Position numbers and translations under genes: made by a program | Source: Deltaproteobacteria bacterium | GTDB taxonomy: Bacteria > SAR324 > NAC60-12 | Length of the DNA: 56,180 bases | Assembly: GCA_002683785.1 (NCBI GenBank) | Contig: NYUB01000088.1 | Location: 5,160-61,339, forward strand | Direction: 5' to 3' | Notes under the pieces: generated by a model | Told to the model about the DNA's origin: nothing | Databases searched by the model: none | Seen by the model: only the letters and a program-made list of their open reading frames with translations | Shown: one piece after another, positions 1 to 56,180 of the stretch | How the letters are laid out: every line of letters starts with the position of its first letter | Position numbering within the stretch: position 1 is the first letter of the stretch

Positions 1-2
1 CC

Positions 3-107
3 ACCATCTGCTATGCGTTCATGCAGGCGGTGGGCATGGTCAACGATCACACCACGGACTGCTTCCGATATGCTCAGTTAAAGGATGGAAGAACAACAGA
101 TTCTTGA
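3..107 (+). CDS. tag: DNA-3-methyladenine glycosylase I, C-terminal end (partial, truncated by window start)
   Basis: Frame 3 reads TICYAFMQAVGMVNDHTTDCFRYAQLKDGRTTDS*, matching the C-terminal Tag motif (YAFMQAxGxVNDH, C-F/R). Confidence 0.8.
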   Translation, partial: TICYAFMQAVGMVNDHTTDCFRYAQLKDGRTTDS

Positions 108-347
108 AATCCTTCAAAGAGGAGGAAGAATTTCATGATGCAGATTGACCGGAAGAGGAATACTCTTTTCCTGTTTCTTTAACAGTTTCGAGTTTGAATC
201 AAAAAACGGCATTAAACTGTGAAACCAAGTTCTATAGAGATGGAAACGACGGTGGATGAGTTCTGCTTTGATTCTGCTCCCTGAAACATATCGTCCATAT
301 CACCTTAACCGACTGATTTTTTGTGGTTGTCATAACTTCCTCTTTGA

Positions 348-1535
348 ATGACTCAGGAACCTTACCTTTATGAAGACTTTGCCCTGCGCCGGGCATTGAG
401 TTCCAACCTGGTCGGATTCTGCAGGCATCTCCGGAATCAAGGATTGGTCTCCGGGATTGGAGAACAGATGGACGCCCTCCGTGCTTTGGAAAGCATTCCG
501 CTCAGAGAGCAGGAACCTTTCCGCATGGCTCTTCGAACCAGTCTGGCCAAGAGCACCCAGGAGCAGGAAATCTTCGATGAGCATTTCCGTAAATTCTGGT
601 ACGTCTGGGAAAGTTCAGGAGAATTTTATCGCCAACCTCCTGGAGAAGAGGAGGAACGCTCCAAAATCCATGTCATCGATGAACGTCCCAAACCGACGTT
701 TCTCTCGATTCATGACTGGATGAATCAGGATTCGGAATCGGAGGAGGTTCAGGATTCTGCGGGTTATAGCCCCTTTGAAGTCGACACCGAACGAGATTTC
801 AGCCAATTCGGTTCAGAGGAACTGAACGAGGTGATTGCTCTGATCAATGAAATCGGGAAAAGGCTTGCGACACGCTTCAGTCGCAGGATGCGTCATTCCA
901 AAAGACATGGGCCGATGGACCTGCGACGGACGATGCGGCTAAGCCTGAGAAGGGGTGGGGAACTGATCGACCTGATGCACCATCGACGGCGCCGTCAACG
1001 GTTGAAGCTGGTGTTGCTTTGTGACGTCAGTAAATCGATGGATCTCTACAGCCGTTTCCTGATCCAGTTCATCTATGCCTTTCAGACCGTCTACCGACGC
1101 ATTGAAACCTTCGTCTTCAGTACCTCCTTGCACCGGATTACCGATCAACTGAAACAACAGTCGATGGACGAGGCGGTCGCACGGATTTCTGAAAGTGTTC
1201 CAGACTGGTCGGGAGGAACCAAGATCGGGGCTTCTCTGAAACAGTTTGTTGAGGAATATTCATTGATAGTTGTGGATCCTGCAACCGTGGTGCTGGTGAT
1301 CAGCGATGGATGGGACACGGGAGAAGTGGAAATGTTATCCGAAAGCATGTCTCATCTGAAACGCAGTGCACGATCATTGATCTGGCTGAATCCTCTCAAG
1401 GGGAGTCCGGATTATGAGCCGACCACCCGAGGGATGCAGGCGGCTCTTCCGCATCTCGACCTTTTTGCCTCGGCTCATAACCTGAATAGCCTCAGAGACT
1501 TGATGGGTGAATTGATGTTGCTTCAGAGAGGTTGA
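348..1535 (+). CDS. CoxE-like von Willebrand factor A domain protein
   Basis: 395 aa; LVLLCDVSKSMDLYSRF MIDAS-like motif followed by FSTSLHRIT, DWSGGTKIG and VVLVISDGWDTG. Confidence 0.85.
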   Translation: MTQEPYLYEDFALRRALSSNLVGFCRHLRNQGLVSGIGEQMDALRALESIPLREQEPFRMALRTSLAKSTQEQEIFDEHFRKFWYVWESSGEFYRQPPGEEEERSKIHVIDERPKPTFLSIHDWMNQDSESEEVQDSAGYSPFEVDTERDFSQFGSEELNEVIALINEIGKRLATRFSRRMRHSKRHGPMDLRRTMRLSLRRGGELIDLMHHRRRRQRLKLVLLCDVSKSMDLYSRFLIQFIYAFQTVYRRIETFVFSTSLHRITDQLKQQSMDEAVARISESVPDWSGGTKIGASLKQFVEEYSLIVVDPATVVLVISDGWDTGEVEMLSESMSHLKRSARSLIWLNPLKGSPDYEPTTRGMQAALPHLDLFASAHNLNSLRDLMGELMLLQRG

Positions 1536-1557
1536 TTCAGCTTCATTATTGGAACAA

Positions 1558-1815
1558 ATGAAATTCAATATCCGCCGTGAAGTCTGGAGGATTCAACCTC
1601 ATAAGTTTTTGCAGGCATTCTCCCAACCTGGTAACAGGGAACACCAACTCTGGTCGTTCCTCTGCAGGCTCTCACTGGAACGACAACAGGATCCCCTTCT
1701 CATTTCATCAGAAGAATTAGCCACTTCGTCTGGGCTCGATGAAGCAAACATCCGGCAGATGCTGGAAATCGCTACAAACAACGGAAGTGCAAAATTGGAG
1801 AATCCGGAAGATTGA
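1558..1815 (+). CDS. small hypothetical protein, possible helix-turn-helix-like C-terminus
   Basis: ORF MKFNIRREVWRIQPHKF... directly downstream of the VWA gene, same strand. Confidence 0.45.
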   Translation: MKFNIRREVWRIQPHKFLQAFSQPGNREHQLWSFLCRLSLERQQDPLLISSEELATSSGLDEANIRQMLEIATNNGSAKLENPED

Positions 1816-1907
1816 AAAACTTCCTGGATGACAGAAGATGAAAAAGTTGGAAATGGAGGTTCTGAAACCGAATCGACTTTTTTTACGGGACTGGAAAAAG
1901 AGGAGAA

Positions 1908-2471
1908 TCAGGCACTCCGGGAGATGACCGGAGATTCTGGATTTTCACGGAGTTCGATAATGCGGTTCAACAACCCACGCAATTCTGCAGGGTTGAGGGA
2001 TGAAATCGATTCCTTGGGTTCTGTAAGGACGTTTTTTACAAAATCCAACTGTTGTTCTTCACTGGTATATCCCAGTTGGTTCAACTGCTGCTGAAGCACA
2101 GACTCGATTCGTTGACGTAGGAAATCGGGTTTAGGTTCTTCCGCTTTGATTTCTTCATAAAAAGGTTTTTCCTCTTCATCCTTTTTTTCAAAATCAATTT
2201 CCGGAGCGGTTTCTGAGAGTTCAGAAAGATGATGTACAGAATTTTCTGGTACGACATTTTTACTTTCGTTGATTTCAGAATGCTCCTGTTCGAAAAAATC
2301 CAAAGATTTTTCGCCCCTTTCTTCCTTGATGATTAAGTTGTCCTCAAATTCGGGAAGATCCGTTTCCGGAATTTCGAGCTTCTTTTCTCCCCTTCGGCTT
2401 AGATCCAAAAAGACGATGAGACTAGTGATCACTAAACTGAAGAGACAGAAACCTAAAAGTACATAATCCAT
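1908..2471 (-). CDS. hypothetical protein with N-terminal transmembrane segment and acidic/coiled region
   Basis: 187 aa; MDYVLLGFCLFSLVITSLIVFLDLSRR N-terminal TM, then a charged region. Confidence 0.55.
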   Translation of the reverse strand: MDYVLLGFCLFSLVITSLIVFLDLSRRGEKKLEIPETDLPEFEDNLIIKEERGEKSLDFFEQEHSEINESKNVVPENSVHHLSELSETAPEIDFEKKDEEEKPFYEEIKAEEPKPDFLRQRIESVLQQQLNQLGYTSEEQQLDFVKNVLTEPKESISSLNPAELRGLLNRIIELRENPESPVISRSA

Positions 2472-2649
2472 TTTCAGATATCATTAAGTGTTTTGTTTAA
2501 TGTTTTGCACGAAGCAGACCATAAACAAAGTTTTTTTAATGGTAGATCCATCGAGAAAGCACCATTTGGACAAGCATAGGTCCACCCTTTTGAACAGAAT
2601 GGGGTTTTTAATAAATCCCTTTTCACGTCATGGGTTTAAGCCTGTTTTC

Positions 2650-2664
2650 TGGCATTGAAATTGT
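2650..2664 (+). promoter_or_regulatory. possible sigma-54 -24/-12 element upstream of flgI
   Basis: TGGCAT-TGAAA-TTGT compared with TGGCAC-N5-TTGC; one mismatch in each half. Confidence 0.3.
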
Positions 2665-2681
2665 ATTAACTAAACGGCGTT

Positions 2682-3848
2682 ATGTTAGAACTGTATAAAT
2701 TGTTTAGACGAATGCACATAAAACTGCGTCATCCTAAGACTTTAATGAAGATGATTTTCAGGCTACAGGTCCTGTTCCTCCTCTGCCTGCTTCCTGCGAC
2801 CCTGTGGGCGGTGAGGGTCAAAGACATTGCATCACTCCGGGGTGCACGTGACAACCAGTTGATCGGCTTCGGCATCGTCGTTGGTCTCGATGGCACCGGA
2901 GATTCTGCAGAAAGCCTGCTTTCAAGAAAACCGGTCATCAATGCCCTCGAGCGGATCGGCATCAGCCTCGAGAGCACGGACATTGCCGGGCGAAGTCTGG
3001 CGGCAGTCTGGCTGACGGCCACTCTTCCACCTTTTGCAAAATCCGGACAACGTCTGGATGTGACGGCAGCCACGATTGGAGATTCGATCTCCCTCAGAGG
3101 CGGTGTTTTGATCATGACCCCGATGCGGGGACCAAACCGGCTTGTCTATGCAGTGGCTCAGGGGCCAATCGCAGGAATTCCAAGAGGCGTCAGTCGGGCA
3201 GATGCTCTGCCTGCAGAAGAATTGGTGAACCTTCCCATTGGTCAGAGAATGGTTGCGTCCGTTGGAACGATTCCTGGAGGAGCCATCGTGGAACGTGAAA
3301 TCAACCTGAATCTGAACAGCCGCGCCAGGATCTACATGAACCTGCGATCACCGGATTTCACGACCGCCTTCCGTTTGGCCAAACTGATCAATCAGACCCT
3401 CGGAATCCGCAGTGCACGTGCCAAGGATGCTGGAACCGTGGAAATATCTGTTCCTGACAGTTATCTCGGTAATACCGTTGAACTTGTTTCCTATATTGAA
3501 AATCTTGAAATCTCTCCTGACAAAACAGCACAGGTGGTGCTCGATGAACGTTCCGGAACCGTGGTCATGGGAGGCAGTGTTCGTATTTCACCAATTGCGA
3601 TTTCCCAAAATGGACTGAGCATGCAAGTCAAACTGCCAACTCCTGAAGCTCAGGAAGGGGTCGAAAACCAGGCTGCTGCAGATGCAAACACCTTACGTTC
3701 CGATGTGTTCCTCCTCAAAGGAGGTGCCGATCTGAAGGAAATAGTGGATGGTTTCAATAAAATAGGGGCTTCAAGCCGAGATTTGATCGAAGTCCTCAAA
3801 GCAGTCAAGGCTGCAGGCGCACTCCATGCCAACCTCGTCATTCGCTAA
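2682..3848 (+). CDS. flgI: flagellar basal body P-ring protein FlgI (true start probably about 2745, before the signal peptide)
   Basis: VRVKDIASLRGARDNQLIGFGIVVGLDGTGDS, DERSGTVVMGGSVRISPIAI and LKAVKAAGALHANLVIR are hallmark FlgI motifs. Confidence 0.97.
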   Translation: MLELYKLFRRMHIKLRHPKTLMKMIFRLQVLFLLCLLPATLWAVRVKDIASLRGARDNQLIGFGIVVGLDGTGDSAESLLSRKPVINALERIGISLESTDIAGRSLAAVWLTATLPPFAKSGQRLDVTAATIGDSISLRGGVLIMTPMRGPNRLVYAVAQGPIAGIPRGVSRADALPAEELVNLPIGQRMVASVGTIPGGAIVEREINLNLNSRARIYMNLRSPDFTTAFRLAKLINQTLGIRSARAKDAGTVEISVPDSYLGNTVELVSYIENLEISPDKTAQVVLDERSGTVVMGGSVRISPIAISQNGLSMQVKLPTPEAQEGVENQAAADANTLRSDVFLLKGGADLKEIVDGFNKIGASSRDLIEVLKAVKAAGALHANLVIR

Positions 3849-3852
3849 ATCA

Positions 3853-4182
3853 ATGAATCCCATTTCTCCCAATTCTCTCAATCTGAGTGATCTGCTCTCC
3901 AAACAACGTCTGGAACGTCTTGAACAGAGAACTCCTGCTAAGAACACGGAGGATGCGAAGCTGCTTGAGGCTGCGAATGAATTCGAAGTGCTCCTGGTGC
4001 AGCAGATGATGAAATCCATGCGTTCTACCAGTTTTGAATCCGGACTTGTGAATAAGTCAGAAGGCGAGAAAGTTTTTCAAAGCATGCTGGATGAACAGTA
4101 TGCACGTCTGAGCACTCAATCCAGTGGAATGGGACTGGGTGAGATGATCTATCAGGAATACCGTTCCCATTTGAAAAAATGA
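3853..4182 (+). CDS. flgJ: FlgJ N-terminal-type rod-binding protein (no muramidase domain)
   Basis: AANEFEVLLVQQMMKSMRST...EKVFQSMLDEQYARLSTQSSGMGLGEMIYQ. Confidence 0.85.
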   Translation: MNPISPNSLNLSDLLSKQRLERLEQRTPAKNTEDAKLLEAANEFEVLLVQQMMKSMRSTSFESGLVNKSEGEKVFQSMLDEQYARLSTQSSGMGLGEMIYQEYRSHLKK

Positions 4183-4509
4183 TCGAAAAAAACCTTCAAG
4201 TTTTCCCCTGCAATGCCGATATATATGTCAGGAACGCTGAATCCCTGAATCCATCAGGACTTTCCAGTCCCGGTGAATCAAGGCCAGCGAACCTCGGATG
4301 GACATGGAAGATCCGTCTGTCGAAGACATTCGCTGCAGTCTCTTGCCTTGGCAAAAGACCAGACGCTGAACTGTTTTCGAAGTCATATAAACCAGGCTTC
4401 CCTGAAGGAGGGTGCTTGCGTAAGGCACGGAGCAGGAGTATGCTGAACCGGATGCCGGAATGCAGACACTGATTCCGGAAACGAAGCCAATCAGCCTAAA
4501 GAGGTGGTT

Positions 4510-4800
4510 ATGAAGGTCACAGGCCAACAACCCGCAGTGCTCCAGGACATTAAAGGAGGACAGCGGAAAGAAGCTGATCAGGCCCATCTCAAAGATGGAC
4601 CACCATCAGCAGATGATTCGGTGAAGACTACGTCTTTCGCCATGGATAAGTTGAAACTCCGCATTTCCGCGGAACCTGAAGTACGCTCTGAGAAGGTCGC
4701 CGAGCTCAAGGCCCAGATCAAGAGTGGTGAATACCAGGTAGATCCCCAGAAGCTGGCAGGCAACATGTTGCTTGACTCTCTTCGGGAGGACACCGTTTGA
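4510..4800 (+). CDS. flgM: anti-sigma-28 factor FlgM
   Basis: C-terminal RSEKVAELKAQIKSGEYQVDPQKLAGNMLLDSL is characteristic; located in a flagellar operon. Confidence 0.85.
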   Translation: MKVTGQQPAVLQDIKGGQRKEADQAHLKDGPPSADDSVKTTSFAMDKLKLRISAEPEVRSEKVAELKAQIKSGEYQVDPQKLAGNMLLDSLREDTV

Positions 4801-4890
4801 CAACGGACCTTCTCCGGAATCCTCTTCGGTTTCTCCTGTTTCCGGAGGGATGGAGGATTTCCGGGGGATCTCCCCTCATCAAGAAAGGCC

Positions 4891-5385
4891 ATGAACGCCC
4901 AGCTTGAAGAACTGCTTTCCATCCTGCAGCAGGAAGTGGAGCATCATGAGAAGCTCCTGCAACTGCTTCAGGAGGAAGCGGAGGGATTTGGAATCCTCAG
5001 TGCGTCCGAAATGCTTCGGCTACAAAGCCGCAAGCTGCAGCAGACGCGTCTGATCGCCAAGTTGGAAACCCGGCGGATTGCTGTGGTTGAGGAAATGTCC
5101 GGAGACTTCGAAGAAGCATCCGAGTCCCTTAGCCTAAGCAGTATCATTCGTCAGGTGTCGCAGGAATGGGCCACCCCTCTCCAAGCGTGCTTCAACCGTT
5201 TAAAAGAATTGATTGCTGAAATCCGGGACGCTGCCGAAATCAACGGGGAGCAGTCTGCTTCACGTTTGAAATCGATACAAACGTCTCTGCATTTTTTTTC
5301 AAAACTGCAGGGAAGCCAGCAGCTTTATTCCGGTAACGGCCAGCTTCATTCGGCCGACAGCAAAATTACCCGTGCCTCGGTCTAG
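4891..5385 (+). CDS. flgN: flagellar chaperone FlgN-like
   Basis: Helical protein between flgM and flgK: LLSILQQEVEHHEKLLQLLQEEAEGF. Confidence 0.75.
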   Translation: MNAQLEELLSILQQEVEHHEKLLQLLQEEAEGFGILSASEMLRLQSRKLQQTRLIAKLETRRIAVVEEMSGDFEEASESLSLSSIIRQVSQEWATPLQACFNRLKELIAEIRDAAEINGEQSASRLKSIQTSLHFFSKLQGSQQLYSGNGQLHSADSKITRASV

Positions 5386-5427
5386 GTTCGGAAAAACGGT
5401 TGTTGAAATTAAAAACACGCTGTTGAC

Positions 5428-7119
5428 ATGCCGTCACTGAACAGCTCCCTCAATATGGGTCAGCGCGCCCTGTCGATGAACCAGCGCGCGATGCATACGT
5501 CGGGGCATAATATTGCCAATCAGCAGACCGAAGGCTTTTCACGCCAACAGGTCACCACTCAGTCTGCTCCTGCCGATCCTCTGGGGTTGGGACGTGGAGC
5601 GGAAGCCCAGCCTACCACTCGGGTTTTTGATCATTTCGTCCAGAAAAAAATCCTTCAGGAAAATCCACGTACCGGAGTGTTTCACACCCGTGAGGATTAT
5701 CTGAACAAAATTGAAATGCTGCTCAACGAACTAGAAGGCAATGGGTTGAACCAGGCCATGAACGATTATTGGAATGCATGGAGCCAGTTGTCCAGTCAGC
5801 CTGAATCGGACGCCGCAAGAGCCCAGTTGCGTGAAGTAGGAGATGTCCTGGCACGAAGGTTTCGGGAGCTTCATGGGCGTTTTGAAGGACTGCGTCATGA
5901 AATCAATGGACGCCTGCAACAGTCCATCAAGCAGATCAATGAACTGGGACTCAAGATCACTGAATTCAACCGTCAGATCCTGACCTACGAATCTGGACAG
6001 CGTAATGCCAACGATCTGAGGGACGCCAGGGATCACGCGATTGAAGAGCTTTCACGGCTGGTGGATGTCAATTCCTATGAAGACCGTAACGGAAACGTCA
6101 CCGTGATCATCGGTAGGGATTGGACTTTGGCTCAGAGCAGGAATTTTTTCCCTCTTGAAGCAACTATGAAGGGAGGGGAAACGGGGATGCTGAGTATCGA
6201 CGGAGTCTCTTCCCACGACAGCCGGAGGGATCTGACACAGATCTTCCGTGAAGGAGAAATGACAGAGCTGATTCGTCTTCGTGATGAAACCCTCGTGGAC
6301 TACATGCACCAGATTGATGAACTCGCCTTCTCGATTACTGGAGAAGTGAATCGGCTGCATTCCACCGGAACCGGGTTGAATTCTGCAGTGGATATGATGA
6401 AAAGTACTTTTGGTTTGAGGAATCAGGCCATGAATGAACCTCTGCCTTTCATCCGCGACGGAATATTCCAAGTGCATCTGGTGGACCGCGAGAATGAGAT
6501 CCTCGAAACCTATGAGGTGGAAATCCAGGCAGGTGTCGATACCCTTCCCGACATTGTGAGCAGGATCAACCTCACCGTTAATGATCCGGAATTGCTCAAG
6601 GCTTCACTCGAGGAAGACGGATCGATGATCCTTCAGTCAGGAAACAACCGGCGTTTTATTTTTGGTGAAGACCAGACGGGTGTGACCCAGGTTTTAGGTT
6701 TCAACGGTTTTTTTGAAACCCTTAAGGGAGCTGAAGACATCCGGCTTAATGACAAAATCCAGAAACACCCGAATCACATTTCCAGCGGGCGTGACCTGAT
6801 CCCCGGAGACAACCGTGTTGCCTTGGAAATTGCAAAACTTCCTACAATGCCCATCATGCGTGACGGAACGATGACTTTTGGGGAATACTTCAGTTCGATC
6901 ATTACCGACCTTGGTCTCAAGGTACGACGCAACCAGTCGGAAATGAAACAACAGGACAACATGATCCAGCAGTTCAAGGAAATTCGAAGTTCGATCAGTT
7001 CGGTCAACATGGATGAAGAATTGACGAACATGGTTCAGTACCAGAAAGCCTATGAAGCATCAGCACGCTTTCTCGGTACTGTTGATGAGATGATGGAAAC
7101 CGTGATCAACATGAAGTAA
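5428..7119 (+). CDS. flgK: flagellar hook-associated protein 1
   Basis: N-term SLNMGQRALSMNQRAMHTSGHNIANQQTEGFSRQ; C-term MDEELTNMVQYQKAYEASARFLGTVDEMMETVINM. Confidence 0.97.
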   Translation: MPSLNSSLNMGQRALSMNQRAMHTSGHNIANQQTEGFSRQQVTTQSAPADPLGLGRGAEAQPTTRVFDHFVQKKILQENPRTGVFHTREDYLNKIEMLLNELEGNGLNQAMNDYWNAWSQLSSQPESDAARAQLREVGDVLARRFRELHGRFEGLRHEINGRLQQSIKQINELGLKITEFNRQILTYESGQRNANDLRDARDHAIEELSRLVDVNSYEDRNGNVTVIIGRDWTLAQSRNFFPLEATMKGGETGMLSIDGVSSHDSRRDLTQIFREGEMTELIRLRDETLVDYMHQIDELAFSITGEVNRLHSTGTGLNSAVDMMKSTFGLRNQAMNEPLPFIRDGIFQVHLVDRENEILETYEVEIQAGVDTLPDIVSRINLTVNDPELLKASLEEDGSMILQSGNNRRFIFGEDQTGVTQVLGFNGFFETLKGAEDIRLNDKIQKHPNHISSGRDLIPGDNRVALEIAKLPTMPIMRDGTMTFGEYFSSIITDLGLKVRRNQSEMKQQDNMIQQFKEIRSSISSVNMDEELTNMVQYQKAYEASARFLGTVDEMMETVINMK

Positions 7120-7122
7120 TCG

Positions 7123-8424
7123 ATGCGAGTCACTGAAGTCAGCAAACGTGAACAGGTCCTGGACAATATCCAGAAAACCTCCTCACGTCTGCAGGATGCA
7201 CAGATGCAAATGGCCACCGGGCAGAGGATCAATAAACCCTCTGACGATCCCGTTGGCACCGCAAAGATGCAGGACATCGTTTCAACCATGTCCGGTCAGG
7301 AGCAGACCGTCCGCAATATTTCCGACAACATCACTGGGTTGCAGTATGCCGAGAAGGAAATCACTCATATGGCAGAGTTGCTTGGACGTGCAAAAACCCT
7401 GGCCATTTCCCAGTCTGGTTCGGATGCCAATGAAGAATCGCGGTTGATGGTTGCCCGTGAATTTGGCGCTCTCCGGGAATCACTCTTTGATGCAGGAAAT
7501 TCCAGAAGTGGGAAGCTCTACCTCTTTTCTGGTCTTAAATCGCTTTCTCCGGCCTTGAAAAAGAATTCGATACTTCAGCCTTCGAAGGTTGAAACCCGGG
7601 GGATCATTCAGAAAGACATCCGAGATCTGATCGACATCGACCAGTACCGTGCCGTTTTTGAAGGTCATTCAAACAACGAATACCGACTGAAAATCACCAA
7701 AGGCGGTCCCTGGGGGCAGGCACGTTGTCAGATTTCGGATGATGGTGGCCGAACCTGGGCCAAAGAACAGGTACTTCGGCCAGTAACCGCTATGTACAAC
7801 CCCGAGGGTAAACCCGATGATCTGGTGAAGCTGAAATTTTCTGATGAACAGGGGCTCCTCGGCAACACCATTCCAGGATATTTTGATTTCACAAAGGAAG
7901 TTTCCGAAGACGTTGATGCTGAATCGCTCGGGCTTGTTTTTCCGGTTGGAATGGAGTTCATAGGAAGGCCGAATCCAGAAATATCCTACATTGGTGCCAA
8001 CGATAAAAAAGAAGTCCTGATCGCTGACGGAATCGCAAGCCCGGTGCAGGTGACAGCAAAGGAATTGATGCTATCGCAGGAGGAAGGAGGGGTGGATATC
8101 TTCTCCATGTTGACCTCCCTGGAGCGCGCCATGCTGGAAAACGATGGCACCGCCCTTGCACTACGTTTAAAAGAGCTGGATCAAGCGCTGGAACAGGTTC
8201 TCAAACGGCAGGCCGATATCGGCAACACCGTGAGAGAGTTTGAAACAGCCCTGGCAAAGATCGAGTCTCTAAAATTTGAACAGGAACGGAGATTGTCAGA
8301 AATCCGCGACAGTGATTTGGCCGAAACGGTCATTGAAGTCAAAACCGCGGAAGCTAATAATCGATTAGCCCTTGATACAGGGAGCAAGTTGATTCAGCCG
8401 ACTCTGAGTGATTTTCTCCGATAA
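7123..8424 (+). CDS. flgL: flagellar hook-associated protein 3
   Basis: Flagellin-type N-term QKTSSRLQDAQMQMATGQRINKPSDDPVGT; C-term DLAETVIEVKTAEANNRLALDTGSKLIQPTLSDFL. Confidence 0.95.
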   Translation: MRVTEVSKREQVLDNIQKTSSRLQDAQMQMATGQRINKPSDDPVGTAKMQDIVSTMSGQEQTVRNISDNITGLQYAEKEITHMAELLGRAKTLAISQSGSDANEESRLMVAREFGALRESLFDAGNSRSGKLYLFSGLKSLSPALKKNSILQPSKVETRGIIQKDIRDLIDIDQYRAVFEGHSNNEYRLKITKGGPWGQARCQISDDGGRTWAKEQVLRPVTAMYNPEGKPDDLVKLKFSDEQGLLGNTIPGYFDFTKEVSEDVDAESLGLVFPVGMEFIGRPNPEISYIGANDKKEVLIADGIASPVQVTAKELMLSQEEGGVDIFSMLTSLERAMLENDGTALALRLKELDQALEQVLKRQADIGNTVREFETALAKIESLKFEQERRLSEIRDSDLAETVIEVKTAEANNRLALDTGSKLIQPTLSDFLR

Positions 8425-8529
8425 GCTACCGGAGTTCGACTGAATCCAGCGGGCCCGGTTCAACGAATCAGGCGCCCGTTTTACATGTGTTCAAAACGGT
8501 CTGCCTGACCATTTGCATCAGGCAGAAGA

Positions 8530-8754
8530 ATGCTGATACTGACAAGGAAGTCGGGTGAGAGCATCACGATTGGAGATGATGTCAAGATCACGGTCATCGA
8601 AGTCAAGGGCAAGCAAGTCCGGATTGGAATCGATGCACCAAGAAACTACATCATTCATCGTGAGGAAGTGTACATTCGTATTCAGGAAGAAAATAAACGA
8701 GCAGCAGAAAAAACCCCAGTCTCTTTGAAGGGATTCAAAGGTCTTTTCGGCTGA
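8530..8754 (+). CDS. csrA: carbon storage regulator CsrA
   Basis: [48 protein letters not shown]. Confidence 0.98.
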
Positions 8755-8816
8755 AATTTCAGGAATTGAAACCTTTAAGCACTGCTTAAAATCACAACAC
8801 CTTGTCGAGTAAAACC

Positions 8817-9308
8817 ATGCTGATTCAAACCACACGTTTTGGTGAAGTAGAAATCCAGGACCAGGACATTCTGACATTCCCCTCTGGAATGCTCGGCTTT
8901 TCTGCTGAACGACATTTCGTCATGATAGAAGACGAAATGGGATCCCCCTTTCAGTGGTTGCAATCGGTGGAAAGGCAGGATCTGGCCTTCGTCACCATCA
9001 ATCCTGAAACTGCCGTTTCTGGATTCAGTCTTGATATCACTGTGGACCACATGAATAAACTGGACACGGAAGAAGTTGAAGACTTGAACGTCCGGGTGAT
9101 CGTCACCATGGCTAAAAAGCTGGAGGATGTGACCATCAATCTGCAGGGGCCGTTGCTCTTGAATTTCAATAAAAAACTGGGATTGCAATTCGTGGTGGCA
9201 GATGGACGTTACAACACACGTCATCCCCTTTTTGGAGACCGTCTGAATCTCGGTGCAGTTCAGCAGACCGAAGAAAAAGATCAGCAGGAAATCGCTCAGG
9301 CAGGCTGA
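8817..9308 (+). CDS. fliW: flagellar assembly factor FliW
   Basis: TTRFGEVEIQDQDILTFPSGMLGFSAERHFVM and NLQGPLLLNFNKKLGLQFVVADGRYNTRHPL; next to csrA. Confidence 0.95.
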   Translation: MLIQTTRFGEVEIQDQDILTFPSGMLGFSAERHFVMIEDEMGSPFQWLQSVERQDLAFVTINPETAVSGFSLDITVDHMNKLDTEEVEDLNVRVIVTMAKKLEDVTINLQGPLLLNFNKKLGLQFVVADGRYNTRHPLFGDRLNLGAVQQTEEKDQQEIAQAG

Positions 9309-9570
9309 AGCAGTGTTTAGGGTGGGTTTCTGAACAGCCCTTTACAGTCATCATCGTGATCCCTGATAGCCCAAAGCCACTGGGCATTATTCAAAAATAT
9401 TCCTGGTTCGGGGCCTTCCCATTACCATCCAAATTCCACCCTTTAACGGTTCTTTTTGATTCTCATTCGAGAAAAACTTTCATCAGGGATTTTTCCCGTG
9501 ATATCTTGGGTTTTCTCAGCCGTGTTTTTTAAGTCATTCAACGAATTATTTTCAAATAGACAACGGTTTT

Positions 9571-10257
9571 TTGGAAACTGAAGAGCCACTCCTTAATGTT
9601 TCGGATGTCAGGGCAATTCTCGAAGCCCGAGGATTGTCTGTGGCTGAAGGATCCTGGGAAAAAATGGAAAACTGGGTGGAAATCCTGGAAGTCCTGAATC
9701 GTCGTGTCAATTTGGTTTCACGACAGGAAATTCCAAGAATCTGGAGCAGACACCTGCTTCCCTGCCTGTCTCTGTTGAAATTGCGTGATATTCCAAATGG
9801 AATCGAATTCTGTGATTTTGGAAGTGGTGGAGGTTTCCCGGGGATTCCCCTGGCCATCTGTCGGCCAGACCTGCGGATGGTTCTGCTTGATGCACGGCGA
9901 AGGAAGTGCGATGCACTTGAAGAAATGACTGAAGCTCTTGGCCTGGAGAATGTCGAGGTGGTATGGGGGCGTGGCGAGGAACTTGGAAAAACAAAAGCCT
10001 GGCGGAGACGATTTTCTGCCATCAGTGCCAGAGCGGTTGCATCCCTGGAACGGATTGAAGCATGGACTCGGGAAATACGTCAAGCTGATGCAGAAATCCA
10101 TATTTTTAAAGGAGGCGACCTGGAGGAGGAATACAAAGCACTCAAAAAAAACCGGCCAGACGCCAGGTTGAACCAGACCCTCCTGGATTTTGACGAATTT
10201 CCCTTTTTAAGAGAAAACCAAAAATACCTCATCACTTTGACTTTCCCATCCAAATAA
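9571..10257 (+). CDS. rsmG: 16S rRNA (guanine527-N7)-methyltransferase RsmG (GidB)
   Basis: NRRVNLVSRQEIPRIWSRHLLPCL, CDFGSGGGFPGIPLAI, SARAVASL. Confidence 0.93.
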   Translation: METEEPLLNVSDVRAILEARGLSVAEGSWEKMENWVEILEVLNRRVNLVSRQEIPRIWSRHLLPCLSLLKLRDIPNGIEFCDFGSGGGFPGIPLAICRPDLRMVLLDARRRKCDALEEMTEALGLENVEVVWGRGEELGKTKAWRRRFSAISARAVASLERIEAWTREIRQADAEIHIFKGGDLEEEYKALKKNRPDARLNQTLLDFDEFPFLRENQKYLITLTFPSK

Positions 10258-10264
10258 AAAAATC

Positions 10265-11038
10265 ATGAAGATCATTTCTGTCAATCTCAATGGCATCCGC
10301 TCCGCCTGGAAAAAAGGCTTCCTTGAATGGCTGTCTAAAGAAGAAGCAGACATCACCTGTCTCCAGGAAATAAGAATTCAGGAGGATCAGTTGACCGATG
10401 AGATGCTGAACCCTGCAGGTTTGAACAGCCATTACCGCTATGCCCTGAAAAAGGGCTATGCCGGAGTAGGGGTCTTTTCCCAAAAAAAACCGGACAGTGT
10501 GATCAGGGAATTCGGCCGGCCTGAAATCGATGACGAGGGACGGTTCTTACAGGCTGATTTCGGCAAGCTGAGCATTGTTTCCCTTTACCTTCCTTCAGGC
10601 AGTAGTGGAGATGTACGTCAACAGTTCAAATACGGTGTGATGGGTTTTTTTGAAAAGTGGCTTGAGGAGCGCCGACAAGATGGAAGGGAATACATCATTT
10701 GCGGAGACTGGAACATTGCCCATAAACAAATCGACATCAAAAACTGGAGAGGCAACCAGAAAAATTCAGGGTTTCTTCCTGAAGAACGTCAATGGATGAC
10801 GAAGGTTTTTGATGATTTGGGTTATGTTGACGTGTTCCGTAAGCTCAACAGCGAAGAGGAACAATATACTTGGTGGTCTAACCGAGGGCAGGCCTGGGCC
10901 AAGAATGTGGGGTGGCGTATCGATTACCAGGTGGCTTCTCCTGGTATTGCCAGCAAAGCCCATAGTACCTCAATCTTCAAGAATCAGCGTTTTTCGGATC
11001 ATGCTCCACTGATTGTGGAGTACAATGAAGAGATTTAA
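10265..11038 (+). CDS. xth: exodeoxyribonuclease III
   Basis: MKIISVNLNGIRSAWKKGFLEWL, ADITCLQEIR, YIICGDWNIAHKQIDIKN, RIDYQVASPG, FSDHAPLIVEY. Confidence 0.97.
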   Translation: MKIISVNLNGIRSAWKKGFLEWLSKEEADITCLQEIRIQEDQLTDEMLNPAGLNSHYRYALKKGYAGVGVFSQKKPDSVIREFGRPEIDDEGRFLQADFGKLSIVSLYLPSGSSGDVRQQFKYGVMGFFEKWLEERRQDGREYIICGDWNIAHKQIDIKNWRGNQKNSGFLPEERQWMTKVFDDLGYVDVFRKLNSEEEQYTWWSNRGQAWAKNVGWRIDYQVASPGIASKAHSTSIFKNQRFSDHAPLIVEYNEEI

Positions 11039-11080
11039 AACTTTTCTTGCAGAGGAGATGGCAATACCAATTGAAATCCC

Positions 11081-11584
11081 CTATCCCCCGAGTTTAAAGA
11101 CACGGGTGAAGACTTTTCGCAGAAAATCCGCATCCTGAACCCCCGTCAGTTTGTGAATCCGGGACCCGTCAGGTTTGAAAAAAAGGAGGGTTACCTTATC
11201 ACTGTTGTTCATTTCTGCAAAGATCCTTCCCTCCTGGGTCGCGAGATTTGCCACCAAAAAAGTGACTCTGTCTTTGAATTCGGTTTCGAGCGAGTTGACC
11301 ACCCGCTTCAGTTCACGACAGGAGCCTCAGCCAGGGTCATGGATTTGAACCACAACGTTTGTTCCCTGACCAATCAATGAAAGGTCATGATTCTCACTGG
11401 AGCTTTCCCAGAAGAGCCAAACTGCAATGACCAAAACCAGGATGCTGGTGATGGTACTGAGCCAGCGAACCTGTTCTCTTCTGCGGATTTTCACACTTTT
11501 TTTTCTTTGATCTTTTGATGTTTTGCTCATCCGAATCCTCTTATTTAGTTCATCCATTAAAGCATGAAGCATTTCATGATTCAA
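11081..11584 (-). CDS. predicted selenoprotein: membrane-anchored thioredoxin-like protein with UGSC redox motif (UGA at 11327-11329 read as Sec)
   Basis: Upstream ORF (11327-11584) ends ...GTNVVVQIHDPG-TGA. The same frame continues GSCRELKRVVNSLETEFKDRVTFLVANLATQEGRIFAEMNNSDKVTLLFFKPDGSRIHKLTG..., a thioredoxin-like fold with UxxC. SECIS-like stem follows at 11289-11307. Confidence 0.8.
11289..11307 (-). promoter_or_regulatory. candidate bacterial SECIS element
   Basis: Reverse strand AGCGGGU-GGUCA-ACUCGCU: 7-bp stem (one G-U), 5-nt loop beginning GGUC, starting about 19 nt after the UGA. Confidence 0.6.
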
Positions 11585-11672
11585 ATCCTCACCTTGAGGT
11601 TCTCCCTTGAAGCGGCCCTTTGGAAAAAATATCTGGGTTGGATGATGTGAAACTTCCTGTTAGATTAATCCC

Positions 11673-12137
11673 ATGAAAGAAGAAAATCCTCAGACTGATT
11701 TGAATGAAATCAATACAGAATTCAGAACCATCGACGGTTGGCCAACCTGGTTGGAAATCCGCAGGGGGGTACTGGTGCTTTTGCTGGTGTTGGCTCCCGC
11801 AGTCATTCTGAGTACAAATCTTCCTAGCTGGATTCAAAGCTATCATATCACCGGAGAAGCTCTCTGGGGCCTGAAGCGTAAAGGAATGCCGGATGAAGTG
11901 ATTCAACCGATGCTCAAGATGAGAGGTCCTACCTATTTCTTTAAAAGCAGTCTACTTGAAGAAGTTGAAAAAAACATTCCACCCGAGTTTTTCAAAAAGT
12001 ATCATAAAAATATCAAACACTCATTGACTGCTATTCCCGTAGAAAATTCACGATACTTCTTCCTTCCCGTCCTGATCCTCTTCTATGGGGTCGTCTGGTG
12101 GTTCATCCGGCCCTATGAATCCAGGGGGTGGTTCTAA
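11673..12137 (+). CDS. hypothetical membrane protein (two TM segments)
   Basis: 154 aa with RRGVLVLLLVLAPAVIL and YFFLPVLILFYGVVWWFI hydrophobic segments; 3' end overlaps scpB antisense. Confidence 0.55.
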   Translation: MKEENPQTDLNEINTEFRTIDGWPTWLEIRRGVLVLLLVLAPAVILSTNLPSWIQSYHITGEALWGLKRKGMPDEVIQPMLKMRGPTYFFKSSLLEEVEKNIPPEFFKKYHKNIKHSLTAIPVENSRYFFLPVLILFYGVVWWFIRPYESRGWF

Positions 12138-12725
12138 TCCAGGAATTTCAGGGCCGTCCTGGTCTTCTTCAAGTGGAATTTCCAACTGTTCTGATGCGGA
12201 TTCTTCCTTTTCCAGTTCTGCAAGAGCAGGCAGATGTTTCAGATGGGTTAATCCAAAGATTTCCAGAAAATACTTGGTTGTCCCAAAAAGGCTTGGGCGT
12301 CCGGGAACCATTTCCCTTCCGACGATCCGGATCAGTTTCTGTTGGATGAGACGTCGAACCGTGTGGGAAGAATCAACTCCACGGATGAACTCGATGCCAG
12401 CCCGAGTCACAGGTTGTTTATAGGCAATGATGGACAGAGTTTCCATGGTCGCCATTGAAAGCTTGATGGTCTTGACGGTTTCCAGCTTTTGAACCCACCT
12501 GCCATATTCCGTCATCGTTCTCATTTGAAATCCGTCTCCTACGGCTTCGATGCGGAATACCCGTCCAGTTTTTTCAAATTCCTTGTTCAGTTTTTTGATG
12601 GCCTCCCGGATATCCTTGCTGGAAAAACGATCTCCACTCAATTCAACGATTTTCCTGGGCGGAAGAGGTTTTGGAGTGGTGAAGAGGATCGTCTCGACGG
12701 CCTGAAGTAGTTCTTTATCGCTCAT
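12048..12725 (-). CDS. scpB: segregation and condensation protein B
   Basis: LLQAVETILFTTPKPLPPRKI, LSIIAYKQPVTRAGIEFIRGVDSSHTVRRLIQQKLIRIVGRE-PGRPSLFGTTKYFLEIFGL. Confidence 0.95.
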   Translation of the reverse strand: MSDKELLQAVETILFTTPKPLPPRKIVELSGDRFSSKDIREAIKKLNKEFEKTGRVFRIEAVGDGFQMRTMTEYGRWVQKLETVKTIKLSMATMETLSIIAYKQPVTRAGIEFIRGVDSSHTVRRLIQQKLIRIVGREMVPGRPSLFGTTKYFLEIFGLTHLKHLPALAELEKEESASEQLEIPLEEDQDGPEIPGLEPPPGFIGPDEPPDDPIEEDQDGKEEVS

Positions 12726-12945
12726 GGAAATATATCAAATCCGAAAACAAATGCAGGTTGCCGCAAACTAACCCGACCTGGAGGATTAATAAAGCCCTTT
12801 GTCCATGTTCCAACATGGAAAACCTGAACTTTTCCAAGACCAGCATCAGTAAAGATCTGGTGAAATGGATCAAGCTGACTTAAGATGTTGGGTTTTAAAA
12901 GAGAAAAATCTATGATTTTTCAATGTTCTTCAGGTTTGCATCCTG

Positions 12946-14220
12946 TTGAAGTTTAAATTTTGGATCTTCATTCTGAGCAGGAAAACCAGAAACTTTCTTA
13001 GCATGCAAAGATCATTCATGAGGGATCAGGCAGAGAAGACGGACACCAGGATCGTTCATGCAGGCAGGGATTCTGATGCTTATGGAGGCGGTGTTAATCC
13101 ACCGGTTCATCATCTGTCTACGGTCATTTATCCAAGTGTCGAAAAACTGGTAACACGTTATGACAACATCACTCCGGATTCTCGGGTGATGACGTATGGA
13201 ACGAAAGGATCTCCGACCAGTTTTGCCCTTGAAGATGCGGTTGCGGAACTCGAAGGAGGCTTCCGAAGTATTTCCTTTCATTCTGGCCTGGCAGCTGTGG
13301 CAGGGGCTCTGATGGCATTTCTCAAAGCTGGCGACCATCTTCTGATGACCGACAGTGTCTATTTCCCCACCCGGGAGTTCTGTGATTCGATTCTCAAACG
13401 TTTTGGTGTAGAAATAACCTATTACCCTCCCTGTATAGGTTCGGACATTGAAAACATGATCCGGAAAAACACCAGGGTCATCTACACCGAATCACCGGGG
13501 TCACACACCTTTGAAGTGCAGGACATACCAGCCATTTCCAAGGTTGCACATCTGCATCAGATAAAGTTGTTGATGGACAACACCTGGGCTTCACCGGTTT
13601 TTTTCAAACCTTTTGCACATGGAGTGGATGTCTCCATCCAGGCGGCCACCAAATACATCAATGGCCATTCTGATGTCATGCTGGGTCTGGTCACTACCAC
13701 CCGTGAAGACTGGGAACAACTCCGGAATTGTACCTGGCAACTGGGCCAGTGCAGTGGGCCGGATGATCTGTATCTGACTCAACGCGGGCTTCGCACTTTG
13801 GGTGTTCGCATGAAGCAACATCAAAACAACGGGCTCCAGGTGGCCGAATGGCTCAAAAGTCGTCCGGAAGTAAGGAAGGTGCTTCATCCTGCACTTCCCG
13901 ATGACCCGGGGCATGCGCTTTGGAAACGTGATTTTCACGGGGCCGGCGGGCTTTTCGGGATTGAACTTGAACCCTTTGCCCCATCTATGGTGCAGGCCAT
14001 GCTGAATCGTCTTAAACTCTTCGGAATGGGATTTTCCTGGGGGGGCTACGAAAGCCTTATCGTACCATCGGATGTACAAAAAGACCGCCTTTCCGGAAGT
14101 TGGCATTTTGAAGGTCCTCTCTTGCGTTTGAGTGTTGGACTCGAAGATCCGGAAGATTTGATTCAGGACCTGGAACAGGGATTGTGTGAACTTGCCCCTC
14201 AAGCGGGTTCACCTTCCTAA
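12946..14220 (+). CDS. metC: cystathionine beta-lyase / Cys-Met metabolism PLP enzyme
   Basis: DTRIVHAGRDSDAYGGGVNPPVHHLSTVIYPS, MTYGTKGSPTSFALEDAVAELEGG, PLP lysine in QAATKYINGHSDVMLG. Confidence 0.9.
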   Translation: MKFKFWIFILSRKTRNFLSMQRSFMRDQAEKTDTRIVHAGRDSDAYGGGVNPPVHHLSTVIYPSVEKLVTRYDNITPDSRVMTYGTKGSPTSFALEDAVAELEGGFRSISFHSGLAAVAGALMAFLKAGDHLLMTDSVYFPTREFCDSILKRFGVEITYYPPCIGSDIENMIRKNTRVIYTESPGSHTFEVQDIPAISKVAHLHQIKLLMDNTWASPVFFKPFAHGVDVSIQAATKYINGHSDVMLGLVTTTREDWEQLRNCTWQLGQCSGPDDLYLTQRGLRTLGVRMKQHQNNGLQVAEWLKSRPEVRKVLHPALPDDPGHALWKRDFHGAGGLFGIELEPFAPSMVQAMLNRLKLFGMGFSWGGYESLIVPSDVQKDRLSGSWHFEGPLLRLSVGLEDPEDLIQDLEQGLCELAPQAGSPS

Positions 14221-14265
14221 CTGTATAGATCAGTCCCTAAAACTCGGGGATGGACGGAGGAAAAC

Positions 14266-15246
14266 TTGAAAAACAAGAATACAGATCCTTCTGAAAAAAT
14301 GGAAATCCTGATTGCGGAGGAAAACCAGGAAGCTTGTTCTGCATTGGCAGAAGTTCTGAAAAGCTGCGGACATCTGTTGAAGGTGGCACAGGACGGAGAA
14401 GAAGCACTGACTGTTTTCAGAGAGACACGTCCTGATCTGCTCTTCAGCGGGTTGACACTCCCGAAACTTGGAGGGATGGAACTTTTGAGGGAAGTGCAGT
14501 CTGATCCACGGGAAATGCTTTTTGTGATGATTTGTCCGATGAGTGATCCTGAAAAGATTCAGCAGGCTCTAAAAAAGGGGGCAGCAGATTTCTTGACCAG
14601 GCCGATTCAGGAACGGGAAGTGTTGCGTACCCTCGACCGGCTTCAAAGTTTAAAGAAAGGATTTGTCTCCTGTCCCTTAGATTCGAGCGATCCGTCGAAT
14701 TCTGAATCGGTCGATTTTTCGATTCATCCCACAGACCCGAAGGCAGGACTGGTCGAGGAATCTAAAACTCTGGAAATCAAAAATGACTTCGAAAGTGTCC
14801 ATTCCCTTGTCAACTACCTGAACCAGGATCTGATGAGATACGGATTGGTGGAAGATGAGGAACTACTAACGATCAATACCCTGCTGGCAGAGGCACTGGA
14901 AAATGCAATTTTTCACGGCAACCTTGAACTGCCGAAAGAGTTGCGTTTGGAAAACCCTCAACTGTTTTACGAGACCGCAAAACAGAAATCAGGAATGGAG
15001 CCGTATCAAAACCGACGTGTTCTGATTCAGCATGCAATCAGTCGGAATTCTTTCAAATACATCATTCGAGATGAAGGCAAGGGTTTTGAACATACTGAAA
15101 TTCCTGACCCCACGGATCCCCAGAATCTTTTCCAGCTTCAAGGTCGGGGACTGCTGATGATTTCCCTTTTTATGGATGAAATGTTCTGGAATGAACGGGG
15201 TAATGAAATCACCATGATCCGTTACAAGAAACGAAAAAGCTGTTGA
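14266..15246 (+). CDS. response regulator receiver fused to HATPase_c (RsbW-like) domain
   Basis: REC-like N-term (ILIAEENQEACSALAEVLKSCGH...PDLLFSGLTLPKLGGMELL) and C-terminal ALENAIFHGN...IIRDEGKGFEHTEIPDP...GRGLLMISLFMDEM. Confidence 0.85.
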   Translation: MKNKNTDPSEKMEILIAEENQEACSALAEVLKSCGHLLKVAQDGEEALTVFRETRPDLLFSGLTLPKLGGMELLREVQSDPREMLFVMICPMSDPEKIQQALKKGAADFLTRPIQEREVLRTLDRLQSLKKGFVSCPLDSSDPSNSESVDFSIHPTDPKAGLVEESKTLEIKNDFESVHSLVNYLNQDLMRYGLVEDEELLTINTLLAEALENAIFHGNLELPKELRLENPQLFYETAKQKSGMEPYQNRRVLIQHAISRNSFKYIIRDEGKGFEHTEIPDPTDPQNLFQLQGRGLLMISLFMDEMFWNERGNEITMIRYKKRKSC

Positions 15247-16046
15247 TGAAAATAAATCTTTTCTTCCTTGAAGCAAATCCTTTTCCCAGCATCCAAAGGG
15301 CCATGTTCTTTCGACTCATTGTCGGGGTGTTTTTCCCCTTCTTCCTTCAGAGTTGCGGTGATGAGGCCAAGAAGATCAGAGTTCCTGCAGTGGAACTTTA
15401 TCATGAGGCTTTTGTGGCCTACGAGGACGAATATTATCAGGAAGCTGAAAAGAAATTTCAGGTCCTTGTCGAAGAGCATCCGAACACTCAACTTGCCACC
15501 CTGGCTTACCTCAAAATGGGGGATCTCAACTTTAAGCGCAGCAAATGGGAAGATGCGGAGGTCAACTATCGGATGTTTCTAACACTCAATCCACAAAGCC
15601 ATCTGACTCCTTATGTCTTAAACCGGCTCATCGGACTTAATTTTGAAAAAAATTATTATGGTATTTTTTTCCCTTCACGGAATTTCGACCGTAATATGGA
15701 ACCGAACCGGATTATTTTGAAGGAGTACCGTCGGTTTTATCTGCTTTATCCCCAAAGTCCTTACCTTGAAGAAATCCGGGAATACCAGCATAAAGCACGG
15801 GCAGAACTCGCTGAACATGAATTTCTTGTAGGAAATTTCTATTTCCGTGGAAAACTCTTCACATCGGCAGCAGAACGCTACCTTTATCTGCTCCAGCATT
15901 ACCCTGAATTTCCAAGAACGGAGGAAGTCGCACGGAAGCTGATTGAGGCCTACCGGCTCAATGGAGAGCCTATATTGGCTCAAGAAATGGAGGAAGTTTT
16001 GTCATCTTTCCTGGAAAGGCAATCATCAGCCTCTGGAAAATCATGA
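15243..16046 (+). CDS. BamD-like outer membrane assembly lipoprotein (TPR)
   Basis: Lipobox-like LQSCGDE, TPR repeats (AYEDEYYQEAEKKFQVLVEEHPNTQLATLAYLKMGD), NYYGIFFPSRNFDRNMEPNRIILKEYRRFYLLYPQSPY. Confidence 0.8.
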   Translation: MMKINLFFLEANPFPSIQRAMFFRLIVGVFFPFFLQSCGDEAKKIRVPAVELYHEAFVAYEDEYYQEAEKKFQVLVEEHPNTQLATLAYLKMGDLNFKRSKWEDAEVNYRMFLTLNPQSHLTPYVLNRLIGLNFEKNYYGIFFPSRNFDRNMEPNRIILKEYRRFYLLYPQSPYLEEIREYQHKARAELAEHEFLVGNFYFRGKLFTSAAERYLYLLQHYPEFPRTEEVARKLIEAYRLNGEPILAQEMEEVLSSFLERQSSASGKS

Positions 16047-17290
16047 TTTTCCGGATGCACGGATCAAGGGAGGTTTTTTTGACTGAAGAACAGGACATGA
16101 TTTATTCTTTTCAGAAAGGATATTGGCTGAAAGGGGTTCTGGTACTTTTAATCATTGTCCTGGTGAATGGATGTGCTGCCCTCCAGCTTTCGAGGGATCC
16201 CGAGGAAGGGGAATCCACACAACAGACCCAGGAGATCTTGGTTGCAGAAAATCAACAGGAACTGGAACATCTGATCCAGGAAAATGCCAACCTCCGTGAA
16301 AGTCTTGGAAGGCTTGAACAGGATCTGAAAGAACTGAATAAGCGGATCAAACAGCAAAAGCAGGACTTTTCCATGGTCCAGGAACAATGGGAGACCAATT
16401 TCGCTCTGTTGGAACGTTCAGTTGGTTCGACTCTGGAAGAGCTTGAAAAAAAAGCAGCTCAGCGAAGAGAAATGACTCCTGTCGTGATCGGTCAGGATGC
16501 TGGAAATTTAGAGGATCTCTCTGCTGCAGAGGCCGAAAATGTGGAAGAAATTCCTCTTCCTGTGATCGTAACCTATTCCCTGAAACAGGATAATTCAGAG
16601 CGCGAAATCCTAACTCAGGAAGAGGGGCAGAGCCTGAATAATCTGGAACAGATCCGAGATGTCCCGGAAGACGAGGAGCCGGGTTTTGTCGAGTCTGTGG
16701 AGTTGAGACCGGAGGACCTGGAAGATCCGATTCCTTTGGAAGATGCAGCGGAAACCGCAATTCAAGTTGCGGCCAATTTGAGCTCGTCCAAATCCAGGGC
16801 ACAACAGACTCAGGCCAATGTAACAGAACCCCAGGAGCAGGAATTTGAAGACCCGGACCTTTCTGAACCTGAAAATCCTGTCATCCTCATCCGTCACCCC
16901 GGGGTGAAAAAAATCTACAATCAGGGCATGAACGAGGTTATTCAGCGTAAACATGAAAAAGCCATCCGAATCTTTGAAAACTATGTCGAAAGATTCCCAG
17001 AAGACCTGGACAGTGATAATGCCCTCTACTGGATCGGGCATTCGTATTTTCAACTGAAACAGAACCAGAATGCAGAGCGCGCTTTTCGGAAAATTCTGAC
17101 ACGTTATGTGCACCGCCCTACCAGTCAGGGTTACAAGACTCCGGATGCGATCTACATGTTGGGCAAGATTTCAGAAAGACGTAGTGATCTTGTTGCAGCA
17201 GATTACTATTACCGTACGGTCATTGCGCGTTACCCGGGTTCCGTTGCTGCAAAAAACGCAACACGTGATCTTGGACGCCTGTCTCAGTAA
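16043..17290 (+). CDS. YbgF/CpoB-like tol-pal system lipoprotein
   Basis: Lipobox LVNGCAAL, coiled coil, C-terminal TPR (YNQGMNEVIQRKHEKAIRIFENYVERFPEDLDSDNALYWIGHSYFQLKQNQNAERAFRKIL). Confidence 0.8.
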   Translation: MIFRMHGSREVFLTEEQDMIYSFQKGYWLKGVLVLLIIVLVNGCAALQLSRDPEEGESTQQTQEILVAENQQELEHLIQENANLRESLGRLEQDLKELNKRIKQQKQDFSMVQEQWETNFALLERSVGSTLEELEKKAAQRREMTPVVIGQDAGNLEDLSAAEAENVEEIPLPVIVTYSLKQDNSEREILTQEEGQSLNNLEQIRDVPEDEEPGFVESVELRPEDLEDPIPLEDAAETAIQVAANLSSSKSRAQQTQANVTEPQEQEFEDPDLSEPENPVILIRHPGVKKIYNQGMNEVIQRKHEKAIRIFENYVERFPEDLDSDNALYWIGHSYFQLKQNQNAERAFRKILTRYVHRPTSQGYKTPDAIYMLGKISERRSDLVAADYYYRTVIARYPGSVAAKNATRDLGRLSQ

Positions 17291-17541
17291 AGCAGGAAAG
17301 ACCTGAGGATCTCGATTCCCATCAAGGCGGCAACAATGGAAATGTCGAATCCTGCAATCGGTGGAAGGACTTTGCGCAGAGGATTCAGCACAGGTTCCAC
17401 CATGCTCTCTAAAAAACGGAACACAGGATGTCTGGGGTCTGCAATGACCCAACTGAGCAGAGCATAGATGACGAGCATCAGGCTGAAAAGCCTGAGCAGT
17501 GTTGCAAGCACATGGACGAGGGAGTCACCGTACGATTCCAT
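17284..17541 (-). CDS. YggT family integral membrane protein
   Basis: LFSLMLVIYALLSWVIADPRHPVFRFLESMVEPVLNPLRKVLPPIAGFDISIVAALMGIEILRSFL. Confidence 0.92.
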   Translation of the reverse strand: MESYGDSLVHVLATLLRLFSLMLVIYALLSWVIADPRHPVFRFLESMVEPVLNPLRKVLPPIAGFDISIVAALMGIEILRSFLLY

Positions 17542-17673
17542 AACTCGTTAGGATGAAATTAAACTGGCAGCAAGAGTTTGTTGAGTCTTCTATAGGACTT
17601 GGAAAGATTTGAAATGGATTCTTTATTTTGACATTATCCCGATAAAAATCAATCACCTCTATTAGGAATACCC

Positions 17674-18111
17674 ATGATTACAGAAGGAAGCTCAGCTCCA
17701 GATTTCAGTCTCCCTGATCAGGATGGCGTTCAAAGGACACTCAAAGACTTTGCAGGGAAATGGCTTCTACTGTTCTTTTATCCCAAAGACGACACCCCTG
17801 GTTGAACGATTGAAGCCAGGGCTTTCGGCGAAAGCCTGCAAAAGTTTGAGGAAATGGGTGCTGTTGTTTTTGGAGTGAGTCAGGACAGTGTAACGAGCCA
17901 CAAGAAATTCAGGGACAAATATGGATTCCCCATAAACCTGTTAGCTGATCCGGAAAGAGAGATGTCTGGAGAATATGAAAGCATTAAAAAACGAAAAAGC
18001 TTCCTCATTGATCCTCAGGGAAACCTCATAAAAATCTACCCCAAAGTAAAACCAGCGGATCATGCCAAGGAGGTGATTGAAGATCTTGTCCGGATTCAAG
18101 CCGAATCCTAG
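17674..18111 (+). CDS. predicted selenoprotein: Bcp/PrxQ-type peroxiredoxin with Sec at the peroxidatic position (UGA 17803-17805)
   Basis: ATG at 17674 opens MITEGSSAPDFSLPDQDGVQRTLKDFAGKWLLLFFYPKDDTPG-UGA-TIEARAFGESLQKFEEMGAVVFGVSQDSVTSHKKFRDKYGFPINLLADPE..., in frame with ORF 17854-18111. Normal Bcp reads YPKDxTPGCTxEA. Confidence 0.92.
17817..17838 (+). promoter_or_regulatory. candidate bacterial SECIS element
   Basis: CAG(G)GCUUUC-GGC-GAAAGCCUG hairpin: GCUUUC/GAAAGC plus CAG/CUG with one bulged G, starting 11 nt after the UGA. Confidence 0.6.
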
Positions 18112-18198
18112 TGAGGGGAAAATTTCTGAACGGTTTTTGGATTGTTGTAAATATCCGACTAATAAACCAAAACTCTCCATGTTGAGCATGAGGCAAAA

Positions 18199-20739
18199 AT
18201 GAAGGGCCGTCTCCTTCTCCTGGTTTATATTCCCACTCTGTTGTTCCTGTCCACGTTGGGAATTCATCTGATTGAATATCAGTTGATGGACAACGAAAAG
18301 TATAGGTACATCTGGGATTGTCTTTACTGGACGATGGTGACGATATCAACAGTAGGATTTGGAGACATCCATCCCATTCATACCCCTGGTAGAATTTTCA
18401 CCTTATTTGTTATCGCTGGAGGTGTTGTTGGATATTCTCTGGTGATATCCCTGATCACTTCCCGTTTTGCCCAGTACCATTCACGCCGTGAACGCGGACT
18501 GGATTCTGCGGACATCAGCGATCATATCCTCATCTGTTCCGATGATCCGAATTGGATGACTGAAATCCTGATCCAGATCCGTGATTTTGAGGACACCGAA
18601 AAGATCGTCCTGATTGCCCCCTTCGAGGAACATCCTCTACTCACCACCCCCTTTAAAAATCTGATCTGGATCTCTGGTGATGCCTACAAAATGGAGCTGC
18701 TTGTAAAGGCTTCAGCAGTTAAAGCGAGGATTGCCTACGTCTACTACCGGGAAAACAGCAATACCTTGATGACCGTGATGCAGTTGGAAACCATGAGCGG
18801 AGGTAGAATCATTACTCTGGCGCAATACATTGGAGAGGAATATCGAAAGTATTTCGAGGACGTTGGCTGTGACCATGCAGTCGATCCCTATGAACTCTAT
18901 GTTCCGCTGATGATGCAGGCCTACCGATCCCAGGGGGGGCCCTCATGGATCAAACGTATTGTTTACCGCCGTTTGGGTAACACACTTCACACACGTAAGC
19001 TTGAGCCGACACTGGTAGGCTTAACCTGGATGGAATATGTGATTAAATTGAAGTCAAGTCGTGGCATCATGCCGATGGCTGTTGTTGTCGATGAAGTGGT
19101 GATGATCAATCCCGATGCCGATTACGAATTGACCTTGGACGACTCGATACTTCGACTTGAACCTCCTCCTAAAAGACCCAAGGGGGATCATGATGAGGAC
19201 GGAGTTCAATTGATTGGCATGGATGAAATCCCGATCGACGGGCACCTGATCATCAGTTCCGACAACCCGGTGTTTATCAAAAGACTGCTTTCAGAAATGT
19301 CACGGACTGAAATCGAGGAACCAATCAAGATCCTTTCTGAAATCAACCCCTTTGATGACAAGCCGGAAAACCTGAACATCGAATGGATTCATGGTCCTTC
19401 GAATGCCGAGGAATCTTTTCGCAAAGCCAATGCCTCCGAAGCGAAAGTGGCATTCATCGATCACCTCCATGACGGGCAAAACCTGATGGCAGTGCTTAGG
19501 CTCGAACAGGAATCGGACGGAGAGGTTTTCAGTATCTCCACTTATCATGAAAAGGATTTTGACCAGCAACTGCGACGAGTGGGATGCGATTTCTGTCTCC
19601 AGGTCGACGACCTGGTTGCCCCACTGCTTTCACAGTCTGCAGAAAACTCAGGTTTAGGCACCATGATCGAACAGATCCTCTCGGAAGAGCCGAATAGCCA
19701 AAGTCTTTTCGTCCGTAAATTGAAATTCGATTGGGTCCCCAAAAGCTGGGTTGAGACTATTTTGGAAATCAAAAAACAGTGCAACCATCTGGCGGTGGGA
19801 CTTATCCGGCATAGGGAGGGCATTCTCCTGGTCAATCCCCATCCTGAGACGATGATCTATTCTGGCGATAAACTGATTTTCATTGCCCTCGAATCTGCTG
19901 AAAAACGGCAGGTACTTTTTGAACCGAATCATGTTCTCAGCATCGTGGATGAACCACTTCTGAACGGAAAAGAGAGTTCCCGTGAAACGAAGACATCAGA
20001 CGATTCGGCAGACAGACTTTTTCAAGAGGCGATGCAGCTGTCACGGAATCCGGATGATGCGATGGCCTCATACCGGCTCTTTCACCAGGCTGCGATCAAA
20101 GGTCATGCTTTGGCACAGTACAATCTGGGGATCATGATTTTCAACGGGCAAGGAGTTCCCAAAAACCGTGAAGAAGCCTATCACTGGTTCAGGGAATCGG
20201 TGCGCTCCGGAAATTCAAAGGCCAAACGCGTTCTACGCTCCATTCGGGTTTTACGTGAAATCGAAATCACCCGTGAAAACGAAGAAAATGATGATTTTCC
20301 TGAATTCAACCCGGAAATGTTGGAAGGTTTGAATGAGGATCAACGTTACTGGTTTGCCAAAACCGTGGTGGCGATGGTGATGGTGGACGAACACATTGAA
20401 ATCCATGAACGTGCTTTCCTCCATTCGGCCCTTCGTTTGTTGACCAACAACCACCGGGTACAAGAACTCGAAGAAGCGATCCTTCTAGGAAGAATCCCTG
20501 ATATTGATCCAATCAAACTTACAGGAGATAATCCCAAACGGATTTTAGAAAGCCTCATCAATGTTGCGACCATTGATCGTGACTTCGACCAACGGGAGGA
20601 GAAACTGTTTCGACATATCGGTGATGCCCTGGAAATCGATGATAAGTTCATCAACAGCACCATCAAGCTGGGACACACCCGGGTTCAGCAGTTCCGCGCC
20701 AACCAGCTCCGTGCCCCTAACGTTCGTGTACGCATCTGA
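18199..20739 (+). CDS. K+ channel (TVGFGD filter) with tandem RCK/TrkA-like domains, Sel1-like repeats and TerB-like C-terminus
   Basis: WTMVTISTVGFGDIHP selectivity filter; two repeats of IxDHILICSDDPNW... / GHLIISSDNPVF...; Sel1-like ALAQYNLGIMIFNGQGVPKNREEAYHWFRESV; acidic helical C-terminus WFAKTVVAMVMVDEHIEIHERAFL. Confidence 0.85.
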   Translation: MKGRLLLLVYIPTLLFLSTLGIHLIEYQLMDNEKYRYIWDCLYWTMVTISTVGFGDIHPIHTPGRIFTLFVIAGGVVGYSLVISLITSRFAQYHSRRERGLDSADISDHILICSDDPNWMTEILIQIRDFEDTEKIVLIAPFEEHPLLTTPFKNLIWISGDAYKMELLVKASAVKARIAYVYYRENSNTLMTVMQLETMSGGRIITLAQYIGEEYRKYFEDVGCDHAVDPYELYVPLMMQAYRSQGGPSWIKRIVYRRLGNTLHTRKLEPTLVGLTWMEYVIKLKSSRGIMPMAVVVDEVVMINPDADYELTLDDSILRLEPPPKRPKGDHDEDGVQLIGMDEIPIDGHLIISSDNPVFIKRLLSEMSRTEIEEPIKILSEINPFDDKPENLNIEWIHGPSNAEESFRKANASEAKVAFIDHLHDGQNLMAVLRLEQESDGEVFSISTYHEKDFDQQLRRVGCDFCLQVDDLVAPLLSQSAENSGLGTMIEQILSEEPNSQSLFVRKLKFDWVPKSWVETILEIKKQCNHLAVGLIRHREGILLVNPHPETMIYSGDKLIFIALESAEKRQVLFEPNHVLSIVDEPLLNGKESSRETKTSDDSADRLFQEAMQLSRNPDDAMASYRLFHQAAIKGHALAQYNLGIMIFNGQGVPKNREEAYHWFRESVRSGNSKAKRVLRSIRVLREIEITRENEENDDFPEFNPEMLEGLNEDQRYWFAKTVVAMVMVDEHIEIHERAFLHSALRLLTNNHRVQELEEAILLGRIPDIDPIKLTGDNPKRILESLINVATIDRDFDQREEKLFRHIGDALEIDDKFINSTIKLGHTRVQQFRANQLRAPNVRVRI

Positions 20740-20752
20740 ACAGATTTGAAAC

Positions 20753-21595
20753 TTAGGCAGCCAGTGGAGAGGCTTCAGCCTGTTTCAATTTACGATGTCG
20801 GAATTCACCCCAGATGGCAGCTCCAGCGGCGCCTGCATAAATCGAGTCAATGTGAGAACGGATCTGGACCTCCAGCTTCTGATCTGAGGCCTGTTCCAAG
20901 AGAGCCCTGCACAATCCTTCATCCTGAGCCAACCCACCTGTCACCAAAACCGTATTTTCCCTGACTTTGATGGCCTTGAGCAGCTTGATAAGACGTCCTG
21001 CCATCGAAAGATGAATCCCTTTGAGGATGTTCTGGGAACTGATGCCGCGAGAAACCATGTTGATCACATCCGTTTCCGCGAGCACCGCGCAGATGGAGCT
21101 CACCGTCTCTGGATCATCGGCCTGCAGGGATAGCGATCCCACTTCATCCTGAGCGACCCCTAGGTAACGAGCAATGTTTTCAAGAAACTGTCCGGTTCCG
21201 GAGGCACACTGGCTGGTCATTTTGTAGGAAAGTACTTTACCGTGTTCATCGATGCTGATGGCCCGGCCATGAAGAGCCCCGATGTCCACCAGTGAACGTG
21301 CTGAAGGTTCCAGAAACGATGCCCCCCGTGCATGGGTTGTCATCGAATAAAAATGACCTGTTCTGAAATCAACATTCTCCCCCTCACCTGTTGTAGCAAC
21401 ATACTCGACTTCTTCAGGATCGATATCGGTTTTTTTCAACAACCAACGGTAATCTTCTTCTGCCAGTTGGTTTGGATCGCGCTTTCGAATACGACTGGTG
21501 TGCTTGGCAAGCCATTCGATGGCCCCCTCTTCAATGCGGAAAAGGACGCTTTTTATGGAATTGGTGCCGATGTCGATCCCTGCAGTAATGGTCAT
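20753..21595 (-). CDS. bcrD: benzoyl-CoA reductase, ASKHA ATPase subunit (delta)
   Basis: [66 protein letters not shown]; last gene in bcrCBAD order. Confidence 0.9.
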
Positions 21596-22914
21596 GCGTG
21601 TTCCTCCATTGCTCGATGTGCAAAGGTGGCGGCTCCCAGTGCCCCGGTATAGATCGATCCCGGGTCGATGTTGACCGTCACTTCTCCATAATTTTCTTGA
21701 ATCAATCCCTTTAGTGCCATCACGGCAGCCTCGTTGTTGGCGACTCCTCCTGTGAAAGTGAACTGATCGCTGATTCCTCCTGAACGTGAAAGCAGGGACA
21801 TAGCACGCAGGATGATCGCACGGTGTAATCCTGCAAGAATGTCCTCGCGTTCTTCTCCAAGTGCCAAACGGTCGCGTAGTTCAGCGCCTGCAAACACAGT
21901 ACACGTGGAGTTGATCCTAACTTTCCTGGTGGCCTTCATGGCCATTGGCCCGAGTTCGTGAAGTCCGACATTCATTTCGTCGGCGATGTAGCCCAGGTAG
22001 CGCCCGCAACCTGCAGCACAGCGGTCGTTCATTTGAAAACTGCTGACGATTCCGGATGGATCGACCTGGATTGCCTTGGTGTCCTGTCCTCCAATGTCGA
22101 GCACGGTACGGGTTTCTGGATACATGATGTGCGCACCCAGGCCATGGCAGAGAATTTCTGAACGGATATGGTCTTTCGAAAAAGGAAGTCGGGCACGTCC
22201 ATAACCGGTTCCAACCACATAACTCTCTTCCAGTTCGATGTTGTATGCCTGTTCGACCTTTTCAAGAATGATGTTTTTTTGAGACTCAAGTTCTGGTGTG
22301 ACTTTGAGCATGCGTTGCAAGGCTTGAAGCATCATCATACGGGCATCACCCTCACCAAAATGATTTTCCACTTCAATGATCGAACGGTCATAGACGTTCA
22401 GCAACAAGTCGAAGGAAAGCCCGAGTTCCCTGGCGCTGGCCTCACCAATGGCTAGGTACCGGGAACCGGCAATGTCTCTGAAAAAATCTGATTTCCGGGA
22501 TGCACCGGGCGCAAACAATTCGGGTGCCTCCTCTCGGAGTTGATGGAAGATTTTACGTAGGGCATCTGCGATGATGGTCTTTTCACGGCTGGCAAATCGG
22601 TTTCCGGAAGCATTCGTATGGCAAACCGATTCCAGGTCTGCTAATTGTTCCATGAATTGTTCTAGGCGAAATGTGCGTTCCAGTCCTGAAAGAAATTCTT
22701 CAAGGTTTTCAAACAGTGTTGAGACCGGTTCCAACGACTGCCGAACCAGGTTGATCCTTGTATTGACCAGTGCCTCTTCTTTGGCAACAGACGCTGCAAT
22801 ATCATAGTTGGATCGTGAATTGGTGATGCCTCTTCCCAGAATCTGCTGCTCTTCATCCAGAATCAGTGCTTTAGTGGTGGTAGATCCTAAATCGATCCCG
22901 ACGAAGCACTTCAT
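21592..22914 (-). CDS. bcrA: benzoyl-CoA reductase, ASKHA ATPase subunit (alpha)
   Basis: [88 protein letters not shown]. Confidence 0.92.
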
Positions 22915-24215
22915 GCTGCCACTCCTTCGGAAAAACCACCTCCACGTTTTTGGTTGATCATCTGAAAATAACTCTCCAGACGGTTTTTGACGTTGGCTCC
23001 TGAAAAATACCTTGGATCAACCAAGTCGGTTTCAATAAAAGCTCCGGGTTTGCCTGTGCGTTTTTCAACTTCACGCAGGAGCAGTAGTTGGCCTGCAGAG
23101 AAACTGTTGCAGCTTTTGATCGAATTGATCAACAGTCCGTCTGCCTGATAATCCTCAACATAATTGGAAAGCATCTCGGCACGACTTGGCAGGTTGAGGT
23201 TGGTGTAGCAACCGAGGCAGTAGTCTGCCATTGATTCCAGGGGGTGATCTGGATCATGCCGGAATCCAAAATCATAGACTCCTCCGACTTTGGTGTAGGT
23301 ACTCGCCACAACCACGGCTCCTTCTTCGTAGAACATCTTCCAGAACTCGCGGAAGCTGGTCCAGTTTGGCGGTCCCTCCACCACCAGACGGTATTTTTCA
23401 TCCTTCATCTCCCCATCCGGAGTGATCGGTCCCTCTCCCTTTTCAAGGCGTTCTGCAATTTCTGATCGAAGGGTACGGTAGTATTCACTGGCATCCTCTG
23501 TTCCCCGGAAAGCAGTAAAAATGGGACCGATGTAATAAACACCACCGAAATAGGCATCGATCGGCGAAGGCCGGTTTTTGGCAGTTTGAAGAACCCAGAC
23601 CAGGTCTTCTTCAGACTTGGCGGATTCACGCATGTATTCACGGAGACGGTCGATATCGAATTTGACTCCGCTGACCCGTTCCAGAGTCGGGATGACTTCC
23701 TCCCGAAGTTGTTTGACGACATAATCACGCATGTTTTCGTTGATCGTTCCGTCTCCCTGATAGGGAATGTGAAGCATTGATGTTTCGCAGTCATACTGCT
23801 CCCGAACCAGTTCGAACCACTTCATGAAGGTGAAACAACCTGTGTAGGAAAGCAGCAGCAGATCCGGCTTCGGCAGGGTTTCTCCCGTCGGACCGATATT
23901 CCCCTGAGCCATCATTCCAAGGTCCGCCTTGACGTAGGTACAGACGTCTTCAGAATGTCCGGATCGTTCGGCTTCCATGATCATCCGTCCGGTTTTCTTG
24001 CGCATGCCGTTCTGCAGGGCATTGATTTCGGGAAGGTTGCGTGCCATGTCGAAGCACATCAGCAGTTCATTGATGTTGCCGGGAACAAAGGTCGATACGA
24101 CTTTTCTCCCTTGCTGAGGTGCCTGGGCGAGTTCATGGAAATTGGCTGAAATCATTTGCTTCTGCTTTTCCATGGAATCTTCCTTGATTGCATCGGGTGG
24201 AGTCATTTGGCTCAT
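22911..24215 (-). CDS. bcrB: benzoyl-CoA reductase subunit B (HgdB/FldC-like fold)
   Basis: [117 protein letters not shown]. Confidence 0.92.
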
Positions 24216-24321
24216 TGTTGCTCCTTTCTATTGATGAAGTTGAAACTGAACCGGTTGCAGATCCCGGATCGCAAACAGGCTTCAGTCAAATCCCAGAGGT
24301 TTGGTTGCATCATGTTCATGG

Positions 24322-25503
24322 TCAGGCACTCCAGAGCTTGATGGAATCTGCAAAAGTTCCAGCCTGTTCACGAATCGGCTGCATCTGTCCTGAATTTTCA
24401 GCATATTTGAATGCAGTGTAAGGTATGTTTTCTTCTGCCAGACAGTTCTGCAGCATCGGCCGGTCGAGCAAAGCCGGGTCACAAAAACTGGGTGCGGCAA
24501 AGATCACTCCTTCCGCCTGGTTTTTCCGAACGGCTTCCACCAGATATTGTCCCTTGTCAGACGTTACCGGCACATACTTGGCAGAAGTCTCATTGGAGTG
24601 GTTGAGAAAACCGTCCGCCAGGTTTTCCAGAGGATCTCCAGAAGTTGGCACATCCTCGAGAAGCCAGCGTGTGACAAGCATGAAATCATCATCCACGATG
24701 TAGCATCCGGCCATTTCGATGGATCGGATCAAATTCAAAGGAGGCTGTTCACAGAAAACTCCACTGACGACAACCCGGCAGTTATCCCGCATCACCTGTT
24801 CCTCCTTCTCGACGGCTGAAATGTAATCCCGGATCAGTTGGGTATGTTCCTCCACAGGCAACACCATTCCGGCCCGGATGACGAGGTAGACATCCGGGCT
24901 GGGGGTTTTCCAGGGGCGTTTTGCACGATAGTGATAAAGGTCCTGAATCGCTCTTCGGTTTTCATTGTAGACTTCGATCGATTTCCATAAATCATCTGGA
25001 CTGATCTGCTTTCCTGAAAGCTTTTCAAGATCACTCAGCAACTGCTTCAGTTCATTGACGTAGTAACTTCCTCCGATGTCCCTGGCGTAGTTTTGGGGGA
25101 CATCGAAATAGCGCACATACTTGTCTTCGAACATCAGTTGCCACATGCCTGATAGGTTGCGGATCACATCACAGATGCTGGGAAACAGCATGCCGTCCAG
25201 AACGTCGAGCCTTCCTGTCAAACCGAGTTCGATGGTGGATCTTGGAATGCGGCAAATGTAACTCTGGTAGTAGGCATCCCCCTGGATGACTTCCAACTGG
25301 TCTCCTCCGCCGAGGATCCCCACCGGCAGCATTCCTGCTGCATGGATGATTTCTCTCGGGACGTAAACGGGCATATAGCCGATCACCTTTCGTCCCTTTT
25401 CTGCAGCTTTCCATTCTCGTACCTCTGAAAATTCAAGATCATCGAATAGCCGACGGCAGCGATCGACGATGGCCGCGCTACCACCATTTTGAAAGTTGTT
25501 CAT
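24322..25503 (-). CDS. bcrC: benzoyl-CoA reductase subunit C
   Basis: GYMPVYVPREIIHAAGMLPVGILGGGDQLEVIQGDAYYQSYICRIPRSTIELGLTGRLDVLDGMLFPSICDVIRNLSGMWQLMF. Confidence 0.93.
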   Translation of the reverse strand: MNNFQNGGSAAIVDRCRRLFDDLEFSEVREWKAAEKGRKVIGYMPVYVPREIIHAAGMLPVGILGGGDQLEVIQGDAYYQSYICRIPRSTIELGLTGRLDVLDGMLFPSICDVIRNLSGMWQLMFEDKYVRYFDVPQNYARDIGGSYYVNELKQLLSDLEKLSGKQISPDDLWKSIEVYNENRRAIQDLYHYRAKRPWKTPSPDVYLVIRAGMVLPVEEHTQLIRDYISAVEKEEQVMRDNCRVVVSGVFCEQPPLNLIRSIEMAGCYIVDDDFMLVTRWLLEDVPTSGDPLENLADGFLNHSNETSAKYVPVTSDKGQYLVEAVRKNQAEGVIFAAPSFCDPALLDRPMLQNCLAEENIPYTAFKYAENSGQMQPIREQAGTFADSIKLWSA

Positions 25504-25504
25504 T

Positions 25505-26272
25505 TCAACAGTCCTCCCATTTTGGGGGACGCTTTTCGAGAAAGGATTGCAACCCTTCCACGGCGTCTCCGGTTTTCATCAATTGCTCAAGATACAGTTC
25601 CTCAACGGCCGATAGTTTACGTTTCAGATTTCCAATCACCCCTTTGCGGGCAGCTAGAACTGCATGGCGCAGAGAACTCGCACTTTTTGATGCCAGATGC
25701 TTCTGGAAGTAGACCCGTGCCGCTTTTTCAGGATCCTCATCGACTTGGTTCAGAAGTCCGATCCGCAAGGCTTCATCAGCCCCCACACTGCGTCCTGAAA
25801 AAAGCAGGTCTTCTGCATTCGACTGACCGATACGCCATGGAAGCAGACAAGAAGCTGCCGGAGCGATCACTCCCAGCATGATTTCCGGCTGTCCCATCTG
25901 GGCATCTGGTGCGGCGTACAACTGAGATCCTGCACAGGCCAGTTCGAGCCCTCCGCCAAGACACTGGCCTCGGATGACGACCAGCACCGGGTAGGGAAGA
26001 CCAAGCATCTTCAGCAGCAGTTGGTGGAAATCATGCAGCATGGCCTCACACTGTTCCGGAAGATGTTCCTCAACGCTGGCCCCAAAACTGAAATGCGGAC
26101 CTTCTGCATCCAGCAGGAGGCCACGAAGTTTTGGATTCCCGGAATGTTTTTCGAGTTCTTCTGAAATAGCCCTGATCATTTCGGAATCGAGGATGTTTGC
26201 CTTGGGACGTGCCAGTCTTAGGCGGAGCAATGTCCCATTCTCCTCGATCCAGGAGCCTACAGGATCCGTCAT
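25505..26272 (-). CDS. dch: cyclohexa-1,5-diene-1-carbonyl-CoA hydratase (enoyl-CoA hydratase family)
   Basis: Crotonase fold (NILDSEMIRAI, GPHFSFGASVEEHL, RGQCLGGGLELACAGSQLYAAPDAQMGQPEI); ATGA overlap with oah; operon context. Confidence 0.88.
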   Translation of the reverse strand: MTDPVGSWIEENGTLLRLRLARPKANILDSEMIRAISEELEKHSGNPKLRGLLLDAEGPHFSFGASVEEHLPEQCEAMLHDFHQLLLKMLGLPYPVLVVIRGQCLGGGLELACAGSQLYAAPDAQMGQPEIMLGVIAPAASCLLPWRIGQSNAEDLLFSGRSVGADEALRIGLLNQVDEDPEKAARVYFQKHLASKSASSLRHAVLAARKGVIGNLKRKLSAVEELYLEQLMKTGDAVEGLQSFLEKRPPKWEDC

Positions 26273-27387
26273 GATGCTTTTCGATCCAGCCCAGGCATCA
26301 GTGCATCGGTGAATTCCTCCGACCAACGCTGTCCCTGGGCAAGTGCACGGCGCAGGGCGACAAAGTCCACTTCCCGTTGGGTTTTTGTTCCTTCATTGAA
26401 AGCCCTGAACCCTGCTCTTGCTTCGGTCATCATGTTGTTCGCAAGCCACGCGCGTGCATCTTCCTTGTTGCGATTCCAGGCTTCGAGTTTAGGCTTTCTC
26501 AGTTCCTCGACAGTTTTGGTCATGCAGTCCGGAAACGTATAGAGCAGTTTGGTACAGAGAGCCTCGACGGCTTCATCCAATAAAGACAGATCCGTCGTTC
26601 CACTTTTCAGCAAAGTCTTGGCCTCGGTCAAGGCCTCTCCAGTTTTGTTCTCACCGTAAGCAAAACTGCCCCATGGATCGAACATCTGCTGTGTCTCCAC
26701 CAGAGGATTTGGCAGCCACTCGCCTTCAACCCTCAGGGCAGGAACGATTCCACTGATCATTCCATTGAGATAAACCTTGTGTGCTGACCAGACTTCGCAG
26801 AGCGTTCCGGATTCCATGGCCTTTTCTCCTGTCATCATCACCGGCAGAAAGTCCGTCGAACCGCCGATGGGAGCTGACCCATGTTTGGGACCTGCCTGGC
26901 CGAATCGGGCCAGATCCTGTGCGATCGAAAAATCACAGGCCATCCCGATTTCCTGGCCCCCTCCGACACGCATTCCATTGACCCTGCATACGACTGGTTT
27001 GTCGCAGGACAGGATGGATGAAACCATATCGTTGAAAAGCCTCATGTATTGTCGATACTCCTGTGGCCTGCCTGCATAATACTCGGCATATTCCTTGGTG
27101 TTTCCTCCGGTGCAAAAGGCTCTGTCCCCACTGCCGGTGAAAACTACGGCAACACTGTCACGTTCATTGGAAGCCTTGCGGAAGGCGAGGATCGCACCCT
27201 TGACCATCTCGGTGGTGTAGGAATTGTACTGTGCGGGATTATCCAGCGTGATCCAGATGTTGAAGAGACCTTTGACGGCCTGGCCATCCGAACCAAGCAC
27301 AGGTTTTTTTTCATACAGAATTCCTGGAAAATCCTGTCCGGAATCAAAATTATGATCTTTGTAGTTGAAATCCGACTCGGTTGTCAT
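26269..27387 (-). CDS. oah: 6-oxocyclohex-1-ene-1-carbonyl-CoA hydrolase (BamA/Oah)
   Basis: NPAQYNSYTTEMVKGAI, AFCTGGNTKEYAEYYAGRPQEYRQYMRLFNDMVSSILSCDKPVVCRVNGMRVGGGQEIGMACDFSIAQDLARFGQAGPKHGSAPIGGSTDFLP, the diagnostic ring-opening hydrolase segment. Confidence 0.96.
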   Translation of the reverse strand: MTTESDFNYKDHNFDSGQDFPGILYEKKPVLGSDGQAVKGLFNIWITLDNPAQYNSYTTEMVKGAILAFRKASNERDSVAVVFTGSGDRAFCTGGNTKEYAEYYAGRPQEYRQYMRLFNDMVSSILSCDKPVVCRVNGMRVGGGQEIGMACDFSIAQDLARFGQAGPKHGSAPIGGSTDFLPVMMTGEKAMESGTLCEVWSAHKVYLNGMISGIVPALRVEGEWLPNPLVETQQMFDPWGSFAYGENKTGEALTEAKTLLKSGTTDLSLLDEAVEALCTKLLYTFPDCMTKTVEELRKPKLEAWNRNKEDARAWLANNMMTEARAGFRAFNEGTKTQREVDFVALRRALAQGQRWSEEFTDALMPGLDRKAS

Positions 27388-27405
27388 TGTTAGTCCTTTG
27401 TGTGT

Positions 27406-28473
27406 TCATGGAACCAGAACAGCACGCTTCGTGAGTTCGTGCCGTTGGGCTGCATTGAAAATATTCTGGATTGAATCCAGAGGGTACTGCTCAACGAAAG
27501 GAGCCACTGCAACGCTTCCGTTCATCACGAGTTCTAGAGCTGCGGGATATAGTTCAGGGGCACATCCCCAGTTTCCCAGGGCACGTGCGTCAAAGGCCAT
27601 CAGGTTTGACAATCGAAGTTCAAACCGATCCATGGTGAATCCAACCACACAAAGTGTCCCCCCATGGGTAAGAAGACCGAATGCGGTTTTTTGACCTGCA
27701 ACGCTTCCGGAACATTCAAAGAGGTACCATTCCTGTGCAGGAAGTCCTTGATTTTCAGCAAATTCGAGAATCCTTTTTTTAAATTCCCGTCCTTCCACCT
27801 CACGTGCGTCAAGGGCCAAGGCCGCACCGTTTTGCCGAACGCTTTCAAGCCTGCTCGCATCAATGTCGATCGCCACCACTGAAGCCCCTAGTGCTGCACA
27901 GATCTGCACGGCATAGCCTCCAATGCCTCCTGCTCCAATAACGACCGCTAAATCACCCTTTCCAATTCCTGAACGAACTGCAGCTTGATAAGGTGTAGTG
28001 ACCGCGTCTGCGATCACCGATACATCGGCTAGAGTCAATCCAGCAGCTTCAAGTTTTGTCTCATCCACTTCGCATAGTCCATATTCTGGGACCCTAACGT
28101 GGGAAGCGAATCCACCCTGAATGTCATTGCCTGGCATTTTCTGGCTACGGCAGATGGTTCCTCGCCCCCTGAGGCAGAGACCGCATTTCCCACAGGGAAT
28201 GACAGCCGGTATGATCACTTTTTTCCCCACCCAGCTTTCTGCACCTTCACCTGCTTCAAGAACCAGTCCGCTGATCTCATGTCCTAAAATTAAAGGAAGA
28301 GGGTGGTTCGGACGGACTCCATCAAAATAATAGCCAAGGTCCGTATGACAGACTCCGCATCCGGACACCTCGACTAAAAGCTCTGCCGACACCGGAGAAG
28401 GTAGATCAAACTCCTTTCTCACCAGGGGTTTCCCTGCTTCCTCCATTTGCCATGCGTAGCCCTTCTGCATCAT
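27406..28473 (-). CDS. had: 6-hydroxycyclohex-1-ene-1-carbonyl-CoA dehydrogenase (Zn alcohol dehydrogenase family)
   Basis: [78 protein letters not shown]; first gene of the operon. Confidence 0.9.
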
Positions 28474-28657
28474 TTCTCCTCTTGATTATGATTAAAGTGG
28501 TATTGTTGTACCTGTTTCGAGATTATACTGAAATCGGTGCCTGTCAAGAAAAAAATATAAATAAGTACCAAAATACATCTTTTTACTTGAAAAAATTGAA
28601 TGACGGGCTCAGGATGGAATGAATTCATGAAGATGAACAATTCTTCAGAGGAGGAAC

Positions 28658-29053
28658 ATGGATATTCTTCACCCTTCCGGATGGACACCTCCGAAGGGTT
28701 ATTCAAATGGAGTTGTGGCCGATCCAGGTCGCTTGGTTTTTATCGCGGGTCAGGTTGGCTGGGATGCTCAACAATGTTTCCAAAGCAATGACCTTGTTCC
28801 GCAGTTTGAACAGGCATTGAGTAATGTTTTGGAAGTGTTATCCGTAGCGGGGGGGAACCCGGAACATATCTGCAGGATGACGGCATACTGTACCGAGAAA
28901 GATGTTTATCTCTCTCATCGTCAAGAACTTGGTCGACTCTGGCAGCGGTTGATGGGAAAACATTATCCTGCAATGAGTATGATTTTTGTTTCTGATTTGT
29001 TGGATCACCCTGGGAAGATCGAACTAGAAGCAACCGCGGTGGTTCCTCATTAA
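28658..29053 (+). CDS. RidA/YjgF/UK114 family protein
   Basis: VADPGRLVFIAGQVGWD...QFEQALSNVLEVLSVAGGNPEHICRMTAYCTEKDVY...HYPAMSMIFVSDLLDHPGKIELEATAVVP. Confidence 0.9.
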   Translation: MDILHPSGWTPPKGYSNGVVADPGRLVFIAGQVGWDAQQCFQSNDLVPQFEQALSNVLEVLSVAGGNPEHICRMTAYCTEKDVYLSHRQELGRLWQRLMGKHYPAMSMIFVSDLLDHPGKIELEATAVVPH

Positions 29054-29264
29054 TGCAAGGATGTTTTTCCTGTGGTTGAGTATGAAGAAGATGAGAGAAA
29101 TCGGAGAGGAAAGCAGATCTACCCTGACCGATAATTCCAGATTCATGAAGCATTCCTTGGAATACAGAAATAGGATTTCTCAGAATGCATAAAAAATGAT
29201 TAAGGTCTTTTTTTTTGACATCCCCAAGGAATTCCTTTAATTTTGATTTTTTTATCGACGGGTA

Positions 29265-30473
29265 TTGTGCCAGTTGAAAACAAAAATATGCTTTGAAATG
29301 AGGAGATCTATGAATAAGAAAATATTAGGAGTTCTGATCGTATTTGGGCTTATGGGCTCACCGCTTTATGCCGAGAAAGTGAAAGTTGGATTCATGACCA
29401 CTCTCTCGGGACCAGCCGGCATCATCGGTAAACAAATGAAGCATGCTTTCCAATTGGGATTGGATCACATTGGCAATGCCTTTGGTGGAATGGAAAGTTC
29501 TGTCATCTATGGAGATGATCAACGTAAACCCGATGTTGCCAAGCAACTGGCCGACAAGATGGTCAAGAAACATCAAGTGCATTTCGTCACAGGAGTCATC
29601 TGGTCGAATTTGCTGGTCGCGATCCATGGACCAGTCACACGTTCCAATACATTTCTTGTCAGTGCCAACGCAGGTCCCTCGACGGTTGCAGGCAAGCGCT
29701 GTTCTGAGAATTTCTTTAATGTTTCCTGGCAGAATGACCAAACTCCTGAAGCGATGGGTAAATACCTTCAGGATAACGGCATCAATAATGTCTACTTGAT
29801 GGCCCCGAATTATCAGGCGGGAAAGGATATGCTGGCAGGTGTGCAACGTTATTATAAGCGCAAGATTTCCGGAAAGGTTTTCACTAAACTGGGACAGAAG
29901 GATTTCCAGGCTGAAATTTCTACCCTTCGTGCATCAAACCCTGGAGCAGTTTTTGTCTTCCAGCCCGGAGGAATGGGGATCAATTTTGTGAAACAGTACA
30001 ACCAGGCAGGTTTGATGGGTTCAGTTCCACTTTACACGGCATTCACCGTGGATGCGGTTTCCCTTCCGGCCCTCAAAGGTTCAGCAGTGGGAGTGTTGGG
30101 AACCCAAACTTGGAGTCCTGACCTGGATAATCCAGTCAATCGCAGATTTGTACGTGATTTCCGCAAAAAATATGGTTATATCCCATCCTTCTATGCGGCG
30201 CAGTCTTATGACCTGGTCCGTTTCATCGATCACGCCATCCGTGTTGCAGGAGGGATTTCAGATCGGGACGCATTGCGTGATGCAATGCGTTTGGGAGGCT
30301 ACCCTAGCACCCGTGGGAATCTGCGTTTCAACAACAACCACTTCCCAATTCAGAATTTCTACCTGCGTGAAGCGGTCAAAGACTCCGATGGAAGTTATAC
30401 CACCAAGATCATCGACACCGTCTTCACCGATCACGGAGACAATTACGCCAAAGACTGCCGGATGAAATGGTAA
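29265..30473 (+). CDS. ABC transporter periplasmic substrate-binding protein (branched-chain amino acid / aromatic type; start probably 29310)
   Basis: Signal peptide MNKKILGVLIVFGLMGSPLYA, VKVGFMTTLSGPAGIIGKQMKHAFQLGLD, NTFLVSANAGPSTVAGKRCSENFFNVSWQNDQTPEAMGKY. Confidence 0.9.
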   Translation: MCQLKTKICFEMRRSMNKKILGVLIVFGLMGSPLYAEKVKVGFMTTLSGPAGIIGKQMKHAFQLGLDHIGNAFGGMESSVIYGDDQRKPDVAKQLADKMVKKHQVHFVTGVIWSNLLVAIHGPVTRSNTFLVSANAGPSTVAGKRCSENFFNVSWQNDQTPEAMGKYLQDNGINNVYLMAPNYQAGKDMLAGVQRYYKRKISGKVFTKLGQKDFQAEISTLRASNPGAVFVFQPGGMGINFVKQYNQAGLMGSVPLYTAFTVDAVSLPALKGSAVGVLGTQTWSPDLDNPVNRRFVRDFRKKYGYIPSFYAAQSYDLVRFIDHAIRVAGGISDRDALRDAMRLGGYPSTRGNLRFNNNHFPIQNFYLREAVKDSDGSYTTKIIDTVFTDHGDNYAKDCRMKW

Positions 30474-30482
30474 GTCCGTTTT

Positions 30483-30514
30483 CACAAGCCTGGCAGAATC
30501 TCCAAAGGCTTGTG
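30483..30514 (+). other. intergenic stem-loop between SBP and permease genes
   Basis: CACAAGCCT-(14 nt)-AGGCTTGTG perfect 9-bp arms, no following T-run. Confidence 0.6.
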
Positions 30515-30559
30515 AGACAAGGGCGTCAACTCACCCAAAGGACTCCGGACTGAAAAGAC

Positions 30560-31480
30560 ATGGGACTGCTGCTAATTGAGCAAGCATTCAACGGTCTTCA
30601 GTTCGGAGTGATGCTGTTCCTGATTGCCGCTGGACTGACCCTGGTCTTCGGCATCATGGACTTGGTCAACCTCTCCCACGGTTCATTGGTGATGGTCGGA
30701 GCTTATCTGGCGACGACCTTGATCGAATGGACCGGATCCTTCCTGCTCGGAATTCTGTTTGCACTGCCTGCTACGTTTCTTGTCGGAGTGGTGGTGGAAG
30801 TTTTGGTGTTGAGGACTCTTTATGAGCGGGATCACCTGGACCAGGTTTTGGCCACCTTCGGGCTGATCCTTTTTTTCAATGAAGTGATTCGCATCGTCTG
30901 GGGGCCTGCCTCGCTCTATTCCGGTCTGCCCGAAGGTTTATCTGGTCATGTCGAAATCCTTCCCGGTGTTCCCTATCCCACTTTTCGCTTGATGATCATA
31001 CTGGCTGGGTTGCTGGTAGCAGTTTTGATTTATGTCATCGTTGCCAAAACGAGGCTTGGCATGCTCATCCGTGCCGGAGCGAGCAATCGTGAAATGGCGG
31101 GTGCACTCGGAGTCAACATCCGTATGCTGTTCACCCTGGTCTTCGGTCTGGGTGCCAGTTTCGCAGGACTCGCCGGGATGATGCTGGGGCCCTTGACGAG
31201 TGTTGAACCTGGCATGGGAGAACCTCTTTTGATTTTGGCCTTTGTTGTGATCATCATTGGTGGGATCGGTTCCATCCGTGGAGCCTTCATTGCCTCTATT
31301 TTAGTCGGCCTTGTGGATACCCTCGGGCGGGTTTTCCTGCCTATGCTGTTGAGAAGCATGGTTGCTGATTCCACTGCCGACGGGGTGGGACCCGCACTCG
31401 CTTCTATGCTGATCTATATCCTGATGGCCGGAATTCTTGTCATTCGTCCGCGAGGGCTCTTTCCCGCTCGAACCGGTTAA
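30560..31480 (+). CDS. livH: branched-chain amino acid-type ABC permease (LivH)
   Basis: FNGLQFGVMLFLIAAGLTLVFGIMDLVNLSHGSLVMVGAYLA; GGIGSIRGAFIASILVGLVDTLGR. Confidence 0.93.
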   Translation: MGLLLIEQAFNGLQFGVMLFLIAAGLTLVFGIMDLVNLSHGSLVMVGAYLATTLIEWTGSFLLGILFALPATFLVGVVVEVLVLRTLYERDHLDQVLATFGLILFFNEVIRIVWGPASLYSGLPEGLSGHVEILPGVPYPTFRLMIILAGLLVAVLIYVIVAKTRLGMLIRAGASNREMAGALGVNIRMLFTLVFGLGASFAGLAGMMLGPLTSVEPGMGEPLLILAFVVIIIGGIGSIRGAFIASILVGLVDTLGRVFLPMLLRSMVADSTADGVGPALASMLIYILMAGILVIRPRGLFPARTG

Positions 31481-31494
31481 CCGCTGATTTTTCC

Positions 31495-32466
31495 ATGAGT
31501 GCTGATAAACTCTGGATCACGTGGGCAGGTATGGCCTTGCTGGCGCTCATTCCCATCCTGATCCAGGTGTTCGAACTTCCGGTTTTCTACACGGAGATGT
31601 TTTGTCGGATCATGATCCTTGCCCTCGCCGCAATGAGCCTCGATTTGATTCTCGGTTTTGGAGGAATGGTCAGTTTCGGACATGCGGTTTATCTTGGAAT
31701 CGGATCTTACACCGTGGGGATTTTCAGTTTTTACGAAATCGATAACGGTTTCATCCAATTCCCTGCAACCCTGGTGATTTGTGGAATTTTTGCCCTGCTG
31801 ATTGGAATGATGAGTCTGAGGACGAGTGGCGTTTATTTCATCATGATCACTTTGGCTTTTGCACAGATGGTTTTTTTTCTTGGCATCAGCCTCGAAGAAT
31901 TCGGAGGTGACGACGGAATGCCCGTTTATCGCAGTGAGTTCGGTGGATGGATCGATCTTAATGATCCCCTCAGTTTTTACTACTTCGTTTTTGCCATACT
32001 GCTGCTGTTGCTTTTCCTCTGCCACCGCATCATCCATTCCCGTTTCGGGATGGTTCTTCAAGGCTGCAAATCGAATGAAGCACGGATGCAAGCCCTGGGG
32101 TTTCCAACCTATCGTTACAAGCTTGCAGCATTTGTCATCTCCGGAATGATCTGCGGCATTGCCGGAGCGCTTTTTGCCAACTGGAATGAATTTGTCTCGC
32201 CTGCAATCATGCACTGGACCCGATCCGGAGATTTATTGATCATGGTCATTCTCGGCGGTATGGGGACCCTCTTTGGGCCGGTATTGGGAACGGTGCTGTT
32301 TCTGCTTCTTGAAGAATACCTTCCTGAGTGGATGGATGCCTTGTTATTCCCGGGTGCTGGAGAACACTGGATGGGAGTAATGGGCCCCTTGCTGATTCTG
32401 CTTGTTCTATTCGCCCGTGGAGGGATTCATTCACTGCTCGGCCGCTTGAGAATCAGAAATGGCTGA
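31495..32466 (+). CDS. livM: branched-chain amino acid-type ABC permease (LivM)
   Basis: AAMSLDLILGFGGMVSFGHAVYLGIGSYT; GDLLIMVILGGMGTLFGPVLGTVLFLLLEEYL. Confidence 0.93.
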   Translation: MSADKLWITWAGMALLALIPILIQVFELPVFYTEMFCRIMILALAAMSLDLILGFGGMVSFGHAVYLGIGSYTVGIFSFYEIDNGFIQFPATLVICGIFALLIGMMSLRTSGVYFIMITLAFAQMVFFLGISLEEFGGDDGMPVYRSEFGGWIDLNDPLSFYYFVFAILLLLLFLCHRIIHSRFGMVLQGCKSNEARMQALGFPTYRYKLAAFVISGMICGIAGALFANWNEFVSPAIMHWTRSGDLLIMVILGGMGTLFGPVLGTVLFLLLEEYLPEWMDALLFPGAGEHWMGVMGPLLILLVLFARGGIHSLLGRLRIRNG

Positions 32467-33235
32467 AATATTACTCAAAACCGAGAAGCTGACCAAATCC
32501 TTTGGAGGCCTGGTTGCAATCAGCGAGCTTTCCATGGAGGTTGAAGAAGGAGAGATACACGCCGTAATTGGGCCCAACGGGGCCGGGAAAACCACCTTGA
32601 TCGCCCAACTTTCGGGATCCCTCAGACCGGATTCCGGAAGTATTTTTTTCCAGAATCAGGACATTACCCAACTTCCAGAATACCGCCGAAGTTCCCTGGG
32701 ACTGGCCCGCTCCTTCCAGATCACGAGTGTGCTCCAGAATTTTTCCGCACTGGATAATGTCGCACTTGCCGTTCAGGCCCAGGCTGGTCACTCATTTCGG
32801 TTCTGGAGCAAAGCCCGGAAAGCAACCGATCTGAGAGAGCCTGCCCTCAATGTGCTAGAAAAAATTGGTCTTTCTGAACGGGTGGATGTTCCTGCCTCAA
32901 GTCTCAGCCACGGAGAGCAAAGGCAATTGGAACTGGCGATGGCGCTTGCAACCCGACCGAAAATGCTTTTGCTCGACGAACCCATGGCCGGGATGGGGGT
33001 TGAGGAAAGTCAGCGCATGGTCGAGGTCTTGGCGGAACTAAAGGGAACACACACACTGGTGCTCATCGAACATGATATGGATGCCGTCTTTGCCCTGGCC
33101 GACCGCATCACGGTTCTTGTCTATGGACAGTCCATTGCTTGTGACACCCCCCCAAACATACGTTCCAACCCTGAAGTCCGAAAAGCATACTTGGGTGAAG
33201 GCGAAGAATCCTCTGAAACATTTGTGGATGAATAA
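32459..33235 (+). CDS. livG: branched-chain amino acid-type ABC ATPase (LivG)
   Basis: Walker A GPNGAGKTT; signature LSHGEQRQLELAMALATRPKMLLLDEPMAGMG; IEHDMDAVFALADRITVLVYG. Confidence 0.95.
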   Translation: MAEILLKTEKLTKSFGGLVAISELSMEVEEGEIHAVIGPNGAGKTTLIAQLSGSLRPDSGSIFFQNQDITQLPEYRRSSLGLARSFQITSVLQNFSALDNVALAVQAQAGHSFRFWSKARKATDLREPALNVLEKIGLSERVDVPASSLSHGEQRQLELAMALATRPKMLLLDEPMAGMGVEESQRMVEVLAELKGTHTLVLIEHDMDAVFALADRITVLVYGQSIACDTPPNIRSNPEVRKAYLGEGEESSETFVDE

Positions 33236-33249
33236 CCTGAAACAGTTCT

Positions 33250-34116
33250 ATGCCTGAGTTGCACTTTGAAGCATTGCATCCCGACTTTGGAGCAAAAGTG
33301 ACGGGGTTGTCATTCACAGATAGACTGAGTCAAGAGATCGTTTCAGAAATTCAAAAGGCGATTGATCAGTATTCACTCCTCCATTTTCCGAACCAGAAGA
33401 TGAACGATGAATCCCACATGGTCATTACACGATGTCTGGGTGAACCTGAGGCAGAACACGTGACTTACGGCAAGACCGGAAAGATCGTTTATTTTGGAAC
33501 GGTTGGCAACGTGATGGATGACGACAGTAAAAAGGATGGAACGGATCCGAGCACGCTTTACCAGAAAGGAAATGAACTCTGGCATTCGGATTCTTCATTC
33601 AGAAAAATACCATCATACTTCTCGATCACCCATGCCTATGAAGTTCCAGGTGAAGGAGGTGAGACCGAGTTTGCAAGCATGCGCTCTGCCTATGCCCGGC
33701 TGCCTCGGGAAAAGCAGGAAAAAATCGAAAACCTCAGCTGTATCCATGATTATGTTTTTTCACGCAGCCCTGTTGCACCAGTGAACCCTAAGCACGCGGC
33801 TTCCTTGCCACCGGTGGAGCATAAACTAGTCAGGACCAATCCTGTGAATGGACTGAAAAACTACTTTGTCGGTTCCCATGCCCGTTCTGTGGTAGGCTGG
33901 CATGGGGTCGAAAGCCGGAAACTGCTCGATGATTTGCTGGAATGGTCGACTCAACCAAAGGATGTTTATTCCCACAAGTGGGCAGCAGGTGACACGGTTG
34001 TCTGGGATAACCGTTGCTTACTTCACCGTGGGGCAGGCTATAACGCAGATCGCTGGCGTCGCAGGATGCGTCAAACGCGTGTTGCGGGGAAAGTTTCTAC
34101 ACTTGAGGAACCGTAA
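33250..34116 (+). CDS. TauD/TfdA-family Fe(II)/2-oxoglutarate dioxygenase
   Basis: LHFPNQKMNDE, ELWHSDSSFRKIPSYFSITHAYEVPGEGGETEFASMRSAYARLP, DTVVWDNRCLLHRG...RRRMRQTRVAG. Confidence 0.93.
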   Translation: MPELHFEALHPDFGAKVTGLSFTDRLSQEIVSEIQKAIDQYSLLHFPNQKMNDESHMVITRCLGEPEAEHVTYGKTGKIVYFGTVGNVMDDDSKKDGTDPSTLYQKGNELWHSDSSFRKIPSYFSITHAYEVPGEGGETEFASMRSAYARLPREKQEKIENLSCIHDYVFSRSPVAPVNPKHAASLPPVEHKLVRTNPVNGLKNYFVGSHARSVVGWHGVESRKLLDDLLEWSTQPKDVYSHKWAAGDTVVWDNRCLLHRGAGYNADRWRRRMRQTRVAGKVSTLEEP

Positions 34117-34157
34117 CCTCTGCTGCCTGATGTACTGACATTGATCTGAATTTGAGG

Positions 34158-34412
34158 ATGCTGCTGAAAATCATGCTGGTATTGTCTGTTCTGCTTGGAA
34201 CAAGCGGAATGATTTTTCTTCAATTCTATGCAGAAGCTCAGGAAGCATGTGAAAGGATCAGTGATCAATGTGTAGATGCAGGATTTGCCTGGGAGGCATC
34301 CGGGAAACTGATGCTTCTAACGGCGATCTTCACGGTCATTACGGGGCTCATGAACCTGTTTGTCCATCATTTGAAGGAGAGGATGTCAGAAACAGAAAGA
34401 AAACGAGGCTGA
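34158..34412 (+). CDS. small membrane protein, hypothetical
   Basis: MLLKIMLVLSVLLGTSGMIFLQFYAEAQEACERISDQCVDAGFAWEASGKLMLLTAIFTVITGLMNLF: two TMs. Confidence 0.5.
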   Translation: MLLKIMLVLSVLLGTSGMIFLQFYAEAQEACERISDQCVDAGFAWEASGKLMLLTAIFTVITGLMNLFVHHLKERMSETERKRG

Positions 34413-34428
34413 CTCGGCAGAAGGTTTT

Positions 34429-35262
34429 TTAGAGTTTTCTCGTATTTTTTTCTGCTCCGGCGTAGAGGACACTCCTCAAAGCCTGGGTGGCCTTCTCATG
34501 GAATTGGACGGCATCAGGGTCAAAGTCGTTTCTGGGGACAGGAGTCGGTTCGAAATGCTTGAAATCATCCTGACCGCGGACCAGTGCGGCACTGTCCCAA
34601 TTGCCCACAATCTGTTTTGTATCTGGAGGCATGTAGTGCATCGAAATTCCTATCCGGCGGTCATCCGAATCATTGGGACCTGATGCATGGGCAATGCGAT
34701 AATTATGGATCGACATTTGCCCCGCTTCAAGAGGCATCAACACGGATTCTGATTCATCAACGCCTTCCGAGATTTCCTGACCGCGTGTCAGCATGTTATC
34801 ATGATGATAGCGATCATCATGGGGCAACACCTCCCCCCGGTGTGTCCCGGGCATCACCCTCATGCATCCGCTTTTCTGGGATGCTGGTGATAGAGCAAGC
34901 CAGGCAGTCAAAACATTTTTACTGGATAAACCCCAGTATCGGGTATCCTGATGCCATGAAACAAAACTTTGGGAATGGGCTTCCTTGATCCAGAAGATGG
35001 TGTTCCAGCAGAGGATATCAGAACCGATCAGGTCTTCAACAGGATCCAGAATACGTGGATCACGGATCAGATCATCCAGCCATTTGAAGAGCAGGTGTGA
35101 TTTGTTCCGCTGAGACGCCTCCAGTTTACCATCTTGGGTCGCTTCAAAGGACTCCAGTTTTTCACGACACGTTTTCAATTCTGAGTCGGAAAGCACCTCA
35201 ACCGGAAACACATAGCCGAATTTCTCAAAATCCTCGATTTCGTTCTGATTGAATGGGCTCAT
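34429..35262 (-). CDS. phytanoyl-CoA dioxygenase (PhyH) family protein
   Basis: SFVSWHQDTRYWGLSSKNVLTAWLALSPASQKSGCMRVMPGTHRGEVLPH; YRIAHASGPNDSDDRRIGISMHYMP. Confidence 0.93.
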   Translation of the reverse strand: MSPFNQNEIEDFEKFGYVFPVEVLSDSELKTCREKLESFEATQDGKLEASQRNKSHLLFKWLDDLIRDPRILDPVEDLIGSDILCWNTIFWIKEAHSQSFVSWHQDTRYWGLSSKNVLTAWLALSPASQKSGCMRVMPGTHRGEVLPHDDRYHHDNMLTRGQEISEGVDESESVLMPLEAGQMSIHNYRIAHASGPNDSDDRRIGISMHYMPPDTKQIVGNWDSAALVRGQDDFKHFEPTPVPRNDFDPDAVQFHEKATQALRSVLYAGAEKNTRKL

Positions 35263-35471
35263 GGGGATCCTTTCTTATCCGGATTAAATCAATGCCAAAC
35301 TCTCAACCACTGGCTAAGATAATCCATCAGTCCCTGGCATTCAATGCCTTAAATCTTGATGGGAGTTGTGAAAGGATCATTCAAATTCGCTCTGTTGAAT
35401 GGATTCTTAACTAACAGAAAATAATTTATATCCGTGAGTCATGGGAGCAGAGATCTGCTCCCACCTTGGTA

Positions 35472-36662
35472 TTATCCCATTTTCAGTACGATGGCTGCTG
35501 CAGTATCCCCAGCTGCACAGCCCGCAACCAGCAGATAACCACCACCCAGCAAGGCCAATTCTTCGATGCCTTCGATGATCAAACGTCCGACGGTCGGCCC
35601 CTGGGGATGTCCGAAAATGAGGGAGCAACCGTAATTGTTCATCATCTCTGCATCCAGTCCAAGCGTTTGGGCCAGATAAAGATCGTTGGCAGCAAAGGGG
35701 TTGTGGGTTTTGATGACCTTCAAATCTCCGGGTGTGAGATCGGCACCTTCAAGCGCCATCTGTGATGCAGGAGTGACTGCCATCGCCATGTGCGCTTTTT
35801 TGGCACGGGCGTATCCGTATGACAGAATCCGGATAATCCGGTTTGGGTCTTCACTCAATTCCATGGCCTTGTCCCGGGTGGTCAGTGTCAGCGCACATTG
35901 TCCATCCGCAGGATGCGTCTGGGTTCCAAAAGTGTGAACGCCGTCGGGGATGACGGGACGAAGTTTAGCCAGACCTTCAGCGGTGCTTTCCATCACCCCT
36001 TCATCGGCGTCCACCGTGAGGGTTTGCTTTCTGGAAATTTTGAGTTCCACCGGAAACATATAGCCTTTCTGAAAAGTACGGTCCTGTTCGAGTGCTTGCT
36101 GATACTGCTGAAAACGTCGCACCGTGAGTTCATCACACTGTTCACGGCTGATTCCTGAGGCCCCAGCCACGTTTTCTGCAGTCTGGATCATCGCTCCACC
36201 TGCCCAGGGATCGAGGTTGAAATTGTCCATCACCCAGTCTTCCGAAACCACCTGCCCGCCCGGTCCTTTGGGATTGGGCCAGATGCTGTGCGGACCGTTC
36301 GAACAGCGGTCGCTCATCAGGCAGTATGCGGTATCGTACATGCCGGTTTCAACACCCATCCCCGCCTGATAAACAGAAATGGTGGAGGTGGAGCAGGCCT
36401 GGTTGATCATCACTCCCGGAACCGAATCGGCTCCGATCAGCGCGGAGGCCCAAGGACCTCCGTAAAATCCCCGGGGCTGGTGCACCGTGGAACCGAGAAA
36501 CAGATAATCGATGATTTTCGGATCCCATTGTTTCTTTTCAAGCCAGCGACGGGATGTTTCCGCTCCCAGGGTGATTGCGTTTTCCTGGGCAAAGCTCCCC
36601 TGCCAGCGGGCAAAAGGAGAGCTGTAATAACCGCGGTAGGGAATGAAGGCATGGTTTAGCAT
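35472..36662 (-). CDS. thiolase family protein (acetyl-CoA acyltransferase-like)
   Basis: NQACSTSTISVYQAGMGVETG active Cys; HNPFAAND; GCSLIFGHPQGPTVGR; GGGYLLVAGCAAGDTAAAIVL. Confidence 0.88.
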   Translation of the reverse strand: MLNHAFIPYRGYYSSPFARWQGSFAQENAITLGAETSRRWLEKKQWDPKIIDYLFLGSTVHQPRGFYGGPWASALIGADSVPGVMINQACSTSTISVYQAGMGVETGMYDTAYCLMSDRCSNGPHSIWPNPKGPGGQVVSEDWVMDNFNLDPWAGGAMIQTAENVAGASGISREQCDELTVRRFQQYQQALEQDRTFQKGYMFPVELKISRKQTLTVDADEGVMESTAEGLAKLRPVIPDGVHTFGTQTHPADGQCALTLTTRDKAMELSEDPNRIIRILSYGYARAKKAHMAMAVTPASQMALEGADLTPGDLKVIKTHNPFAANDLYLAQTLGLDAEMMNNYGCSLIFGHPQGPTVGRLIIEGIEELALLGGGYLLVAGCAAGDTAAAIVLKMG

Positions 36663-36761
36663 CTTGAATGACTCCGTAATCAGGTTATCTTGAAATATTA
36701 CGCATGGAAGACTTCATTCTGGACGGAGGTATATGCCGTCTTTCAGAAAAAGAATAAATCT

Positions 36762-38342
36762 TCACCATTCCATGGCAGGAGAGTCTTTGTCCAGCAGTTC
36801 GAGCATTGTTCCGGATTGGATGAGGTCTGCCACAACCTCGAGCGGATCAGTCAATGGGAGATCCCGATCCAGATAGGGGATTTTTTCACGAACCAGTTGC
36901 AGGACCTCCAAGGTCTTGGAACTGAGCTGGTCACTTCCACGAATATCCGCCGCCTGACAGGCACAGATCAGTTCGAAAGCTGTGATGAGACGTGTATTGC
37001 GCAATATGTCCCGTGCCCTTCTTGCCCCAATCAGACCCATTGAAACATGATCCTGAAAATCACCGGTGGAGGTCAACGTCTGAATCGAAACGGGCGTGCA
37101 GAGCGAACGGTTTTCGGCAGTCAGGGAGGTGGCCGCAAACTGTCCTCCCATCAGCCCCAGTCGCAGCCCTGGATTCTCCCTGCAGAGAAAGGGCGGAAGC
37201 CCTACGTTGTGGTCAGGGTCGAGAAAACGGTCGGTCCGCCGGTCCGAGAGGTTGCAGAGGTTCGTCAAGACGATGGAAAGCTGGTCCATGGCATTGGCGA
37301 TGTACTGCCCGTGAAAGTTGGCATTATGAAACGCCTCCCCGTGTTCCACCAAAATCAGCGGATTGTCATTGGTCGAATTGAGTTCGGTCTTTACTGTCTG
37401 CTCGATGAAGAGGGTGGTATCGAGCACCGGACCCAGAATCTGTGGGGTGGCACGGATCGAATAAGGGTCTTCGATCTGTTGTTCCAGCCCTTCCGGTTCT
37501 TCGCTCCGCAGTTCTCGCAGCCAGCGTTCGACCTCCTCATCCTGGACCACCATTTTGCTGTCAGAAAGGATGTCGAAGATGGATGCTGCCACCCGGATTT
37601 GTCCCGGATGCGGTTTATTTTCATGTGCGGCCGGATGGAAGGGCATGATCTTGCCCTTCAGCACCTCAATGCTGAGGCTGGAAATAAGCAGGTAGTTCTT
37701 GATCAGGGTTTTTGCATCTGAGGTCAGACAGGCTGCGATGCCGGTCATCGTCGAGGTGCCGTTGATCAACGCCAGGCCTTCCTTGTAGCCCAGTACCATC
37801 GGTTTGATTCCGGCCCGTTCCAGGGCTTCGCTGCCGGAGACGATTTCCCCCTCGAAGGAGGCACGCCAATACCCGCATCCAACCATTGCCACACAGGCCA
37901 GCGGTCCCAGGTCTCCGCTTGCTCCCAGGGATCCCTGTTCGGGAATGCAGGGCAGGATGCCGGCGTTGTAAAGATCGACGTATTTTTTATAGTTCTCGAA
38001 GCTGATCGCGGAAGCACCGCGGCCCAGGGAATTGAGACGGGCGAGCATTGTCGCCCGTACATATTCATCATCCAGGAGACGGCCGACGTTGGAGGCTACG
38101 CCGCGAAGGATGTTGTTCTGCAAAGCCTCGGCGTAGGCGGGCGGAACCAGCCAGTTGACAAAACCTCCGACTCCTGTGGTGACGCCATAGATCACCCGGC
38201 CTGAATCGACAAACTGATCCAGAAGCTTCCTGGAAGCCCGAACGCGTTCCTCGATTTCAGGGGATATTTCCACCCAGAACTCCGGGTGCCGTGCCATTTC
38301 GGTGATTTGTTCGACGCTAAGGGTGCTTCCATCGAGAATCAT
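36762..38342 (-). CDS. MIO-family aromatic amino acid ammonia-lyase/aminomutase, paralog 1
   Basis: RVIYGVTTGVGGFVNWLVPPAYAEALQNNILRGVASNVG; MIO triad GSLGASGDLGPLA; NGTSTMTG; FHGQYIANAMDQLSI; start placed at ATG 38342 after AAGGAGGGAAAA. Confidence 0.9.
   Translation of the reverse strand: MILDGSTLSVEQITEMARHPEFWVEISPEIEERVRASRKLLDQFVDSGRVIYGVTTGVGGFVNWLVPPAYAEALQNNILRGVASNVGRLLDDEYVRATMLARLNSLGRGASAISFENYKKYVDLYNAGILPCIPEQGSLGASGDLGPLACVAMVGCGYWRASFEGEIVSGSEALERAGIKPMVLGYKEGLALINGTSTMTGIAACLTSDAKTLIKNYLLISSLSIEVLKGKIMPFHPAAHENKPHPGQIRVAASIFDILSDSKMVVQDEEVERWLRELRSEEPEGLEQQIEDPYSIRATPQILGPVLDTTLFIEQTVKTELNSTNDNPLILVEHGEAFHNANFHGQYIANAMDQLSIVLTNLCNLSDRRTDRFLDPDHNVGLPPFLCRENPGLRLGLMGGQFAATSLTAENRSLCTPVSIQTLTSTGDFQDHVSMGLIGARRARDILRNTRLITAFELICACQAADIRGSDQLSSKTLEVLQLVREKIPYLDRDLPLTDPLEVVADLIQSGTMLELLDKDSPAMEW
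37531..37582. repeat. 52-nt tract identical to 40925-40976 within the paralogous MIO genes
   Basis: acctcctcatcctggaccaccattttgctgtcagaaaggatgtcgaagatgg present in both copies. Confidence 0.9.
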
Positions 38343-38383
38343 TTTTCCCTCCTTGTTAAATTTTAATTGGCCGTTGGTCAAAG

Positions 38384-38678
38384 TCAGGAATCCTTGATCC
38401 TTCTTATCAGCTTTGCCTTGGATTCATATTTGGGAAGCGTTCCCTGATCAATCAGTTCCACTTCTGTCCGAAAAATCAGTTTTTTCGCAGTAGTTCCAGT
38501 TCCTCAAAATATGGCACATCATCACGCTTCAGCCCGGTACCATTGAATTGTGCCTGGGAAAAAGATGAATGACCCAGATATGATCGATTCCATTCTAAAA
38601 AGCCTCCTGCGGAACTTTTAAGAAGGGTTCCTCCGGCAGGGTTTCCATCGATTTGTTCCAGCATCCTGTATCGCTCAT
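38384..38678 (-). pseudogene. internally deleted, frameshifted remnant of a PaaK-like phenylacetate/aryl-CoA ligase
   Basis: SD GAGGAGG + ATG at 38678: MSDTGCWNKSMETLPEEPFLKVPQEAF*, then in another frame FNGTGLKRDDVPYFEELELLRKN*, then in a third frame IFRTEVELIDQGTLPKYESKAKLIRRIKDS* (PaaK C-terminal-like EVELVxxGTLPRxExKAxR). Confidence 0.6.
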
Positions 38679-38687
38679 TTTTCCTCC

Positions 38688-40070
38688 TCAACAGGTGTAA
38701 AGGTGAGGATTACAGTCCTGAACGAAGGGCTGAAGGGTCTCCAGTGTTTCATCAAAGGTTGTCAGTACCTGTTCAACCTCGGCTTCTGCCATCGGTGTCG
38801 AGAGGATCAGGAGTCCACGGCTGCTGGAAAATATTCCGCGGTTTATCAGTTCAAGATGCAGCAGTTTTGGCAGTTGTCCACACTGCTCCTGAGCACGAAC
38901 GACGTCCCCGGCATTCATGATTTCATCCTCCGTCCAGTGAAGTCCGATGACCGAACCAATGCCTGTGGCCTGGGCCCGGAAACCCTTGCGGCTGAATGCC
39001 TCAGAGATGCCGTCGCGTATCTTTTTTCCCATGCCGTTGAGACGTTCAATTTCGTCAGGGTCATAGAGTTCCAGGGTTGTCAGCCCTGCGGCCATGGTCA
39101 GGTGGTTGCCGTTGAAGGTTCCTGAATGGGAGATGGATTCGGGCTGATCTGGATCGAAAAGCTTCATGATCTCTTGACGTCCACCAAAAGCCCCGACCGC
39201 GAGACCTCCTCCAATGATCTTACCGAAAGCCGTCAGGTCTGGACGGAGTCCTTCCATTTCCTGCATTCCACCGTGATGCATGCGGAAACTGATCACCTCG
39301 TCAAAAATCAGCAACACGCCGTAATGTTGCGTCAGTTCGCGAAGCCCCTTGAGATAACCCCTTGCGGGTGTCACTACCCCTCCGGCACCAAGCATGGGTT
39401 CCACGATCAAGGCTGCAGTTTGTTCTTGATTTCGTTTCAGTATTTCTTCCACGGCATCGAGGGAGTTAAAAGGCACCACATCGACTTCGGAAAGGACGGA
39501 CCGGGGCACCCCACGGCTGTTCAGACGGGGTTGATGCATTCGCTCCGGATCAGCAGAGGCATGAACGCTGACTTCCACATAATCATGGGTCCCGTGGTAA
39601 CCCCCGTCGATCTTGATCACACGCTCCCGGCCGCTGAATGCCCGTGCTGCACGGAGGGCGAACATCGTGGCTTCCGTCCCTGAATTGCAATAACGCAGTT
39701 GATCCAACGTGGACACACGGCTGCACAGATGTTCTGCATGGAGGATCTGCATTTCAGATGGGGCACCGAAGACGGTACCGCGTTCCAGTTCCTGCCGGGT
39801 GCTCTCCATCACACGTGGATGGGCATGGCCATGGACCAGCGAGGAATAGTTGTTGAGCAGGTCCAGATAGTGATTGCCATCCAGATCGGTAAGCCTGCAG
39901 CCCCTGCCGCGCTGCATGTATAGCGGATAGGGGGAAAAGTGGGTCGCCGAACGAGTGTCCCCGCCGGGCAGACGGTTTCCGGCCCGCTGATGTTGTACCA
40001 GGGATTGAGCGCTTTTTTCCCGGTAGCGCTGAAGGATGGATTGGAAAACCGGATGAGTTTCTTCTTTCAT
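38688..40070 (-). CDS. class III (GSAM-like) aminotransferase, candidate beta-aryl-beta-amino acid aminotransferase
   Basis: YCNSGTEATMFALRAARAFSGRERVIKIDGGYHGTHD; LLIFDEVISFR; PLP Lys in TAFGKIIGGGLAVGAFGG; SHSGTFNGNHLTMAAG; IFSSSRGLLILSTPM. Confidence 0.88.
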   Translation of the reverse strand: MKEETHPVFQSILQRYREKSAQSLVQHQRAGNRLPGGDTRSATHFSPYPLYMQRGRGCRLTDLDGNHYLDLLNNYSSLVHGHAHPRVMESTRQELERGTVFGAPSEMQILHAEHLCSRVSTLDQLRYCNSGTEATMFALRAARAFSGRERVIKIDGGYHGTHDYVEVSVHASADPERMHQPRLNSRGVPRSVLSEVDVVPFNSLDAVEEILKRNQEQTAALIVEPMLGAGGVVTPARGYLKGLRELTQHYGVLLIFDEVISFRMHHGGMQEMEGLRPDLTAFGKIIGGGLAVGAFGGRQEIMKLFDPDQPESISHSGTFNGNHLTMAAGLTTLELYDPDEIERLNGMGKKIRDGISEAFSRKGFRAQATGIGSVIGLHWTEDEIMNAGDVVRAQEQCGQLPKLLHLELINRGIFSSSRGLLILSTPMAEAEVEQVLTTFDETLETLQPFVQDCNPHLYTC

Positions 40071-40155
40071 AAAAATCTCCCAATGGATGAATCATGAAAC
40101 ATGGTTTTCAGTGTTTCACGGATCCGGAATCATGTCGTCATAAATCCAGTTTCCT

Positions 40156-41736
40156 TCAGGATTTAAATACATCAAGCTCTGAGGGAATGGCTTCGAGAAT
40201 GCTTCCCTCACGCAACAGTCTCGCCGCGGTTTCGATAGGCAACGTCAGCGATTCATCATGGTCAAGATAGGGTACCTCCTCACGGACCCGCTGATAGACC
40301 TTTGCAGTCACGGAACCCAGATCCTGCGGATCCCGGCAGTCGGCGGCCTGACAGCCGCAGAGCAGTTCATACCCCAAAATGTAATACGCATTTCCAAGAA
40401 TTTCCCGGGCCCGGAGGGCGGCCACCAGGCCGAAGGATACATGATCCTGGAAATCTCCCGTTGATGGCAGCGTCTGAATCGATACAGGAACGCAGAGTGA
40501 ACGGTTTTCCGCCGTCAGGGAGGTGGCCGCATACTGTCCGCCCATCATACCGTGCCTCAATCCCGGATTTTCACGGCAGAGAAAAGGCGGCAGCCCATGA
40601 TTGTGACCAGGATCGAGGAAGCGGTCGGTACGCCGGTCTGAGAGGTTGCTCATGGTCGTGAGAACGATGGAAAGCTGATCCATGGCGTTGGCAATATACT
40701 GTCCATGGAAGTTGGCATTGTGATAGGCTTCCCCCCGTTCTACGACAATCAGAGGGTTGTCATTCGTCGAGTTGAGTTCGGTTTCTACCGTCCCTCGAAC
40801 ACTGCTCAAGGTATCCACCACCGGCCCCAGAATCTGGGGTGTTGCTCTGATGGTATAAGGATCCTCTATCTGTTGATCCATTCCCTGGGGCTGCTCACTC
40901 TTGAGTTGCTGAAGCCAACGTTCCACCTCCTCATCCTGGACCACCATTTTGCTGTCAGAAAGGATGTCGAAGATGGCTGCGGCCACCCGGATTTGTCCCG
41001 GATGAGGCTTGTTTTCATGTGCCGCAGGGTGAAAGGGCATGATCTTGCCTTTGAGCGTTTCAATGCTCAGGGCGGAAACCAGCAAATAACTGTTGACCAG
41101 CTTTTGGGCTTCTTCCGTGATGCATGCTGCCACCCCGGTCATGGCCGAAGTCCCGTTGATCAGCGCTAAACCCTCCTTGTAATTCAGCCGCATGGGTTCA
41201 AGTCCTGCTTTTTCCAGTGCTTTTCCTCCTTCAATGATCTCTCCCCCGCAGCGTGCCAGCCAGTGGCCGGTTCCAACCAGGGCAATATAAGCCAAAGGCC
41301 CAAGATCTCCGCTGGCACCCAGAGAACCCTTCTCAGGAATGCAGGGGACAATACCCGCGTTGTATAGCTCGACATACTTGCGATAATTTTCGAAGGAAAT
41401 GCCGGAAACCCCGCGGCCCAGTGAATTCAACCGGGCCAGCATCGCAGCACGGACATAGGTGTCATCAAGGTAGGGGCCCACATTGGAAGTAACCCCGCGC
41501 AGGATGTTGTTCTGAAGTTGTTCAGCAAGGTGAGGTGGAACAAGCCAGTTGACAAAACCGCCCACTCCGGTGGTGACTCCGTAGATAATTCTTCCTGATT
41601 CCACAAAACGGTCCAGAAGTTCGCGTGATTCACGAACCCGTTTCTCGATCTCCGTGGAGATTTCAATCCGAATCTTTGGATTTCCTGAAATCTCTGAAAT
41701 GCCTCTGACGCTGAGGGTCGCTCCGTCCAGTATCAT
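40156..41736 (-). CDS. MIO-family aromatic amino acid ammonia-lyase/aminomutase, paralog 2
   Basis: RIIYGVTTGVGGFVNWLVPPHLAEQLQNNILRGVTSNVG; GSLGASGDLGPLA; FHGQYIANAMDQLSIVLTTMSNLSDRRTDRFLDPGHNHGLPPFLC; ATG 41736 after GGAGGAAGAATTC. Confidence 0.92.
   Translation of the reverse strand: MILDGATLSVRGISEISGNPKIRIEISTEIEKRVRESRELLDRFVESGRIIYGVTTGVGGFVNWLVPPHLAEQLQNNILRGVTSNVGPYLDDTYVRAAMLARLNSLGRGVSGISFENYRKYVELYNAGIVPCIPEKGSLGASGDLGPLAYIALVGTGHWLARCGGEIIEGGKALEKAGLEPMRLNYKEGLALINGTSAMTGVAACITEEAQKLVNSYLLVSALSIETLKGKIMPFHPAAHENKPHPGQIRVAAAIFDILSDSKMVVQDEEVERWLQQLKSEQPQGMDQQIEDPYTIRATPQILGPVVDTLSSVRGTVETELNSTNDNPLIVVERGEAYHNANFHGQYIANAMDQLSIVLTTMSNLSDRRTDRFLDPGHNHGLPPFLCRENPGLRHGMMGGQYAATSLTAENRSLCVPVSIQTLPSTGDFQDHVSFGLVAALRAREILGNAYYILGYELLCGCQAADCRDPQDLGSVTAKVYQRVREEVPYLDHDESLTLPIETAARLLREGSILEAIPSELDVFKS
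40925..40976. repeat. 52-nt tract identical to 37531-37582
   Basis: Identical string in the second MIO gene. Confidence 0.9.
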
Positions 41737-41878
41737 GAATTCTTCCTCCATCCGGGGGTATTTGAAAAACCTTTCATTCGATGGTATCAGAGATTTAGAG
41801 ATGTTATCTTGCAAAGATTCCAGTAAAATTTTATTTGATGAAATAATTAATCATAAATTATTAGTTTGATGAAATATT

Positions 41879-42367
41879 ATGTCAATACGGCTGGATAATT
41901 ATGATTTAAACATTCTGGATGAACTTCAAAACCGTGGACGTCAAAGCAATGCGGACCTGGCCGAAAAAGTTCACCTCTCTGCTTCGCAATGCCTGCGTCG
42001 AGTACGACGTCTCGAGGAACAGGAAGTGATTCGATCTTATGCCGCATTGCTGAATCCGGAAGCTTTGGGCCTGGGCATTCAGGCATTCATCCACATCACT
42101 TTGGAGAAACACGATGAAGATCCAGCGAAGGTGTTTTCAGAAGAAATCAAGGATTGGGAAGAGGTCTTGGCATGTTGGGCAATAACGGGCGATACTGATT
42201 ACCTGATGCATGTTGTTGCACCTAACCTGAAAATTTTTTCGGAACTTGTGCTGAAAAGGCTGCTGGCTCAGCCGATGGTGGCCTCAGTCAAATCCAGCAT
42301 CCTGCTTGAGGAACTGAAAGCCACGAATGTATTGCCTTCAACTCATCTGGTAGGAAATACTGAATAA
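41879..42367 (+). CDS. Lrp/AsnC family transcriptional regulator
   Basis: LDNYDLNILDELQNRGRQSNADLAEKVHLSASQCLRRVRRLEEQEVIRSYAALLNPEALG; C-terminal RAM domain ACWAITGDTDYLMHVVAPNLKIFSELV. Confidence 0.95.
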   Translation: MSIRLDNYDLNILDELQNRGRQSNADLAEKVHLSASQCLRRVRRLEEQEVIRSYAALLNPEALGLGIQAFIHITLEKHDEDPAKVFSEEIKDWEEVLACWAITGDTDYLMHVVAPNLKIFSELVLKRLLAQPMVASVKSSILLEELKATNVLPSTHLVGNTE

Positions 42368-42372
42368 ACGGG

Positions 42373-43833
42373 TTAAAGTTGATCCCTAGCGCTGCGGAGG
42401 GCGGTGCGCAGACCTTCTTCGATGACGGGATGGTAGAAGGGCATGGAGAGCATCTGGGGGAGGGTCATTTGTTGCTGATGGGACCAAGCCAACAGGTGGG
42501 CCAGGTGTTCGACACTTGGGCCAACGGCTTCCATGCCGAGCAGGCGTCCACTGCCCCGTTCGGCATAGAGATGAAGGCATCCCCGGTTTTGGAGCATCAC
42601 CCTGCTTCGCCCCTGACCTTCGAAGGACACACGTCCTGTGACAAAATCCCTGTCCTGGAGTTCCCTCCAGCTTTGGCCGACCACTGCTAGTTGTGGGTCG
42701 GTGAAGACGATGGTCATAGGGCTTCTTCGTTGGCCTTCACGGATTTTCGGATAACGTCCCGCATTGTCTCCGGCAAGCTTTCCTTCGTCGGCGGCTTCGT
42801 GCAACACGGTCAGGGTGTTGTTGACGTCTCCTGCTATGAATACTGGAGAATTACCGCACTGCATGGTCAATGGATTGAAAATAGGTATCCCGTGGTGATC
42901 CAGTTCAACAGAGGTTTTTCCCAGTTCGAGTTCTGTGAGATTGGGGGTTCTTCCAGTGGCCGCCAGAATCTGTTCAAACTCTTCTTCCTCTGGAGCTGAA
43001 TTAGCATCTTTCCGAAAACAGACCTTGACTCCGTTTTCGGTTGCTTCGACATTTTCTACCATTACTGGAGCACAAAACGGGAAGTCGGTGGAAAAAACCT
43101 GCTCTGCATTTTGCAGAACCGCAGGATCCGTGATTGGTCCCGTTCTCAAACTGCGTCCAAAAAGACGAACTCGCACTCCGAGCCGATGCAGGGCTTGTCC
43201 GAGTTCCAGAGCGATCACTCCCGCACCAAAGACTGCTACTGACTGGGGCAATGTTTTCCATTCGAAAACATCATCATTGACCACGACACGATCTCTCACT
43301 CCCTTGAGAAAATCGGGAATCAATGGAGAAGTTCCTGAAGCAATCACCACCCGCTGAACGTGAATCTGTGCGCTTTCTATTTCAAGCACAGAATCCTCAA
43401 GGAATCTTGCCTGTCCCGAAACACGGTGTTTAGGGTCGATCTGCTCCACTCCATCGAGGACAAATCCGACAAACCGGTCTCGTTCTCTGCGCACCCGTTC
43501 CATCACGGCTTCCCCATCAATCCTGACCGTTCCTGGATGGACACCAAAGCCGGGAGCTTTTTGCATCCCATGGGCAGCTTCGGCAGCAGCGATCAGCAGC
43601 TTGCTTGGCATGCATCCAACCCGGGCACAGGTGGTGCCGTGGGGACCGCGTTCGATGAGTGCAATGCGGTCGGTATGCTCACGTGCTGCACGGAAGGCGG
43701 GGAGACCCGCAGAACCAGCACCAATGATGGCTACATCGAGTTCAGAAGGAATGGTATTCAGCATGAGGGGGCTCTTTCCTAAGTCATTCACGATTCTGGA
43801 GTGAACTGTTTCAGCCACTCCAACGAATGACAC
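42373..43833 (-). CDS. pyridine nucleotide-disulfide oxidoreductase, dihydrolipoamide dehydrogenase-like (start probably about 43764)
   Basis: VAIIGAGSAGLPAFRAARE; redox CARVGCMPSK; VFGAGVIALELGQALHRLG; ATGRTPNL; FIAGDVNN; C-term MPFYHPVIEEGLRTALR. Confidence 0.9.
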   Translation of the reverse strand: MSFVGVAETVHSRIVNDLGKSPLMLNTIPSELDVAIIGAGSAGLPAFRAAREHTDRIALIERGPHGTTCARVGCMPSKLLIAAAEAAHGMQKAPGFGVHPGTVRIDGEAVMERVRRERDRFVGFVLDGVEQIDPKHRVSGQARFLEDSVLEIESAQIHVQRVVIASGTSPLIPDFLKGVRDRVVVNDDVFEWKTLPQSVAVFGAGVIALELGQALHRLGVRVRLFGRSLRTGPITDPAVLQNAEQVFSTDFPFCAPVMVENVEATENGVKVCFRKDANSAPEEEEFEQILAATGRTPNLTELELGKTSVELDHHGIPIFNPLTMQCGNSPVFIAGDVNNTLTVLHEAADEGKLAGDNAGRYPKIREGQRRSPMTIVFTDPQLAVVGQSWRELQDRDFVTGRVSFEGQGRSRVMLQNRGCLHLYAERGSGRLLGMEAVGPSVEHLAHLLAWSHQQQMTLPQMLSMPFYHPVIEEGLRTALRSARDQL

Positions 43834-43872
43834 CAGCTTAATCAGTGGAAGGCATTCACAACAAGTTATTCT

Positions 43873-45717
43873 TCAGAGGTATCCTGAAGCCTGGAGGCTG
43901 AACAGTTCGGCATATTGACCTCCTTGTTTCAGCAGTTCTTCGTGCGGGCCATCTTCCAGCAAGGTACCTTCATGGAGTACGAGGATGCGGTCCGCCATCC
44001 TTACGGTCGAGAAGCGGTGGGAGATGAGTACCGCGCATTTGCCTTCGGTCAGTTCCACAAAACGGTTGAAGATCTGGTGTTCGGCACGTGCATCCAAAGC
44101 AGCAGTGGGTTCGTCGAGGATCAACAACTCGGCGTCTCGCATGTAGGCCCTTGCCAGTGCGATTTTCTGCCACTCACCTCCAGAAAGGTTGGTGCCTTTA
44201 CGGAACCAGCGTCCGATTCGCTGCTCGTAACCTTCAGGCAGGCGTTCGATAACCCGATCAGCAAGACTGCGTCTTGCAGACTCGGCAATCCGTTCATGGT
44301 CATCCATGGCTTCGATCCGGCCAACGGCAATATTCTCGGACGCAGTCAGATGGTATCGAACGAAATCCTGAAAAATAACTCCCACTGCATGGCGCAATTC
44401 TTTGAGATCATAATCACGAAGATCCCTGCCGTCGAGCAGGATTCGCCCTTTGCTTGGATCATGCAGGCGTGTGAGCAGTTTGACCAGAGTGGTTTTGCCC
44501 GCACCGTTTTCTCCAACCAACGCCAGTTTTTCCTGGGGACCCAACCTGAAGGAAACATTCCTAAGTACTGATTGATCACTGTTTGGATAATGAAAACTGA
44601 CGTTTTCGAAGACAAATCCCTCACGGACAGGTTTTGGAAAGGGAAGTGCTCCAGACTTTGAACGGATATCCGGTTGGAGGCTGAAAAAATCAAAAAGGTC
44701 CCTGAGATGAAGAGCACTTTCAGCTATAGAAGAAAAACGGTTGAGCACACTTTCCATCAGAGTACGCATACGCAGGAAGGAACCCGAGAGGAATGTCAGA
44801 TCGCCCAAACTCAATTGCCCATGTACCGTCTGGAAGATGATGACGGCAAACGCCGTGTAGTATCCGATGCTGCCCAGCAGGGAAAGCCCTCCGCCCCAGG
44901 CGGCCCGCCTTAGGGTAAGGGAGCGATTGGCTGAGTAATAATCCCAGGCCAGTTTGCGGTAACGGTCCTTGAGGAAATCTGCGAGTCCAAAGATCTTCAC
45001 CTCCTTTGCGGTTTCGTCACTGGCTCCGGCATAACGCAGGTAATCCAACTCGCGGCGTTCCTCCGTCCATCCATACATCAGGGAATAGCTCTGTCCGGTG
45101 AAATGCGTCTCTCCCAGAAACGCTGGGATTAACGCCACCGCAAGCAGCATCAGAAGCCATGGATTGAATGCAATCAGTGCCAGAGATAAGGTGACCACCG
45201 TCATCAGATCCTGGATCTGATTTAGGCTTTGAGACATGAGCAAAATACGGTTGGAAGCTTGACGGCGGGCACGTTCCAGCTTGTCGTAGAATTCAGCATC
45301 CTCAAAATGAGCGATGTCCAGCTTGGTTGCATGGTCCATCAGACGTAGAGAGATGTCGTGGGAAACCAAGTCGCCCAGCAGGCTGTCTGCCACGGCGATC
45401 CCGCGCCCGATGAGGTCTGTCGATGCGGCCAGACCCAGCTCGATCAGAACCAGTATTCCGACTCGTTCGAAATCTGGCTCGCTGGCCGAGGTCAGAAAGA
45501 CGACTTCATCGATGATCAGCTTGCCTAGGTAAAGCATGCCCAAGGGAAGTAATGCCCGAAGGCTCCGTAAACCTGCGTTCATGGCACTGAGAACAGGACT
45601 GCATTCCCAGATCAGATGGAAAAAACTAGGCAGATTTCGAAGCGCCTGAAGGCGTTCAGAAAGGCTTAACTGCTGTGGTTCAGAATGGACTCCACCTTGT
45701 TTTTTGCTGACAGCCAC
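43873..45717 (-). CDS. ABC transporter, fused transmembrane and ATP-binding domains
   Basis: GENGAGKTTLVKLLTRLHDPSKGRILLDGRDL; LSGGEWQKIALARAYMRDAELLILDEPTAALDARAE; ISHRFSTVRMADRILVL. Confidence 0.93.
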   Translation of the reverse strand: MAVSKKQGGVHSEPQQLSLSERLQALRNLPSFFHLIWECSPVLSAMNAGLRSLRALLPLGMLYLGKLIIDEVVFLTSASEPDFERVGILVLIELGLAASTDLIGRGIAVADSLLGDLVSHDISLRLMDHATKLDIAHFEDAEFYDKLERARRQASNRILLMSQSLNQIQDLMTVVTLSLALIAFNPWLLMLLAVALIPAFLGETHFTGQSYSLMYGWTEERRELDYLRYAGASDETAKEVKIFGLADFLKDRYRKLAWDYYSANRSLTLRRAAWGGGLSLLGSIGYYTAFAVIIFQTVHGQLSLGDLTFLSGSFLRMRTLMESVLNRFSSIAESALHLRDLFDFFSLQPDIRSKSGALPFPKPVREGFVFENVSFHYPNSDQSVLRNVSFRLGPQEKLALVGENGAGKTTLVKLLTRLHDPSKGRILLDGRDLRDYDLKELRHAVGVIFQDFVRYHLTASENIAVGRIEAMDDHERIAESARRSLADRVIERLPEGYEQRIGRWFRKGTNLSGGEWQKIALARAYMRDAELLILDEPTAALDARAEHQIFNRFVELTEGKCAVLISHRFSTVRMADRILVLHEGTLLEDGPHEELLKQGGQYAELFSLQASGYL

Positions 45718-45862
45718 GGATAAGAAAATAGAAGGGGTTCTCTTGAAGTGAATCAGTCTTTCACAAGAAAACCAGTCATTATATAAGCGATTAAAACATC
45801 ATATAATCATAGCAGAGGATCTTCGTGCTTGCTGAAGAAATGCCCCAGGGTTGACGATACCC

Positions 45863-45891
45863 TTGACGCAGGAACTGCGAAGTCCTATGAT
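45863..45891 (+). promoter_or_regulatory. strong sigma-70-like promoter
   Basis: TTGACG-17 nt-TATGAT. Confidence 0.55.
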
Positions 45892-45897
45892 GTTCTT

Positions 45898-45969
45898 GTG
45901 GTGCCAAACCGACCATGATGTTGAAAAAAGGCTGTTCTGAGTGATGCTTCAGGACAGCCTTTTTTTTTA
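45898..45969 (+). ncRNA. putative short transcript (about 70 nt sRNA or attenuated leader)
   Basis: Bounded by the promoter at 45863-45891 and the terminator at 45929-45969, in a divergent intergenic region. Confidence 0.35.
45929..45969 (+). terminator. Rho-independent terminator
   Basis: AGGCTGTTCTGA-GTGATGCT-TCAGGACAGCCT (12-bp stem, one T-G) followed by TTTTTTTT. Confidence 0.85.
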
Positions 45970-46026
45970 GGTTTTTTCATCAGGTATTTCGGTCCTCCGG
46001 ATTATTTACTGAATCACACATTTCCT

Positions 46027-46938
46027 TTGCACTTTCCCCCTTACCTCCTGGTTCCTCTGTTCATCATCGGGGGAGGATTGTATGCCATTCCATACCAGAT
46101 CAGTCTTAAGACGATGGATCTGATGAGTGCTGTCTGTGGCGTCTTTCTTTTTGCACTCATTTTTTCAGTTCCCGGAGCCTGGATTCATCGTGCAAACATA
46201 GTCTTGGGCAAAAAAACCCTACTAGGTATTGTTGCGGTGGCCCTGTTTGGAATTGCAGGAAACTATGCCCTATGCCGTGCGCTGGAAGAAAGCTCGGCTA
46301 CCCTTTTTATGGTGATTGCCCGTACTGAAATCGTGATGGCCATGATCCTTGGGTGGTTGTTTTTACACGAAAGGGTATCCCTTCGTTTATGGATCGGAGT
46401 GATGCTGGTGATGGTTGGGGTGACGGTAATGAAATCGGAAGGGTTGAGCATTCCCACCGATAGCTTGTTTCCAGTCCTCTGGGCTTTTGGATGTGCACTA
46501 GCCTTTGCCCTGATCCAGGTGATTTCCAAGGCCATCATCCATTTGGTGGATCCCCAGGTACTCAATGTGAGTCGACTGGTTATTGCGACTTTCCTCCTTT
46601 TGCTTTCAACGGAGATTCGGAATGACCTCGAAGGGCTTACATTTTCAGAATGGAGCATGCTTGGGATGGCGGCTTTTTTTGGCCCTTTCATGGGCCGTGT
46701 TGCCTACACCTATGCGCTGAAACACATAACCATCGCCAAAGCCATGCTGCTCGGAATGTTTTCCCCATTGCTGACCCTGATGCTCGAATACCTGATATAC
46801 GGAACAATGATCAGTCCATCAGAAATGGGAGGATCGGCAATAATCATCCTTGGCATTCTTTGGTCTTTCCTGCCTTCACTGGTGAATAATTCCTACAGAT
46901 CGGTACCCCCCACTCCTGAAGATAGAAGGCCCGATTGA
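46027..46938 (+). CDS. EamA/DMT-superfamily transporter
   Basis: 10-TM hydrophobic protein with duplicated EamA-type repeats: TLFMVIARTEIVMAMILGWLFLHERVSLRLWIGVMLVMVGV. Confidence 0.85.
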   Translation: MHFPPYLLVPLFIIGGGLYAIPYQISLKTMDLMSAVCGVFLFALIFSVPGAWIHRANIVLGKKTLLGIVAVALFGIAGNYALCRALEESSATLFMVIARTEIVMAMILGWLFLHERVSLRLWIGVMLVMVGVTVMKSEGLSIPTDSLFPVLWAFGCALAFALIQVISKAIIHLVDPQVLNVSRLVIATFLLLLSTEIRNDLEGLTFSEWSMLGMAAFFGPFMGRVAYTYALKHITIAKAMLLGMFSPLLTLMLEYLIYGTMISPSEMGGSAIIILGILWSFLPSLVNNSYRSVPPTPEDRRPD

Positions 46939-47082
46939 ACCTTATAAATAATGGAGGTTTTATCCAGGGTCCTTTCGGGCTAGGCTTTGGGCATGTTCTC
47001 AGAAAAATTGAACGATGATAGAGAAGTCAGTCCGTCAGCGCTGTTTTTCGATTTCGTGTTCAAGCAGATGACCCGGCAGTTT

Positions 47083-48936
47083 TCAATTCTCAGCATCTAC
47101 GACGATGACTCCGGGAGGGATTGAGAAAGCATAAAGGCTTTCGACGATCCCTGCCCTGTGGTTGAGAACCGCCAGTTGGTTAATGTACCCCTTGTCCGTT
47201 GTTTCGTTACGGTCAATGCGTGGTGGCTCCTGCAGCAGAGAAAAACGTTCGAAGCGTGCGCTGCTTCCCTGGTGCTTGGAATTGTGTTTCTGAAAAACTT
47301 TGTGAAAAAAACCGACGACTTCAGGACATTGCAAAAAATCTGGATCATTCGGGTGTGCTTCCGAAACCTGAGGGAATTCCCCTCGTAGCCCAGGCAGGTT
47401 GGGAAAGACCATGGCCGTCAGGTAGTCGCGGTCCGGAGCGGCTACGACCACTTCCAGCAGGTAAGGCTGGCCGAGAGCGTTGATGCTGGACCGCAGACCG
47501 CTGTTATGAACCCAGGTCCCGCTGGCAAGTTTGAAATTCTCTGAAGTACGCCCGTCGAAAACAAGCCCGGCTTCAGGCTGATCCGGGTCCAAAAACCTAC
47601 CTCCGTCCTGGGTGAGGTAAAATCCCTCTTCGTCAAATGCCGCTGCGGTTGCCTCGGGCTGGTTGAAATAACCCGGTGTGATATTGGGGCCCTTCACCCG
47701 CAGTTCCGTCTTGCCTGAAGGATCTGGGGTCAGTTTAACTTCTACCCCTGGTATCGGCAATCCAATGACCCGGGCTTCATCGACCTTCCAATAAACCAAG
47801 GTTGCATCCGGCGATGTTTCCGTCGTTCCCCAACCGCTGAAAAAAGGTAATGGGTTTCCCAGAACTTCCTTACTCATTTGCTGCATGCCCTTGTAGGTTG
47901 ACTGGTCCAGTGCCGCTGCTGCGGTAAAAATAAATTTCAAGTTTTTGAAAAAAGCTTTTTTCAGCTGCTCATCGACTTTCATCTTCGCGTAAAGTGCTGT
48001 GTAGCTTCGGGGGACCCCAAAATAAATGGATGGAGAAATATCCCTGATATTTTCAATGGTTTTGTTCAAGCCGATTGGTGTCGGATTACCGTGGTCAATG
48101 TAAAAAGTTCCACCATGCTTGAGCATCATGTTGAAGACAAAATTTCCGCCAAAGGTGTGGTTCCAGGGGAGCCAGTCAATGATCACCTCGTTACGGTCCA
48201 TAAAGGGCCACATCTGGTGAATGCCTACCTGGTTTGTAACCATCATCCCATGGGTCACAATGACCCCCTTGGGGAGGTTGGTGGATCCTGAGGTGAACTG
48301 AATTTTTGCTACCGTATCCGGGGTGACTGCGTCAAATTGGGTCTGAGCCTCCATCGTGAGTTCGGTATCGTCCTCCAGCAGGGATTCGAAATCCATTACA
48401 TTTGAATGCTGTTCACTGTTGGAAAAAGCAAACATTTGCAGCTTGCCCAGTTCCCACTGGTTGAGTTTGTTCATGTGCAGGTCTGCATCGGACATGATCA
48501 ACAGGGGCGAGCCGGTTACATCCAGTATGTGCTTGATGTGTGAACCGGTTTTTGAAATAGCGGAATAGGCATAGCTAATCGGTGTCACTGAAAAACCCAC
48601 CTGCATACAAGCCAGCTTAAACAAAGCCATGTTGATGCAGTTTTCTGAAAGTAGGGCCAAAGGGCGTTCCGGGTCCAGTGCCCGTGCAACTAAGCCGTTG
48701 CTGAGACGGTTCACCTGGTGCCTGGCCTCCCCATAGCTCAATCCCTGCCATTCCCCATCCGGGTTTCTTTGCATCAGGAAAGGCTTCTGTGGAAATTCTT
48801 CTGCATTCCGATGCAGCCACGAGCAGAGGTTATCCGGGCAGGGTGCCAAGGGGACTTTGTTGCGGATGATCCTGCTTCCATCTTCCCGTTTTTCCAGTTC
48901 TACTTCCACGCTGCTCAACTTCATCGTCCCTGTCAT
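47083..48936 (-). CDS. AMP-dependent acyl/aryl-CoA ligase, feruloyl-CoA synthetase-like
   Basis: IQFTSGSTNLPKGVIVTHG; FFSGWGTTETSPDATLVYWKVDEARVIGLPIPGVEVKL; VKGPNITPGYFNQPEATAAAFDEEGFYLTQDGGRFLDPDQPEAGLVFDGRTSENFKLASGTWV. Confidence 0.92.
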   Translation of the reverse strand: MTGTMKLSSVEVELEKREDGSRIIRNKVPLAPCPDNLCSWLHRNAEEFPQKPFLMQRNPDGEWQGLSYGEARHQVNRLSNGLVARALDPERPLALLSENCINMALFKLACMQVGFSVTPISYAYSAISKTGSHIKHILDVTGSPLLIMSDADLHMNKLNQWELGKLQMFAFSNSEQHSNVMDFESLLEDDTELTMEAQTQFDAVTPDTVAKIQFTSGSTNLPKGVIVTHGMMVTNQVGIHQMWPFMDRNEVIIDWLPWNHTFGGNFVFNMMLKHGGTFYIDHGNPTPIGLNKTIENIRDISPSIYFGVPRSYTALYAKMKVDEQLKKAFFKNLKFIFTAAAALDQSTYKGMQQMSKEVLGNPLPFFSGWGTTETSPDATLVYWKVDEARVIGLPIPGVEVKLTPDPSGKTELRVKGPNITPGYFNQPEATAAAFDEEGFYLTQDGGRFLDPDQPEAGLVFDGRTSENFKLASGTWVHNSGLRSSINALGQPYLLEVVVAAPDRDYLTAMVFPNLPGLRGEFPQVSEAHPNDPDFLQCPEVVGFFHKVFQKHNSKHQGSSARFERFSLLQEPPRIDRNETTDKGYINQLAVLNHRAGIVESLYAFSIPPGVIVVDAEN

Positions 48937-49360
48937 GGTTTTCCTCTTTAATTACATATGGTTGAACCGTTAAGTCTGATATCTAACGTCCTTTAGGATC
49001 GTTGGATGATGAATCCAGATCCATGTTTTGTATTCAGACCTTTGTTCGATCCAAAATACGTTTTCATGTTGGGGAACTCAATCCTTTGGTTTTAAAAAGT
49101 CTAAACCTTCCATTTCCATGAAAGGCAAATTTGAGAATAATGCAACCAGCTTTGGGCTTCAGGAGAGGATACCCAAGGGAGAAAAAAGGATATGCTTCTG
49201 AATGGATCAGCAGGTTCTTGCCCATCAATGTCCACGCGATAACAGGCTTGATTCAAAAACCTTTTCATGTTTGAGTGGCATCATTTATTTGAAAACTATG
49301 TCAAACAGATCAGGACATTGCTGATTTGAGTTTTCACTTCAAGGAAGGAGGACGAGGAAA

Positions 49361-49819
49361 ATGCCGATTCTTTATGCTGAAGATTACAAGGCTGGTGATG
49401 TGTTCGAACTTGGGACCTATGAATTGAAGCAAGAGGAAATCATCGAATTTTCACGAAAGTATGATCCTTTTCCGTTTCATGTTGATGAACAGGCAGCACA
49501 AGAAACGGTGTTTGGAGGCATCATATCGAGTGGATGGTTGACCGCCCTGGTTTGGCTGCGCATGATGCACGAATCATTTCTTTGCCATGAAACCACCATG
49601 GGTTCACCGGGTCATGAAGAAATGCTCTGGCCGAAACCGGTGCGACCTGGAGATCGTCTGAGTGGACAGGTGGAAATCAAGGAAAGTCGGGTGTCGGTCA
49701 GTAAACCCGATTTAGGTTTTGTCCGCTACACCAGCACATTGAAGAACCAAAACGGAGAGGACGTTTTCATCACGACCAGTACAATGATCGTGAAACCCCG
49801 TCCTGCAAAGAACGAATAA
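49361..49819 (+). CDS. MaoC-like (R)-specific enoyl-CoA hydratase/hot-dog fold protein
   Basis: YELKQEEIIEFSRKYDPFPFHVDEQAAQETVFGGIISSGWLTALVWLRM...WPKPVRPGDRLSGQVEI. Confidence 0.92.
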   Translation: MPILYAEDYKAGDVFELGTYELKQEEIIEFSRKYDPFPFHVDEQAAQETVFGGIISSGWLTALVWLRMMHESFLCHETTMGSPGHEEMLWPKPVRPGDRLSGQVEIKESRVSVSKPDLGFVRYTSTLKNQNGEDVFITTSTMIVKPRPAKNE

Positions 49820-49934
49820 AGCATTCCAATCTTTAGAGGGGTGCCTCTGCCCACACAACCCTTAAAGTTGTCATGGAATGCTAGAGTACCCGCCATGACT
49901 CGAACTCAGAACTGATACATTAGAGCTTTATTTT

Positions 49935-50228
49935 TTAAGCTCCTTCTATAACAAACAGAAAACGGTCCGCGCCTCCATCGAGTTTTTTCAGGGCTGCTTG
50001 ATAATCCTCACTATGGTAGGCTTTCTGAGCTGCCTCAACGTTTTCAAATTCTAATATAACCGCTCTTTCAGGTGGAATTCCTTCGATTCTGGTAATATTT
50101 GCGCCTCTTGCTAATACTTTCTTTCCACCGTTAGCCATCATTGCTGGGAGAGCATCTGCACCATAATTTTGCATTTTTTCTGGGTCAATAATTTTATTGT
50201 AAACCGCAACGAGATAAGCGTTTGCCAT
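49935..50228 (-). CDS. DUF1330 family protein
   Basis: AYLVAVYNKIIDPEKMQNYGADALPAMMANGGKKVLARG...GIPPERAVILEFENVEAAQKAYHSEDYQAALK. Confidence 0.88.
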   Translation of the reverse strand: MANAYLVAVYNKIIDPEKMQNYGADALPAMMANGGKKVLARGANITRIEGIPPERAVILEFENVEAAQKAYHSEDYQAALKKLDGGADRFLFVIEGA

Positions 50229-50685
50229 AATGTGTTCCCCTTTTTTGTTTTGAAAAAAAGTTATTATAGATTTTGATGCCTATTCCTCCCAAGGCAAAAA
50301 TCTTCAGCCTTTTGTTTGGCAGGGAACCTTCGGAAAGCAACGTCATAGCCTACATGTTTCCCCATCACTTCCCGCATCCCAGGTGCAGTAAAGGGCGATA
50401 AGCCCCCTGAATGAGTTTCGACTTGGAAATCCCTCCATTTCGGTCTGACTTATGCATCTCAGAACATGAACCGTCCGTGGGTGAACGATAAGTTCTCTGA
50501 TACGCAAAAAATGACCAATCGAGAAGAACATTATCTGCTTGCGGGCGGTGCACCTCTTTAGGACCACCTATCCATGACACCCCCCGTGTCGATTTGAAAG
50601 AATCTGTGGGATCATCTTTCAGAATGTACCCGATTCTGAAGACTCCGATCAGAACTTTATCAAAAAAAGTAAAAAGCTTGAGCAT

Positions 50686-51738
50686 CTAGATGCCGACTCG
50701 ATAGAAAAGACTCACGGGACTTTTTATCTTAAGGATTTCAAATTGACTGAATCCTGATTCCTTGATCAAATCTTCCATTTTTTGGGGCCCCATACAAGTA
50801 CCAAGGCCAGGGCCACCTGCAGCAATGGACTGAGTCATGCAGTGAAAGAGGCTCATTCCATAATACATACCTGCAATTGGGTTAATATTTTCTTCAAGTT
50901 TGTCTGCTGCCTTTGGTTCTACGATAAAGATTGATCCTCCTTGACGCAGCATCTTTTTTAGAGATTTCAGGATTCCCACTGGATCCACAAGATCATGGAT
51001 ACAGTCAAGTATTGTAATTAGGTCAAATTGTTGATCTTCAAGGGTTTCAATATTTCCATGGATGAAAGATATCTTGTCCTTGAATCCTGCATTTTGTGCA
51101 GACTGTTCTGCTTTTTGTATTGAAGTCAAATCCAAATCAATTCCATAACACGTGGTTCTTGGAAAAGCTTCGGCGAGGGTCATTGAAACATTTCCGGTAC
51201 CACACCCAAAATCGAGTGTTGTGCATCCTTCAGTCAATTTTTGGAAAATATCCGGTATGGATTTCATCCAATAACTCGCTAAACGTTGGCGGTAAGTTCC
51301 TTCGTTCATCAGACTGATTGCATCAACCCCTTCTTCTCCAAATTCGTTAAAGTGGACTCCACCTCCATTTCTGAATGCATCAGCAACTTTAGGTGCAACT
51401 CCAACCATCATAGGAACTGCAGAGAAAAGTCCTCCCATGAAATGATCCGTTCCATCTGAGGCCAGTAAAAAAGCATGTTCCTCAGGGAGTTCGAAGGTTT
51501 TTCTTTCTGGATGGTACTTGAGGTAACCCGTGCATACCATGCCTTTAAGCCACTCCTCGAGGTATCGGTTATTGAGCCCTGTTTTTTCCACAATCAATTC
51601 CAAAGTCATTTCGCCCTGATCTTTCATGATCTTAAAAATCCCATTTTTAACTCCCACATACGCCATCGCCGATCCCATGCTGCCAGCCAAGTCATGAAAA
51701 ATCTTTTGGGAAAATTCTCTTATTGTATTTTCATCCAT
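50686..51738 (-). CDS. SAM-dependent methyltransferase with N-terminal winged-helix-like domain
   Basis: TLDFGCGTGNVSMTLAEAFPRTTCYGIDLDLTSIQKAEQSAQNAG; ILDCIHDLVDPVGILKSLKKMLRQGGSIFIVEP. Confidence 0.9.
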   Translation of the reverse strand: MDENTIREFSQKIFHDLAGSMGSAMAYVGVKNGIFKIMKDQGEMTLELIVEKTGLNNRYLEEWLKGMVCTGYLKYHPERKTFELPEEHAFLLASDGTDHFMGGLFSAVPMMVGVAPKVADAFRNGGGVHFNEFGEEGVDAISLMNEGTYRQRLASYWMKSIPDIFQKLTEGCTTLDFGCGTGNVSMTLAEAFPRTTCYGIDLDLTSIQKAEQSAQNAGFKDKISFIHGNIETLEDQQFDLITILDCIHDLVDPVGILKSLKKMLRQGGSIFIVEPKAADKLEENINPIAGMYYGMSLFHCMTQSIAAGGPGLGTCMGPQKMEDLIKESGFSQFEILKIKSPVSLFYRVGI

Positions 51739-51841
51739 TTTCTCCTCTTTTCCTTCAATGAACCTAAAAGCCCAAAGTCGTTAGTTGATCTTGATCAGGA
51801 AGTTTTGCTACTCCGGATTCAGTTCAAATGGTGTCAGTTCC

Positions 51842-52243
51842 CTAGTTTACTTCAAATGCACGATTGACTCTCCATGAACCTATTTTCCCATAACCTTTCA
51901 CTTCAGCAAAAAACATCACCTGTGATGAAGGCTTTCCGGGTTCAGAAACGCTGTGCAGACCAACCAAGATCTCCTCGCTTTCAAAAAGGGTTTTACAATC
52001 TGAAATTCTTATATCTGTATCTGCTGCCCATTCAAGGGTTTCGTCTTTTGTCATTCTTTTATCATAGGTATTCGTGAAGACGAAATCATCGGAGAGAATT
52101 GCTGCGAGTGGACTGGAATCTCCATTCTCAAAGGACTCCTGGAATGCTCTCAGAGCCTGTTCTGCTGAAATTTTCATATGACCTCTAATAATTAGGATGA
52201 ACGTGATGATAAGCAACAGTACATTTTCGTGCCGACCTTCCAA
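51842..52243 (-). CDS. SnoaL/DUF4440-like (NTF2 fold) protein (start probably 52177)
   Basis: MKISAEQALRAFQESFENGDSSPLAAILSDDFVFTNTYDKRMTKDETLEWAA. Confidence 0.65.
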   Translation of the reverse strand: MEGRHENVLLLIITFILIIRGHMKISAEQALRAFQESFENGDSSPLAAILSDDFVFTNTYDKRMTKDETLEWAADTDIRISDCKTLFESEEILVGLHSVSEPGKPSSQVMFFAEVKGYGKIGSWRVNRAFEVN

Positions 52244-52651
52244 GACTAAAATTCGAATTAGGTATTTCGAAAGGAACCATCGATTGTCTCCCCAACCCTC
52301 CTACGGACATTAGGGCGAAGCATGTGCTCCCGCCGCGACTCGAATGCAGTTCATAGGGATCAGAAATTTCCAGCAAACGGACAGTTTTCAAAGTTCTTTC
52401 AATTTTGATGTCCTTTTGGTGGTCCTTTTGTTGAGTCTATCTGAGGATCCCGGGAATCCTTGATTTTCCATTAGAATAAATAAAGGGTTGACCTATTTAA
52501 GTTCCTGATGTGAGATGATTAAATCGATTGCGAAAATCGATTAGGTCTCCGCTCGTCCAAGTTAGGACTCGGTGCTGTGCAGTCTACCTTCTAGCAACCG
52601 TTCGGGCTGGAGAAAAAATCTCTGCCATTACTAAAAAAATCGGGAGGAACT

Positions 52652-52861
52652 ATGACTGAAAGTGTGTATAAAGTTATCGAACTGGTCGGAACCAGTACAG
52701 AGTCCTGGGAGAAGGCTGCTACAGCCGCAGTGGAAAAAGCTTCCAAATCGGTACGTAACCTCCGAATCGCTGAAGTTATTCAATTGGACATGCAGATTGA
52801 GGAAGGCAAAATGCTCGCTTTCCGTGCGAAGGTGAAAGTCTCTTTCAAGTTCGAAGACTAG
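52652..52861 (+). CDS. dodecin (flavin-binding)
   Basis: VYKVIELVGTSTESWEKAATAAVEKASKSVRNLRIAEVIQLDMQIEEGKMLAFRAKVKVSFKFE. Confidence 0.97.
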   Translation: MTESVYKVIELVGTSTESWEKAATAAVEKASKSVRNLRIAEVIQLDMQIEEGKMLAFRAKVKVSFKFED

Positions 52862-53112
52862 GCTCCTTTCCAAGGGTACGACCCTGATATCTGGAAAGCT
52901 AAAATGCTGAAGGACAGGGATGAGACTCTTGTTGGAGGAATATACTCATACAAAGAGTAGGGTAATTCCAATTCGGTAGGGGTCATAGCTTCGCGGGTGC
53001 AACCGCGACTACCTTGCCAGTTTAATCACACAAAATTCCTCTGCTTGTTCCCTGGTGCGGAACCAACGCCAGGAAACTTCAGAAGCCCCGTAATTTGATG
53101 TGTGATGAACAA

Positions 53113-53364
53113 CTACACTCCCTCAACAATTGAAGCATTTCTTATGACAGTCTCTTCTGGATTCTCTCTCAATTCTTTTAAAGCATCTTGGTATCTTGGA
53201 TCTTTCAATCCATCAAGAGCCTCTTGATGACTGTTAAATTCAACCACTACTGCAAACAAAAGCTTTTCACCCTGATTCATTGTCGGTTGACCAGCACCAA
53301 TTAATTTATAATTACCTGAATTCTTTTTTGCTTCCTCCTCGGGAATCAGACTCCATTTATTCAA
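53113..53364 (-). CDS. DUF1330-like protein, N-terminally variant
   Basis: GQPTMNQGEKLLFAVVVEFNSHQEALDGLKDPRYQDALKELRENPEETVIRNASIVEG. Confidence 0.55.
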   Translation of the reverse strand: MNKWSLIPEEEAKKNSGNYKLIGAGQPTMNQGEKLLFAVVVEFNSHQEALDGLKDPRYQDALKELRENPEETVIRNASIVEGV

Positions 53365-53476
53365 ATAATTATTCCATGTTCTCAGGGTTTTTTACTTCAA
53401 TCACATGATTAAGCAGTATCCTTTTTTTCATCTCGATATTCCTTTTCCACTTTGGGTTCAAAAAAAATCATTAATT

Positions 53477-53671
53477 ATGGATCAATCAGAACACTTCAAA
53501 AGAGCCGAGCTAGCCTGTATCCACTCAGGACTTTGCAGGATGGCCCCTGACTTCATGGAAGTGCTTGAGAATACACGCAGACTCTATGGCAAGGAAGCGA
53601 GTCGAGTCCCTGAAAGTTTTGGAAACCGAATCACGCTTCCTGAAAGAGGATATCATAAAAAAATTTTATGA
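53477..53671 (+). CDS. small hypothetical protein upstream of the phasin-like gene
   Basis: MDQSEHFKRAELACIHSGLCRMAPDFMEVLENTRRLYGKEASRVPESF. Confidence 0.4.
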   Translation: MDQSEHFKRAELACIHSGLCRMAPDFMEVLENTRRLYGKEASRVPESFGNRITLPERGYHKKIL

Positions 53672-53811
53672 TTATTATCAGTGAGATGCATTATTATTTG
53701 TGCAATCGCAAAACAATTCCTTGACTTAATAGTGCGTTTGCACAATAATGATTTTCATACAGATTATGTATTTCCTAAAATCGAATTTAACCTCATTGAT
53801 GAAAGGCAGCG

Positions 53812-54345
53812 ATGATTAATTTTACCGATTACAACAATAACGCCCAGAAGGCGGCCAACCAAGGGATGGAAACCTTCCTCAACTGGCAGAAGCAGGCCCT
53901 GGAAAACACCCTCTCGATGGTCGAAGAGGGACTTGCTGTGCAGGTGAAAAACCTGAACGAAACCCGCCAGCAATATCAGAACTGGGAACAGAACATGAAC
54001 CGGGAATTGGACAGCCAAAAGAACCAGTACAAGTCGATGGTCCTTAAATTCACTGAAACTTACTGGCCCGAGTCGAAAAACCAGTTTGAGCAGGCTGAAA
54101 AACTTTATGAGCAAAACATCGGCGGTATGATCGATAAAACCCGGGATATGGTTGGAAGCACTATCGAACGCAACATCGAAACCACTCTGACCTTCGAAAA
54201 GGAGTGGCTCAACAAACTCCGTGAAAATTACACCAGTGGAGCAGACAACCTTCGCAAGCAGTACGACATGATGACGTCCCTGCAGTCGGAGAAAAAGGAG
54301 GCCTCCGCAAAAAAGCCCGTTGCCAAACCCGAAACGACCAAATGA
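53812..54345 (+). CDS. phasin-like amphipathic helical protein
   Basis: Long helix with MINFTDYNNNAQKAANQGMETFLNWQKQALENTLSMVEEGLAVQVKNLNE; basic KKEASAKKPVAKPETTK tail as in PHA-granule phasins. Confidence 0.65.
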   Translation: MINFTDYNNNAQKAANQGMETFLNWQKQALENTLSMVEEGLAVQVKNLNETRQQYQNWEQNMNRELDSQKNQYKSMVLKFTETYWPESKNQFEQAEKLYEQNIGGMIDKTRDMVGSTIERNIETTLTFEKEWLNKLRENYTSGADNLRKQYDMMTSLQSEKKEASAKKPVAKPETTK

Positions 54346-54581
54346 GCCGAAGCAGGATCATGAACCGTTCAACAAAAAACACCCCTTCAAGGGAGGATAT
54401 CAATCTGGCTGTCAGCCGTTTTCTGGAAAAAGGCGGTCAGATCGAACATCAGAGAACAGTTAAGCAAGGACTTGTGTCACAAATGCTCGAAGAACACGGC
54501 TGGAACAATGATTCCAGTAGTGAATCAGACGAAAAGCTGATGCATAACTTCACAGGAATCCTCGGAGTCGAAGACCTCTGA
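54342..54581 (+). CDS. small hypothetical protein translationally coupled to the phasin-like gene
   Basis: ATGA overlap; MSRSRIMNRSTKNTPSREDINLAVSRFLEKGGQIEHQRTVKQGLVSQMLEEHGW. Confidence 0.55.
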   Translation: MSRSRIMNRSTKNTPSREDINLAVSRFLEKGGQIEHQRTVKQGLVSQMLEEHGWNNDSSSESDEKLMHNFTGILGVEDL

Positions 54582-54656
54582 TTCTCCTCAACCGGAAAGG
54601 AGTGATCCTTTCCGGTCCTTCCACGGTATACAAGACTACAACTTCACATCAAACAA

Positions 54657-55193
54657 TTGGAAATGGACTTCACCAAATCCGTCAAATGCCATGCGATTAT
54701 GGCACTGATGGTCCTTCTTGGAACCCATCAGCCGTTAGCAGAAGTAAAGGTATTGGATTACAAACCGTTGGATTTTGGTCTCGAGATTCAAGGGATCAGG
54801 AAAACCGAAATCGAATGCCTGACACGCAACATCTATTTCGAAGCCGCCACCGAAGATGCTTCCGGCAAGCTTGCTGTGGCGATGGCAACCCTCAACCGGG
54901 TCAATCATTCAAAATTTCCCAACACCATCTGTGGCGTCGTCTACCAGGGTCCGAGGATCAAGCACAAAACCTGGGCCTGCCAATTCTCCTGGTTCTGTGA
55001 CGGTAAAAGCGACCGTATGAGAAACCGTAGGCTGCGGCATGAATCGAGAAGGATTGCGGCTCTTGCCCTGTTATTTCCAGAACATGACATCACTGGCGGT
55101 GCGACCCACTACCACGCAAGCTATGTTCAACCCTTCTGGGCCAAAAAACTGACCCTTACCAGAAAATTTGGTAAGCACATCTTCTACCGCTGA
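54657..55193 (+). CDS. cell wall hydrolase, SleB-like
   Basis: IECLTRNIYFEAATEDASGKLAVAMATLNRVNHSKFPNTICGVVYQGP...CQFSWFCDGKSDR...GATHYHASYVQPFWAKKLTLTRKFGKHIFYR. Confidence 0.93.
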   Translation: MEMDFTKSVKCHAIMALMVLLGTHQPLAEVKVLDYKPLDFGLEIQGIRKTEIECLTRNIYFEAATEDASGKLAVAMATLNRVNHSKFPNTICGVVYQGPRIKHKTWACQFSWFCDGKSDRMRNRRLRHESRRIAALALLFPEHDITGGATHYHASYVQPFWAKKLTLTRKFGKHIFYR

Positions 55194-55356
55194 TTCTCGT
55201 CTTATACAGTCTCCCTCAACACAGAAGGCTTGAACCCTTTTTTCCTGAATAAAATAAAGGACTCCGCTCGATTTTGTCGCGGTTTATGCCCTCCTTGAAA
55301 GGCGGGACCAAGTGTCTTAATCGTATGCGGCCAAACAGGAAAAAAAAGATCAAAGG

Positions 55357-55938
55357 ATGGCCGACCGCTACCAGAATTTCGAGGAACTGAGCCGCTCCGA
55401 AGATGCATTTCGGATCGAACATAGGCTGGTGCCCAACTCGACATGGCTGGTTGCAGCACCCCACGGCGGCAACATCGAAAGCAGAACCACGGAAATCGCG
55501 CGGGCCATCAGCCTTGCCGCGGACGTGAGTTTCTATTCGTTCAGAGGAACGAAAGAGCCTGATGGAGGAGACCTGCACCTGACCAGCCATCGATTCGACG
55601 AACCCCTCGCCCTTCAGTTGGCAGCTTCACACCCGAGACTGCTCTGCGTCCATGGAGTGCTTGCAGAAAACGGAGACGGAGCCTGGCTCATCCCGGGAGG
55701 TGCATACCAGCAAGGACTGGATCGCCTCAAACAAAAACTCACTGGACTGGTCAACCTCCGTGACCAAACCCCCCAAGGCAAACGCTATCCTGGACTCCGC
55801 CCCGACAACCTCTGTAACCGCGGAAGTTCTGGTGGCGGCCTCCAGCTCGAGCTCTCCAGCGGATTGCGGAAACAACTGCTCTCCAACCCAATATTACTCA
55901 ACTCCTTCTCCCAGGCCATCGCAGGAGCCATACACTAA
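55357..55938 (+). CDS. poly-gamma-glutamate hydrolase-family protein
   Basis: WLVAAPHGGNIESRTTEIARAI, DLHLTSHRFDEPLALQLA, ASHPRLLCVHGV, NLCNRGSSGGGLQLELSSGLR. Confidence 0.85.
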   Translation: MADRYQNFEELSRSEDAFRIEHRLVPNSTWLVAAPHGGNIESRTTEIARAISLAADVSFYSFRGTKEPDGGDLHLTSHRFDEPLALQLAASHPRLLCVHGVLAENGDGAWLIPGGAYQQGLDRLKQKLTGLVNLRDQTPQGKRYPGLRPDNLCNRGSSGGGLQLELSSGLRKQLLSNPILLNSFSQAIAGAIH

Positions 55939-55990
55939 TACTCTGCTTGTATCTGGATAGACCTCATCCTTTGAGGATCTGTTTGTTGAT

Positions 55991-56019
55991 CGAGGTTCGA
56001 TCCCCCTCGTCTCCACCAT
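55991..56019 (+). other. tRNA/tmRNA 3'-end-like fragment (T-loop plus acceptor plus CCA), possible att site
   Basis: tcgaGGTTCGATCCccctcgTCTCCACCA; no matching 5' half recognised upstream. Confidence 0.35.
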
Positions 56020-56180
56020 AATGATTCCATGATACTAATATTATTCATTTTTTTTAAGTATCATCTCCACCAATTCAGAAGACAACTCGCTTGACTAACA
56101 CAAAACACTCACAAAGTGAGGTTTGTTATGTCATGCAAGCATCTCGTCAAACGTAAAAACTCCTCTGTATATCATTATCG

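Follow-up and report, generated by a model that had tools for sequence, protein, structure and literature searches.

Organization of the locus

The window analysed here is a 56,180 bp stretch that forms part of a 61 kb contig in a draft SAR324 genome (3.64 Mb in 173 contigs, 87% complete). The ORF calls give four genes on the minus strand in the order MIO1, a class III aminotransferase (AT), MIO2 and a thiolase, and the ORFs are as described in an earlier reading of the DNA letters (the sequence-only reading). MIO1 (40156-41736; PF00221, TIGR04475, 3unv) is a predicted AdmH-type aromatic amino acid aminomutase or ammonia-lyase, and MIO2 (36762-38342; PF00221, TIGR04475, 3unv) is its paralog. 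AT (38688-40070; PF00202, 6k8h) is a predicted class III PLP aminotransferase of the beta-amino-acid transaminase type, and the last gene (35472-36662; PF00108 and PF02803) encodes a proposed benzoylacetyl-CoA thiolase. The MIO1 reading frame is open from 40156 to 41814 (with a TTG at 41814), and the likely start is the ATG at 41736, which corresponds to the start point of its orthologs; this is also the end coordinate given in the sequence-only reading. The MIO2 frame is open from 36762 to 38381 (TTG at 38381) with a likely start at the ATG at 38342. A PhyH gene (34429-35262) was considered as a member of the operon and set aside, as it has no homolog in the triplet (MIO-AT-MIO) loci of related genomes.

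An Lrp/AsnC-family regulator (41879-42367, plus strand) is divergent from MIO1, and approximately 5 kb past it is a CoA ligase of the aryl-propenoate type (47083-48936, minus strand; PF00501) that resembles feruloyl-CoA synthase, as anticipated for the 47-49 kb region. No enoyl-CoA hydratase or 3-hydroxyacyl-CoA dehydrogenase is among the recognised genes of the cluster. The full benzoyl-CoA reductase (BCR) pathway predicted at 21-28 kb is also present, with seven minus-strand genes (20753-28473) all scoring above curated NCBIfam cut-offs; these encode BcrD, BcrA, BcrB and BcrC (20753-25503), followed by the dienoyl-CoA hydratase Dch, the 6-oxo hydrolase Oah and the 6-hydroxy dehydrogenase Had (25505-28473; TIGR03189, TIGR03200 and TIGR03201). 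Next to these on the plus strand are genes for a RidA-like protein and a Liv/Urt-type ABC importer (28658-33235), and orthologs of the RidA-like and solute-binding genes are beside bcr in two other genomes (G018 and G013).

The MIO enzymes are related to AdmH

MIO1 and MIO2 are 71% identical to each other and each scores about 540 bits with PF00221. The top curated model by far is TIGR04475, the AdmH-type phenylalanine aminomutase (744 bits for MIO2, 737 for MIO1), although neither protein reaches its curated cut-off of 800 bits. The tyrosine aminomutase model gives 450 bits or less, and the HutH models give 462-476 bits, below the TIGR01225 and NF006871 cut-offs of 524-539. AdmH (3unv) is also the top PDB match (571 bits for MIO1, 577 for MIO2), the runner-up being a tyrosine aminomutase with 340 bits or less, and identity is 53-54% to AdmH and 34% to HutH. 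The sequence-only reading had called for a phylogeny of the two enzymes, and in our tree the SAR324 MIO clade is sister to AdmH and its relatives from NRPS/PKS clusters (support 100/99), away from HutH and tyrosine aminomutase. Its view that these proteins are closer to the AdmH type than to HutH is thus supported by model scores, structure match, pocket residues and tree alike.

The ASG MIO triad, the catalytic tyrosine and the YSIR/YTIR arginine are intact in both copies, and the AdmH-type ring pocket residues are shared by both paralogs and their relatives; in this alignment AdmH and SgTAM are represented by the aligned parts from the HMMER output, with the matured MIO residue (X) entered as ASG. 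Valine replaces the histidine of the tyrosine enzymes, and Phe-Gln-Asp replaces the Gln-Glu-Asp of HutH. In tyrosine aminomutases and ammonia-lyases the histidine at the valine position binds the ring hydroxyl, and the glutamate typical of histidine ammonia-lyases is absent here; the two replacements together favour a Phe-like substrate. Assignment of these genes as hutH can be rejected from the sub-cut-off scores, the pocket difference and the presence of a separate hutH candidate on contig C84 of the same genome, so that action on histidine alone, named in the sequence-only reading as a point that would count against it, is counter-indicated by sequence. The active-site residues cannot tell a mutase from a lyase, since EncP, for one, was originally reported to be an ammonia-lyase (PMC8773403), and MIO1 and MIO2 may divide the aminomutase and lyase tasks between them.

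The aminotransferase resembles beta-amino acid transaminases

Among solved structures, AT matches StoTA best (6k8h, 361 bits); this beta-amino acid transaminase is active on beta-Phe (PMC10589169). The published motif for aromatic beta-transaminases comprises Arg41, Val43, Glu75 and Tyr76 in Variovorax paradoxus numbering (PMC9850050), and AT has equivalents of the carboxylate-binding Arg41 (Arg40) and the ring-binding Tyr76 (Tyr75), with alanine in place of the valine and asparagine in place of the glutamate; StoTA likewise has the asparagine. Arg418 is also present in the alignment. AT shares the PGGxTR arginine, the ring tyrosine and the second arginine of MesAT with the group formed by StoTA, MesAT (2yku) and the V. 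paradoxus enzyme (4ao9), but differs from them in the alanine and asparagine of the motif, in belonging to a separate clade and in having MIO gene partners.

A HemL assignment can be discarded. AT scores 356 bits on the hemL model TIGR00713 (cut-off 527), lacks the GSAM insertion (PGGVNSPVR) in the alignment, and is separated in the tree from GSAM and from the HemL of its own genome (support 100/100). The sequence-only reading had seen AT as closer to beta-phenylalanine aminotransferases than to HemL, which agrees with the StoTA match, the Arg and Tyr residues and the tree, and had regarded the lack of another hemL as a point against its proposal; by sequence, a true hemL is present on contig C22 (615 bits).

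A first scan of genome contigs with the single AT sequence did not recover relatives. The Anaerolineae loci of the AT clade have neither MIO nor ligase genes as neighbours, and we found no conserved neighbour there that is informative about the role of AT. We also considered a beta-keto acid cleavage enzyme (BKACE) as the step after AT, an idea that came from one Anaerolineae operon (L093), and set it aside as weak because a BKACE gene is nearby in only 2 of 41 loci of the clade and is not a neighbour in the window. The window genome has two BKACE genes on other contigs, one of which adjoins a carnitine dehydrogenase gene.

The ligase and the thiolase

The top NCBIfam model for the ligase is NF009232, with 647 bits against a cut-off of 777, and its plasmid-borne relatives (33-39% identity) are mostly annotated as feruloyl-CoA synthase. 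Closer orthologs (66-69%) in G018 and G020 directly adjoin Lrp and the triplet, which supports the inclusion of the more distant window ligase in the cluster. A further ortholog (65%) is in G031, where it is arranged tail-to-tail with a PAL-like MIO gene whose best model is phenylalanine ammonia-lyase (380 bits), and where there is no AT of this clade; given this pairing, the ligase may be of the cinnamate type.

The thiolase belongs to an unusual subfamily with the motifs ACSTS, HNPFA, GHPQGPT and GCAAGD. Alignment with a canonical thiolase shows that the catalytic Cys-His-Cys is present (the Cys of ACSTS, the His of GHPQG and the Cys of AGCAAGD), and scores on 3-oxoadipyl-CoA thiolase models are low. 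It is found in 5 of the 41 genomes of the order, including two (G013 and G017) without the triplet, and orthologs (80%) close the boxC-boxB-bcl operons of G018 and G013; this box context gives no support to the idea of a dedicated partner of the MIO enzymes. The box pathway does not need it, as boxB is over the cut-off in 21 of the 41 genomes and the thiolase is in only five. No thiolase adjoins the box operon of the window genome, whose copy instead follows MIO2. No ortholog was found in G020, where the box contig stops at the place the gene would occupy. The sole plasmid relative comes from Pseudonocardia, where it belongs to a type II PKS cluster and has an aromatic ammonia-lyase gene within a few genes of it; a benzoyl starter is plausible there, and the context would suit a thiolase that forms benzoyl-CoA as in the enterocin pathway. 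Either placement, with MIO or with box, would suit an enzyme that forms benzoyl-CoA.

Conservation and co-occurrence

The triplet recurs together with Lrp and the ligase in two other SAR324 genomes, G018 (locus L041) and G020 (L042), at 54-74% identity. A third MIO-AT-MIO locus (L092) is on a short contig recorded as gammaproteobacterial and carries an MIO gene almost identical to that of G020. The position of MIO2 is conserved in the relatives, and from position and identity, though not from the tree, which does not resolve these branches, the MIO1/MIO2 duplication appears to be older than the split of the carrier lineages. At L042 and L092 the triplet has TRAP transporter genes as neighbours, and no transporter was seen beside it in the window or L041. 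Phenylacetate (paa) genes adjoin the cluster in G020.

Among the 41 genomes of the order, BCR is over the cut-off in six, the triplet is in three and the ligase in four; all three triplet genomes have both BCR and the ligase. Simple counting, which ignores relatedness and incomplete genomes, gives chances of 20/10660 (BCR) and 4/10660 (ligase). G039, from the same genus as the window genome, is without the triplet, the ligase, the thiolase and BCR. The linkage of MIO-AT-MIO, Lrp and the ligase is beyond chance, and the conserved set, together with BCR in every carrier, connects the remote ligase with the cluster and speaks for a catabolic function. The pairing of the triplet with BCR put forward in the sequence-only reading therefore holds in all three carriers. 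Its proposal of BCR as the sink stands only in part: the aerobic box pathway is also encoded in the window genome, so BCR is not the sole possible sink.

A proposed route to benzoyl-CoA and its alternatives

It is probable that the cluster serves the catabolism of an aromatic amino acid to an aroyl-CoA. The combination of MIO enzymes, AT, ligase and thiolase, with no hydratase or dehydrogenase, favours formation of the keto acid by transamination, and a route through a beta-amino acid and a beta-keto acid is the best single mechanism, to which we give about an even chance and which we favour over one through cinnamoyl-CoA. In the route that we infer, for all of its substrates and reaction directions, the starting compound is most likely L-phenylalanine and/or imported beta-phenylalanine. 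MIO1 and/or MIO2 would convert L-Phe to (S)-beta-Phe, AT would pass the amino group from the beta position on to a 2-oxo acid, leaving 3-oxo-3-phenylpropanoate, and the feruloyl-CoA-synthase-like ligase would capture this keto acid as a CoA ester ahead of its decarboxylation. Cleavage of benzoylacetyl-CoA by the thiolase would then give benzoyl-CoA and acetyl-CoA, and benzoyl-CoA could be consumed by BCR without oxygen or by the box pathway with oxygen. The amino acid is probably the signal for the Lrp-type regulator.

The main rival is a cinnamate route, in which the MIO enzymes are lyases, the ligase forms cinnamoyl-CoA, housekeeping beta-oxidation and the thiolase yield benzoyl-CoA much as the enterocin starter unit is made, and AT does no more than salvage beta-Phe formed as a side-product. 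The ligase resembles feruloyl-CoA synthase, its G031 ortholog is beside a PAL-like MIO gene, and conversion of Phe through cinnamate to benzoyl-CoA with EncP is known in Streptomyces maritimus (PMC8773403). We nonetheless consider it less likely than the beta-keto route, as AT is kept between two MIO genes in three lineages, hydratase and dehydrogenase genes were not recognised in the cluster, and the MIO residues match AdmH. Observations that sit uneasily with the beta-keto route are the sub-cut-off MIO scores, the G031 ligase pairing, the thiolase orthologs in box operons, the failure to find a thiolase ortholog in G020 and the Anaerolineae AT genes without MIO or ligase neighbours. The thiolase placements could also mean that the enzyme serves ring-cleavage products (3-oxoadipyl-CoA from box or 3-oxopimeloyl-CoA from BCR) and is a chance neighbour of MIO2, with MIO, AT and ligase making another product; orthologs do close box operons and do occur without the triplet, but most of the 21 genomes with boxB are without this thiolase, the window copy is outside the box operon and behind the MIO genes, and the 3-oxoadipyl-CoA model scores are weak, making this explanation improbable.

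Uptake and use of exogenous aromatic beta-amino acids, in which AT would deaminate the (S)-form while the two MIO enzymes run in reverse to Phe or cinnamate, would account for the TRAP genes at L042 and L092, and transamination of (S)-beta-Phe is a known degradation step (PMC6150868). However, beta-Phe is a rare substrate and neither the window nor L041 was seen to have a transporter at the triplet, and such a role seems quite improbable. Biosynthesis of a natural product with beta-Phe or benzoyl-CoA as a building block, as for andrimid and enterocin, is suggested by the inspected plasmid MIO relatives, which lie in NRPS/PKS-type clusters; the surroundings of the triplet in the window, G018 and G020 have no recognised NRPS, PKS or carrier-protein genes, BCR, box, paa and TRAP genes co-occur with it, and we regard this role as very improbable.

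Comparison with known systems and implications

To our knowledge, the shift of an amino group to the beta position is so far known mainly from antibiotic biosynthesis. The Pantoea AdmH (3unv) and the SAR324 MIO enzymes have in common the MIO triad, the Val and Phe-Gln-Asp pocket residues, 53-54% identity and membership of sister clades, whereas the SAR324 enzymes occur as two copies around an aminotransferase in a catabolic neighbourhood and are below the cut-off of the NCBI model. The known beta-Phe degraders Paraburkholderia and Variovorax act on the (S)-form by transamination, and the resulting keto acid reportedly loses CO2 to give acetophenone (PMC6150868); transamination to 3-oxo-3-phenylpropanoate is the step proposed here too, but here the ligase and thiolase could capture the keto acid and the MIO enzymes could supply the beta-Phe. 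The enterocin pathway (EncP and EncH-J) also leads from Phe to benzoyl-CoA by way of an MIO enzyme and probably 3-oxophenylpropionyl-CoA, but it is biosynthetic, proceeds via cinnamate and has no reported transaminase (PMC8773403). SAR324 is known for the aerobic box pathway, with benzoyl-CoA as the central intermediate; the parts of that report available to us describe box and do not mention BCR or feeding by aromatic amino acids through MIO enzymes (PMC4782131).

A search of the literature, mostly of open-access papers, found none that joins these pieces into one route. Each piece is of a known kind, and the catabolic use of an MIO aminomutase to supply benzoyl-CoA would be a new variation. 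What is new here is the MIO-AT-MIO-Lrp-ligase set kept in two further SAR324 genomes and the presence of BCR in all three. The full route from L-Phe to benzoyl-CoA, to which we give somewhat less than an even chance, would be the first degradative use of an MIO aminomutase, feeding both BCR and box; in it a single transamination would, again tentatively, stand in for both hydration and oxidation in the beta-oxidation of cinnamate. If correct, it would give MIO aminomutases a catabolic role and provide a fate for the unstable aromatic beta-keto acid that beta-Phe degraders seemingly lose as acetophenone. The paired aminomutase and beta-transaminase would also be ready-made for beta-amino acid production, and amino acid breakdown would be linked to benzoyl-CoA in a widespread, uncultured group of ocean bacteria.

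Neighboring genes and related loci

The HNPFA thiolase subfamily, to which the thiolase of the window (35472-36662) belongs, has this motif in place of NEAFA and provides the terminal gene of SAR324 operons composed of boxC, boxB and a benzoate-CoA ligase gene; it closes the box operon at L068 (G018:C21), L069 (G013:C53) and L070 (G017:C109). A published SAR324 study describes the usual BoxE as absent and one thiolase as distinct (PMC4782131). A RidA-like gene (PF01042; window 28658-29053) adjoins the bcr operon, a position kept in G018 and G013. Downstream of the window thiolase, and on the same strand, is a gene for a PhyH-type 2-oxoglutarate oxygenase (window 34429-35262) that weakly matches chlorinating enzymes and was not found at the MIO1-AT-MIO2 loci of relatives.

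On Pseudonocardia plasmid pLS2-2 (L145, 770-13820), a type II PKS cluster that appears to encode an aryl starter-unit pathway includes an aromatic ammonia-lyase and a distantly related thiolase. Saccharopolyspora elongata (L109, 7076-11219) has a related aminotransferase near an AdmH-like MIO gene, with apparent frame breaks in both.

A second class III aminotransferase, 37% identical to AT (L043 in G000:C112, 1447-6597), is divergent from a canonical thiolase gene, behind which lies a gene resembling those for ADP-forming acyl-CoA synthetases; these genes perhaps represent another beta-amino acid route. At L140 of G031 (6950-10545), the ortholog of the window's feruloyl-CoA-synthase-like ligase (47083-48936) lies tail-to-tail with a PAL-like MIO gene, and a MocR-like regulator adjoins the pair, which is possibly a separate module converting Phe to cinnamoyl-CoA.
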